The notes under the pieces: model-generated
What the model was told of the DNA's origin: nothing
What the model saw: only the letters and a program-made list of their open reading frames with translations
The model's database searches: none
Shown here: in pieces, positions 1 through 43,726 of the stretch
Numbering within the stretch: position 1 is the stretch's first letter
How the letters are laid out: the number at the start of each line of letters is the position of its first letter
Program-made: the position numbers and the translations under genes
Assembly (NCBI GenBank): GCA_902762855.1
Contig: CACWPR010000020.1
Location: 1 to 43,726 of the forward strand
DNA: 43,726 bases
Direction of reading: 5' to 3'
Source: Ruminococcus flavefaciens
GTDB lineage: Bacteria > Bacillota > Clostridia > Oscillospirales > Ruminococcaceae

Positions 1-500
1 CGGAAGAGATATGTGGCAACTGTCTGTTCCTTCATTCCGTAACACTCCGCTATCCGGGCCAGTGAGTCGCCGTACCAGTACCGCCTGACGAACACCTTGC
101 GGTGCTTTTCGTCCTGAGTCCTTAAAAAACGGCTTATCGCTCCTGCAAGTTCTTCTGCTGTGACTTCCCCGATAGTGTCGGCCGAGGCACACTCTGAAAG
201 CTCCTCCAGAGGAACTGTGAGCAGGGAATTTCTTTTGTCAGCGGTGTTGTACCGCAGCTTGTCAAGAGCCTTGTTCCTGACTATCCTGCACAGGTAGGTG
301 CGGAGGTCTGACGGGACTTCCGGAGGGATGCGGCCCCACATTTCATAATAGGCGGAATTCACACATTCTTCGGCATCCTCGTGCTGAGAAAGGATGTTCA
401 TTGCAACATACTGGCATAGTCTGTCATATTTGTTTTTAAGCTCCGTCAAGGCAGAGCTGTCTCTGTCAAGGAAAAGTCTGATTATAGATGCATCGTCCAT
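1..500 (-). CDS. ECF-type RNA polymerase sigma factor (3' end cut by window)
   Basis: The minus strand from the ATG at 500 reads without a stop to the window edge, giving at least 166 residues. The N-terminal part has the sigma region 2 layout, with an acidic QHEDAEECVNSAYYEMW helix like the -10/core-binding helix. The C-terminal part has a region 4 helix-turn-helix (DSLARIAECYGMKEQTVATYL), so the protein is nearly complete. ECF sigma factors direct RNA polymerase to a small regulon, often for envelope or extracellular signals; in ruminococci they may respond to polysaccharide, but nothing here shows the signal. A good GGAGG lies 8 bases before the ATG. The gene is divergent from the GH43 gene at 831. 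The 160-nt leader holds a promoter, an intrinsic terminator and a hairpin over the ribosome binding site (separate entries). Confidence 0.85.
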   Translation of the reverse strand, partial: MDDASIIRLFLDRDSSALTELKNKYDRLCQYVAMNILSQHEDAEECVNSAYYEMWGRIPPEVPSDLRTYLCRIVRNKALDKLRYNTADKRNSLLTVPLEELSECASADTIGEVTAEELAGAISRFLRTQDEKHRKVFVRRYWYGDSLARIAECYGMKEQTVATYLF

Positions 501-506
501 GAGTAA

Positions 507-523
507 GCCTCCTTTCGTGAGGC
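507..523 (-). promoter_or_regulatory. Hairpin covering the sigma-factor ribosome binding site
   Basis: In the minus-strand RNA, GCCTC pairs with GAGGC across a 7-nt loop. The right arm contains the GGAGG ribosome binding site of the sigma gene, so the fold would limit translation. The stem is only 5 bp and has not been tested. Confidence 0.4.
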
Positions 524-579
524 GTTGAGGTCCTCTGTATATATAGACGTAATTTTCAGCGGGATATTTCAGTCTGAGA

Positions 580-608
580 AAAATAAAAGCGGGTGTCTTT
601 GCACCCGT
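580..608 (-). terminator. Intrinsic terminator in the sigma-factor leader (possible attenuator)
   Basis: On the minus strand CGGGTG pairs with CACCCG and is followed by CTTTTATTTTT. It lies between the promoter at 667-695 and the sigma gene start at 500. It therefore either ends a short RNA of about 75-80 nt or attenuates the sigma mRNA. Confidence 0.65.
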
Positions 609-666
609 TCACTTCATATAGCTATTCTGAGCAATGTCGATACTTTTTTCATTTAATATATTTATA

Positions 667-695
667 ATTATAACACGGGTCCGGTGAAGAGTCAA
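667..695 (-). promoter_or_regulatory. Sigma-A promoter, minus strand
   Basis: TTGACT (690-695), 17-bp spacer, TATAAT (667-672). The predicted start is near 660, and transcription runs toward the leader terminator and the ECF sigma gene. Confidence 0.7.
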
Positions 696-747
696 CAAAA
701 AATTATTCATATGATAAAAAATATTGTTGTAAATTTCGGGAAATCCC

Positions 748-776
748 TTGATTTTCTTCTGGGGATGTGATATAAT
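748..776 (+). promoter_or_regulatory. Sigma-A promoter for the GH43 gene
   Basis: TTGATT (748-753), 17-bp spacer, TATAAT (771-776). The predicted start is near 784, giving a leader of about 47 nt before the ATG at 831. Confidence 0.7.
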
Positions 777-830
777 TAAGTGTCATTAAGCATCGTTTAA
801 TTTATTATTTAAGTGAAGGAGTGGAATATC

Positions 831-3416
831 ATGAAATCATCTTTTTTCAGCACGGGGCTTCTGAAAAAGACCGCCGCAGTCCTGTGCAGCGCTGTGCTTG
901 CAGCCGCAGGTACCGGCGGATTCAGACCTGCACCCTCTGAGACTGCATACGGAGCTGACGTTTCCAGGAATGTTTCGGAGGAGATAGGTCTTGTGGGAAA
1001 TCTGTTCAGCATTGCCGGAACAAATACTGCCGACCATGCCGCCCTCCAATGGGCGACCACCCTCCCGGCAGACAGCTTCACCCTCTGCCGCTCAACCGAC
1101 CCGGATACCGGGTATGTGCCTATATACAGCGGAAAAGGCAGTTCCTTCGAGGATGATGACATTGAGGTGGGGACGGAGTATTTCTATCAGTTAAAAGTTG
1201 AATCTGACGGAAAGGAATACTGCTCGTCGGTCAAGTCACTGGAACCCTGCACGCTCCCGGACGGTCTGAGCTCCTATGACAACCAGAAGGGCAGCAGCCT
1301 TGTGTACGATACCAGCGGCTTCAAGGTGGGGGACACCTACTACAGCTACTCCCTCAGGGCACACTCAGGTCAGAACGACATCTACCTTTCTGAGTCTGTC
1401 TCTTCTGACGGAAAGCGTTTCGGAAATGAACGTACTGTTGCGGATCCCTCACAGAATAGTGACCTTGCGAGCTGTAAGATAGAATCGGTCCACATAGAGT
1501 ATGTGCCTGCCTCCAATAAGGTAGTTGTCTGGGCTCACTGGGAACAGCCAAGCGGCTACAACGACGGCAAGGCACTGGTAATAACAGGTACTCCCGGCGG
1601 TGAGTTCAAGGTACATCATGTGTACAATCCTCTGGGGATACAGGTACGTGATATGGCGATATTCTTTGACGACGACAATACCGGCTACCTTATAGCGGCT
1701 GCAAATAAGGAGGGGCAGGGAGCAAATGCAACTATCTACATCTTCCGCATGACTCCAGGCTATGACGATGTAACTGAGGTGGTAAAGACTCTTCATGAGA
1801 ACCAGTACCGTGAATTTCCAAACCTTATAAAACGTGACGGTCACTACTTTCTGTTCACCTCACAGGCCGCAGGCTGGTACCCAAGCAGCGGTGCATATAC
1901 TGTCACAGATGACCTTTATGGTGACTGGAGCGAGCTAAGGCCTATCGGAAACACCTCCACGTTCTCATCTCAGTCCGGCTGGATAGTCAGCCTGAAGGAC
2001 AGGAACTACCTCATGCACGCTTATCGCTGGCTGAGAGCCTCCACAACAAGCGGAACGACGCTCTGTCCGCTGTATTTCGACAACGGCTTTGCCTTCTATG
2101 ACTACTACCCCTCTTTCCTGTACAGCACCAGTACCGGCGACCTCTATCCGGTACAGCAGGGGGAGCTCCTCTCACAGGACAAGCCTGCTGCCGCCTCCCT
2201 TGCTGCAAAGAACGGTCAGTCCGCAGCACAGGCAGTTGACGGCTCCTATCAGACTTCGTTCACAGCTATAGGCGACTATAAGAAGTGGCCGTTCTATATT
2301 GAGATAGACCTTCAGGATGTCTGCGACCTGGCCAATATCCAGACTTCCTGGTACATCTGCAAGGGCTCAGAGGGATATTATACCTACACAGTTGAGGGCA
2401 GTATCGACGGAGTGAACTGGAACACCATACTTGACCACACTGACAAGAACAGTGAGGAGGTCAGCAAGACCTACGGATTTAACAGTGATATGCTCTCAGG
2501 CCGTGCAAGGTATGTAAGACTGAATGTAAAGAATGCGACTCTCCAGAACAATCCCAACAACAACTGGTACACTCCGACGGTGTACGAGGTCAAGGTGTTC
2601 GGTACTCCTGTCTCAAAGGGCACCGCACCTCTGCCGGCAGTCTCATATGACTTTGAGAAGTCCTCAGGCGGCAGGGTCACTGACATTACAGGAAACGGAG
2701 GAGACCTTATACTCAACGGCAATGCCGCAGTTGCAGCAGACCCGGCAGCCGGAAATATCCTCAGACTCGACGGCTCTGACGGCAGCTATGCTCAGCTCCC
2801 GGACGGACTTCTGGACGGCTGCACAGGCTATACTGTTGTAATGGATGCAAAGTCGGGGTCCTCAGGGGATTTCTTTACATTTGCAACAGGACAGGACAAC
2901 GGGAAGTATGCCTTCTTTAAAATAGCAGGGGACCACTTCCGTTTCAGTACCACTGTAGACACATGGCGTGGTGAGAGCGGTCTCAGATATGACCTTGACG
3001 GCTCCCAGTGGCACAGGTACGTTCTTGTTGTCAACGGCGGAGAGGCCGCTCTGTATATCGACGGAAGGAAAGCAGCAGTTACCACGGAGCTTACGACAAT
3101 GGCCGCTGACATGGGCACAGGTATGAAAGGCTATATCGGAAAGTCCTTCTACGGGGAGGATGTATATTTCACAGGAGACATAGACGACCTTTCGGTGTAC
3201 CGTCAGGCACTTTCTCCAGATGAGGTCAGCAGTCTGTTCGCTGTAAGGGGAGATGTAAACAGTGACGGGATGTTCTCCATAGCAGACGTTGTGCTGATGC
3301 AGAGGTATCTTCTCAGAGATGACATCCTTGCGGGCTTCTCCGCCGGAGACATGGACGGCGACGGAAGAATTGACGGTTTTGACCTTGCACTGATGCGAGG
3401 TGAGCTTATAGGATAA
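831..3416 (+). CDS. Dockerin-bearing GH43 (subfamily 24-like) glycoside hydrolase, galactanase-type
   Basis: This is an 861-residue secreted enzyme. The ATG at 831 is chosen over an in-frame GTG at 813 because AAGGAG (816-821) precedes it and it opens a normal signal peptide (KK, then a hydrophobic stretch ending about residue 25). Domains in order: FN3-like segment (~55-130); GH43 five-blade propeller (~155-425); discoidin/CBM32-like domain (~450-595); LamG-like lectin domain (~610-795); type I dockerin (~805-858) with DVNSDG and DMDGDG calcium loops. The propeller resembles exo-beta-1,3-galactanases of GH43_24, which use a Glu acid and a Gln in place of the usual Asp base. E328 (REFPNL) and Q381 (FSSQSG) fit those positions. 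The likely substrate is galactan side chains of arabinogalactan or pectin, and the enzyme is likely docked to a cellulosome. The substrate is inferred; another GH43 subfamily is possible. Confidence 0.75.
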   Translation: MKSSFFSTGLLKKTAAVLCSAVLAAAGTGGFRPAPSETAYGADVSRNVSEEIGLVGNLFSIAGTNTADHAALQWATTLPADSFTLCRSTDPDTGYVPIYSGKGSSFEDDDIEVGTEYFYQLKVESDGKEYCSSVKSLEPCTLPDGLSSYDNQKGSSLVYDTSGFKVGDTYYSYSLRAHSGQNDIYLSESVSSDGKRFGNERTVADPSQNSDLASCKIESVHIEYVPASNKVVVWAHWEQPSGYNDGKALVITGTPGGEFKVHHVYNPLGIQVRDMAIFFDDDNTGYLIAAANKEGQGANATIYIFRMTPGYDDVTEVVKTLHENQYREFPNLIKRDGHYFLFTSQAAGWYPSSGAYTVTDDLYGDWSELRPIGNTSTFSSQSGWIVSLKDRNYLMHAYRWLRASTTSGTTLCPLYFDNGFAFYDYYPSFLYSTSTGDLYPVQQGELLSQDKPAAASLAAKNGQSAAQAVDGSYQTSFTAIGDYKKWPFYIEIDLQDVCDLANIQTSWYICKGSEGYYTYTVEGSIDGVNWNTILDHTDKNSEEVSKTYGFNSDMLSGRARYVRLNVKNATLQNNPNNNWYTPTVYEVKVFGTPVSKGTAPLPAVSYDFEKSSGGRVTDITGNGGDLILNGNAAVAADPAAGNILRLDGSDGSYAQLPDGLLDGCTGYTVVMDAKSGSSGDFFTFATGQDNGKYAFFKIAGDHFRFSTTVDTWRGESGLRYDLDGSQWHRYVLVVNGGEAALYIDGRKAAVTTELTTMAADMGTGMKGYIGKSFYGEDVYFTGDIDDLSVYRQALSPDEVSSLFAVRGDVNSDGMFSIADVVLMQRYLLRDDILAGFSAGDMDGDGRIDGFDLALMRGELIG

Positions 3417-3420
3417 AAAT

Positions 3421-3456
3421 AAAAAGGCGCCGGTACTCAGTACTCGACGCCTTTTC
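3421..3456. terminator. Bidirectional terminator between convergent genes
   Basis: GGCG...CGCC closes a stem around a GTAC-TCA-GTAC tip, with A-rich and T-rich flanks on both sides. It serves the GH43 gene from the left. The stop of the adenosyltransferase gene (3437-3439) lies inside the stem. Confidence 0.7.
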
Positions 3457-3946
3457 TTGCTCTTATGCCTTTTTCGTATGGGTGCCGTACAGCCTCGATT
3501 TGGCTGATATAGTCGGCATTTTCCAGAAAGACCGGGTCCGGGTCACGGCCTGTCAGGATGAGCTCTGCCTTGTTCTTGTGGGAGAGTACGAGGTCAGAAG
3601 CAAGTTCACGGTCAAGGAGCCCCAGCCGGTAAGCTGCGGCAAATTCGTCCAGTATGATCATATCGGCAGAGCCTTCTGTCAGCTCCTTTTCAACGGCTCT
3701 GAGCAGACCTTCCTGGACCTTGCGGAGGTCAGCTTTTTCCTCATCGCTCATATGGAAAACAAATTTCCGGCAGCCGTCAGACATAACTTTTATGCCCAGC
3801 TTTTCAAGCTGGCTTATCTCAGAGGAGGAGCCGTCTTTAAGAAATTGCACGAAGATGACCTGCATCCCGGCACCGGCGGCACGTACAGCGGAACCAGCGG
3901 CGGCAGAGGTCTTGCCCTTGCCGTTGCCGCAGAAGATTTGAAGCAT
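3437..3946 (-). CDS. Cob(I)yrinic acid a,c-diamide adenosyltransferase-like protein (CobO/BtuR family)
   Basis: 169 residues. The family transfers the adenosyl group of ATP to reduced corrinoids to make adenosylcobalamin. A P-loop GNGKGKTS lies at residues 7-14 at the extreme N-terminus, followed by FVQFLKDG, a Walker-B-like ILDEFAAAY, and LTGRDPDP near the C-terminus, all typical of CobO/BtuR. The length is slightly under the usual 175-200. The ATG at 3946 is preferred over 3970 because AAAGGAG sits 8 bases upstream of it. No other corrinoid gene is in the window, so it may serve corrinoid salvage. A consensus promoter at 4009-4037 drives it. The family assignment is firm; the precise substrate is not. 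Confidence 0.85.
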   Translation of the reverse strand: MLQIFCGNGKGKTSAAAGSAVRAAGAGMQVIFVQFLKDGSSSEISQLEKLGIKVMSDGCRKFVFHMSDEEKADLRKVQEGLLRAVEKELTEGSADMIILDEFAAAYRLGLLDRELASDLVLSHKNKAELILTGRDPDPVFLENADYISQIEAVRHPYEKGIRARKGVEY

Positions 3947-3973
3947 AGCTATCACTCCTTTAAAAATCATTAT

Positions 3974-4009
3974 TTAAGGCAACACCGCTTTTGTGCGGTA
4001 TTGCCTTAA
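3974..4009. repeat. 36-bp palindrome between divergent promoters
   Basis: TTAAGGCAA, one mismatch, ACCGC, a 6-base loop, then GCGGT and TTGCCTTAA. It overlaps the predicted start site of the adenosyltransferase mRNA. It could be an operator, a leader hairpin, or the fused ends of a small mobile repeat. No T-run follows, so a terminator is unlikely. Confidence 0.5.
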
Positions 4010-4037
4010 TTGTAACATATACATGGAAATTTTTCAA
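4009..4037 (-). promoter_or_regulatory. Sigma-A promoter for the adenosyltransferase gene
   Basis: TTGAAA (4032-4037), 17-bp spacer, TACAAT (4009-4014) on the minus strand. Confidence 0.55.
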
Positions 4038-4045
4038 GCCGGTTA

Positions 4046-4074
4046 TTGACAATTAAATCACAAAGTTATATAAT
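4046..4074 (+). promoter_or_regulatory. Sigma-A promoter for the HAD phosphatase
   Basis: Perfect TTGACA (4046-4051), 17-bp spacer, TATAAT (4069-4074). The predicted start near 4081 leaves a leader of only about 14 nt that begins at the ribosome binding site. Confidence 0.75.
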
Positions 4075-4094
4075 AGGTTACTGGAGGTATGGAT

Positions 4095-4880
4095 ATGGCA
4101 GTTATTTTTTTCGATATAGACGGTACTCTGGTAACTGAGGACGAGCGTGCGCTCATCCCTGAGAGTACAAGAGAGGCTATCGCTGAGACAAGAAAAAGAG
4201 GAAATCTCACTTTTATAAACAGCGGCCGGACACGTTTCAATATCAGTCCTAAGGTGAAGGAACTCGGCTTTGACGGTTACCTTCTTGGATGCGGCACGTA
4301 CATCGAGTACAACGGAGAGGTGTTATTCTCCAGTACGCTTGGAAAGGACTTCTGCCGCAAGGTGGCCAGACTTATGCGGAGGTGTAATATCACTCCGGTC
4401 TATGAGCACAGAGACGGCTACTTTTTCGATGACAAATGCCCGACCACCGAAGGTCTCAGGTACTTTATGGATGTGTTCGTGGACTCCGGCATAGATGTCA
4501 CAGGAAGGGTGGAGGATGAAGGCTTCATCTTTGATAAGTTCGTTGTATGGAAAAATGATGAGACTGATTTTGAGCTCTTCCGCCGTGAGATAAGTCCTTA
4601 TTTTGATATAATCGACAGAGGAGGCGGATTCTACGAGAATGTCCCTCTCGGATTTTCTAAGGCAACAGCCATTGACAGAGTGCTGAAAAAGATAGGTGTT
4701 CCCATAGAGGAGGCCTATGCTATCGGAGACAGCATGAACGACCTGCCGATGCTGAAAGCTGTTCCCAACAGCATAGCCATGGGAGGAGCAGAGCGGATAT
4801 ATCCCTATGTTTCCTACATAACCACTCCTATCGAGGAGGACGGCATAGCCAATGCGCTGAAGCATTTCAGTCTCATATAA
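4095..4880 (+). CDS. HAD-superfamily hydrolase, Cof/sucrose-phosphatase-like
   Basis: 261 residues. The nucleophile motif DIDGT is at residues 7-11, motif II is INSGRT, and the C-terminal metal-binding motif GDSMND includes D212 and D216. Together with a large alpha/beta cap (about residues 80-185) this is the Cof-like class (IIB) of phosphatases, which usually dephosphorylate sugar phosphates or small nucleotides in the cytoplasm. The start at 4095 is preferred over the ATG at 4089 because GGAGG (4083-4087) would be only one base from the earlier ATG. The gene is alone in its transcription unit, with its own promoter and a terminator at 4886. The substrate cannot be read from sequence. Confidence 0.85.
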   Translation: MAVIFFDIDGTLVTEDERALIPESTREAIAETRKRGNLTFINSGRTRFNISPKVKELGFDGYLLGCGTYIEYNGEVLFSSTLGKDFCRKVARLMRRCNITPVYEHRDGYFFDDKCPTTEGLRYFMDVFVDSGIDVTGRVEDEGFIFDKFVVWKNDETDFELFRREISPYFDIIDRGGGFYENVPLGFSKATAIDRVLKKIGVPIEEAYAIGDSMNDLPMLKAVPNSIAMGGAERIYPYVSYITTPIEEDGIANALKHFSLI

Positions 4881-4885
4881 AAAGA

Positions 4886-4918
4886 GAAGCTCCTGCAATA
4901 TGCAGGAGCTTTCGTTTT
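4886..4918. terminator. Bidirectional terminator
   Basis: AAGCTCCTGCA pairs with TGCAGGAGCTT across a 2-base centre. TTCGTTTT follows on the plus strand and CTCTTTTTA on the minus strand. It is shared by the convergent HAD and GH9 genes. Confidence 0.8.
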
Positions 4919-4920
4919 GC

Positions 4921-7761
4921 TTATTTAGCCTTAGTCGGGTCAAGGGTAGATACCTGTTCGAGGAGGAACTTCTGGATGAGAAGTGCATCGTTAACAGTAA
5001 TACCGCTTGTTTCGTTTTCGTAAACGTTAGCGTTCTTCTGGCCCTTTTCTGTGATGTGGTCCTTGTTTGAACCTGTGAGACCGTACTCATCGCTGTTTGC
5101 AAGAGACTGCATAACGAGTACAACGTCGTTCATTTTGACTTCACCGTTGCAGTCAGCGTCGCCCCAGAGTATAGCAGAGGTATCAGCATTATCAACTGTT
5201 GTGCCGTCAGGCTCTACGCCCCAAACGAGCTGGTCGTCAGCGTAAAGGGTTATCTTGTCGGTGATAGCTGCTGCTTCGTTTACGTCTGCGAAGGATACGA
5301 GGTCAGCGTAGCTGTAGTCGTTCTTGGAATCCCAGAGGACATCATCATAGGTCTCAAGGTCCTGCTTGTAGCCAAGTGCGAACTGGAATACACGGCTGCC
5401 GTAGAAGTCGCAGTTGAGCCACTGCATCTCAACGTAGTATGTGCCGTTGTCGTCGTACTTGATAGGTCCGGAGAAATTAACAGCGTTTTGCTCGTTGGAG
5501 TAGCCCTTCTCCTGGTCGTAGTCGATGCGGTAGAAGATGTACTGGTCGGGGTCATATCCCTGGTCGATGAGCTCCTTGATATTGAAGTAATATCTTGCCT
5601 TGAGGTTGCTCTCAAAACGAGGAGGATTGATAGTTCTGTTGTAAACTACGACTTTGAGCTGAACGCTGCCGTCCTGCTCCTGGTTCTTTCCGCCTGCACA
5701 GTAGAGGCCTACGGGAAGGGGATTTCCGTCGAAGTCTATCTGGTCGTAACCGGCCTTGGCATTCTCGGACATATTGAAATCGGGATTGATGTGGTTATCC
5801 TTTTCATACTCCTTGCCCTTTGCGCCGTAGAAGTGGTAAAGTCCGGCAAGGTCTCCGCAGAATCCTGCGTTGTAGTCGTCGGTAACTTCGTTGTAGATGT
5901 AGTCCTTTGTCTCGTCGTGGTGGTAGTCTTTAAGGTCAGGACCGCCGACGAGAGCACCCCAGAGGGTGTGTACCTGGTTGACCTGGAGCTCCTGGCTCTG
6001 CTTGTCGTTACAGTGTGAAGCACGGTGGTGAGGCTGTGTAGCGTAGCTGTTGCCGTAGCCTACCTCGTAAGCGTAACCCATGGGGTTCTTTCCGAGGATG
6101 TACTCCATCTGAGCCTTAGCCCAGGGGAGGAATGTATCATCGCCTGTAGTTTTAGCATATACACAAGCGCAGAGACCTGCTGCTGTGTTATAACGTGCGG
6201 AACCGTAACCGGAAACAACTGCCCAGCCCTTTGGAGACTTAGCGATGAAGTCGCCGCTTGTTTCGCTTATGGGAAGGTCAGGTATCTCGTCGCAGGTCAT
6301 AGGAGTGTTCCAGAGGAAGTCGTCCATGCCGAAGTACTTGTGGCCGTGTACAGGCTCATAACCCCAGTCAGAGCAGTCTACGTTCGCAGCGCAGCCTGAC
6401 CAGTATTCGAGGTTGTAGCGGAAGATGTACCAGTCACGGGCAGTGTTGGTAACAGGAGCCAGTTTAGCGAAAACTCCGCCCCATACAGTATCCCAGCAGT
6501 GTACCCAGATGTTCTGCCAGCAGTTGCCTGTATCAGTGATGATACGCTTCATATAGCCGGTGTAGGGGTGAGCACCCTTGGCATTTGTAGTTGTCTCATC
6601 AACGTCTATGATAGCTCTGATGTACTTGTCATAGGCAGCATCCTTCTGTGTCTCGTCCTCTGCAACAGCAGCATAGTAGAGCCATACAGCAGCCCATGAG
6701 AGCTCATCGTAGTCATAGCTGGAGTGATAGAAACCGCCGTCGTAGCCGAGGACCAGTGAGCTTGGTGTTGAACCGGGCTCCCAGACTTCCTGGTGAGTAG
6801 CAACAGCGAATTCATAGAGAGCTCTTGCGTACTTGAGGTTCTCAGCAGCGTACTCAGGGTCGGTATCCTTGAAGTTGAGGTAGTTTATAGCAAGTGATGC
6901 AGATGCACCGGCACACTGGTCAGGGGCAGGCATCTCAGTTGTAGCGAAGTAAGCGGGACGCTTTACAGCACAGCTTGAAGAAGCAACTACGGTGTTGTCC
7001 ACCTGGAGCTCAGGAGCGCACCAGTAGTTGTGGTCGTTATTACCCTCACCGACCTGGTAGCAGTAAGCGACAACGTTTCCGTCGTCATCGAGGAGGGTAG
7101 CCTTCATGAAGTAGTCATTTATCCAGCGCATCTCGTCCTCGACGTGTTTCTGGAGACCCATTTCAATGTAGTCATCACGGAACTCATAGTAGCCCCAGCC
7201 TACAGTAGATGCGGAGTAGCTTCCGGGGAGACCGAACTTAACGTGGTCGCCGGCATCGTGCCAGCCGCCGGTAAGGTCAAGAGTGCCGTTTCCGTCGGGG
7301 TCGAGGTACTTGCGGTTGGCATCTATGAACTCCTGGGACATGGTAACGCCCTCATAGAGACCTTCAGCAGCACTGAGACCGCCGTCGCCGTCGCCCTCAC
7401 CAATGGGCTGTTTATCCTCTTTTTCCTCCTGTTTCTCGCCGTTTGTAGAACCGTCGTTAGCGGATTCGCCGTAGAGCTCAGGCATAGGATTGAGAGGCTG
7501 GAGAGGGATCTCAGCATCCTTGACATGGCAGTTTCCACGCCATGAGTAATAGCCGTCGTCAGCTACCTCATCACCGCACTTATTGGCATCATAAAAGCAG
7601 AGTGCCAACTGGAGTGCCTCAGCAAAGTTGTCATAATTGTTCGGGTTTTCAGGATCGATAACTGCGGCATTTGCCGTAAATGCCGGAGCACTGAAAGTGA
7701 GGAGCATTGCTGCGGATGAGACTGCCGCAACAGTTTTCTTCAGAAATCCTGTCTTGTTCAT
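4921..7761 (-). CDS. Cellulosomal GH9 cellulase with CBM3c-like module and dockerin
   Basis: 946 residues. A signal peptide (~1-32, ending AFTANAA) leads into a GH9 catalytic domain (~45-650). Catalytic features are visible: DAGD at 169-172, the HHRASH histidine motif at 578-583, and E625 in YNEVTDDYN as proton donor. A CBM3c-like beta module follows (~670-825), of the kind that makes GH9 enzymes processive. A ruminococcal dockerin (~866-937) ends the protein; its first loop is DADCNGE and its second loop is degenerate (YENETSG). The enzyme hydrolyses beta-1,4 bonds of cellulose outside the cell. Between SWRG (73-76) and DAGD lies an unusual acidic low-complexity insert (~93-140). AAAGGA precedes the ATG. 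The gene lies 39 nt downstream of the YerC-like gene on the same strand and may share its mRNA. Confidence 0.93.
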   Translation of the reverse strand: MNKTGFLKKTVAAVSSAAMLLTFSAPAFTANAAVIDPENPNNYDNFAEALQLALCFYDANKCGDEVADDGYYSWRGNCHVKDAEIPLQPLNPMPELYGESANDGSTNGEKQEEKEDKQPIGEGDGDGGLSAAEGLYEGVTMSQEFIDANRKYLDPDGNGTLDLTGGWHDAGDHVKFGLPGSYSASTVGWGYYEFRDDYIEMGLQKHVEDEMRWINDYFMKATLLDDDGNVVAYCYQVGEGNNDHNYWCAPELQVDNTVVASSSCAVKRPAYFATTEMPAPDQCAGASASLAINYLNFKDTDPEYAAENLKYARALYEFAVATHQEVWEPGSTPSSLVLGYDGGFYHSSYDYDELSWAAVWLYYAAVAEDETQKDAAYDKYIRAIIDVDETTTNAKGAHPYTGYMKRIITDTGNCWQNIWVHCWDTVWGGVFAKLAPVTNTARDWYIFRYNLEYWSGCAANVDCSDWGYEPVHGHKYFGMDDFLWNTPMTCDEIPDLPISETSGDFIAKSPKGWAVVSGYGSARYNTAAGLCACVYAKTTGDDTFLPWAKAQMEYILGKNPMGYAYEVGYGNSYATQPHHRASHCNDKQSQELQVNQVHTLWGALVGGPDLKDYHHDETKDYIYNEVTDDYNAGFCGDLAGLYHFYGAKGKEYEKDNHINPDFNMSENAKAGYDQIDFDGNPLPVGLYCAGGKNQEQDGSVQLKVVVYNRTINPPRFESNLKARYYFNIKELIDQGYDPDQYIFYRIDYDQEKGYSNEQNAVNFSGPIKYDDNGTYYVEMQWLNCDFYGSRVFQFALGYKQDLETYDDVLWDSKNDYSYADLVSFADVNEAAAITDKITLYADDQLVWGVEPDGTTVDNADTSAILWGDADCNGEVKMNDVVLVMQSLANSDEYGLTGSNKDHITEKGQKNANVYENETSGITVNDALLIQKFLLEQVSTLDPTKAK

Positions 7762-7800
7762 TCAGACACGTTCCTTTCTATATAAAAAATTTATACCTCA

Positions 7801-8103
7801 TTATGACTGACGGGACTTTCCGGCAAGTCTCTCGAACACCATTTCATATCCGTCGTTGCCGTCCTTGAGGGAGCGGTTCACACGGCTGATAGTAGCAGTA
7901 CTCGCACCTGTCTCGGTGACAATGCTGTTGTAGACTCTGTGCTCGTCGAGGAGCTTAGCCACCTGGAGCCTCTGGGCAAAGGCCTTGAGCTCGATGCTGG
8001 TGCAGAGGTCATCGAAGAACTTGTAGCAGTCGTCAACAGTTTCGAGTGTAAGGATGGCCTCAAAAAGGAGGTCCATACTGTCGGATCTGATCTTGTCAAT
8101 CAT
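7801..8103 (-). CDS. YerC/YecD-family TrpR-like DNA-binding protein
   Basis: 100 residues. The sequence matches the YerC/YecD group of TrpR-related regulators: a helical N-terminus (MDLLFEAILTLETVDDCYKFFDDLCT), a central RLQVAKLLDEHRVYNSIVTETGAS segment read in pieces, and a helix-turn-helix TGASTATISRVNRSL. The start at 8103 rather than 8124 is chosen because TTGGAG lies 7 bases upstream. In Bacillus and relatives these proteins are small, widely conserved and poorly characterised; no ligand is certain. Two tandem promoters lie upstream (8159-8187 and 8254-8282). The adjacent GH9 gene 39 nt downstream suggests co-transcription, but there is no evidence that it regulates the cellulase. Confidence 0.85.
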   Translation of the reverse strand: MIDKIRSDSMDLLFEAILTLETVDDCYKFFDDLCTSIELKAFAQRLQVAKLLDEHRVYNSIVTETGASTATISRVNRSLKDGNDGYEMVFERLAGKSRQS

Positions 8104-8158
8104 AATAATACTCCAATCTGCCATTAAGGCGTAAGGTTAAATCAATTTTACACTTTAC

Positions 8159-8187
8159 ATTTTAACACATTATTACGCAAAAGTAAA
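8159..8187 (-). promoter_or_regulatory. Proximal promoter of the yerC-like/GH9 unit
   Basis: TTTACT (8182-8187), 17-bp spacer, TAAAAT (8159-8164) on the minus strand. Confidence 0.5.
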
Positions 8188-8253
8188 GGACTTTTGAAAA
8201 TAAATAATTAAAAAATAATGAATAACCTTTGAACGTCTTACACCTTTTAGTAT

Positions 8254-8282
8254 ATGATAGCACAATCTAAACAAAAAGTAAA
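8254..8282 (-). promoter_or_regulatory. Distal promoter of the yerC-like/GH9 unit
   Basis: TTTACT (8277-8282), 17-bp spacer, TATCAT (8254-8259) on the minus strand. It has the same -35 sequence as the proximal promoter. Confidence 0.45.
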
Positions 8283-8302
8283 GAAAAAATTGGGATGTTC
8301 GC

Positions 8303-8397
8303 AAAATTTGGCTGATATGCATAATGAGGAGCAAATTTTTGTGGGTAATCTAACTTAAAGATGACTTAACTATCAGCTTAAATTATACAGGCTTAAA
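8303..8397. repeat. Inverted and phased direct repeats upstream of lon
   Basis: AAAATTTG (8303-8310) is inverted as CAAATTTT (8332-8339). CTTAAA or CTTAAC then begins at 8354, 8365, 8377 and 8392, just before the lon -35 at 8416. These are candidate operator sites; no CIRCE-type element is seen. The rest of the 395-bp gap (8104-8498) is AT-rich and holds only promoters. Confidence 0.4.
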
Positions 8398-8415
8398 TCA
8401 GCGGACAGTTACCAC

Positions 8416-8444
8416 TTGCATTTTTATGTAATATATAGTATAAT
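8416..8444 (+). promoter_or_regulatory. Sigma-A promoter for lon
   Basis: TTGCAT (8416-8421), 17-bp spacer, TATAAT (8439-8444). Confidence 0.65.
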
Positions 8445-8498
8445 AGTAATGCCGGACTTGTCGGCAGCGAAAGGATAAAACAGAAATGTGGTGAACTT

Positions 8499-10847
8499 AT
8501 GGAACAGACCATCAAAAGTGATAAAAATACAGAAAAGGGCAATATCTTATATACTGTGGCCATGAGGGGACTTGTTGCATTCCCGAAAATGGTCATGCAT
8601 TTCGACGTCTCCCGTGAGAAGTCGGTAAAGGCTATCGAAAAGGCACTGAAGGAGGACGGCAAGCTCTTCCTGGTGACTCAGCATGAGGCCTACGTGGATG
8701 ACCCTAAGTCCTCCGACCTCTATAAAGTAGGTGTTGTTGCTGAGATAAAGCAGGTGCTCAAGCTCCCGGACAACATCATGAAGGTGCTGGTGGAAGGCGA
8801 ATACAAGGCAAATCTTGTCCGCCTCATAGACGACGGCGAGGCTCTCAGAGCCGAGATAAAGCGAAGTCCTACCTACTCCAGAGCAAAGTACGACGAGGTG
8901 GAGGCTGAGGCTCTCATGCGCTCCGTCAAGGACGTTTTTGAGCGGTATTCCTCGTTCTTTCCACGTATGCCAAAGGAGCTCCTGACTTCTGTCATGACCC
9001 AGGACTCTCCTATAAAGCTCTTCGAGGCTGTTACCTTCAACTGCAACCTCAACTACCGTGACAAGCAGACTCTTCTGGAGGAGTCCAACATAATCAACAA
9101 GCTCTCAGTGCTCTTTGCCTGCCTGACTTCCGAGGTGGAGATACTGGAGCTGGAAAACCTCATAAATGAGCAGACCAAGAACAGCATCGACAAGGGCCAG
9201 AAGGAGTTCTACCTCCGTGAGCAGCTCAGGGTCATACAGGAGCAGCTCGGTGAGGATGAGGGTGATGACGCTTTCAGCTACATAAACGATATAATGGACC
9301 TTAAAATTGACGAGAAAAGCAAGGAAAAGCTGCTGAAGGAGGCTGACAAGCTCACAAAGCTGCCGCCGTCCTCCCAGGAGGCCTTCGTAATAAAGAACTA
9401 CCTCGACACTGTCCTTGACCTTCCGTGGGGCAAGTTCACAAAGTCCAAAATGTCTGTTGAAAAGGCTGAGTCCATTCTTGAAAAAGATCACTACGGTCTG
9501 AAAAAGGTCAAGGAGCGCATCCTGGAATTCCTTGCCGTACATATACTCAACCCCGACATCAAGGGACAGATAATCTGCCTGGCAGGCCCTCCCGGCATCG
9601 GTAAAACTTCTATCGCTAAGTCCATAGCCAAGGCAATGGGCAGGAAGTACGCAAGAGTCTCACTGGGCGGAGTACGTGATGAGGCTGATATAAGAGGTCA
9701 CAGAAAGACCTATGTAGGCGCTATGCCAGGACGTATAATAACTGCGCTCCAGCAGGCAGGCTCCGCAGACCCCCTCATACTTTTTGATGAGATAGACAAG
9801 CTGTGCAGCGACATCAAGGGAGACCCTTCATCAGCTATGCTGGAGGTCCTTGACAGTGAGCAGAACAATGCGTTCAGAGACCACTTCATCGAGGTCCCCT
9901 TTGACCTGAGCAAGTGCGTATTCATAACTACAGCAAATAACGTTTCCGCTATCCCCGGACCTCTCCTTGACCGTATGGAGGTCATCGAGCTCCCAAGCTA
10001 CACAGCCGAGGAGAAATTCCACATCGCAAAGGAGCACCTTGTGCCCAAGCAGCTCAAGGAGCATGGTCTCAAAGCCTCCCAGCTCAGGATAGCTGACGGC
10101 GCTTTAAGGGACATAATCCAGTTCTATACCAAGGAGGCGGGAGTCCGTACCCTTGAAAGAAATATCGCATCTCTCTGCCGCAAGGCTGCTAAGATGATAG
10201 CCTCCGGAGAGACTGAGAAGGTCAGCGTAAAGGCTAAAGACCTCCAGGGCCTGCTGGGAGTCAAGAAGTACCTTGCGGACATCTCCTCACGCAAGGACCA
10301 GGTGGGCGTTGTTAACGGACTCGCCTGGACATCAGTGGGCGGAGTGCTCATGCCCCTTGAAGTTCTGGTGCTGGACGGCACCGGAAAGATAGAGGTAACA
10401 GGCTCACTGGGAGACGTCATGAAGGAGAGTGCGAAGATAGCTGTGAGCTACGTCCGCAGTGTTGCCGGAAAGTACGGCATTGACCCGGATTTCTACAAGA
10501 CAAAGGACATCCACATCCATGCACCTGAGGGTGCAGTCCCCAAGGACGGACCGTCTGCCGGAGTCACCATGACAACAGCTCTCGTTTCTGCTCTTTCTGG
10601 AGTGCCTGTAAGGTCGGATGTGGCTATGACCGGTGAGATAACCCTTCACGGCAGGGTATTGCCCATAGGCGGCCTCCGTGAAAAGACCATGGCCGCATAC
10701 AAGGCCGGCATAAAGACGGTCCTCATCCCTGTGGACAACGTCCCTGACCTTGATGAGGTGGACGATGTTGTCAAGGAAGCCATAGAGTTCGTGCCTGCCG
10801 ATAAGCTGGAAAAGGTACTCATTACCGCTCTTGTCAGCAAGGACTGA
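8499..10847 (+). CDS. lon: ATP-dependent protease Lon (LonA)
   Basis: 782 residues, the usual length for LonA. It degrades misfolded and regulatory proteins in the cytoplasm as a hexamer. The N-terminal LON substrate-binding domain starts at RGLVAFPKMVMHF (~24). The AAA+ module has Walker A GPPGIGKT (~361-368) and Walker B LILFDEID. The C-terminal protease has the Ser-Lys dyad: S686 in PKDGPSAG and K729, 43 residues apart as in other Lon proteins. Upstream are a consensus promoter and a cluster of repeats that may be a stress operator. engB follows after 18 nt, the same lon-ysxC order known from Bacillus. Confidence 0.97.
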   Translation: MEQTIKSDKNTEKGNILYTVAMRGLVAFPKMVMHFDVSREKSVKAIEKALKEDGKLFLVTQHEAYVDDPKSSDLYKVGVVAEIKQVLKLPDNIMKVLVEGEYKANLVRLIDDGEALRAEIKRSPTYSRAKYDEVEAEALMRSVKDVFERYSSFFPRMPKELLTSVMTQDSPIKLFEAVTFNCNLNYRDKQTLLEESNIINKLSVLFACLTSEVEILELENLINEQTKNSIDKGQKEFYLREQLRVIQEQLGEDEGDDAFSYINDIMDLKIDEKSKEKLLKEADKLTKLPPSSQEAFVIKNYLDTVLDLPWGKFTKSKMSVEKAESILEKDHYGLKKVKERILEFLAVHILNPDIKGQIICLAGPPGIGKTSIAKSIAKAMGRKYARVSLGGVRDEADIRGHRKTYVGAMPGRIITALQQAGSADPLILFDEIDKLCSDIKGDPSSAMLEVLDSEQNNAFRDHFIEVPFDLSKCVFITTANNVSAIPGPLLDRMEVIELPSYTAEEKFHIAKEHLVPKQLKEHGLKASQLRIADGALRDIIQFYTKEAGVRTLERNIASLCRKAAKMIASGETEKVSVKAKDLQGLLGVKKYLADISSRKDQVGVVNGLAWTSVGGVLMPLEVLVLDGTGKIEVTGSLGDVMKESAKIAVSYVRSVAGKYGIDPDFYKTKDIHIHAPEGAVPKDGPSAGVTMTTALVSALSGVPVRSDVAMTGEITLHGRVLPIGGLREKTMAAYKAGIKTVLIPVDNVPDLDEVDDVVKEAIEFVPADKLEKVLITALVSKD

Positions 10848-10865
10848 CCCCCATAAGGAGGCAAT

Positions 10866-11477
10866 ATGAAACTCAATTACAACAAAGCGGAATTTACCGC
10901 TGCATACGGAAAGTTCTCACAGCTCCCTGCGCCGGAGCGCATCGAGATAGCCTTTGCAGGACATTCCAATGTTGGAAAGTCAACGCTGATAAATAAGCTG
11001 TTCAACCGGAAGAATCTGGCGAGAGTCAGTTCAGTGCCGGGAAAGACTGCTACCATAAATTTCTACGGACTGGAGAATATCTATTTCGTGGACCTGCCGG
11101 GCTACGGCTACGCTAAGGTGGCCAAGTCCGAGAAGGAACGCTGGGCAGGCCTCATAGAGGGATACCTCAGCTCCGACAGGGACATCAGGCTGGTGTTCAT
11201 GCTTGTGGATATGCGCCATGCACCTACCAAGGACGATGTCCAGATGATAAACTACCTGATAGACACCGAGATGCCCTTTGTGCTTGTGCTGACCAAGGCT
11301 GACAAGCTCAATAAAACAGAAAGGGCAAAGCGCATGGAGGCCTTCAAGGACGAGATACCATGCTTTGAGGATATCCACTCCATACCATTCTCCTCACAGA
11401 CCTTTGAGGGAGTTGAGGAGCTCAGGGAAATAGTAGAGGAAATTGCCAGCGACAATGACGTCGAGGGTGATGAATAA
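10866..11477 (+). CDS. engB: Ribosome biogenesis GTPase EngB (YsxC/YihA)
   Basis: 203 residues, a typical EngB length. The GTPase motifs are clear: G1 GHSNVGKST (32-40), G3 DLPGYGYAKV and G4 TKADKL. The family is essential in many bacteria and helps assemble the large ribosomal subunit. AAGGAGG stands just before the ATG, and the gene follows lon by 18 nt, so the two are very likely co-transcribed. Confidence 0.96.
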   Translation: MKLNYNKAEFTAAYGKFSQLPAPERIEIAFAGHSNVGKSTLINKLFNRKNLARVSSVPGKTATINFYGLENIYFVDLPGYGYAKVAKSEKERWAGLIEGYLSSDRDIRLVFMLVDMRHAPTKDDVQMINYLIDTEMPFVLVLTKADKLNKTERAKRMEAFKDEIPCFEDIHSIPFSSQTFEGVEELREIVEEIASDNDVEGDE

Positions 11478-11496
11478 ATATCCGCAGGGGATATTT
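11476..11496 (+). other. Intercistronic hairpin between engB and lysA
   Basis: AAATATCC pairs with GGATATTT across a 5-base loop, beginning at the engB stop. No proper T-run follows, so it may protect or process the mRNA rather than end it. Confidence 0.4.
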
Positions 11497-11522
11497 CCCG
11501 GCGGACTGAAAGGATGTTTAAT

Positions 11523-12821
11523 ATGTTTGTATCCGAAAATCTCAGTGTGAACGGAGAGGGACACCTCACTGCCGGCGGGATCGATACCGTTGAGCTTGCA
11601 AAGGAATACGGAACTCCGCTCTATGTCATGGACGAGGACATGATAAGAAAGAATCTCCGCAGATTCCACGAAAGTATGCAGAAGTACTACGGCGGCAGGG
11701 GACTTGTCCACTATGCCAGCAAGGCTTTTTCCTGCCTTGAGATGTGCAGGATAGTTGCCAGTGAGGGCGACGGCCTTGACGCAGTATCCATAGGCGAGCT
11801 CTACACCGCCCTTAAAGCCGGATTCCCTATGGAAAAGGTGGGGTTCCACGGCAACAACAAGACCGACGAGGAGCTTGCCTTCGCCGTTGAGAACGGTGTG
11901 GGACACATCATCGTCGATAATATCAGCGAGCTTCACAGACTTGAGAAGATAGCTGCTGAGCACAATGCGGTCCCCCACATAATGTTCCGCATCAAGCCAG
12001 GAATAGACGCACATACCCACCAGTTCATAATGACTGGCCAGATAGACAGCAAGTTCGGCTTTGCTCTTGAAACAGGCGAGGCCTTTGAAGCTGTAAAGGA
12101 GGCTGCTGCCAGTAAAAATGTAAAGCTGGTCGGACTCCACTGCCACATCGGCTCACAGATATTCGACATTGAGCCATTCGAGGAAGCTGCGAGAGTGATG
12201 ATACGCTTTATCGCAAAGATAAGAGATGAGCTCGGTTATACCGTTCAGGGACTTAACCTCGGCGGCGGATTCGGCATCAAGTACCTTGAGAGCCACGACC
12301 CGGCACCCTTTGAGAATTACATGGAAAGAGTGTCGCAGGTAGTCAAGAGCGAGTGTGCGGAACTTGGCCTGGAGCAGCCCTTCATCTACATCGAGCCCGG
12401 CCGCTCTATAGCTGCACCTGCCGGCATCACACTTTACAAAGTAGGCGCCCGCAAGGAGATACCGGGTGTAAGGACATATATTTCCGTAGACGGCGGAATG
12501 TGCGATAACCCCAGATACATCCTCTACCAGTCTGAGTACGAGGCTGTAGTTGCAAACAAGGCAGCAGAGGAGCGCTCGGAGAGAGTTACCATTGCAGGAA
12601 AATGCTGTGAGAGCGGTGACCTCATCGGTGAGAATATGCCCCTCCAGCACGCCGAGAGCGGCGACATCATCGCTGTTCTCGCTACCGGTGCTTACAACTA
12701 CTCAATGTCCTCTAACTACAACAGGCTCCAGAAGCCTGCGGTAGTGATGCTGAAGGACGGCAAGGCAAGAGTAGCGGTAAAGCGTGAGACCCTCGACGAC
12801 ATCATACGCAACGATGTGTGA
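11523..12821 (+). CDS. lysA: Diaminopimelate decarboxylase
   Basis: 432 residues. The enzyme is PLP-dependent and decarboxylates meso-diaminopimelate to L-lysine, the last step of lysine synthesis. The fold-III PLP lysine is K67 in HYASKAF. Other family motifs are HCHIGSQIF, the glycine-rich LGGGFGIKY, EPGRS and the CESGD motif near the C-terminus. The start at 11523 is used because GAAAGG lies 8 bases upstream, whereas it abuts the ATG at 11514. The gene overlaps the acetyltransferase gene by 8 nt. No lysine riboswitch is visible upstream. Confidence 0.96.
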   Translation: MFVSENLSVNGEGHLTAGGIDTVELAKEYGTPLYVMDEDMIRKNLRRFHESMQKYYGGRGLVHYASKAFSCLEMCRIVASEGDGLDAVSIGELYTALKAGFPMEKVGFHGNNKTDEELAFAVENGVGHIIVDNISELHRLEKIAAEHNAVPHIMFRIKPGIDAHTHQFIMTGQIDSKFGFALETGEAFEAVKEAAASKNVKLVGLHCHIGSQIFDIEPFEEAARVMIRFIAKIRDELGYTVQGLNLGGGFGIKYLESHDPAPFENYMERVSQVVKSECAELGLEQPFIYIEPGRSIAAPAGITLYKVGARKEIPGVRTYISVDGGMCDNPRYILYQSEYEAVVANKAAEERSERVTIAGKCCESGDLIGENMPLQHAESGDIIAVLATGAYNYSMSSNYNRLQKPAVVMLKDGKARVAVKRETLDDIIRNDV

Positions 12822-13296
12822 GCTTCTCAGAAAAGCAAGAAAAGACGAGGCGGAGGAGATCCTCCGCCTTTATCGCAGCGCTGCATCTGCTGAGGGCTGT
12901 ACATGGGACGATAACTATCCCTCTGCTGAGACTGTGGAAGCGGACCTGACGGCCGGAGGCCTTTACGTTCTGGAAGCCGGAGGAACGCTGGCAGGCTGTG
13001 TTTCGGTATGCTCTGAAAGAGAACTCGACGGTCTGGACTGCTGGCAGGTCAGGGAAGAACACTGCGAGATAGCGAGAGTTGCGATACACGGGACATTCCA
13101 GGGCAGGGGACTTTCAGTGAAGATGCTCCTCCTGCTGTTCCGGGAGCTTTCAGCTTCGGGAGTGCGCTCTGTTCATATACTTGCGGCTGAGCAGAACCTG
13201 ACCGCACAGCGGACGTATAAGTCACTTGGATTCAGTTTTTACGGGAAATACCGGATGTTCGGACACTGCTTTACAGCCGCAGAGAAGATACTGTAA
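12814..13296 (+). CDS. GNAT-family N-acetyltransferase
   Basis: 160 residues. The GNAT core is visible: ARVAIHGTFQGRGLSVKML carries the acetyl-CoA-binding RGxG-like loop, and the C-terminal NLTAQRTYKSLGF is the usual end of the fold. The start at 12814 overlaps the lysA stop (ATGTGTGA), implying translational coupling, since no strong ribosome binding site is present. The substrate, a small molecule or protein amine, cannot be told. The link with lysA is positional only. Confidence 0.85.
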   Translation: MCELLRKARKDEAEEILRLYRSAASAEGCTWDDNYPSAETVEADLTAGGLYVLEAGGTLAGCVSVCSERELDGLDCWQVREEHCEIARVAIHGTFQGRGLSVKMLLLLFRELSASGVRSVHILAAEQNLTAQRTYKSLGFSFYGKYRMFGHCFTAAEKIL

Positions 13297-13396
13297 CAAC
13301 CGGAAAACTGATGCAGCTCAGACTGGCGGGATGAATATGATGTTATATGACGCTAACGTAATTTATTCTCATTTTCTGACTATGCTTGTTTAATTC

Positions 13397-13425
13397 TTGA
13401 CAAACTTTGTGAAAAGTAGTAAAAT
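13397..13425 (+). promoter_or_regulatory. Sigma-A promoter for acn-icd-rex, with a Rex-like half-site
   Basis: TTGACA (13397-13402), 17-bp spacer, TAAAAT (13420-13425). The spacer contains TTGTGAA, the left half of a Rex operator; the right half is poor. Confidence 0.65.
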
Positions 13426-13457
13426 GTAATATATATGTATTGAAAGGAATGATCTCA

Positions 13458-15395
13458 ATGGGTTTTACACTTACCGAGAAAATACTCAGAGCTCATCTCG
13501 TTGACGGCGAGTATGTAAAGGGACAGGAGATCGGCATAAAGATCGACCAGACCCTCACTCAGGACGCTACGGGCACTATGGCCTACCTCGAATTCGAGGC
13601 TATCGGCGTTCCAAGAGTCAAGACAGAGCGCTCTGTTGCTTACATTGACCACAACACTCTCCAGAACGGCTTCGAGAACGCTGATGACCACCGTTTCATA
13701 GGCAGCGTAGCAAAGAAGCACGGCATCTGGTTCTCACGTCCCGGAAACGGCATCTGCCACCAGGTACATCTTGAGAGATTCGGCATCCCCGGAAAAACTC
13801 TCATCGGCTCAGACAGCCATACTCCCACAGGCGGCGGTATCGGAATGATAGCTATCGGTGCAGGCGGACTGGATGTTGCTGTTGCTATGGGCGGCGGCGC
13901 TTACTACATAACCTGCCCTAAGGTAGTCAGAGTTGAGCTTACAGGAAAGCTCCGTCCCTGGGTAGCTGCAAAGGACGTTATCCTTGAAGTCCTCCGCAGA
14001 CTTTCCGTTAAAGGCGGCGTCGGCAAGGTCATCGAGTACTGCGGTGAGGGTGTAAAGACCCTTTCAGTACCTGAGAGAGCAACTATAACCAATATGGGTG
14101 CAGAGCTCGGTGCTACAACATCTATATTCCCTTCTGATGAGATAACAAAGCAGTTCCTGAAGGCTCAGCAGCGTGAAGAGGTATGGACTCCTCTTGCAGC
14201 AGACCCTGATGCTGAGTATGACGAGGAGCTCACTATAGACCTCAGCCAGCTCGTACCCCTTGCTGCCTGTCCTCATTCTCCTGATAATGTAAAGAGCGTT
14301 GAAGAGATCGGCAGACTCAAGGTAGACCAGGTCTGCATCGGTTCATGCACAAACTCTTCTCTCCTTGATATGCTCAAGGTAGCTTATATCCTCAAGGGCA
14401 AGACAGTTGACCCAAGCGTTTCACTGGCTATCGCTCCAGGTTCTAAGCAGGTGCTTAATATGCTGGCTCAGAACGGAGCACTCTCCGACCTTATTGAGGC
14501 CGGTGCACGTATCCTTGAAAGCGCCTGCGGACCTTGTATAGGTATGGGACAGTCTCCTAATTCCGGCGGTATCTCCCTCCGTACCTTCAACAGAAACTTT
14601 GAGGGACGCTCCGGAACAAAGGACGGCCAGATATACCTTGTATCTCCTGAAATGGCAGCAGTATCTGCCCTTACAGGCTATCTCACAGACCCCAGAGAGC
14701 TGGGCGATATGCCTGAATTCAAGCTCCCTGAGGTATTCACTGTCAACGATAATATGGTCGTTCCTCCTGCTTCTGAGGAGGAGATGGACAGCGTTGAGAT
14801 ACTCCGCGGCCCCAACATAAAGCCCTATCCTGAGACAACTCCTCTTCTTGAGACTATCGACGCTCCTGTATCTCTGAAGGTCGGTGATAACATAACAACT
14901 GACCATATCATGCCTGCCGGTGCTAAGATACTTCCTCTCCGTTCAAATATCCCGAAGATCTCACAGCACTGCTTTGCTGTATGCGATGAGAGCTTCCCTG
15001 AGAGAGCTAAGTCTCTTGGAAAGAGCATAATCGTAGGCGGTTCAAACTACGGTCAGGGCTCATCCCGTGAGCACGCTGCACTTGCACCCCTTTACCTTGG
15101 CGTAAAGGCTGTTCTCGTTAAGTCATTCGCACGTATCCACAGAGCTAACCTTATCAATGCAGGTATACTTCCGCTCACATTCGTGAACGAGGCTGACTAT
15201 GACAAGATCGCTCAGGGCGACGAGCTGGTGCTTGCAGATGTGAGAAAGGCTGTTGAGGAGGGCAAGTCCGAGCTGACAGTCGTTGACAAGACAAACGGTG
15301 CTGAGATCCCCGTTCTCTGCGAACTTTCAGGACGCACTAAGGACATCATGCTTGCCGGCGGACTTCTTGACTTCACAAGAGAGTCCATGAAGTGA
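13458..15395 (+). CDS. acn: Aconitate hydratase
   Basis: 645 residues, the compact aconitase form common in Clostridia. It interconverts citrate and isocitrate through cis-aconitate. The [4Fe-4S] ligands are C297 (GSCTN), C357 and C360 (ACGPCIG). The substrate-binding SDSHTPTGGG motif and the C-terminal swivel domain (GGSNYGQGSSREHAALAP, about 550) are present. The start at 13458 is preferred over 13440 and 13449 because GAAAGGA then has usable spacing. It lies 45 nt upstream of icd, with no terminator between, and in one unit with rex. Confidence 0.95.
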   Translation: MGFTLTEKILRAHLVDGEYVKGQEIGIKIDQTLTQDATGTMAYLEFEAIGVPRVKTERSVAYIDHNTLQNGFENADDHRFIGSVAKKHGIWFSRPGNGICHQVHLERFGIPGKTLIGSDSHTPTGGGIGMIAIGAGGLDVAVAMGGGAYYITCPKVVRVELTGKLRPWVAAKDVILEVLRRLSVKGGVGKVIEYCGEGVKTLSVPERATITNMGAELGATTSIFPSDEITKQFLKAQQREEVWTPLAADPDAEYDEELTIDLSQLVPLAACPHSPDNVKSVEEIGRLKVDQVCIGSCTNSSLLDMLKVAYILKGKTVDPSVSLAIAPGSKQVLNMLAQNGALSDLIEAGARILESACGPCIGMGQSPNSGGISLRTFNRNFEGRSGTKDGQIYLVSPEMAAVSALTGYLTDPRELGDMPEFKLPEVFTVNDNMVVPPASEEEMDSVEILRGPNIKPYPETTPLLETIDAPVSLKVGDNITTDHIMPAGAKILPLRSNIPKISQHCFAVCDESFPERAKSLGKSIIVGGSNYGQGSSREHAALAPLYLGVKAVLVKSFARIHRANLINAGILPLTFVNEADYDKIAQGDELVLADVRKAVEEGKSELTVVDKTNGAEIPVLCELSGRTKDIMLAGGLLDFTRESMK

Positions 15396-15440
15396 TAAGC
15401 CGGAAAACTTGTATAAAACTAACTATGGAGGTATGAGCCA

Positions 15441-16655
15441 ATGGCAAAGATAACAATGAAAACTCCTCTTGTGGAGATGGACGGCGACGAGATGACCCGT
15501 ATCCTCTGGCAGTGGATAAAGGAAACTCTCCTTGAACCCTATGTAGAGCTCAACACTGAGTATTACGACCTTGGACTCAAGCATCGTGAGGAGACCAAGG
15601 ACCAGGTAACTATCGACTCTGCTGAGGCTACAAAGAAGTACGGTGTAGCAGTAAAGTGTGCAACTATCACTCCTAACGCTGCAAGAATGCCTGAGTACAA
15701 TCTGACTCAGATGTGGAAGTCACCCAACGGAACTATTCGTGCTGCATTGGACGGTACAGTATTCCGTACACCTATAATCGTAAAGGGCATCGAGCCCTAT
15801 ATCCCTACCTGGACAAAGCCTATCACTATCGCACGTCATGCATACGGCGACGTTTACAAGAACACAGAGATGCGTGTAAGCAAGGGCAGCAAGGCTGAGC
15901 TCGTTGTGACCGACGAGAACGGCAACGAGACCCGTGAGCTCATCCACGACTTCACAAAGTGCGACGGTATAATCCAGGGACTTCACAACCTTGACGATTC
16001 TATCGCCGGCTTTGCAAGAGCCTGCCTTAACTACGGTCTTGACCTCAAGCAGGATGTATGGTTCGCATCAAAGGACACTATATCAAAGAAGTATGACCAC
16101 CGCTTCAAGGACATCTTTGCTGAGATATATGAGAACGAGTACAAGGAGAAGTATGAGGCAGCAGGCATTGAATACTTCTACACTCTCATCGACGACGCTG
16201 TTGCCCGTGTTATCCGTTCAAACGGCGGCTATATCTGGGCCTGCAAGAACTACGACGGCGACGTTATGTCGGATATGGTATCCACTGCTTACGGCAGCCT
16301 TGCCATGATGACATCAGTTCTCGTTTCACCTGACGGAATATACGAGTATGAGGCTGCTCACGGAACTGTACAGCGCCACTACTACAAGTACCTCAAGGGT
16401 GAGGAGACCTCCACAAACTCCGTTGCAACTATATTCGCATGGAGCGGTGCGCTCCGCAAGAGAGGAGAGCTGGACGGCACTCCTGAGCTCTGTGACTTTG
16501 CAGACAAGCTGGAAAAGGCAACTATCCAGACTATCGAGGACGGTGTTATGACAGGCGACCTCTACCTCATCTCCAAGCTCAACAATAAGAAGAAGGTTGA
16601 TTCCAAGACATTCCTTGACGAAATAAAGCTCAGACTTGACAAAGCGATGAACTAA
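15441..16655 (+). CDS. icd: NADP-dependent isocitrate dehydrogenase
   Basis: 404 residues, matching the homodimeric eukaryote-like NADP-IDH subfamily in length and sequence ([11 protein letters not shown] near the start, [10 protein letters not shown], and [10 protein letters not shown] after the HG of the active-site loop). It oxidises isocitrate to 2-oxoglutarate, giving NADPH and the carbon skeleton for glutamate. GGAGGT precedes the ATG. It sits between acn and rex, forming the oxidative arm of an incomplete TCA cycle. No citrate synthase or 2-oxoglutarate oxidation gene is in the window. Confidence 0.96.
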
Positions 16656-16672
16656 GAGAGAAGGCATGAAAA

Positions 16673-17320
16673 ATGTCGAAAAACTCAATATCAAATTCAG
16701 TTATACGAAGGCTGCCGAGGTACTACCGCTTTCTCGGTGAGCTTGAGAACAATGGATATGTAAGGATATCGTCAAGGGAGCTCTCTGAAAAAATGGGGCT
16801 CACAGCCTCTCAGATAAGGCAGGACTTCAACTGCTTCGGAGAGTTCGGCCAGCAGGGCTACGGCTACAACGTAAGCGACCTGAGGGCGGAGATAGGCCAT
16901 ATACTCGGCCTGGACGAGCATACTCCCATGATACTTCTGGGAGCCGGAAACCTTGGAAAGGCTATCGCATCCCACATAGACTTCCAGAGCAAGGGCTTTG
17001 ACCTGATAGGTGCCTTTGATACTAATGCTGACATCATCGGCAAGGAGATAGGCGACCTTACAGTAAGGGACATTGACGAGCTGGAGCAGTTCTGCCGGGA
17101 GAACAAGCCTGTGGCAGCCATACTCTGCGTACCTACCGGTGCGGCAGAGAAAATGGCAGACCTGCTTATAGGGCTTGGCATAAAGGCTTTCTGGAATTTT
17201 ACTCATTATGATATGAGAGCAGGCAGACACGGGATAGCAGTCGAGAACGTACATCTCGGAGACAGCCTGACAACACTTTCCTACGGACTCAATTCCATGG
17301 AGCACGGGGAAGAAGAATAA
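16673..17320 (+). CDS. rex: Redox-sensing transcriptional repressor Rex
   Basis: 215 residues. An N-terminal winged helix (RLPRYYRFLGEL; SSRELSEKMGLTASQIRQDF) is followed by a Rossmann domain with GAGNLG (90-95) and GAFDTN. Rex binds DNA when NADH/NAD+ is low and releases it when NADH rises, controlling fermentation genes. It lies 17 nt after icd in the same unit. It is a natural candidate to regulate both this unit and the fumarate operon beginning at 17849. Confidence 0.96.
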   Translation: MSKNSISNSVIRRLPRYYRFLGELENNGYVRISSRELSEKMGLTASQIRQDFNCFGEFGQQGYGYNVSDLRAEIGHILGLDEHTPMILLGAGNLGKAIASHIDFQSKGFDLIGAFDTNADIIGKEIGDLTVRDIDELEQFCRENKPVAAILCVPTGAAEKMADLLIGLGIKAFWNFTHYDMRAGRHGIAVENVHLGDSLTTLSYGLNSMEHGEEE

Positions 17321-17328
17321 AAAATATC

Positions 17329-17363
17329 TGCTGCGGACCTTTCTGAAAGGGGAGGCCTGCGGC
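17329..17363 (+). terminator. Probable terminator after rex
   Basis: GCTGCGGACC pairs imperfectly with GGCCTGCGGC around a loop that itself contains TTTC/GAAA. AAAATTTAAAG follows, so the T-run is weak. Confidence 0.4.
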
Positions 17364-17754
17364 AAAATTTAAAGAAAAGAATGTGAATATTTTATCAATC
17401 ATTTGCCTGAGATATTCTGAAAACTATATATTCTGATTCTGTTTTTATATGAGATTTTTTGCCGGAGAAAGAGCAGTTTTAATGAAAAATGAAATCTTAA
17501 CAGACAAAAGACCGGTTGTATGGATACATTACATGACTTGCTGCGGTGAAAAAACAGGCTTTCTTTAGCGAAAGGATAAAGTTTGTAAGTCAAATGCAAC
17601 AAAAACGGATTTGACTTGAAGGAAATATATATCTAAGTCGGACGGGATATAAAAACAAATATGGTGTATATTGATATCATATGCTGGATTCTGACAAGTT
17701 TGTCAATTGTGAATTTTATATCAATATGTGAATAGCGATATTCTGAAACTGCAT
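17364..17754. promoter_or_regulatory. Gene-free AT-rich region with nested inverted repeats upstream of fumC
   Basis: No credible ORF. AAGTCAAAT (17587-17595) is inverted at 17609-17617. ATATTGATAT (17668-17677) is inverted at 17718-17727, and between them lies the palindrome GACAAGTTTGTC (17693-17704). TTGTGAA (17707-17713) is a Rex-type half-site whose partner (ATATCAA) matches at 4 of 7 positions. This is the likely control region of the fumarate operon. Confidence 0.5.
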
Positions 17755-17783
17755 TTGAAATTATCACGTCTAACTGATATACT
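17755..17783 (+). promoter_or_regulatory. Promoter of the fumC-hdr-flx-frd operon
   Basis: TTGAAA (17755-17760), 17-bp spacer, TATACT (17778-17783). Predicted start near 17790. Confidence 0.55.
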
Positions 17784-17806
17784 TATATATGTAAAATAGT
17801 GACGAC

Positions 17807-17819
17807 TGACCAGTGGTCA
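17807..17819. promoter_or_regulatory. Perfect 13-bp palindrome just after the operon start
   Basis: TGACCAGTGGTCA lies about 17-29 bases after the predicted transcription start of the fumarate operon, a typical place for a repressor roadblock. The cognate protein is unknown. Confidence 0.45.
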
Positions 17820-17848
17820 CGGAAATCTTATCTGGGAGTGGATAATAA

Positions 17849-19225
17849 ATGGAATACCGTATCGAACATGACTCAATGGGAGAAGTAAAGGTCCCTGCTG
17901 ACAAGTACTGGGCTGCTCAGACAGAGCGCAGCCATGAGAACTTCCTTATCGGAGTGGGCATTGAGACTATGCCCAGAGAGATAACTCACGCTTTCGGCAT
18001 ACTCAAAAAGGCTGCTGCTATCGCAAACCATGCAGTAAAGCCTGAGAAGATGACCGATGAAAAGCTCTCCGCTGTCAGCCAGGCCTGCGACGAGGTCATC
18101 AGCGGCTCGCTCAATGACCACTTCCCTCTGGTAGTATGGCAGACCGGAAGCGGTACTCAGTCCAATATGAACGCAAATGAAGTCATCGCCAACAGGGGAA
18201 ATGAGATAGCAGGCGCTAAGCTCCTTCACCCGAACGATGATATAAACATGAGCCAGTCCTCCAACGACACCTTCCCTACAGCAATGCACATAGCTGCTGT
18301 ACTGGCAGTTGAGGACAAGGTGATACCTGCTATAGATACTCTCGTTTCTACCTTTGAGAGACTGGAAAAGGAGAATGAGGGCATCGTAAAGAGCGGACGT
18401 ACTCACCTCCAGGACGCTACTCCCATAAAGTTCTCACAGGAGATAAGCGGCTGGAGAGCATCCCTTGAAAAGGACAGGAAGATGCTCCTCACAGCCTGCG
18501 AAGAGCTCAAGGAGCTCGCACTTGGCGGAACTGCCGTAGGTACAGGACTCAACGCTCCTGCCGGATTTGCAGAGAAGGCTGCTGAGGCTATCAGCACTCT
18601 CACAGGAAAGTCCTTCGTGACAGCTCCAAACAAGTTCCACTCCCTTACCTCAAAGGACGAGATAGTATTTGCACACGGAGCTCTGAAGGCTCTTGCTGCT
18701 GACATGATGAAGATAGCAAATGACGTAAGATGGCTGGCATCCGGTCCCAGAGACGGTCTCGGAGAGATATTCATTCCTGAGAATGAGCCCGGTTCCTCTA
18801 TCATGCCCGGAAAAGTCAACCCCACTCAGTGTGAGCAGGTGACTATGGTGGCTGTACAGGTAATGGGCAACGACGTCGCAGTAGGAATGGCAGCTTCACA
18901 GGGCAACTTCGAGCTGAACGTGTTCATGCCCGTCTGCGCTTACAACTTCCTCCAGTCCGCAAGACTTCTTGCTGAGTCTATCCTGTCCTTCAACAAGAAC
19001 TGTGCGGTAGGCATCAAGGCCAACAAGGATAAGATGCACCACAACCTCCACAACTCCCTCATGCTCGTAACAGCTCTGAATCCCTACATCGGCTACGAGA
19101 ACGCAGCAAAGACTGCAAAGAAGGCTTTCAAGGACAACATCTCCCTGAAACAGGCCTGCGTTGAGCTGGGATTCCTCACAGAGGAGAAGTTCGACGAGGT
19201 ATTCCACCCCGAAGAAATGTGCTGA
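17849..19225 (+). CDS. fumC: Class II fumarate hydratase
   Basis: 458 residues, the usual class II (iron-free) fumarase length. It converts malate to fumarate and back. Signatures are SGTQSNMNANEV (substrate site), QSSNDTFPTAMH, GRTHLQDATP and the SS-loop GSSIMPGKVNPTQCEQ. GGGAG precedes the ATG. It is the first gene of the operon and would make the fumarate that FrdAB reduces. The next gene begins 18 nt after its stop. Confidence 0.96.
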   Translation: MEYRIEHDSMGEVKVPADKYWAAQTERSHENFLIGVGIETMPREITHAFGILKKAAAIANHAVKPEKMTDEKLSAVSQACDEVISGSLNDHFPLVVWQTGSGTQSNMNANEVIANRGNEIAGAKLLHPNDDINMSQSSNDTFPTAMHIAAVLAVEDKVIPAIDTLVSTFERLEKENEGIVKSGRTHLQDATPIKFSQEISGWRASLEKDRKMLLTACEELKELALGGTAVGTGLNAPAGFAEKAAEAISTLTGKSFVTAPNKFHSLTSKDEIVFAHGALKALAADMMKIANDVRWLASGPRDGLGEIFIPENEPGSSIMPGKVNPTQCEQVTMVAVQVMGNDVAVGMAASQGNFELNVFMPVCAYNFLQSARLLAESILSFNKNCAVGIKANKDKMHHNLHNSLMLVTALNPYIGYENAAKTAKKAFKDNISLKQACVELGFLTEEKFDEVFHPEEMC

Positions 19226-19243
19226 TCTGAAAGGATGTGTACT

Positions 19244-20041
19244 ATGGAAACTTTTACATATTATCCGGGCTGTACGCTCAGAACTAAGGCAAAGGACCTT
19301 GATACATACGCAAGGTCCTCAGCCGAGGCTCTTGACATAAAGCTGGAAGAGCCTGCTGACTGGCAGTGCTGCGGCGGCGCCTATACCACTGCCAAGGATG
19401 AGATAGCTACAAAGCTCTCTGCCGTCAGGACCCTCAATGCCGCAAAGGTCCTTGACAGACCGCTCATCACAGTCTGTTCCGCCTGTCATAACGTTATAAA
19501 GCAGACAAACTACGATATTTCCAATGACGAGGACATGGCTGCTAAGGTGAACAATTACCTCAAGCTGGACCAGCCATATGCCGGCGAGACTACTGTTTAC
19601 CACTACCTTGAGATGCTCCGTGACGTTGTCGGCTTTGACAACCTCAAAGCGAAGGTAGTCAATCCGTTCAAGGGCAAGAAGATCGCAGCATACTACGGAT
19701 GTCTCCTTCTGCGCCCCTCAAAGGCTCTTGCCATGGATGATCCGGAGAATCCCTCTATCATGGAGGACTTCATCCGTGCTATCGGCGGAACTCCCGTGAT
19801 ATACTCCCAGAGGAACGAGTGCTGCGGAGGCTATATCACTATGGAGGACAAGGCTCAGGCTCAGAAGAGAAGCGCTGCGGTAATGGATTCAGCAGCAGAC
19901 CAGGGAGCTGATATGGTGATAACAGCCTGTCCTCTCTGTCTCTACAACCTGAAGAAGAACTCAGGCTCAGAGCTGCCGGTATACTACTTCACAGAACTGC
20001 TTGCCGAGGCTCTCGGCGTTAAGGAGGCCAGCAATGAATAA
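19244..20041 (+). CDS. hdrB: Heterodisulfide reductase subunit B-like CCG protein
   Basis: 265 residues with two complete cysteine-rich CCG repeats: C10/C42-C43/C78-C81 and C153/C193-C194/C229-C232. In methanogen HdrB these hold two non-cubane [4Fe-4S] clusters that split a disulfide; in SdhE-type succinate dehydrogenases and thiol:fumarate reductase the same domain links to an Sdh/Frd flavoprotein. All ligands are present, so the subunit should be active. The start at 19244 gives GAAAGGA proper spacing; the ATG at 19235 is too close to it. It overlaps hdrC by 8 nt. The bacterial substrate is unknown; methanogen CoM-S-S-CoB is not expected here. Confidence 0.9.
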   Translation: METFTYYPGCTLRTKAKDLDTYARSSAEALDIKLEEPADWQCCGGAYTTAKDEIATKLSAVRTLNAAKVLDRPLITVCSACHNVIKQTNYDISNDEDMAAKVNNYLKLDQPYAGETTVYHYLEMLRDVVGFDNLKAKVVNPFKGKKIAAYYGCLLLRPSKALAMDDPENPSIMEDFIRAIGGTPVIYSQRNECCGGYITMEDKAQAQKRSAAVMDSAADQGADMVITACPLCLYNLKKNSGSELPVYYFTELLAEALGVKEASNE

Positions 20042-20417
20042 GAATCTGAAAGAACAGGTCCTTCGCTCCAGCGGAGTAAACGTGCTGAAATGTATGCGCT
20101 GCGGAAAATGCTCCGGCACCTGTCCCTCCTATGATGAGATGGAATATCATCCCCACCAGTTCGTATATATGGTGGAAAAGGGCGATATAGAGACCCTTAT
20201 GAACTCGAAGTCAATATACAAGTGCCTTACCTGCTTTGCCTGTGTGGACAGATGTCCCAGAAACGTAGAGCCGGCCAAGGTGGTAGAGGCTGTAAGACTT
20301 GCAGCAGTACGTCAGCAGGGCAATAATCATATGACACCCGCAGACCTGCCGGATATGCTTGATGAGGACCTTCCTCAGCAGGCAATAGTCACAGCATTCA
20401 GAAAATACATAAAGTAA
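20034..20417 (+). CDS. hdrC: Heterodisulfide reductase subunit C-like iron-sulfur protein
   Basis: 127 residues. Two [4Fe-4S] motifs are visible: C20-C23-C26-C30P and C64-C67-C70-C74P, each CxxCxxCxxxCP. In Hdr complexes HdrC wires electrons from HdrA to HdrB. The start at 20034 lies inside the end of hdrB, with AAGGAGG at 20021-20027. No membrane segment is present, so this is the soluble type. Confidence 0.9.
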   Translation: MNKNLKEQVLRSSGVNVLKCMRCGKCSGTCPSYDEMEYHPHQFVYMVEKGDIETLMNSKSIYKCLTCFACVDRCPRNVEPAKVVEAVRLAAVRQQGNNHMTPADLPDMLDEDLPQQAIVTAFRKYIK

Positions 20418-20430
20418 GGAGGAGACAGCC

Positions 20431-22422
20431 ATGCAGAGAATAGGTGTATTTGTCTGTCACTGCGGTACAAATATCGCCGCAACAGTGGATGTTAAAGCAG
20501 TTGCCGAGGCTCTCGGACACGAGCCGGGAGTAGTAGTCTCACAGGACTACCAGTATATGTGCTCTGAGTCCGGACAGAACCTTGTCAAGAACGCTATAAA
20601 GGAGCATAATCTCACAGGTGTAGTTATCTGCTCATGTTCACCGAGAATGCACGAGAACACATTCAGAAAGGCTGCCGCCGCCGCCGGACTGAACCCCTAT
20701 CTTGTAGAGATAGCAAACATCCGTGAGCAGTGCTCATGGATACACAAGGACATTGCAACAGCTACAGAAAAGGCTGTTATACTGGGAAGAGCTGCTGTAG
20801 CTAAGGTACATCTCAATGCTCCTCTCATAGCAGGAGAGAGCCCTGTAGCCAAGAGAGCGCTTGTTATCGGCGGAGGTATCGCCGGAATCCAGACTGCTCT
20901 TGATATAGCTGAGGCAGGTTTCGACGTTGATATCGTTGAAAAGAATCCTACTATCGGCGGAAAGATGGCTCAGATAGACAAGACCTTCCCCACACTGGAC
21001 TGCGCCGCCTGTATCCTCACTCCTAAAATGGTAGAGGCATCACAGAATGAGAAGATACACATCCACTCATTCAGCGAGGTCACAGATGTAAAGGGATTCG
21101 TAGGTAATTTCACAGTTACCATAAAGAAGAAGGCACGTTTCGTGGACGAGACCAAGTGTACCGGCTGCGGACTCTGTACAGAGAAGTGCCCCATGAAGAA
21201 GGTCCCCAACGAATTCAACATGGGTCTTGATAACAGGACCGCAATATACATCCCCTTCGCACAGGCAGTGCCGAAGGTGGCAACTATCGACCCCAACTAC
21301 TGCATGATGCTGAAGAACGGCAAGTGCGGAGTTTGCTCAAAAGTCTGCTCAGTAGGAGCTATCGACTATAAGCAGGAGGACCGCTTCATCGAGGAGAAAT
21401 ACGGTGCTATCGTAGTAGCTACCGGATTCAATCCCATAAAGCTGGACAAGTACGATGAGTTCGCATACAATCAGTCTCCTGACGTAGTAACATCACTTGA
21501 GCTTGAGAGACTTATGAATGCTGCCGGCCCCAACGGCGGAACACTTCTCCGTCCCTCCGACAAGACTCATCCCCACAAGATAGTATTCGTACAGTGCGTA
21601 GGTTCAAGATGTGACGACAGCAAGGGCAAGCCCTACTGCTCCAAGATATGCTGTATGTACACCGCAAAACACGCAATGCTCATCCGTGAGAAGTACCCGG
21701 ATACTGAGGTATATGTATTCTACATAGATGTCCGTACACCCGGTAAGAACTTCGATGAGTTCTACCGCAGAGCCGTTGAGCAGTACAATGTACACTATAT
21801 CAAGGGCATGGTGGGCAAGGTAACACCTCAGAGCAACGGAAAGCTCCATGTACAGGCCTCTGACCTGCTTGCAAACGAGCAGCTCCATATTGATGCAGAC
21901 ATGGTTGTTCTTGCAGCAGCTATCGAGCCGGACAAGACAGCCCGTCCTCTTGCAACGATGCTCACAACTCAGATGGATACAAACGACTTCTTCACTGAAG
22001 CTCACCCCAAGCTCCGTCCTGTAGAGAGCGCAACAGCAGGCATATTCCTCTCCGGAGCCTGCCAGGGTCCTAAGGACATCCCTGAGACTGTTGCCCAGGC
22101 AAGTGCCGCAGCTGCAAAGGCTATCGGACTTCTCTGCAAGAACAGCATAACCTGCAACCCTTGTGTTGCACACTCCGATGAGCTCATGTGCAATGGCTGC
22201 TCGTCCTGTGAAAAGGTTTGTCCCTACGGAGCTATCACATACATCGACAAGGAATTCAGAATGCCGGACAGAACAACTAAGGTCCGCAGAGTTGCCAGCG
22301 TCAATCCCGCTGTATGTCAGGGCTGCGGCGCTTGTACAGTTGCTTGTCCTTCGGGAGCAATGGATCTCAACGGCTTCTCTAACAGCCAGATAATGGCGGA
22401 GGTAGACGCAATATGCAAGTAA
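20431..22422 (+). CDS. hdrA: Heterodisulfide reductase subunit A-like flavoprotein
   Basis: 663 residues. HdrA carries the FAD thought to bifurcate electrons. The N-terminal domain (~1-135) has VCHCGTNI and ICSCSPRMHENTF. The FAD motif VIGGGIAGIQTAL (~144) is followed by IGGKM and the conserved DCAACILTPKM. Iron-sulfur sites are CTGCGLCTEKCP, CGVCSKVC, CNGCSSCEKVCP (from 587) and CQGCGACTVACP (from 629), so the C-terminal ferredoxin insert is complete. GGAGG precedes the ATG. It overlaps the MvhD-like gene by 10 nt. It is the HdrA of an Flx/Hdr system; bifurcation itself is inferred from the family. Confidence 0.92.
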   Translation: MQRIGVFVCHCGTNIAATVDVKAVAEALGHEPGVVVSQDYQYMCSESGQNLVKNAIKEHNLTGVVICSCSPRMHENTFRKAAAAAGLNPYLVEIANIREQCSWIHKDIATATEKAVILGRAAVAKVHLNAPLIAGESPVAKRALVIGGGIAGIQTALDIAEAGFDVDIVEKNPTIGGKMAQIDKTFPTLDCAACILTPKMVEASQNEKIHIHSFSEVTDVKGFVGNFTVTIKKKARFVDETKCTGCGLCTEKCPMKKVPNEFNMGLDNRTAIYIPFAQAVPKVATIDPNYCMMLKNGKCGVCSKVCSVGAIDYKQEDRFIEEKYGAIVVATGFNPIKLDKYDEFAYNQSPDVVTSLELERLMNAAGPNGGTLLRPSDKTHPHKIVFVQCVGSRCDDSKGKPYCSKICCMYTAKHAMLIREKYPDTEVYVFYIDVRTPGKNFDEFYRRAVEQYNVHYIKGMVGKVTPQSNGKLHVQASDLLANEQLHIDADMVVLAAAIEPDKTARPLATMLTTQMDTNDFFTEAHPKLRPVESATAGIFLSGACQGPKDIPETVAQASAAAAKAIGLLCKNSITCNPCVAHSDELMCNGCSSCEKVCPYGAITYIDKEFRMPDRTTKVRRVASVNPAVCQGCGACTVACPSGAMDLNGFSNSQIMAEVDAICK

Positions 22423-22859
22423 ATGAGAATAAAGAGTTTGAACCACTGATAGTTGCCTTCTGCTGCAACTGGTGTTCCTATGCCGGAGCAGACCTCTCCG
22501 GAACAAACAGACTGAATTACCCTACAAACGTAAAGATAATCAGAGTGCCCTGCTCATGCAGAGTAAACCCTATGTTCATTCTGAGAGCCTTTCAGAGAGG
22601 GGCTGACGGAGTAATCCTCTGCGGCTGCCACCCCGGAGACTGCCACTACACTTCCGGTAACTACTTCACCAGAAGAAGAATGACACTTCTCTTCAGTATG
22701 CTGGACTTCCTCGGTATCGAGAGAGACCGTACAAGAGTAGAGTGGGTATCCGCTGCGGAGGGAGCAAAATTCGCAGCAACTATGAACGAATTCACCGAGG
22801 CCGTAAAGAAGCTCGGCCCTAACCGGAGACTGGAGGATCTGAGATGCAGGAAACAATGA
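22413..22859 (+). CDS. flxD: MvhD/FlxD-like iron-sulfur subunit
   Basis: 148 residues of the MvhD/FlpD family, which passes electrons from a hydrogenase, formate dehydrogenase or Flx module into HdrA. Family features are the cysteines in FCCNWCSYAGADL, PCSCRVNP and LCGCHPGDCHY, which bind a [2Fe-2S] cluster. The ATG overlaps the hdrA stop, with GGAGG upstream inside hdrA. It overlaps the next gene by 16 nt, so all are translated from one mRNA. Confidence 0.9.
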   Translation: MQVNENKEFEPLIVAFCCNWCSYAGADLSGTNRLNYPTNVKIIRVPCSCRVNPMFILRAFQRGADGVILCGCHPGDCHYTSGNYFTRRRMTLLFSMLDFLGIERDRTRVEWVSAAEGAKFAATMNEFTEAVKKLGPNRRLEDLRCRKQ

Positions 22860-23815
22860 TAAACAGAGCAAAACAGCTCCTTGCTGACGGCACAGTTACT
22901 CGTGTTATCGGTTGGAAAAGAGGAGAATTTGCATACGATATAACCCCTGCGGTATTTGAGAGTGCAGAGGAGCTGGAGTCAGATTTCGTATTTGATGACT
23001 TCACCTCAGCCAACGTTTCAAAGTATCTGGTAAAGGAGAGCGCAAAAGAGGGTAAGGTGCTTGTATTCCTCAAGCCCTGCGATACCTACAGCCTCAACCA
23101 GCTCACAAAGGAGCACCGTGTAAACAGGGATAACATCTATGTTATCGGCATCCCCGGCGGTCCTAAGCTGGACATCGAGAAGATAAAGGCAAAGGGCATA
23201 TCTGGTATACTCAGCGTCAGGAATGAGGACTACACTCTTAAAATAGAGACTATCTATGGCGAGGAGACAATGCCCTTCAGCGAGGCTATCCTTGACAAGT
23301 GCGCTTCATGCAAGAGCAAGAAGCACGTTACCTACGATGAGCTCATAGGTGAGGACGGAGATGTTCTTGACTCAAACCGCTTTGACATGGTTGAAAAGCT
23401 GGAGAATATGACAGCTCAGGAGAGATATGATTTCTGGAGGGAGCAGCTTTCAAAGTGTATCCGCTGCAATGCCTGCCGCAATGTCTGTCCTGCCTGCACT
23501 TGTGAAAAGTGCGTATTCGATAACCCTAACTCCGGTGTTGAGAACAAGGCTGCATCAGACAGCTTTGAGGAGAATATGTTCCACATCATCCGTGCATTCC
23601 ATGTTGCCGGAAGATGTACAGACTGCGGAGAGTGTTCAAGGGTATGCCCTCAGAACATCCCGCTGCACCTTCTGAACAGAAAGTTCATCAAGGACATAAA
23701 TGAGCTTTACGGCGCATATCAGGCCGGCGAGGACACCACATCAAAGGCTCCTCTTACAAACTACACATTCGATGACTGCGAGGCAAGCATCGTACATGAA
23801 AGGGGAGTTGAGTAA
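22844..23815 (+). CDS. Flx-type iron-sulfur protein with FrhB-like N-terminus (FlxC position)
   Basis: 323 residues. The N-terminal half (VLVFLKPCDTYSLNQL, IGIPGGPKL, CASCKSKKH) resembles the F420-hydrogenase beta/FrhB fold. The C-terminal half has two ferredoxin sites: CIRCNACRNVCP followed by CTCEKC, and CTDCGECSRVCP. Its place beside an MvhD-like gene and a PyrK-like gene fits the Fe-S subunits of FlxABCD. The letter (C or B) is set by position and is uncertain. A GGAGG lies 8 bases before the ATG at 22844. The stop overlaps the next ATG by one base. Confidence 0.8.
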   Translation: MQETMINRAKQLLADGTVTRVIGWKRGEFAYDITPAVFESAEELESDFVFDDFTSANVSKYLVKESAKEGKVLVFLKPCDTYSLNQLTKEHRVNRDNIYVIGIPGGPKLDIEKIKAKGISGILSVRNEDYTLKIETIYGEETMPFSEAILDKCASCKSKKHVTYDELIGEDGDVLDSNRFDMVEKLENMTAQERYDFWREQLSKCIRCNACRNVCPACTCEKCVFDNPNSGVENKAASDSFEENMFHIIRAFHVAGRCTDCGECSRVCPQNIPLHLLNRKFIKDINELYGAYQAGEDTTSKAPLTNYTFDDCEASIVHERGVE

Positions 23816-24834
23816 TGCTGAGGATATCAATTGACAAGATAGACAGCCTTTTCGCTGCAATAAGCGAAAAGCAGGCTCTTTATATCCCTGCAGACCGTGC
23901 TGACGGAGCTGCTGAGTACAAGAAGTACGAGGCCGGCATGAAACTGAGCGAAAAGCTCAATACAGTCCGCAGTGCAAAGGACTTCTTCTTCCCACAGACT
24001 GAAAACCTTGTGGAATTCAAAATGGAGGGCAAGAAGATAGAGGTAAAGGACATCCGCCAGGAGTCCGAGGACTTCGTTATCTTCGGAGTTCGTGCCTGCG
24101 ATGCAAGGAGCTTCACCATACTCGACAAGGTGTACCTTGTTGAACCAGTAGACAGCTACTACAAGAACCGCCGTGACCACGGCACTGTAGTGACAATGGC
24201 CTGCACAAGGCCTTCCGAGACCTGCTTCTGCCAGGCCTTCGGCATAGACCCCACAGCTCCTGAGGGGGACTGTGCAGTATGGAGCGACGGCTCATACTAC
24301 TACTTCAAGGCGAACACAGAAAAGGGTCAGGCATTTGTTGATTCCGTTTCCTCACTCTTAGAGGACGGCGATACAGCAGAGCTTGACAAGACTGTTGCAA
24401 AGACAAAGGAAATAATGGGCAGACTTCCCCTTGCTAAGCTCTCAACAGAGAACTTCGGCGGCGATAAGCTCAACGAGTACTTCAACTCCGACAAGTGGGG
24501 AGAGCTTTCCGAGAGCTGTCTCGGCTGCGGTACCTGCACATTCGTTTGTCCTACCTGCCAGTGCTACGACATAAAGGACTTCAAGACCAGCGACGGCATC
24601 AGACGTTTCCGCTGCTGGGACTCCTGTATGTACTCAGACTTCACAAAAATGGCACACGGAAATCCCCGACTCACTCAGCTTGAGCGCTTCCGTCAGAGAT
24701 TCATGCACAAGCTGGTGTACTTCCCGGCCAATAACAACGGCGAATTCGGCTGTGTAGGCTGTGGAAGATGCCTTTCCAAGTGCCCCATATCCATGAACAT
24801 AGTCAAGGTAATGAAAGCATTGGAGGTAAAGTGA
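23815..24834 (+). CDS. Flx-type 4Fe-4S dicluster protein, AsrA/HydB-like (FlxB position)
   Basis: 339 residues. The sequence resembles anaerobic sulfite reductase subunit A and the matching hydrogenase subunits: FGVRACDARSFTILDKVY, CTRPSETCFC, then CLGCGTCTFVCPTCQC and a C-terminal CVGCGRCLSKCP. These proteins pass electrons between an NAD(P)H-flavin subunit and downstream Fe-S partners. GGGGAG precedes the ATG. The gene starts on the stop of the previous one (TAATG) and ends on the start of the next (GTGATG), so coupling is tight. Confidence 0.82.
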   Translation: MLRISIDKIDSLFAAISEKQALYIPADRADGAAEYKKYEAGMKLSEKLNTVRSAKDFFFPQTENLVEFKMEGKKIEVKDIRQESEDFVIFGVRACDARSFTILDKVYLVEPVDSYYKNRRDHGTVVTMACTRPSETCFCQAFGIDPTAPEGDCAVWSDGSYYYFKANTEKGQAFVDSVSSLLEDGDTAELDKTVAKTKEIMGRLPLAKLSTENFGGDKLNEYFNSDKWGELSESCLGCGTCTFVCPTCQCYDIKDFKTSDGIRRFRCWDSCMYSDFTKMAHGNPRLTQLERFRQRFMHKLVYFPANNNGEFGCVGCGRCLSKCPISMNIVKVMKALEVK

Positions 24835-25664
24835 TGAACAGTAACGATACATTGATACCTTACGTTGGAGTCGTTACGGATATCCGTATAGATACTCCCG
24901 ATGTAAAGACCTTCCGTGTTGAGGCTCCCGAAGGCGGAAAGGTATTCGAGCATATGCCCGGACAGTGTGCGATGCTCTCTATCCCCGGAGTAGGTGAGGC
25001 TATGTTCTCTATAACCTCCTCGCCCACAAACAAGGAATTCATGGAATTCAGCATAAAGAAGTGCGGATGCCTCACAGAATGGCTCCACGCAATGGAAGTG
25101 GGCCAGATGATAACCATAAGAGGCCCCTACGGCAATGCTTTCCCGGTAGAGACAGAGCTCAAGGGCAAGGACCTGCTCTTCATCGCCGGCGGTATCGGAC
25201 TTGCTCCTCTCCGTTCGGTAATAAACTATGTCCGTGACAACAGAGCCAACTACGGTGATGTCCAGATAGTATACGGCTCCCGTTCCAAGGACGACCTTGT
25301 TGACTACAAGGAGATAATCGACGAGTGGATGACAGATGAGGGCATCGAGGTCAACCTCACTATCGACAATGCCCAGGAGGGCTGGGACGGTCATGTAGGA
25401 TTCGTTCCCAACTATGTCAAGGAGCTTGACCCTTCCATAAACAAGACAGTACTTATCTGCGGACCTCCGATAATGATAAAGTTCACACTCGCAGGTCTGA
25501 AGGAGCTGGGCTTCAAGGAGACTCAGGTATACACCACCATGGAGCTCCGCATGAAGTGCGGCGTAGGAAAATGCGGACGCTGCAACATCGGAAACAAGTA
25601 TGTCTGCAAGGACGGCCCTGTATTCCGTTTCGACCAGCTTGATGAGCTGCCGGATGAATATTGA
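24834..25664 (+). CDS. flxA: PyrK/FlxA-like NAD(P)H- and FAD-binding electron-transfer subunit
   Basis: 276 residues. A ferredoxin-reductase-like FAD domain (FSITSSP, ~60) and an NAD(P) domain (IAGGIGLAPLRS, ~120; CGPPIMI) are followed by a [2Fe-2S] site C242/C247/C250/C258, as in PyrK and AsrB. This is the expected entry point for NADH into the Flx-Hdr complex. The start at 24834 overlaps the previous stop; the longer ORF start at 24768 has no support. The gene after it is frdB, 18 nt on. NADH rather than NADPH is assumed from characterised Flx complexes. Confidence 0.88.
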   Translation: MNSNDTLIPYVGVVTDIRIDTPDVKTFRVEAPEGGKVFEHMPGQCAMLSIPGVGEAMFSITSSPTNKEFMEFSIKKCGCLTEWLHAMEVGQMITIRGPYGNAFPVETELKGKDLLFIAGGIGLAPLRSVINYVRDNRANYGDVQIVYGSRSKDDLVDYKEIIDEWMTDEGIEVNLTIDNAQEGWDGHVGFVPNYVKELDPSINKTVLICGPPIMIKFTLAGLKELGFKETQVYTTMELRMKCGVGKCGRCNIGNKYVCKDGPVFRFDQLDELPDEY

Positions 25665-25682
25665 TGACAAGGAGCTAAGGTT

Positions 25683-26366
25683 ATGGAAAATATGATAAAT
25701 GTTTACCTGTTTGGCAAGAAGTATCAGGTGCCGGCAGGACTTACTATAATGACAGCAATGGAATATGCCGGCTATGAGCTGGTAAGAGGCTGCGGATGCA
25801 GAAACGGATTCTGCGGAGCCTGCGCTACTATCTACAGGATAAAGGGCGAATCAGAGCTTCACGGATGTCTTGCCTGTCAGACAGAGGTACAGGAGAATAT
25901 GTATGTGGCAACTCTGCCCTTCTTCCCCCTTGAAAAGAGAGTATACAGCATAGAGGAGATCAAGCCTGACCAGCAGGTCATGATGCAGCTCTATCCTGAG
26001 ATATATGCCTGTGTAGGCTGCAATGCCTGTACAAAGGCCTGCACTCAGGAGCTGAACGTTATGCAGTACATCGCATACGCTCAGAGAGGCGAGTACGACA
26101 AGTGTGCTGAGGAGAGCTTTGACTGCGTAATGTGCGGAGTATGTTCCTCACGCTGTCCCGCAGGCATCTCACATCCTCAGGTAGCAATGCTTGCAAGAAG
26201 ACTCAACGGAAAGTACATCGCTCCGGAATGTCAGCATCTTGCAGACCGTGTTGACGAGATCAACGAGGGTATCTACGATGAGAAGATAGCTGAGCTCATG
26301 TCAAAGGCTGTTGATAACGTTCAGGAGCTGAAGGATATGTACAACAACAGAGAGATCGAGAAGTAA
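25683..26366 (+). CDS. frdB: Fumarate reductase/succinate dehydrogenase-like iron-sulfur subunit
   Basis: 227 residues. An N-terminal plant-type ferredoxin domain has a [2Fe-2S] site (C39/C44/C47/C62). A C-terminal ferredoxin domain has two full CxxCxxCxxxC sites: C110/C113/C116/C120 and C148/C151/C154/C158. Classical SdhB/FrdB binds 2Fe-2S, 4Fe-4S and 3Fe-4S, with quinone near the 3Fe-4S. Here both C-terminal motifs look like 4Fe-4S, which suits a soluble, quinone-independent partner. AAGGAG precedes the ATG. frdA follows after 12 nt, and no frdC/frdD or sdhC/sdhD anchor is present. Confidence 0.85.
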   Translation: MENMINVYLFGKKYQVPAGLTIMTAMEYAGYELVRGCGCRNGFCGACATIYRIKGESELHGCLACQTEVQENMYVATLPFFPLEKRVYSIEEIKPDQQVMMQLYPEIYACVGCNACTKACTQELNVMQYIAYAQRGEYDKCAEESFDCVMCGVCSSRCPAGISHPQVAMLARRLNGKYIAPECQHLADRVDEINEGIYDEKIAELMSKAVDNVQELKDMYNNREIEK

Positions 26367-26378
26367 GGGGGAGCAGAA

Positions 26379-27983
26379 ATGTATAAGATCGAAAAACTCA
26401 ACGAGCTTGCAAAGGTAGTCGCAGCACACAGAGCTGAGAACGCTGCTATGGAGCCGAGAAGAATGACTGCCGAGGAGAAGGATGACCTTCTCGCACATTT
26501 CCACCCCGACTATAAGCAGGACGAGTTCACAGTGCTCTCCGCAGGTGTGAACAAGGGTGATAAGGTCCCCACACAGCTTGCAGAGCTCTTACAGGGCAAG
26601 AGCCGCATTTCCGCAGGAGATGTAGACCTCACAAAGCCTGACTATGAGACAGATGTGCTCATCATAGGCGGCGGAGGAGCAGGTGCATCCGCAGCTATCG
26701 AGGCTGACGAGGCCGGAGTAAAGACAATGATCGTCACAAAGCTCCGTATAGGCGACGCAAACACAATGATGGCAGAGGGCGGCATCCAGGCTGCTGACAA
26801 GCCCAACGATTCTCCGGCTATACACTTCCTTGACGCTTTCGGCGGCGGACATTTCGCAGCAAAGCCTGAGCTTGTAGCAAAGCTGGTAACAAAGGCTCCT
26901 GAGGCTATCCAGTGGCTCAACAAGCTGGGTGTAGAGTTCGATAAGGAAGAGGACGGAACGATGGTCACCACTCACGGCGGCGGTACCTCCCGCAAGCGTA
27001 TGCACGCAGCAAAGGACTATTCCGGTGCTGAGATCATGCGTACTCTCCGTGACGAAGTAATAAACAGAGGCATCCCGGTAGTTGACTTCACAGCAGCTAT
27101 CGAGATAATCCTTGATGCAAACGGCAAGGCAGCCGGTGCAGTCCTCATGAACATGGAGACAAAGGAGCTCCTGGTGGCAAAGGCAAAGACAGTCATCATC
27201 GCAACAGGCGGTGCAGGACGTCTTCACTATCAGGGATTCCCCACATCCAACCACTACGGTGCAACAGCCGACGGACTTATCCTGGGCTACAGAGTAGGCG
27301 CAAAGCTGCTCTATGCTGACACTCTTCAGTATCACCCCACAGGTACAGGCTATCCAGAGCAGATATTCGGCGCCCTCGTAACAGAGAAGGTGCGTTCTCT
27401 CGGAGCAAAGCTGGTAAATATCGACGGTGAGGTATTCATGCATCCTCTTGAGACCCGTGATGTAACAGCAGCATCTATAATCCGTGAGTGTACAGCCCGT
27501 GACAAGGGTATCGAGACAAACCTCGGAAAGGCTATCTGGCTGGATACACCTATGATAGAGCTTATCCACGGCGAGGGAACTATCGAGAAGCGTATCCCTG
27601 CAATGATGAGAATGTTCGGCAAGTACGGCATCGACATCCGCAAGGAGCCTATCCTCGTTTATCCTACACTTCACTACCAGAACGGCGGACTTGACATCAC
27701 AGACGACTGTGCAACAGGTGTTGAGAACCTCTACGCAGCCGGAGAGGTTGCCGGAGGTATCCACGGCAGAAACAGACTCATGGGCAACTCCCTCCTTGAC
27801 GTTATCGTATTCGGCAGAAATGCCGGTATCTACGCAGCAGCCAAGGCAAAGGAGACTGCTGAACCTACAGGACTTACCCTTGAGCACATCGAGAAGTTCA
27901 ACAATGAGCTTGCATCTGCCGGAGTAGCAGGAGAGACAGCATCACCGATGCTCCTTCCCCACTACGCAAGAAGAGCAAAGTAA
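26379..27983 (+). CDS. frdA: Soluble fumarate reductase flavoprotein with non-covalent FAD site
   Basis: 534 residues. The FAD motif GGGGAGASA is at 97-105, after an unusual N-terminal extension of about 85 residues. Fumarate-site residues of the family are present: H318 (QYHPTG), R359 (ETRDVT, the proton-donor arginine position), H430 (PTLHYQNGG) and H461 with R463/N464 (HGRNRL). The histidine that binds FAD covalently in SdhA/FrdA (xHTxxAEGG) is N128 here, so FAD should be non-covalent, as in L-aspartate oxidase. NadB is an alternative, but the frdB partner and operon favour fumarate reductase. The gene is followed by a hairpin and a transporter gene. Confidence 0.85.
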   Translation: MYKIEKLNELAKVVAAHRAENAAMEPRRMTAEEKDDLLAHFHPDYKQDEFTVLSAGVNKGDKVPTQLAELLQGKSRISAGDVDLTKPDYETDVLIIGGGGAGASAAIEADEAGVKTMIVTKLRIGDANTMMAEGGIQAADKPNDSPAIHFLDAFGGGHFAAKPELVAKLVTKAPEAIQWLNKLGVEFDKEEDGTMVTTHGGGTSRKRMHAAKDYSGAEIMRTLRDEVINRGIPVVDFTAAIEIILDANGKAAGAVLMNMETKELLVAKAKTVIIATGGAGRLHYQGFPTSNHYGATADGLILGYRVGAKLLYADTLQYHPTGTGYPEQIFGALVTEKVRSLGAKLVNIDGEVFMHPLETRDVTAASIIRECTARDKGIETNLGKAIWLDTPMIELIHGEGTIEKRIPAMMRMFGKYGIDIRKEPILVYPTLHYQNGGLDITDDCATGVENLYAAGEVAGGIHGRNRLMGNSLLDVIVFGRNAGIYAAAKAKETAEPTGLTLEHIEKFNNELASAGVAGETASPMLLPHYARRAK

Positions 27984-27992
27984 TAGATATTC

Positions 27993-28012
27993 CGGGACGC
28001 TGATGCGTCCCG
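27993..28012 (+). other. GC-rich hairpin between frdA and the transporter gene
   Basis: CGGGACGC pairs with GCGTCCCG across a TGAT loop, 9 nt after frdA. There is no T-run (AAATCATG follows), so it may stabilise the upstream mRNA or lower expression of the transporter rather than terminate. Confidence 0.5.
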
Positions 28013-28048
28013 AAATCATGTTATATCAGAAAGATTGAGTGATAGATA

Positions 28049-29293
28049 ATGGAATTATTTGACGGTATACTTACCATAAAGAGCGTGACTTTCCTTATGT
28101 TTTCAGTCCTGGGCATTGCTGCACTCGGCTATATACTGGGAAGAGTCACGATAAAGGGCATCTCACTGGGAACAGCGGGAGTGTTCCTTGTGGCACTTCT
28201 TTTCGGATGCATTTTCCATGAGGAGCTTACCGGACAGCTTGTGACAAACATTACGGACAAGACAACAGGTGATATAGTTGACAAAGTATCATTCGTGGAC
28301 TCTGCACTAAAGATAGTAGATAACATCGGTCTCATACTCTTTGTTACAGCCGTAGGATTCATTGCAGGACCGAACTTCTTCGGGAACTTCAAAAAGAACT
28401 TCAAGTCCTACGTAGTACTGGCAGTGATAATCATATTCAGCGGCGGACTTGCCTGTGCAGGCTGCATAGCTGTCGGACGCAGCTTCACAGACCTTGACAG
28501 CAGTGAATTCACAGCGCTTATGACAGGTATTCTCTCCGGAGCACTGACAAGTACTCCTGGATTCTCCGCAGCTAAGGACGCAGCTCCTGACTATCAGAGT
28601 GCAGTATCAGTGGGCTACGGAATAGCCTATATCTTCGGTGTGCTTGGAGTAGTGCTCTTTGTACAGATAATCCCGAAAATACTTGGTGCCGATATGAGCA
28701 AGGAGCGTCAGCTCCTCAGAGCTGCTGATACAAAGAGCGACAAGAAGTCAGCTCCCGGCAAGCTGATAGAAATGGATGATTTCGGCATCATGCCCTTTGC
28801 ACTGGCGGCTGTTATCGGAATCTTCATCGGCTCTATAAAATTCAAGAACTTCTCACTTTCCACCACCGGCGGATGCCTGCTCGTTTCTCTCATCTTCGGA
28901 CATTTCGGACGTATCGGCAAGATAAATATCATGCCTAAGAATACGACGCTGAAGGTTTTCCGTGAGCTGGGACTGATGTTCTTCCTTATCGGCGCAGGTG
29001 TCTCCGGCGGAGCGAAGTTTGCCGAGTACTTCAAGGCAGTATACTTCATCTACGGCATCATCATGACACTTGTACCCATGATAATCGGCTTCCTGTTTGC
29101 GAAGTACGTGCTGAAGCTCAGTCTGCTGAACAATCTGGGTTCTATCACCGGAGGTATGACCTCCACACCTGCACTGGGTACACTTATCAGCACCGCAGGT
29201 ACAGAGGATGTAGCCTCAGCCTATGCGGCTACCTATCCTGTAGCTCTCATATCTGTTGTACTCGTATCGCAGTTTTTGATAATGTTATTCTGA
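28049..29293 (+). CDS. AspT/SucE (YidE-YbjL) family transporter, probable dicarboxylate exporter
   Basis: 414 residues with about 10 hydrophobic segments arranged as two Asp-Al_Ex repeats. Family marks are AALGYILGRVTIKGISLG, FIAGPNFF, TSTPGFSAAKD in repeat one and GGMTSTPALG in repeat two. Relatives include the aspartate:alanine exchanger AspT and the Corynebacterium succinate exporter SucE. Those proteins are about 530-560 residues and carry RCK_C/TrkA_C domains between the repeats; here only a short charged linker (~215-245) remains. Its position 65 nt after frdA makes succinate export the best guess; exchange of another dicarboxylate is possible. A strong terminator follows. Confidence 0.8.
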   Translation: MELFDGILTIKSVTFLMFSVLGIAALGYILGRVTIKGISLGTAGVFLVALLFGCIFHEELTGQLVTNITDKTTGDIVDKVSFVDSALKIVDNIGLILFVTAVGFIAGPNFFGNFKKNFKSYVVLAVIIIFSGGLACAGCIAVGRSFTDLDSSEFTALMTGILSGALTSTPGFSAAKDAAPDYQSAVSVGYGIAYIFGVLGVVLFVQIIPKILGADMSKERQLLRAADTKSDKKSAPGKLIEMDDFGIMPFALAAVIGIFIGSIKFKNFSLSTTGGCLLVSLIFGHFGRIGKINIMPKNTTLKVFRELGLMFFLIGAGVSGGAKFAEYFKAVYFIYGIIMTLVPMIIGFLFAKYVLKLSLLNNLGSITGGMTSTPALGTLISTAGTEDVASAYAATYPVALISVVLVSQFLIMLF

Positions 29294-29299
29294 TAAAGA

Positions 29300-29328
29300 G
29301 GCCGTTCCCGCAGAGGAACGGCCATTTA
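29300..29328 (+). terminator. Terminator of the fumarate operon
   Basis: GGCCGTTCC (29300-29308) pairs with GGAACGGCC (29315-29323) and is followed by ATTTATT. Confidence 0.75.
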
Positions 29329-29350
29329 TTGCGAACTTGTACGATATTGC

Positions 29351-29379
29351 TTGACAAAACGCAATGTGTAGGATATAAT
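29351..29379 (+). promoter_or_regulatory. Sigma-A promoter
   Basis: Perfect TTGACA (29351-29356), 17-bp spacer, TATAAT (29374-29379), for the small membrane protein at 29411. Confidence 0.75.
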
Positions 29380-29410
29380 GTTGGTATATGATATATTGGG
29401 GGAATTTAAT

Positions 29411-29842
29411 ATGACTATGACGAGAAAGCGAACTCTTTTCAGGAGGATATTGCTGCTTGTCCTTGCGGGGGTAGGGAGCTTTGCCCTGCTGACGGTCTGT
29501 GGCATTTACTTTTACCTGTACCGGTTCGGTTATGGTTTAAGGGAACTGCCGAAAACACTTGCAGTATTCTGTCATCTCAGCGATGGGTTCACCGTTGAGG
29601 AAAGGCAGTACGGTGACAGGGCGTACACCGTGTACATAGGCCGGAACGACTCAGAGCACTACACAGACCTAATGGAGGAGAAGGGGTACGAGGAGACAGA
29701 CCGCAGAGGTGCAGTAGGGGTATACAGCATACCTGCGGAGGGCTCAGACACGTCCTTTTCGATAGCTGAGACTCTGGAATGGTGTTTCTGGTTCAGACTC
29801 TACGAGATAGACAATGGCTACCGGATAGAGGATTTTGAATAA
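29411..29842 (+). CDS. Small membrane-anchored protein of unknown function
   Basis: 143 residues. A basic N-terminus (RKRTLFRR) leads into one transmembrane helix (~12-32), followed by a soluble domain of about 105 residues, probably outside the cell. I do not recognise the family. The start at 29411 follows GGGGGA; the longer ORF start at 29378 would overlap the -10 box and is rejected. A second ATG at 29417 is possible. The gene has its own promoter and terminator, so it is monocistronic. Confidence 0.65.
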   Translation: MTMTRKRTLFRRILLLVLAGVGSFALLTVCGIYFYLYRFGYGLRELPKTLAVFCHLSDGFTVEERQYGDRAYTVYIGRNDSEHYTDLMEEKGYEETDRRGAVGVYSIPAEGSDTSFSIAETLEWCFWFRLYEIDNGYRIEDFE

Positions 29843-29849
29843 AAAACGA

Positions 29850-29880
29850 CTGCTGTCCATAACGGGCAGCAGCTTTGTTG
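29850..29880 (+). terminator. Intrinsic terminator
   Basis: CTGCTGTCC (29850-29858) pairs with GGGCAGCAG (29864-29872), then CTTTGTTGT. Confidence 0.7.
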
Positions 29881-29930
29881 TATATGCACATAAATTTTGC
29901 TTAATTCTTGTTACATCCTACAAAGACAGT

Positions 29931-29960
29931 TTGATTATCGTCTTTTTTTCCTTTTAAAAT
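29931..29960 (+). promoter_or_regulatory. Probable promoter of the esterase gene
   Basis: TTGATT (29931-29936), 18-bp spacer, TAAAAT (29955-29960). Confidence 0.45.
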
Positions 29961-30010
29961 CACTATTTATTGCAGAACGAAAAAAGTTCTGGAAGAATGG
30001 AGGGAATATC

Positions 30011-31645
30011 ATGAAAAGAATAACAGCACTTATTTTATCACTTGCATTTTTAGTCAGCACAGGCTCATGTGCAGCCGGAGGGAAGAGCAGCTCTGCAAGC
30101 GGTGATGCCTCAGCGATGACAGAGGAGCTTTCCGCACCTGAGAAGCTGACGAATCACATGACAGAGAACGAGCGGAGCAAAATATCAGTGGGAGAGCTCA
30201 CAGTCTTTGAGCATGAGCAGAAAGAACAGGAACCCATAGTCCCCACGGACGGTGTCTATCTTGAGCTCTGGACTTATGATGACAGCCTTGCGGATTACAA
30301 AAAATATTACGATGAGAGCCCTGAAGATTTTGACGGTATGTCCTTCGAGGAGGCCGTCAAATACAACGATAAATTTTTTAAAGAGTTTCACGGAGGATTT
30401 ATCGACGGAGAAATGGTCTTTACATTTGGTCTTGATCCGATCATCGGATACGACGGCGGAGAGCTCACGATAGATGCACCGCTGCCTGTGTACACCATGA
30501 CGGATGACGGAGAAAATTTCTATTATGTTGATGCGTATAAAAACAAGGTCCCCGAAGAAGAGGCTGTCGAAAGACTGACCAAGTATTATAATGAGCAGCC
30601 AAAGATCACATTTGAGAGCTTTGAAGAGTTCAAGCCCTATATCAAGGAGTGTATAGACCTCAATATAGCTCTTTATCCTATGGAGAACCTGGAATATGAA
30701 GATGTATACAGAAAAGAATCCTATGATGAAGTTATAGAGCTTTGGGAGGCAGTTATCGACAACAATTATAAAACTCTTCCTGCAGGAACATCGGAGAAAT
30801 GGCAGGCGCAGTTTGATACTCCTGCGGAGGCCGTCTGGGAGATAGACCATGAGAAAGTCCAGGCTATAGCCCCATATGTAAAGGAGTACAACATCTACGA
30901 TGAGCAGCTCGATACCAATTTTGTGGTACACGTTACTCTGCCCCCGGACTTCGACCCGGACAGGACCTACCCTGCATTTGTTCTCACAGACGCCGTATGG
31001 CGCTTTAACAACTGTGCGGATATGCGTAAGTCAATGGAGGAGGGGAAGGCAGGAGACGTTATCCTGATAAGCATAGGCTACGATTATTCTATCAACGGAG
31101 CAGACGACACGAACCGTATAAAGTTTTTCTGTGACCGCTGTGAGGACTTCCTCAACTTCATCACTGACGACCTTATGCCCTACATGGGGGAGCAGTATAA
31201 TATTGACTTCGGAGATTCCACGTTCTTCGGCCACTCACTTGGCGGTACCTTTGCACATTATGCAGTATTCAACTCAGACAGGTACGAGAATCAGCCCTTC
31301 AAAAACTATATCATAGGCAGTCCAGCCTTCTGGTCACCTGGATTCCTACCCTATACTGAGGGAGACGAGTTCAAGGATGAATACGGCTATTTTGACCGCA
31401 ATGACAGCCTTGACAAGAACGTTTTCATCTGCGGAGGAGCTGACGAGGACCCTGTATATGAGGAATACTACGGCGAGAACGAGTCAACTCTTGAGGGCAT
31501 AGCAAGTCTTATGAAGAGACTGGAGGAGCATGGAGTTACAACAGCCGAGAGCAAGTTATACCCTGATTCCGAGCACTACCAGTTCATTCCTGAGATGCTT
31601 GTGGAGATGCTGGAGAAGTACTATCCCGCAGAGAAAATGAAATAA
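30011..31645 (+). CDS. Secreted lipoprotein-like esterase (Esterase D/enterochelin-esterase fold)
   Basis: 544 residues. The start at 30011 is chosen because GGAGGG precedes it and it opens a signal peptide ending TGSC, an imperfect lipobox with C20. An acidic region of unknown fold (~30-290) is followed by an alpha/beta-hydrolase of the esterase D type (~295-540). That domain has the nucleophile elbow GHSLGG with S409 and a late histidine in SEHYQF. Such domains act as feruloyl or acetyl esterases, or on siderophores; in this organism hemicellulose de-esterification is plausible. It carries no dockerin. The gene is flanked by its own promoter and a strong terminator. Confidence 0.75.
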   Translation: MKRITALILSLAFLVSTGSCAAGGKSSSASGDASAMTEELSAPEKLTNHMTENERSKISVGELTVFEHEQKEQEPIVPTDGVYLELWTYDDSLADYKKYYDESPEDFDGMSFEEAVKYNDKFFKEFHGGFIDGEMVFTFGLDPIIGYDGGELTIDAPLPVYTMTDDGENFYYVDAYKNKVPEEEAVERLTKYYNEQPKITFESFEEFKPYIKECIDLNIALYPMENLEYEDVYRKESYDEVIELWEAVIDNNYKTLPAGTSEKWQAQFDTPAEAVWEIDHEKVQAIAPYVKEYNIYDEQLDTNFVVHVTLPPDFDPDRTYPAFVLTDAVWRFNNCADMRKSMEEGKAGDVILISIGYDYSINGADDTNRIKFFCDRCEDFLNFITDDLMPYMGEQYNIDFGDSTFFGHSLGGTFAHYAVFNSDRYENQPFKNYIIGSPAFWSPGFLPYTEGDEFKDEYGYFDRNDSLDKNVFICGGADEDPVYEEYYGENESTLEGIASLMKRLEEHGVTTAESKLYPDSEHYQFIPEMLVEMLEKYYPAEKMK

Positions 31646-31680
31646 AAAGAGGGGAGACCTTATGCGGTCTCCCCTTGCTT
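31646..31680. terminator. Bidirectional terminator between the esterase gene and pyrE
   Basis: AGGGGAGACC (31650-31659) pairs with GGTCTCCCCT (31666-31675). The minus strand continues CTTTTTATTT, an excellent terminator for pyrE; the plus strand tail is weaker. Confidence 0.8.
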
Positions 31681-31693
31681 ATAGCAGTCTTAT

Positions 31694-32311
31694 TCAGCTT
31701 TGATTCCGTAAGTATTTCTGTATTCCAGCATTTTGTCGAGATATTCCTTGCCGGGAACGTACGATAGGGTAAACAGTAACGCCGAAGTCACGCTTTACCT
31801 CCTGAACTGCTGAGAGCTCGCCGGTACCTTTTTCCATACGGTCAACAGTGATGACCATACCGGTAACGTCAACATCAGCAGCACTTTTCAGCTTGGGCAT
31901 TGACTCACGGAGAGCCTTGCCTGAGGTCATAACATCGTCAATGATAACGACCTTCTCGCCGTCTGTGAGAGTCTTGCCGACGAACATACCGCCCTCGCCG
32001 TGGTCCTTGGCTTCTTTACGGTCAAAGCAGTAGGAAACGTCGATACCGAACTTGTTGCTGAGTGCAACAACGGCGGAAACAGCCAGCGGGATGCCCTTGT
32101 ATGCAGGTCCGAAAAGAGTCTCGACAGGGATGTTGTTCTCGTGGATACACTCGGCATAGTACTCGCCCAGCTTAGCGAGCTGAGCACCGGTCTTGTAATT
32201 GCCGCAGTTGATGAAATATGGAGCCTTGCGTCCGCTTTTCAGTGTGAATTCACCAAAAGTGAGGACTCCGCAGTCCACCATAAATTTAATGAAACTTTCT
32301 TTGTAAGTCAT
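31694..32311 (-). CDS. pyrE: Orotate phosphoribosyltransferase, with altered C-terminus
   Basis: 205 residues. PyrE joins orotate to PRPP to make OMP in pyrimidine synthesis. The start at 32311 follows CGGAGG. Typical parts are FTLKSGRKAPYFINCGNY, FGPAYKGIPLA, the flexible catalytic loop (DRKEAKDHGEGG) and the PRPP motif VVIIDDVMTSGKAL. After YPIV the reading frame leaves the family pattern and ends in about 20 unrelated residues. The other frame just downstream encodes VPGKEYLDKMLEYRNTYG, a normal PyrE C-terminus, and stops at 31690-31692. A deletion of roughly a dozen codons that is not a multiple of three, or a sequencing error, best explains this. The active site lies upstream of the change. 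It is in one unit with the zinc-ribbon gene. Confidence 0.85.
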   Translation of the reverse strand: MTYKESFIKFMVDCGVLTFGEFTLKSGRKAPYFINCGNYKTGAQLAKLGEYYAECIHENNIPVETLFGPAYKGIPLAVSAVVALSNKFGIDVSYCFDRKEAKDHGEGGMFVGKTLTDGEKVVIIDDVMTSGKALRESMPKLKSAADVDVTGMVITVDRMEKGTGELSAVQEVKRDFGVTVYPIVRSRQGISRQNAGIQKYLRNQS

Positions 32312-32348
32312 AGTATAACCTCCGTTGAAAAGAAAAAGATAATATGAT

Positions 32349-32702
32349 TCAGAGCCCGAAGAACTCAAATCCGCACTCAGGACAGCGAGGGTAGTCTATA
32401 TCCATTTCGCAGTCGCATTCCGGACATTTTTTTCTGGGGAGCTTGTCGATGCTGTCATCCAGGTCGGCCTTGAATCTGCCGGCGAAGTTGACGGGTTTAG
32501 TGTAGCGGAATATGCCGGCCATAGCTCCGCATTCGGGGCAGTAAAAGCCGAGGGTCTTGTCCAGCGGAGTCTCACAGTACTGGACTCCGTTCTGATAGAA
32601 AACAGCCACGGGGTATGACTTGTATATGCCCTTGTCAGTGCTGTGCTGCTCCATTCTGAATTCGCCCTGGAGCATAGGGGTACCGCAGAAACCGCAAATC
32701 AT
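32349..32702 (-). CDS. Zinc-ribbon protein of unknown function
   Basis: 117 residues with CxxC pairs at the start (C3/C6), the middle (YCPECG) and twice near the end (KCPECDC, RCPECG). Pairs of these probably bind two zinc ions. There are no helicase, nuclease or membrane features. GGAG stands 11 bases before the ATG. It lies 37 nt upstream of pyrE on the same strand and shares the consensus promoter at 32738-32766, so it is likely co-transcribed with pyrE; why is not clear. Confidence 0.75.
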   Translation of the reverse strand: MICGFCGTPMLQGEFRMEQHSTDKGIYKSYPVAVFYQNGVQYCETPLDKTLGFYCPECGAMAGIFRYTKPVNFAGRFKADLDDSIDKLPRKKCPECDCEMDIDYPRCPECGFEFFGL

Positions 32703-32737
32703 AAGCTCATCATCTCCGGAAAAAAGAATACAGATAT

Positions 32738-32766
32738 ATTATACCGTATTTTCTGTAGGATTGCAA
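32738..32766 (-). promoter_or_regulatory. Sigma-A promoter of the zinc-ribbon/pyrE unit
   Basis: TTGCAA (32761-32766), 17-bp spacer, TATAAT (32738-32743) on the minus strand. Confidence 0.7.
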
Positions 32767-32863
32767 GGGGAAATGATGAAAAACGGAAAGTTAGGTACAA
32801 AAAAGCCGGTATATATTATATGATTTTACAGAATAAAAATCTGCACAAAAAATCAAAAACCCC

Positions 32864-32892
32864 TTGCAAATAGTCCGGATAAGGGTTATAAT
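32864..32892 (+). promoter_or_regulatory. Sigma-A promoter of the SGNH-like gene
   Basis: TTGCAA (32864-32869), 17-bp spacer, TATAAT (32887-32892). Confidence 0.7.
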
Positions 32893-32939
32893 ATAAAAGA
32901 TGGCTTTAGGCCGGACGAATATAGTTTCAAGGAGTTCTT

Positions 32940-33800
32940 ATGGAAAAGAAAGGAACAGTCCACCATATATCCAACAAAAAACGGGGCAGACCAAAGGTGA
33001 AATTCAACTTCATGATGCTTGTGGTCATTTTTGCCCTTTCATTTATGAGCTGTTTTGCTCTGTATATGATAGCTGCCAATACAAATGACGATTTTCTCGA
33101 TGATGATGAGGACAAGATAGTAGTGCAGGAGCAGGCTACCGAGCCCGAAGAGGTCACGGATGCAACAGATGAAAACGGCGAGGCCGTAACTGCTGAGCCG
33201 GCGACAAATGCACCTGAGATAGTAAATCCTGTCCCTCAGTCTGAGGCTGTGGACGAGAGCTACTTTGACAGCTCATGTCTCGTAACAGACAGCACTCTGC
33301 TGAAAATGGGCGACTACACCGCATTCAAGGACATTATCGGAAATGAAGATCTGAATGCAATTGGCTGCAATGATGTCAAGGTAGAGTCGAACTACGGCAC
33401 CGTAACTGTCTACCAGATAATGCAGCTCAAAAAGCCTGTGAATATGTATATCATGCTTGGCAGCGACCTTGGCACGTCCTCCGAGGACGAGATGATAGCT
33501 GCCTATACGAATCTCATTGATAATCTTCACAATTACCTGCCTGACATGAAGATATATATCATGCAGCTCCCGCCGGCAGCGTATGACACGGAGGTTCTGA
33601 CCAACGAGATGATAAACAGCTACAACAGCAGGCTCCTTGCGGTTGCAAGAAATGCCGGAGTATACTGTATCGACACCAATACTGCGCTGAAGTCCGCAGA
33701 GGGAGTTCTGGCAGAGGAGTACTGGGATGCTGAGAGCAGCGCCCTGAGTGCTGAGGCATACAAGGCGATAAGCGACTATATACGTACACATACTGCATAA
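32940..33800 (+). CDS. Membrane-anchored SGNH/GDSL-like protein lacking the catalytic histidine
   Basis: 286 residues. A basic cytoplasmic N-terminus (KKRGRPKVK) and one transmembrane helix (~24-46) are followed by an acidic, Thr/Pro-rich linker (~50-105) and an extracellular SGNH-like domain (~110-286). Block I is reduced to VTDST (S118), block III resembles MLGSD, and the C-terminal block that is normally DxxH reads DAESSALSAEAYK, with no histidine. It may be a non-catalytic binding protein, or use other residues. AAGGAG precedes the ATG. The gene is monocistronic, with a consensus promoter and a 34-bp palindromic terminator. Confidence 0.7.
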   Translation: MEKKGTVHHISNKKRGRPKVKFNFMMLVVIFALSFMSCFALYMIAANTNDDFLDDDEDKIVVQEQATEPEEVTDATDENGEAVTAEPATNAPEIVNPVPQSEAVDESYFDSSCLVTDSTLLKMGDYTAFKDIIGNEDLNAIGCNDVKVESNYGTVTVYQIMQLKKPVNMYIMLGSDLGTSSEDEMIAAYTNLIDNLHNYLPDMKIYIMQLPPAAYDTEVLTNEMINSYNSRLLAVARNAGVYCIDTNTALKSAEGVLAEEYWDAESSALSAEAYKAISDYIRTHTA

Positions 33801-33803
33801 TAT

Positions 33804-33837
33804 GAGGGTACACCACAATATATTGTGGTGTACCCTC
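33804..33837. terminator. Perfect 34-bp palindrome, terminator and possible NrdR box
   Basis: Each 17-base arm is an exact complement of the other (GAGGGTACACCACAATA in the left arm), followed by CTGCTTTT. The centre CCACAATATATTGTGG matches 14 of 16 positions of the NrdR-box consensus and repeats at 34014-34029 upstream of nrdD. Confidence 0.7.
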
Positions 33838-33866
33838 CTGCTTTTCCGGACTTTCCGGAAAAGCAC
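33838..33866. other. Second perfect hairpin
   Basis: TGCTTTTCCGGA and TCCGGAAAAGCA form a 12-bp stem with a 3-base loop directly after the first palindrome. ACGAAAAATAG follows. Possibly a backup terminator or a minus-strand signal. Confidence 0.5.
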
Positions 33867-33961
33867 GAAAAATAGCCTAAAACCATTTTTTTAAAAGATG
33901 TATGCACTAAAATTGCTAAATAGCTGCGATTATCAACACTCTTATTCGTGAAAATGTACAA

Positions 33962-33990
33962 TTGACTTTATCTGGGTTTTGGTCTATACT
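33962..33990 (+). promoter_or_regulatory. Promoter of nrdD with an overlapping inverted repeat
   Basis: TTGACT (33962-33967), 17-bp spacer, TATACT (33985-33990). GTCTATA-CTTA-TATAGAC forms an inverted repeat across the -10 box. Confidence 0.65.
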
Positions 33991-34013
33991 TATATAGACA
34001 AGTAGAGAAGGAG

Positions 34014-34029
34014 ATACAATATATTGTGG
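34014..34029. promoter_or_regulatory. NrdR-box-like operator upstream of nrdD
   Basis: ATACAATATATTGTGG matches 14 of 16 positions of the published NrdR-box consensus acaCwAtATaTwGtgt. It lies about 20 bases after the predicted transcription start and before the ribosome binding site. A 15-base core is identical to the centre of the palindrome at 33804-33837, 201 bp away. Confidence 0.6.
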
Positions 34030-34046
34030 TTGGAGGTAAAGCGAAA

Positions 34047-36365
34047 ATGATAATCCATATTATTAAAAGAGACGGAAGAAAAGTTCCTTTTAATATAGAA
34101 AAGATCGCAAACGCTATCTATAAAGCGGCCCAGACCAGAGGCGGTACGGATTTCAACACCGCTATGGACGTTGCCGTAGAGGTTTGCAGAGTCTATGAGG
34201 AGCAGAATCCGGGAAAGGTCCCCACAGTTGAGGAAATACAGGACCTTGTTGAAAAGACCCTCATCGAAAAGGGTCACGCACAGACAGCTAAAGCCTACAT
34301 TCTCTACCGTTACGAGCGCACACGCTCACGTGAGATGAAGACAAACCTTATGTGTGTACTCAACGAACTCACATTCAGCCCCGCTAAGGACAGTGATATA
34401 AAGCGTGAAAACGCTAACATAGACGGTGATACCGCAATGGGCACCATGCTCAAGTACGGCTCGGTATCAGCCAAGGAGTACTATGAGATGTACGTCCTTG
34501 AGCCTGCACACGCAAAGGCTCACAGGAACGGTGACATCCACATCCACGACCTCGACTTCTATACGCTCACAACTACCTGTGCTCAGATAGACCTGAAAAA
34601 GCTGTTTACAAACGGATTTTCCACCGGACATGGTTATCTCCGTGAACCAAACGACATTTCCAGCTACTCAGCACTGGCTTGTATAGCTATCCAGTCGAAC
34701 CAGAATGACCAGCACGGCGGACAGAGCATACCTACATTTGACTATGCAATGGCTGACGGCGTTAAAAAGACCTATGCATCCAGATATATCCGCAATGTTG
34801 CAAGAGCTCTCTCTCTCATAGGCGGCATCGAGAACGAGGATGAGGTCACAGATAATATAAAGAAGGAGCTGAAGGAGAAGTACGGTCTCAGACCTGTGCT
34901 CGCTGACGATAACGGCTACGCCGAAAAGGAAATGGAGCTCCTCCTTAACTACACTGACAAGGACACAGCCGAAAAGGTACAGGCCTTCGCAAAGAAAAAT
35001 GCGGAGAAGGAAACTGACAGGGCTACATATCAGGCTATGGAGGCACTCATCCACAACCTGAATACCATGAACAGCCGTGCAGGTGCCCAGACACCGTTCA
35101 GCTCCATAAACTATGGTACTGACACATCTCCTGAGGGAAGAATGGTCATCAAGAACGTACTTCTCGCTCAGGAGGCAGGCCTCGGAAACGGCGAGACTCC
35201 TATCTTCCCCATACACATCTTCAAGATAAAAGACGGCATCAACTACAACCCCACAGACCCTAACTACGACCTGTTCAAGCTGGCCTGCCGGGTATCTGCA
35301 AAGAGACTCTTCCCCAACTTCTCATTTATCGACGCTCCTTATAATCTTCAGTATTACAAGGAAGGCAACCCTGATACCGAGATAGCTTACATGGGATGCC
35401 GTACACGAGTAATAGGCAACAACTATGATCCCTCCAGGGAGATAGTAACAGGCAGAGGAAATCTCAGCTTTACATCTATCAACCTGCCGAGACTTGCTAT
35501 CAAGTCCGACCATAACGTAGGACTCTTCTTTGAAAAGCTGGAGGACATGATGGACCTTGCCATTGACCAGCTCAAGCACCGTTTCCACATACAGTGCCAG
35601 AAGAGGGTCCGCAACTTCCCCTTCCTTATGGGACAGGGCATTTGGATAGACTCCGACAAGCTGGGCCCGGATGATACCATAGGTGAGGTACTCAAGCATG
35701 GTACGCTTTCCGTTGGATTCATCGGACTTGCAGAATGTCTGAAGGCTCTCATCGGCGCTCACCACGGTGAAAGCGAGGAGGCAAGAGAGCTGGGAATAGA
35801 GATAATCACAGCAATGAGACACCGCCTTGACGAAGAGGCAAAGAGGACAGGCCTTAACTTCTCGCTGCTTGCAACACCTGCTGAGGGCCTTTCCGGACGT
35901 TTCGTTCGTATGGATGCCAAGAAGTACGGCATCATCGAAGGTGTAACAGACCGTGATTACTACACCAACTCCTTCCATGTGCCTGTATATTATCCTATAA
36001 GTGCATTTGAGAAGATAAAGATAGAGGCTCCATATCACGAGCTCACCAATGCTGGCCATATCAGCTACATCGAACTTGACGGTGACCCGCTGGAGAACCT
36101 TGAAGCCTTTGAGAAGATAGTGCGCTGCATGAAGGAGTCCGGCATAGGCTACGGTGCTATCAACCACCCCGTAGACCGTGACCCCTGCTGCGGATACACT
36201 GGTATCATCGGAGACACTTGTCCCTGCTGCGGACGCAAGGAGAACTCCAACGACGTAGCATTTGACCGCATCCGCCGTATCACAGGCTACCTTGTAGGTA
36301 CACTGGACCGATTCAACAACGGCAAGCGTTCAGAGGAACGTGACAGAGTAAAGCATAATTTATAA
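34047..36365 (+). CDS. nrdD: Anaerobic (class III) ribonucleoside-triphosphate reductase
   Basis: 772 residues. It reduces ribonucleotides to deoxyribonucleotides without oxygen, using a glycyl radical. An N-terminal ATP-cone (~1-95, KRDGRKVPFNIEKIANAI) senses ATP/dATP. The glycyl radical loop is at the C-terminus (RRITGYLVGTL, G747), and the zinc site is DPCCGY...TCPCCGRK. The start at 34047 follows GGAGG by 10 bases; the longer frame start at 34026 lies within the NrdR-like box. A terminator-like hairpin separates it from its activase gene nrdG. Confidence 0.97.
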   Translation: MIIHIIKRDGRKVPFNIEKIANAIYKAAQTRGGTDFNTAMDVAVEVCRVYEEQNPGKVPTVEEIQDLVEKTLIEKGHAQTAKAYILYRYERTRSREMKTNLMCVLNELTFSPAKDSDIKRENANIDGDTAMGTMLKYGSVSAKEYYEMYVLEPAHAKAHRNGDIHIHDLDFYTLTTTCAQIDLKKLFTNGFSTGHGYLREPNDISSYSALACIAIQSNQNDQHGGQSIPTFDYAMADGVKKTYASRYIRNVARALSLIGGIENEDEVTDNIKKELKEKYGLRPVLADDNGYAEKEMELLLNYTDKDTAEKVQAFAKKNAEKETDRATYQAMEALIHNLNTMNSRAGAQTPFSSINYGTDTSPEGRMVIKNVLLAQEAGLGNGETPIFPIHIFKIKDGINYNPTDPNYDLFKLACRVSAKRLFPNFSFIDAPYNLQYYKEGNPDTEIAYMGCRTRVIGNNYDPSREIVTGRGNLSFTSINLPRLAIKSDHNVGLFFEKLEDMMDLAIDQLKHRFHIQCQKRVRNFPFLMGQGIWIDSDKLGPDDTIGEVLKHGTLSVGFIGLAECLKALIGAHHGESEEARELGIEIITAMRHRLDEEAKRTGLNFSLLATPAEGLSGRFVRMDAKKYGIIEGVTDRDYYTNSFHVPVYYPISAFEKIKIEAPYHELTNAGHISYIELDGDPLENLEAFEKIVRCMKESGIGYGAINHPVDRDPCCGYTGIIGDTCPCCGRKENSNDVAFDRIRRITGYLVGTLDRFNNGKRSEERDRVKHNL

Positions 36366-36370
36366 GATAA

Positions 36371-36397
36371 AAAGCCGGCTCAGGCCGGCTTTGCTTT
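36371..36397 (+). terminator. Hairpin between nrdD and nrdG
   Basis: AAAGCCGGC pairs with GCCGGCTTT across TCAG, followed by GCTTTATA. It probably terminates part of the transcripts and so keeps the activase at a lower level than nrdD. Confidence 0.65.
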
Positions 36398-36423
36398 ATA
36401 TAATGAAAAGGTGATGATATAAA

Positions 36424-36927
36424 ATGGAACTTAGGATAGCAGGTACAGTCAACGACTCGATAGTTGACGGACCGGGGATAAGATTTACTATATTCACGCA
36501 GGGCTGTCCTCATCACTGTGAGGGCTGCCACAATCCCCAGACTCATGCCTTTGATGGCGGAGAGCTTACAGATATATCTGTTCTGCTGGAGAAAGCGAAG
36601 AGCAATCCGCTCCTTGACGGAGTTACATTCAGCGGAGGGGAGCCCTTTTGTCAGGCGGAGGTCCTAGCGGAGCTTGGCCGAGAGATAAAGGCTCTGGGGC
36701 TCAACATAGTGACTTACACGGGCTATACCTTTGAGCAGCTCTGGTCTGGGAAAAATGGGCAGAATCACTGGGGAGACCTGCTTGAAGTGACGGACTTTCT
36801 CATTGACGGTCCATTCATACAGGCTCAGCGTGACTGGGAGATAAAGTTCCGTGGAAGCTCGAATCAGCGTTACATAGACTGTCAGGCATCAATAAAAGAA
36901 GGCGTGGCAGTTGAGTGCGAGCCTTGA
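36424..36927 (+). CDS. nrdG: Anaerobic ribonucleotide reductase activating protein (radical SAM)
   Basis: 167 residues. It makes the glycyl radical on NrdD by reductive cleavage of S-adenosylmethionine. The radical SAM cluster motif CxxxCxxC is C28/C32/C35 (GCPHHCEGC). Also seen are DGPGIR and the SAM-binding GGEP. AAAGGTG precedes the ATG. It follows nrdD by 58 nt and overlaps a possible small ORF at its 3' end. Confidence 0.96.
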   Translation: MELRIAGTVNDSIVDGPGIRFTIFTQGCPHHCEGCHNPQTHAFDGGELTDISVLLEKAKSNPLLDGVTFSGGEPFCQAEVLAELGREIKALGLNIVTYTGYTFEQLWSGKNGQNHWGDLLEVTDFLIDGPFIQAQRDWEIKFRGSSNQRYIDCQASIKEGVAVECEP

Positions 36928-37036
36928 CACTTGCCTTTTCACGCTGCCGCTCGACAATATAGACGACAGGGAGTTCTTTTGCAGGCTGTTTGATGCGATG
37001 ATAAGCGAGCTGCCGGAGCCAAAGAAAAAGAAATAA
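36911..37036 (+). CDS. Possible small ORF downstream of and overlapping nrdG
   Basis: A TTG-initiated frame of 41 codons overlaps the nrdG end by 17 nt, with AGAAGG 8 bases upstream. The predicted peptide is amphipathic (LDTCLFTLPLDNIDD, then EFFCRLFDAMISEL) and ends in a lysine run, just before the operon terminator. It has no recognised family. The open frame and fit within the operon support it; the TTG start and short length argue for caution. Confidence 0.35.
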   Translation: MSASLDTCLFTLPLDNIDDREFFCRLFDAMISELPEPKKKK

Positions 37037-37039
37037 AAA

Positions 37040-37080
37040 AGAGCCTGAAAGCGTGAGCTTTCAGGCTCTTTCAGTTATTT
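37040..37080 (+). terminator. Terminator of the nrdD-nrdG operon
   Basis: AGAGCCTGAAAGC (37040-37052) pairs with GCTTTCAGGCTCT (37057-37069), followed by TTCAGTTATTT. Confidence 0.8.
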
Positions 37081-37087
37081 AAAAAAG

Positions 37088-37281
37088 GGCAAAAAAATCC
37101 GCCTTGCCGTCATATAGTGAATGAAACCCGCACGCAGCAGGTGGGTAAACGCCCGAATGTTTCTCGCTCCCTTCTTCCCGTGGGGAGGTCTGCAGTCCGC
37201 ACCCGGAGCTGAATTCCCTTAGAAAATGTGTTGGATCAAATGAACTATAATTCACCGAACAAGGCAGAATATTTATTTGTT
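37088..37281 (-). ncRNA. ssrS: Probable 6S RNA
   Basis: The minus strand has a consensus promoter (37288-37316) starting transcription near 37281, and a T-run at 37097-37091 giving an RNA of about 190 nt, the usual 6S length. The ends pair (CTGCCTTG with CAAGGCGG), then TGAAT with ATTCA, enclosing a long, largely open middle that contains GGGAATTCAGCTCCGGGTGC and the CCC/GGG-rich arm. No ORF is present. 6S RNA mimics an open promoter and holds sigma-A RNA polymerase in slow growth. Identification rests on size, end-pairing and a remembered clostridial pattern; a different structured RNA is possible. Confidence 0.6.
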
Positions 37282-37287
37282 GACTAT

Positions 37288-37316
37288 ATTATATCACAAG
37301 TTTTCAGAAAAATCAA
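37288..37316 (-). promoter_or_regulatory. Sigma-A promoter of the 6S-like RNA
   Basis: TTGATT (37311-37316), 17-bp spacer, TATAAT (37288-37293) on the minus strand. Confidence 0.7.
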
Positions 37317-37357
37317 GACTTTTTTTATGTAAAATTATGAAAATTCGGTTAAAATTT

Positions 37358-37654
37358 TCAGAGCTCCTCTTCAAAGACTTCCTGCATACGCTCCAGAAAG
37401 ATTCCGGAGACCCTGTCGAACTCGTCGTCATCGTCGATAGAAGCGAGTATCTCCTCACCGTTTTCCTCAATGACCTTGAGGATGACGAGGTCACAGTCGG
37501 CGTTGAGAAAGTCGTCGTTCTCGATAGCGGGGACCATGGCGTAGTACTGTTCGCCTTCGATCTCAGCAGCGTCGATGAGCTCGAAATTTTTCTTGTTGCC
37601 CTCTTCGTCAACGAGCTCGAAGAGCTCAGGGGTGTATTCATTCATTTCAGACAT
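37358..37654 (-). CDS. DUF1292 family protein
   Basis: 98 residues, strongly acidic. The FELVDEEGNKKNFELIDAAEIEGEQYYAMVP pattern (read in pieces) and VILKVIEENGEEILASI mark DUF1292, a small protein family found across Firmicutes, often near RuvX and AlaS genes, with no firm function. The start at 37654 follows GGAG by 6 bases. Its own promoter is at 37694-37722. Here it stands alone rather than in the usual neighbourhood. Confidence 0.85.
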   Translation of the reverse strand: MSEMNEYTPELFELVDEEGNKKNFELIDAAEIEGEQYYAMVPAIENDDFLNADCDLVILKVIEENGEEILASIDDDDEFDRVSGIFLERMQEVFEEEL

Positions 37655-37693
37655 AATTAACTCCGTTCCGGCAATGTGCCAAGTGATAAGAAT

Positions 37694-37722
37694 ATTATAC
37701 ACTATAACTCCGGAAAAAGCAA
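37694..37722 (-). promoter_or_regulatory. Sigma-A promoter of the DUF1292 gene
   Basis: TTGCTT (37717-37722), 17-bp spacer, TATAAT (37694-37699) on the minus strand. Confidence 0.6.
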
Positions 37723-37725
37723 GAG

Positions 37726-37750
37726 GAAATAAAAGGGGAGCGCCCCTTTG
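37726..37750 (-). terminator. Minus-strand terminator without an obvious gene
   Basis: AAAGGGG (37732-37738) pairs with CCCCTTT (37743-37749). On the minus strand the stem is followed by TATTTCC. It could stop transcripts that run antisense to the large RNA from the rarA side. Confidence 0.5.
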
Positions 37751-37833
37751 TTAAAAACGCTCAATTGTGGCTGCTCCTCATTGTGCTAACCGACGAAATA
37801 TACGAAAAATAATTGAAAACTTGATATTAACTA

Positions 37834-37862
37834 TTGACATTTGCTAAAGGATATGTTAATAT
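37834..37862 (+). promoter_or_regulatory. Promoter of the large non-coding RNA
   Basis: Perfect TTGACA (37834-37839), 17-bp spacer, TAATAT (37857-37862). An overlapping TATAAT at 37862-37867 would need a 22-bp spacer. Predicted start near 37869. Confidence 0.55.
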
Positions 37863-38000
37863 ATAATCAAGGAAAGGGAAAGACCAAAGGAAAGGCTGAT
37901 AGGTCATTACCTGAAGCTGGAGCGGAGGTTTTCCCAGAGCTGAATTTACTTGGACTGAGGGTCAGGCCCTCAATGTAAATGATACTATGCGGAAGGGAGA

Positions 38001-38478
38001 GTGAGTCCGATGGAAGAAAACTCAATACAGCAGCGTGAGACCGGCGGACTTGCTGAGTAATTGGATCTTCTAAAGTGGGAATATAGGCGCAGGGCGCTTG
38101 TTCCGTCGATTGAAGTTTCGGAAGTTATGATTTGATTATAAAGCGGACGTATTGCTGGTTTGAAAACGGTTTCATGTCTAAACTCAATTTGGATACAGGA
38201 TTATCTGAAATTTCGACAATGAGTCTTTAGATATATTGCTAAAATTTTAGTGAAAAGGTTGAGTCCAATGAGAATTTAGGTAAATTACTATATGATCTTG
38301 CAATGCTCATGCCGGGGCGGACAGTTCCGGGGGATATGTGAGTAAATACAATATTATAGGTGATTCCAATGGGAAACAATTACATTGCTTAATTACTTCT
38401 GTATATAAGGAATGATGTACTATGAAAATGAGGTACAGATTAGAATTCTGAATTGAAAGGAATGAGTCCAAAGGATAA
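38001..38478 (+). repeat. Five degenerate copies of a TGAGTCC motif inside the large RNA
   Basis: Copies start near 38001 (GTGAGTCCGATGGAAG), 38218 (AATGAGTCTTTAGAT), 38258 (GTTGAGTCCAATGAGAA), 38359 (GGTGATTCCAATGGGAA) and 38461 (AATGAGTCCAAAGGATAA). Most follow a purine run such as GAAAAGG or GAAAGG. Three intervals are about 217, 102 and 102 nt and one is 40 nt. Confidence 0.55.
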
Positions 38479-38523
38479 TTAAGTGAAGTGATGAAAGTCG
38501 CTTATTACAATTGAATAATTTAA

Positions 38524-38550
38524 ACCCCGGAGGTCTACCGGGGTTTTTTT
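38524..38550. terminator. Strong terminator of the large RNA, overlapping the rarA stop
   Basis: ACCCCGG (38524-38530) pairs with CCGGGGT (38538-38544) and runs into seven Ts on the plus strand. The rarA stop codon (38535-38537) is in the loop, so the stem also follows the end of rarA on the minus strand. Confidence 0.85.
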
Positions 38551-39815
38551 ATTGATTCAAGGAGCTTCTGCCTGTATAGCTTGGCGGACTGCTCCTGTTT
38601 GTTTTCACCGAATTCGTAGTATACATGGTCCTTCAGAGCATCGGGGAGATACTGCTGCTCGACGTAGTGATTTGGGAAGTCATGGGGGTAAAGGTAATGC
38701 TGTCCGACAACAGCCGCACCCTTGCCGTCAAAGTGTACGTTCTGTAAATGCCGGGGAAAGTCAAGGGCATCACAGCTTTTCAGATCTGCTAAAGCTGCGT
38801 CTATAGCCATGCAGGCGCTGTTTGACTTTGGAGCAGTGGCAAGCAGAATGGTTGCTTCTGCGATAGGGAGCTTAGCCTCCGGGAGACCAAGCTGAAGTGC
38901 GGAATCCACGCAGGCTTTGGTGACTACAACTGCCTGAGGATAGGCAAGTCCCACATCCTCCGATGCGATGCAGAGAAGTCTGCGGCAAAGTGAGATGATG
39001 TCTCCGGCCTCAATAAGACGGGCTGCATAGTGCAGGGCAGCGTTCTCGTCAGAGCCTCTCACAGACTTGTGGAAAGCTGAGAGAATATCGTAGTGCTGGT
39101 CCCCGTCACGGTCATATCGCATATTGCTGCGCTGAGCGAGGATTTTCAGGGAATCCTCGGTGACAGTAACTTTACCGTCTGAGGGCTCACCGCATATAAC
39201 GGCGAGTTCCGCAGTATTCATAGCTTTTCGGACGTCTCCTCCGCAGCTAAAAGCGATAGTTTTGATGACGTCGTCGCCGGCGATTATTTCGCATCCGTTC
39301 TCCTCGGACATTATCCGGAAAGCACGGCGGATAGCAGGCATGAGCTGGTCAGCGGAAACGGGCTTGAACTCAAAGACGGTGCTCCGGCTGATAACAGCGT
39401 TATAGACTGAAAAATATGGGTTTTCGGTGGTAGACGCTATGAGAGTTATATCGCCGTTTTCGATGTACTCCAGCAGGCTTTGCTGCTGTTTTTTGTTGAG
39501 GTACTGTATCTCGTCGAGGTAGAGGAGGATACCGTTTTCGCTGCCGAAGGTGCCGATGTCGGCAACAACGTCCTTGATGTCGGAAAGTGACGCATTCGTA
39601 CCGTTGAGCTTATACAGCGACATTCCGCAGTTTTCAGCGATGATACGGGCAACGGTAGTCTTTCCCACACCAGAGGGACCGTAGAATATCATATTCGGGA
39701 CAGTTCCGCTGTCGATTATTTTTCTCAGCGGACGGCCTTCGCCGAGGATATGCTCCTGACCGACCACGTCGGCCAGTGTTTTCGGACGTATTTTATCTGC
39801 TAATGGTGCGGACAT
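38535..39815 (-). CDS. rarA: Replication-associated recombination ATPase RarA (MgsA)
   Basis: 426 residues, the usual RarA length. It is an AAA+ ATPase related to clamp loaders that acts at stalled replication forks. It starts with LADKIRPKTLADVVGQEH, has Walker A GPSGVGKTT (46-54), Walker B LYLDEIQ (~97), sensor 1 STTENP, and the tetramerisation domain at the C-terminus ending in the FPNHYVEQQYLPD region typical of the family. AGGAGG precedes the ATG. It lies 20 nt downstream of the YhfC-like gene, and its last codons form part of the terminator of the large RNA. Confidence 0.95.
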   Translation of the reverse strand: MSAPLADKIRPKTLADVVGQEHILGEGRPLRKIIDSGTVPNMIFYGPSGVGKTTVARIIAENCGMSLYKLNGTNASLSDIKDVVADIGTFGSENGILLYLDEIQYLNKKQQQSLLEYIENGDITLIASTTENPYFSVYNAVISRSTVFEFKPVSADQLMPAIRRAFRIMSEENGCEIIAGDDVIKTIAFSCGGDVRKAMNTAELAVICGEPSDGKVTVTEDSLKILAQRSNMRYDRDGDQHYDILSAFHKSVRGSDENAALHYAARLIEAGDIISLCRRLLCIASEDVGLAYPQAVVVTKACVDSALQLGLPEAKLPIAEATILLATAPKSNSACMAIDAALADLKSCDALDFPRHLQNVHFDGKGAAVVGQHYLYPHDFPNHYVEQQYLPDALKDHVYYEFGENKQEQSAKLYRQKLLESIKKPR

Positions 39816-39835
39816 AGCTGACCTCCTATTTTATA

Positions 39836-40486
39836 TCAATAATCTTCATCAAATGGACTTTTCAGTGATCTCCAGCAGCGGTAACCTACATAGCATAACG
39901 CCGCATCTATCAAAATACGCAGGAGAATGGCAACCGGCTCGATAAAAATACCAACAGCAGCATTTTGAACAGTATGCGTGAGAATGGCTGTCAGCAGCGT
40001 AACTGCGTATTTTTCATTTTGTATCCCATAAAAAATAATGACAGCAACAGCCGCACCTGAAACAGCAGATATCGTTACCTCAAGCGCTTGAAATATCAGT
40101 ATATCAGGCGCAGCATTGCCAGTACCGATAAGACCCAGGCATCTGATACCGATCCCCAATTCTTCATAAGCGTTATGACCAATGGAATAAGTAACGGCAT
40201 CTTTACGATTATCGTAAGATGTCAGCGCATAGCGCATCATCAGATACTTTGTACATTCTTCAAGAACTCCAAAGAGCAGTCCTTGCTGTATATAGAAGAA
40301 AATAGCATTACTGTGGTCAAACCCGGAACGAATAGCGTTTCCCATGATAAAAACCGGAAAGCACACCAGAAACGCTGCAACAGCGGGGAACGCTCTTGCT
40401 CCGGTCTTTTTTGACCAGAACGTCAGCATTATCATCGGACCGCAAAGATTTATAAGTCCTGCAAGCAAACAGCTCAGATCTTTCAT
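39836..40486 (-). CDS. YhfC-family intramembrane glutamic/metallo-protease-like protein
   Basis: 216 residues with about six hydrophobic helices. Conserved polar residues sit inside helices: E76-E77 (GVLEECTKYLMMR), H104 (SIGHNAYEELGI) and H171 (LTHTVQNA). That is the EE...H...H layout of YhfC and related CPBP-like membrane proteases. The substrate is unknown. A weak GGAG lies about 15 bases before the ATG. It is between glyA, whose terminator it follows, and rarA, 20 nt on, so it may be co-transcribed with rarA. Confidence 0.75.
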   Translation of the reverse strand: MKDLSCLLAGLINLCGPMIMLTFWSKKTGARAFPAVAAFLVCFPVFIMGNAIRSGFDHSNAIFFYIQQGLLFGVLEECTKYLMMRYALTSYDNRKDAVTYSIGHNAYEELGIGIRCLGLIGTGNAAPDILIFQALEVTISAVSGAAVAVIIFYGIQNEKYAVTLLTAILTHTVQNAAVGIFIEPVAILLRILIDAALCYVGYRCWRSLKSPFDEDY

Positions 40487-40504
40487 ACTGATATTACTTT
40501 CTCC

Positions 40505-40545
40505 ATTAAAAGTAAAGGGACGGACAGCCTGTCCGTCCCTTAAAA
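40505..40545 (-). terminator. Terminator of glyA
   Basis: A near-perfect 27-base palindrome, AAGGGACGGACAG and its complement around one base, is followed on the minus strand by TACTTTTAA. Confidence 0.75.
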
Positions 40546-40553
40546 TTTACTGA

Positions 40554-41810
40554 TTACTTATAAAGCGGGAACTTCTCGCAGATAGCATTTACGCCTGCAC
40601 GGATCTCGTCAGCCTTGTTCTCGAAATCTGTAGCGCAGAGGTAGATATACTCAGCGATCTTTTCCATTTCCTCGATGCCGAGACCTCTTGTAGTAACAGC
40701 AGGAGTACCGATCCTTATACCGCTTGTTACGAAGGGCTTCTCAGGGTCATTGTGGATAGCGTTCTTGTTGACAGTGATGTAGACCTCGTCAAGTCTGTGC
40801 TCCAGTTCCTTACCAGTGATGTTGAAAGGACGGAGGTCAACGAGCATGAGGTGGTTGTCGGTACCTCCGGAAACGAGGTTGAAGCCTCTCTTGAGGAGAC
40901 CGTCAGCGAGAGCCTTGGCATTTGCAACTATTCTCTGCTGATACTCCTTGAACTCAGGCTTGAGAGCCTCACCGAAGCAAACAGCCTTAGCAGCGATAGT
41001 GTGCATCAGAGGGCCGCCCTGAGTGCCAGGGAATATAGCGGAATTGATCTTCTTAGCGAGGAACTCGTTGTTTGTGAGGATAAGGCCGCCTCTGGGTCCG
41101 CGGAGGGTCTTGTGAGTTGTAGTGGTAACGATGTCAGCATAAGGAACAGGTGACTGGTGGCAGCCTGCTGCAACGAGACCAGCGATATGAGCCATATCTA
41201 CCATAAGGAGAGCGCCGACAGCTCTTGCTATCTCAGAGAGACGCTTGAAGTCGATAGCACGGGGATAAGCAGAAGCACCTGCAACGATGAGACGGGGCTT
41301 GGCCTTATTGGCCAGCTTGTATAACTCGTCGTAGTTGATAGTCTCGGTCTCGTCATCCAGTCCGTAAGAAACGAAGTTGAAGTACTTACCGGAGAGGTTA
41401 ACAGGAGAACCGTGAGTGAGGTGACCGCCGTCTGCAAGGCTCATACCGAGAACAGTGTCGCCTGGCTGGAGAACAGCGAAGTAAACGGCAGTGTTAGCCT
41501 GAGCGCCGGAGTGGGGCTGAACGTTAGCGTACTTAGCGCCGAAGAGCTCGCAGGCTCTCTCTATAGCTATCTTCTCAACCTCGTCAACGCACTGACATCC
41601 GCCGTAGTAACGCTTTCCGGGGTAGCCCTCAGCGTACTTGTTAGTGAGAACGCTGCCCATAGCAGCCATAACAGCGGGGGAAACGATGTTCTCGCTGGCG
41701 ATGAGTTCGAGATTTCTCTGCTGACGAGCGAGCTCCTGGCCCATAGCCTCACCAACAGCGGGGTCGTACTTTGATACGAAACCGATTGAATCCATAAGGT
41801 CGTTATACAT
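40554..41810 (-). CDS. glyA: Serine hydroxymethyltransferase
   Basis: 418 residues, the normal length. It converts serine and tetrahydrofolate to glycine and methylene-tetrahydrofolate. Motifs include [26 protein letters not shown], and the PLP lysine in [14 protein letters not shown]. The start at 41810 (MYNDLMDS) follows AAAGGAG; the frame is open further upstream, but the promoter at 41862-41890 lies there. The leader is too short for a glycine riboswitch. Confidence 0.96.
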
Positions 41811-41861
41811 TGTAAAAAGCACTCCTTTAAGATATTTTGGACATAATACAATTACGTTTCT

Positions 41862-41890
41862 ATTATACATTAAAAAAACACAAATTTCAA
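41862..41890 (-). promoter_or_regulatory. Sigma-A promoter of glyA
   Basis: TTGAAA (41885-41890), 17-bp spacer, TATAAT (41862-41867) on the minus strand. Confidence 0.7.
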
Positions 41891-41960
41891 TAGGGAAAGG
41901 GAAAAAATGCAATAAAAATTTAAGTATCCTCAGAGTGAGCCTGGGAAAAGCGGAGACAGG

Positions 41961-42872
41961 TCAGTATTTTATCCCTGCCTCGTCGAGGAAAGACTCAATG
42001 GTGAGGTTGGGGTCTCCGCCTTTTGAAGCGTAATATTTGAGTACCAGTGTAGCATCGGAGCCGTCGATAGAGTTGTCAAAATTAATATCTCCGTGCCTGG
42101 ACATAAGGTCTGTGAGGACATAGTCAGGGTTTGAAGGACGTTCTGCATAGCATTTGAGGATGAGTGTAGCGTCAGAGCCGTCAACGGAACCGCTGCCGTC
42201 AACATCGCCTATGTTCCCGGCGGTGGATATATCAAAGGAAACGATACTCTTATCCTGACCGATAGGGTATATTGCGATAGTTGCTGTATCTCCGCCGGCG
42301 AAGGCCTCGCTGAGACTTGAAGGCTTTGCAGCGCAGGTGGAGGAAATATCTACGTTTGAGGTCTCTGTGATGTACTTTCCGGAGCTGTCCTTCTGTGGAG
42401 TCTCTTTTGTAAGCGTTATAGTGACTTTAAGTCCTGAGAGGTCAACAGTGCCGTTGGTGCTTGCGTATCTGGTGCGTGAGGGGAGGCTGTCCATAGAGAT
42501 AACAGCAGTCTGCATAAGAGCGTGGAAGGTAGTGTCTCCGGTAACAGTTTCCGGAGTCTGGTCCCAGCCGCAGAATTCCTGCTCGGTATAGATGTCGATA
42601 TGCTTGCTGAGGGAGGAAGTGTCCACAGCGCTGTAGTCGATAGTGCTTCCCTCTTCGGCCTGATAAGATGACAAAACAGTGCCGTCGGGTGCAAGGAATG
42701 TAAGAGTGTAGACATTCGGGTCAGTGGGAGCGTATGGGTCAGCCTGACTTGTAGTAGATTGAGTGCCGCTCTGCCCGGAGCTGTCTCCTGTCTCTGCGAG
42801 GGATGAGAGCGGCATGACTGACCCGGCGATAACGCCGGCAGTCAGAAGTGTGAAAATAATGTCTTTGTTCAT
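41961..42872 (-). CDS. Secreted dockerin protein with InlB-B-like and Ig-like repeats
   Basis: 303 residues. A signal peptide (~1-26, ending SSLAE) and a Ser/Thr/Gln linker lead to an InlB B-repeat-like module (~53-118, YTLTFLAPDGTVLSSY to TTFHALMQ), then a bacterial Ig-like stretch (~122-165, RTRYASTNGTVDLSGLKVT). A dockerin pair follows (~218-285): DVDGSGSVDGSDATLIL and DINFDNSIDGSDATLVL. Both calcium loops are intact and nearly identical. No catalytic domain is seen, so it is more likely a structural or binding component of a cellulosome. AGGAG precedes the ATG. It is the third gene of a small operon. Confidence 0.8.
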   Translation of the reverse strand: MNKDIIFTLLTAGVIAGSVMPLSSLAETGDSSGQSGTQSTTSQADPYAPTDPNVYTLTFLAPDGTVLSSYQAEEGSTIDYSAVDTSSLSKHIDIYTEQEFCGWDQTPETVTGDTTFHALMQTAVISMDSLPSRTRYASTNGTVDLSGLKVTITLTKETPQKDSSGKYITETSNVDISSTCAAKPSSLSEAFAGGDTATIAIYPIGQDKSIVSFDISTAGNIGDVDGSGSVDGSDATLILKCYAERPSNPDYVLTDLMSRHGDINFDNSIDGSDATLVLKYYASKGGDPNLTIESFLDEAGIKY

Positions 42873-42882
42873 GATTTATCTC

Positions 42883-43167
42883 CTATTTCTTTCTGAGTGT
42901 GAACAGCCGGCAGCTCTTGGGAAATTTAGGGTACAGCTTCTGGAATTCCTCTTTGGTAAGGCAAATGCACATCATATTAGCAGAGAGGATAGCACCTGTT
43001 TTGGGGTCATAGGCGAAGATAGCGTAGAGGACTATCTGGTCCCATTCAATGCTGCGGATAGTTTCTTCTGCGGTCTGTTCAGCTATAGAGAAGTATTTCT
43101 CTATCACATTCATGGGGTAGAACCCCTGCAATTCAGAATTTACATAAAGCTCGATATCTGTATTCAA
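42883..43167 (-). CDS. Small protein of unknown function in the dockerin operon
   Basis: 94 residues, apparently cytoplasmic, with no signal peptide or membrane helix. The sequence (TAEETIRSIEWDQIVLYAIF, KTGAILSANMMCICLT, read as patterns) suggests a small alpha/beta fold; I do not recognise the family. It overlaps the membrane protein gene upstream by 4 nt and ends 10 nt before the dockerin gene, so the three are co-translated from one mRNA. Confidence 0.65.
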   Translation of the reverse strand: MNTDIELYVNSELQGFYPMNVIEKYFSIAEQTAEETIRSIEWDQIVLYAIFAYDPKTGAILSANMMCICLTKEEFQKLYPKFPKSCRLFTLRKK

Positions 43168-43373
43168 GGCGATACCTCCTTGTCGGTTTCAGAGGGAGGG
43201 CTTTCGGAGCGCAGCTTTTTCATTCTGGCTCTGAAAGTAAGGATACCGGAAACGACGGATGCAGCGATAAACAATATTATTAAAAGAGCCACGGCGGCTC
43301 CTGACACAGCAAAAGCGGACATAGCGGCAGTGCCGGAAAAAGCGGAGATCGCTTCAATTACAGTTCCTGACAT
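43164..43373 (-). CDS. Small single-pass membrane protein
   Basis: 69 residues. An Ala/Ser-rich N-terminus runs into a long hydrophobic helix (~22-45, VALLIILFIAASVVSGIL) followed by a basic segment (RARMKKLR) and an acidic tail. The start at 43373 is set by AAAGGAG nearby. It resembles OadG-like or holin-like small membrane proteins in shape only; no family is assigned. It is the first gene of the dockerin operon. Confidence 0.65.
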   Translation of the reverse strand: MSGTVIEAISAFSGTAAMSAFAVSGAAVALLIILFIAASVVSGILTFRARMKKLRSESPPSETDKEVSP

Positions 43374-43418
43374 CACGTCATCTCCTTTGGGATAAAAGTA
43401 TAATAACTGTTTTATGGT

Positions 43419-43447
43419 ATTATACCACATTTTTTACAGCTTGTCCA
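43419..43447 (-). promoter_or_regulatory. Sigma-A promoter of the three-gene dockerin operon
   Basis: TGGACA (43442-43447), 17-bp spacer, TATAAT (43419-43424) on the minus strand. Confidence 0.7.
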
Positions 43448-43511
43448 TAGTTTTACATATGAGAAAGAGGGAAGAAAATATTGTTAAATGATTAATTATT
43501 GCTGTCCCCTC

Positions 43512-43540
43512 TTGACTTTTTTCCTCCGGCATGGTATAAT
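43512..43540 (+). promoter_or_regulatory. Sigma-A promoter of the tRNA-Leu gene
   Basis: TTGACT (43512-43517), 17-bp spacer, TATAAT (43535-43540). Confidence 0.8.
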
Positions 43541-43553
43541 ATCATAGTTGAGC

Positions 43554-43640
43554 GCCGCTGTGGTGGAATTGGCAGACACAAGGGACTTAAAATCCCTCGG
43601 AGTAAAATCCGTACCGGTTCGACCCCGGTCAGCGGCACCA
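43554..43640 (+). tRNA. tRNA-Leu (anticodon UAA)
   Basis: 87 nt including encoded CCA. The acceptor GCCGCTG pairs with CAGCGGC. The anticodon arm is AGGGA-CTTAAAA-TCCCT with TAA at positions 34-36. A class II variable arm (CGGAGTAAAATCCG) and the T-arm CCGGTTCGACCCCGG are present. Confidence 0.97.
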
Positions 43641-43643
43641 GCG

Positions 43644-43683
43644 AAAGCCTGCGAGCCTGTTTTATGGCACCGCAGGCTTTTTT
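43644..43683 (+). terminator. Terminator of the tRNA-Leu gene
   Basis: AAAGCCTGCG (43644-43653) pairs with CGCAGGCTTT (43671-43680) and ends in a run of Ts. Confidence 0.85.
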
Positions 43684-43699
43684 ATACCTTAAAATGTAC

Positions 43700-43726
43700 T
43701 TGACACAGATGACAGAATGTGATATA
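43700..43726 (+). promoter_or_regulatory. Promoter truncated by the window end
   Basis: TTGACA (43700-43705), 17-bp spacer, TATA at the last four bases. A further transcription unit should start just outside the window. Confidence 0.55.

Follow-up and report, generated by a model that had tools for sequence, protein, structure and literature searches.

A FlxABCD-HdrABC system has reportedly been described in Desulfovibrio by Ramos et al. in 2015. The operon analysed here has the same seven subunit types, although frdBA and fumC are attached to them, DsrC has no match in the genome and HdrB is of a distinct type. Comparable also are TfrAB and SdhABE (8-methylmenaquinol:fumarate reductase), in which proteins of the FrdA and FrdB families are likewise accompanied by an HdrB-like CCG protein; however, all model scores obtained here are far under the curated cut-offs, and our FrdB lacks the CCG fusion. 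Also close is a "succinate operon" with ferredoxin-coupled fumarate reduction already published for Pseudoclostridium thermosuccinogenes (PMC7282089, which cites a preprint, Koendjbiharie and van Kranenburg, 2019). By the gene list given there, a fumarase, a seven-gene Flx-Hdr set, the two genes of a fumarate reductase and one for a putative transporter of succinate follow each other as they do in ours, and the same coupling of fumarate to ferredoxin reduction was proposed; the organism is a different one and the likeness is one of gene lists. A related form is found in rTCA clusters of Gammaproteobacteria, flxABCD-hdrABC with tfrAB, for which direct electron delivery was proposed (PMC6315080 and PMC11636981). 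There too, Hdr-Flx genes are interspersed with a TfrAB-type fumarate reductase, but they are tied to carbon fixation and OGOR and not, as here, to fermentation, and the gene order is another. Finally, the MetFV-HdrABC-MvhD complex of Moorella, as outlined in PMC5861303, also couples HdrABC-MvhD to a different terminal reductase, in that case for methylene-tetrahydrofolate in place of fumarate and without FlxABC. The coupling idea is, in short, already in print for P. thermosuccinogenes (PMC7282089) and, in its related form, for rTCA bacteria (PMC6315080, PMC11636981).

An earlier sequence-only reading of the locus had described eleven same-strand genes, and all eleven open reading frames were indeed found on the forward strand, at 17849-29293, in the order fumC-hdrB-hdrC-hdrA-flxD-(FlxC-like)-(FlxB-like)-flxA-frdB-frdA-AspT/SucE-type transporter. 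Neighbours among the first ten genes overlap or are at most 18 nt apart, and the transporter comes 65 nt further on. A promoter-like site on the 5' side and a terminator-like site on the 3' side flank the operon (both from consensus scans only). The features, in coordinates of the window (the whole stretch of 43,726 nucleotides that was analysed), are the following:

16673..17320, + strand, rex-type redox repressor gene just upstream of the operon (Put_DNA-bind_N and CoA_binding)
17707..17724, + strand, Rex-like operator TTGTGAATTTTATATCAA (pattern match)
17755..17783, + strand, promoter-like site TTGAAA-17-TATACT, TG preceding the second hexamer (consensus scan only)
17849..19225, + strand, fumC, class II fumarase (TIGR00979 match, over cut-off)
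19235..20041, + strand, hdrB, FrdA-tracking type (two CCG domains, ten cluster cysteines)
20034..20417, + strand, hdrC, HdrC-like protein (two 4Fe-4S)
20431..22422, + strand, hdrA, candidate bifurcating subunit (FAD and Fe-S; domain and structure matches)
22413..22859, + strand, flxD, MvhD/FlpD family (PF02662)
22844..23815, + strand, FlxC-like 4Fe-4S protein (named from position and composition)
23815..24834, + strand, FlxB-like 4Fe-4S protein (HydB/AsrA-like)
24768..25664, + strand, flxA, NAD/FAD oxidoreductase subunit (NAD/FAD domains; alternative start possibly at 24831)
25683..26366, + strand, frdB (2Fe-2S and two CxxCxxCxxxC, i.e., 4Fe-4S, motifs)
26379..27983, + strand, frdA, short soluble-type fumarate reductase flavoprotein (FAD_binding_2)
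28049..29293, + strand, AspT/SucE-type dicarboxylate exchanger, candidate succinate exporter (Asp-Al_Ex match)
29300..29323, + strand, terminator-like hairpin (consensus scan only)

Seven adjacent genes thus make up a FlxABCD-HdrABC set (FlxA, two Fe-S proteins, FlxD, HdrA, a two-CCG HdrB and HdrC). The same gene order was sought in other genomes, as the sequence-only reading had suggested, and the hdrBCA-flxDCBA-frdBA block was whole in 57/57 named loci, i.e., those with >7.4 kb upstream among 80 that were fetched (the other 23 had too little upstream DNA). As the eight genes preceding frdA are kept in all of these, the order of the operon is not a matter of chance. This conservation, which includes Blautia luti (L193), is new support for the coupling idea, and the arrangement recurs in gut Clostridia. 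Reading by eye, we also found a class I fumarase or a malic enzyme adjoining frdBA in several other loci. Across 398 genomes of the phylum, FrdA was present in 28/28 with a Frd-type HdrB vs. 11/370 without it, and the co-occurrence was 17/17 once the genomes used to build the profile were left out; in seven of the 28 this HdrB is unlinked to FrdA. On the other hand, of the 39 places sampled across the phylum outside the window, 19 had FrdBA with no Hdr in the fetched stretch, several of these being on short contigs, and neither FlpD nor HdrB at E<=1e-40 was found in the FrdA genomes G126, G129, G353 and G435. Because such places and genomes exist, FrdBA is able to use other donors as well.

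The HdrB linked to FrdA forms a clade with support 97/99, which also includes seven HdrB from unlinked hdr operons and, from four loci that lack HdrA, the HdrB encoded next to FrdBA (the tree was built without the near-copies L070 and L081, kept in the first HdrA analysis, and without L232, whose HdrB is cut at a contig end). For HdrA, three label changes were needed when only frd-linked rows were labelled. When unlinked rows of FrdA genomes were labelled too (38 rows, without L208 and the TRANS rows outside the HdrB clade), 27 rows fell on one side of a branch with support 86/87, not starred. We had entertained the idea that HdrB alone tracks FrdA, but dropped it since these 27 HdrA rows likewise group together. 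Tracking of FrdA seems to be a property of the entire Hdr module, with better support for HdrB than for HdrA (97/99 vs. 86/87) and with HdrB showing it also where HdrA is absent. The HdrB of the operon scores 149 bits against the SdhE model (cut-off 500) and 129 bits against HdrB TIGR03288, far below the curated cut-offs, and in alignment it retains all ten cluster cysteines, in two sets of five, so that disulfide chemistry is also conceivable. Six positions set Frd-type HdrB apart from the other type, and five of them are at most four residues away from cluster ligands (compared without the very divergent L229, L231, L244 and L208 and the short L233); residues 14, 87 and 200 are diagnostic. 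HdrA can be aligned full-length to the solved bifurcating HdrA of methanogens (PDB 5odc_A, E 1e-210, residues 3-660). The only CCG protein and the only FlpD that profile searches found in the genome are those of the operon.

FrdA has an FAD domain and the His/Arg/Glu residues of an SdhA/FrdA flavoprotein, which we take to bind the substrate by equivalence with the E. coli enzyme. Its best NCBIfam model is TfrA (343 bits, cut-off 718), it gave no match to a PF02910-type C-terminal domain at E<=0.001, and its alignment with most solved relatives starts no earlier than residue 84-92, with a few at 62-66. Its catalytic positions are conserved in 58 aligned rows. The position of the covalent-FAD His is occupied by Asn in 58/58, a replacement that shifts E. 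coli Frd towards fumarate reduction. Membrane quinol:fumarate reductases have, on the quinone side of FrdB, a [3Fe-4S] motif. The FrdB found here is not of that type, both its CxxCxxCxxxC motifs being complete and invariant in 34/34 rows; its best NCBIfam name is TfrB, below cut-off, and no CCG domain was matched in its 227 aa, so that it is not a TfrB-type fusion. An AlphaFold2 model of the FrdB-FrdA chain was too poor for use (mean pLDDT 58). Frd had been read as having no membrane anchor, and this held: none is encoded in the operon, and PF01127 (Sdh cytochrome b, Sdh_cyt) matches in 0/40 genomes, this one included, which does not describe a membrane quinol:fumarate reductase. Neither do the data describe an SdhABE enzyme, with the SdhE score under cut-off, no MqnA match in the genome and MenD matched below cut-off only. 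The genome does encode an RnfD/NqrB-type protein; the ATP form of PEPCK was not found in it.

We consider it probable that the product of the operon is a soluble NADH:fumarate reductase, independent of quinones, in which HdrABC-Flx bifurcates the electrons of NADH to ferredoxin and, via HdrB, to FrdBA. FlxA would oxidise NADH and pass the electrons via FlxB, FlxC and FlxD to the FAD of HdrA, where they would be split into two streams, one reducing ferredoxin and the other passing HdrC and both non-cubane clusters of the dedicated HdrB on its way to FrdB and the flavin of FrdA, where fumarate would become succinate. FumC would supply the fumarate and the transporter would probably export the succinate. 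Reduced ferredoxin would feed Rnf, so that NADH and fumarate could pump ions indirectly, like a quinone chain elsewhere. NADH as donor, bifurcation, direct transfer from HdrB to FrdB and succinate export are what we infer from the genes. That Hdr-Flx is functionally tied to fumarate reduction, a point central to the sequence-only reading, is well supported by synteny, by an HdrB that tracks FrdA even when unlinked and by the single CCG protein and FlpD lying in the operon, and further by the lack of DsrC and of quinone-linked Frd markers among those searched. The reaction, as had been claimed, comes out downhill (-49 kJ/mol with ferredoxin at -420 mV, -33 at -500 mV). Blautia luti produces succinate, its extracts reduce fumarate with viologen and its frdAB is transcribed (PMC12773636). 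Under H2, P. thermosuccinogenes made hardly any succinate, which its authors take to indicate ferredoxin coupling (PMC7282089). Against the proposal counts the tfrAB expression pattern of tubeworm symbionts, which differs from that of the hdr-flx cluster in the data given in PMC6315080/PMC11636981. In the literature searched, we found no assay in which such a complex was examined biochemically for NADH use or for the reduction of ferredoxin.

There are other possible explanations. One, which we hold rather unlikely, is a two-step route in which HdrABC-Flx converts a disulfide, either a small molecule or a protein, to the thiol, which FrdBA then re-oxidises with fumarate, as in the thiol:fumarate reductase of methanogens. 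Both five-cysteine sets are kept in HdrB, and the best names of FrdA and FrdB are TfrA and TfrB, though sub-cut-off. However, DsrC was rejected as the protein acceptor since it has no match in the genome, and, with FrdB lacking a thiol-oxidising CCG domain and HdrB being the only CCG protein of the genome, this one subunit would have to act in both steps; moreover, five of the six Frd-type positions of HdrB lie near the cluster ligands, which looks like an altered substrate site. Somewhat less plausible still is that NADH reduces fumarate without bifurcation, HdrA being an electron relay. A plain NADH-dependent fumarate reductase was assumed in the ATP balance of Blautia luti (PMC12773636), but the full-length alignment of HdrA with its bifurcating counterpart in methanogens argues for more than a relay, and in a plain reductase the HdrA/FlxD part would be superfluous and a 353 mV drop wasted. 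Hdr-type bifurcating complexes are reversible in principle, and this one might oxidise imported succinate and consume reduced ferredoxin (confurcation). This seems very improbable, given the Asn in FrdA, the downhill direction being that of reduction and the succinate made by Blautia luti (PMC12773636). Least credible of all, FrdA could be an L-aspartate oxidase or other dicarboxylate flavoenzyme, as it matches NadB (TIGR00551, 270 bits, cut-off 453), but we rejected this on account of a separate NadB-like gene on contig C22 (32% identity), fumC within the operon, the genes adjoining frdBA elsewhere (for class I fumarase or malic enzyme in several other loci) and the fumarate reductase activity and frdAB transcripts of Blautia luti (PMC12773636).

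Returning to the bifurcating NADH:fumarate reductase, we give about even chances to a wider reading, in which a dedicated HdrB docks soluble FrdBA and feeds it electrons without a disulfide and, together with HdrA-Flx and Rnf, amounts to a modular quinone-free fumarate respiration in gut Lachnospiraceae/Oscillospiraceae. Soluble bifurcation and Rnf would then replace the complex I, menaquinone and membrane fumarate reductase of other organisms. Succinate is a major cross-feeding product of rumen and gut, and bifurcation by the complex would mean that succinate-forming Clostridia save energy at the fumarate step with no need of quinones. An ATP balance calculated with a simple NADH-dependent reductase, as for B. 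luti (PMC12773636), would then miss one reduced ferredoxin per succinate, and those of succinate formers such as this species would have to be revised. With the HdrB signature, and with a gut bacterium in culture that has this block, the 2019-2020 proposal can be tested directly.

Rex is a sensor of NADH/NAD+. It is likely the regulator of the operon, judging from gene neighbourhood and operator patterns: rex adjoins fumC in 11/11 other same-genus loci reaching that far, and pattern scans place Rex-like operators 5' of the operon in several lineages. Such a site before fumC was not found in the order-level loci L104, L105, L106 and L108 (best <=10/14). For the window on its own the operator test is weak, with 43/500 single-base shuffles reaching at least 11/14 matches to TTGTTAA-N4-TTAACAA. 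A later Rex pattern was designed after the sites had been seen, so its four matches before the operon are not independent, but two more before pgk are independent of the pattern design. Elsewhere, the window also encodes a GH43/dockerin protein.

The operon claimed in the sequence-only reading is real: eleven ORFs, all on the same strand, fill 17849-29293, and their order and families were borne out. Within a ten-gene block neighbouring genes overlap or lie ≤18 nt apart, and the Asp-Al_Ex transporter gene begins 65 nt past it.

13440-17320: aconitase, isocitrate dehydrogenase and rex, directly 5' of the operon
17755-17783: promoter-like site, 5' boundary of the operon
17849-29293, forward strand: fumC, hdrB, hdrC, hdrA, flxD, FlxC-like Fe-S, FlxB-like Fe-S, flxA, frdB, frdA, Asp-Al_Ex transporter
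29300-29323: terminator-like hairpin, 3' boundary of the operon

The genes at 13440-17320 and the operon place the oxidative and the reductive branch of a split TCA cycle next to each other. The gene rex precedes fumC in 11/11 other same-genus loci reaching that far, and a Rex-like site (17707-17724) was found again 5' of fumC in 9/12 same-genus regions, the window included. Searched in four genomes, the pattern derived from this site gave six matches, four before the operon and two before pgk, and the reversed pattern gave one; in other Firmicutes pgk is among the genes targeted by Rex. Aconitase, isocitrate dehydrogenase and rex also lie 5' of the operon in most same-genus loci long enough, and many promoters of the genus have a second conserved inverted repeat, GAATA-N4-TATTC, after the Rex-like site (here 17725-17760).

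FrdA matches in 60 genomes (its own and relatives) form two groups, at ≥73% and at 31-37% identity, the former present in 39/60 (34/36 of the genus and 5/24 others, with G003 counted through a 58-residue fragment only). In a phylum sample of 398 genomes the family occurs at ≥49% in 39, its own included, and three genomes have relatives of about 40%. From the named scan we took the best 80 of at least 593 confirmed FrdA matches, among them Blautia luti, B. glucerasea, B. schinkii, Dorea sp. 5-2, Mordavella massiliensis, Ohessyouella blattaphilus, Ruminococcaceae bacterium KHP2 and many MAGs. The same gene order was found elsewhere: among these best 80 of at least 593, the eight genes ahead of frdA are kept in all 57 loci with >7.4 kb upstream, and the Asp-Al_Ex transporter follows in 43 of the 73 with enough downstream DNA. 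Within the fetched flanks fumC and rex occur in 0/80 of these best matches, and are thus particular to the window's own lineage. The Rex consensus (TTGTTAA-N4-TTAACAA) was matched at ≥12/14 before hdrB in 8/57 regions of the named loci, those of B. luti and B. schinkii included; of 1,140 single-base shuffles, about 0.1% scored that high.

When 54 HdrB sequences were placed in a tree, one clade (support 97/99) took in 24/24 rows with hdrB beside frdBA, the four HdrA-less ones among them, plus seven from hdrBCA-flx operons unlinked to frd in FrdA genomes. It holds 0/13 rows from FrdA-less genomes, and ten further rows from FrdA genomes lie outside it; the HdrA tree agrees, at lower support (86/87). 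A profile built from 14 clade members and run over the 398 genomes left a clear gap: 27 genomes scored 366-419 bits and G338 scored 302, and none of the rest exceeded 279. FrdA is present in 28/28 genomes with the Frd-type HdrB vs 11/370 others (Fisher 2e-34; 11 families), and in 17/17 vs 11/370 without the 11 profile-source genomes (1e-22), both values being inflated by shared descent. The unlinked cases, spread over three families, argue for a functional link rather than descent alone. The FlpD-FrdA link is weaker (35/39 FrdA genomes vs 125/359 others). All ten cluster cysteines are kept in both HdrB types (31/31 Frd-type, 18/18 other), and 5/6 diagnostic positions lie ≤4 residues from a cluster ligand. 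Since the HdrB type tracks FrdA and these positions sit near the ligands, the sequences point to HdrB as the subunit that would contact FrdBA.

Outside the window, the phylum sample has 39 frdBA places (L062-L100), with diverse neighbours.

Complete Hdr-Flx beside frdBA: 1/39 (L095)
HdrCBA, further HdrA-like and Fe-S proteins and FlxD beside frdBA: 11/39 (two cut by contig ends)
FrdBA then HdrBCA, FlpD just downstream: 4/39
HdrCB-FrdBA without HdrA: 4/39
FrdBA without Hdr within the fetched stretch: 19/39 (several on short contigs)

Neighbours named by eye at eight of the 19 Hdr-less places are, among others, class I fumarase, malic enzyme, pyruvate carboxylase, NapC-like cytochromes or dicluster Fe-S proteins. 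FrdBA seems to be an invariant module whose electron inputs can be swapped. Four places (L062, L064, L065 and L084, in G435, G129, G353 and G126) are in genomes without FlpD and without HdrB at E≤1e-40. The HdrC-HdrB-FrdB-FrdA clusters of Clostridia relatives (L086, L088, L094, L096), with no HdrA nearby, resemble thiol:fumarate reductase, but in a split arrangement. Named by eye, the neighbours of FrdBA at L080 and L083 include FMN-binding and membrane Fe-S proteins, joined at L083 by NapC-like cytochromes; these two places may hold a membrane-linked form of this FrdBA.

FrdA is of a short type: alignments to most solved relatives start at residue 84-92 (at 62-66 for a few) and end at about 480-506. 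A search for PF02910 found no match in FrdA. In a 58-row alignment, mostly of close relatives and with one fragment (L109), the positions that we take to correspond to catalytic residues of the E. coli enzyme are kept in 58/58 rows, bar one Ser replacing Thr. Asn replaces the covalent-FAD histidine in 58/58, so the FAD is probably non-covalent. The full CxxCxxCxxxC motif occurs twice in FrdB in 34/34 rows; quinone-linked FrdB has a [3Fe-4S] motif at the quinone side. The genome encodes a single CCG protein and a single FlpD, both from this operon, and an RnfD/NqrB-type protein (1e-116). Sdh cytochrome b (PF01127), MqnA, DsrC and ATP-PEPCK were not found in it and MenD gave only matches far below cut-off, absences that are provisional, since the assembly comprises 143 contigs at 93% completeness.

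The standard free energy of reducing fumarate and one ferredoxin pair with 2 NADH comes to -49 kJ/mol if ferredoxin is taken at -420 mV, and to -33 kJ/mol if it is taken at -500 mV. The electron-bifurcating succinate pathway of the sequence-only reading had been proposed earlier by specialists. The same operon appears in PMC7282089, which cites a 2019 preprint; there its genes rose about fourfold at low CO2, with significance lacking for some subunits. Delivery of electrons from Hdr-Flx to TfrAB is proposed in PMC6315080 and PMC11636981; in PMC11636981 the tfrAB expression pattern differs from that of the cluster. For B. luti, viologen-dependent fumarate reductase and frdAB transcripts were measured (PMC12773636); the terms hdra, flx and heterodisulfide are absent from its main text. 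The open-access literature searched, as far as its text was available (PMC5861303, PMC6776011, PMC7174568 and PMC9044749 included), contained no purified bifurcating fumarate reductase. The present evidence strengthens the coupling of Hdr-Flx to fumarate reduction, with bifurcation as its putative mode.

One MAG holds the whole operon in a second copy (L109, G033:C14) with fumC, the FlxC-like gene, flxA and frdA each split in two, probably through assembly errors or a mixed bin. Directly past the terminator-like site, a perfect sigma-70 consensus (29351-29379, 12/12) lies ahead of a small ORF at 29378. The large protein encoded at 813-3416, whose domains are GH43, F5/8C, laminin-G-like and dockerin, resembles those of cellulosome producers.
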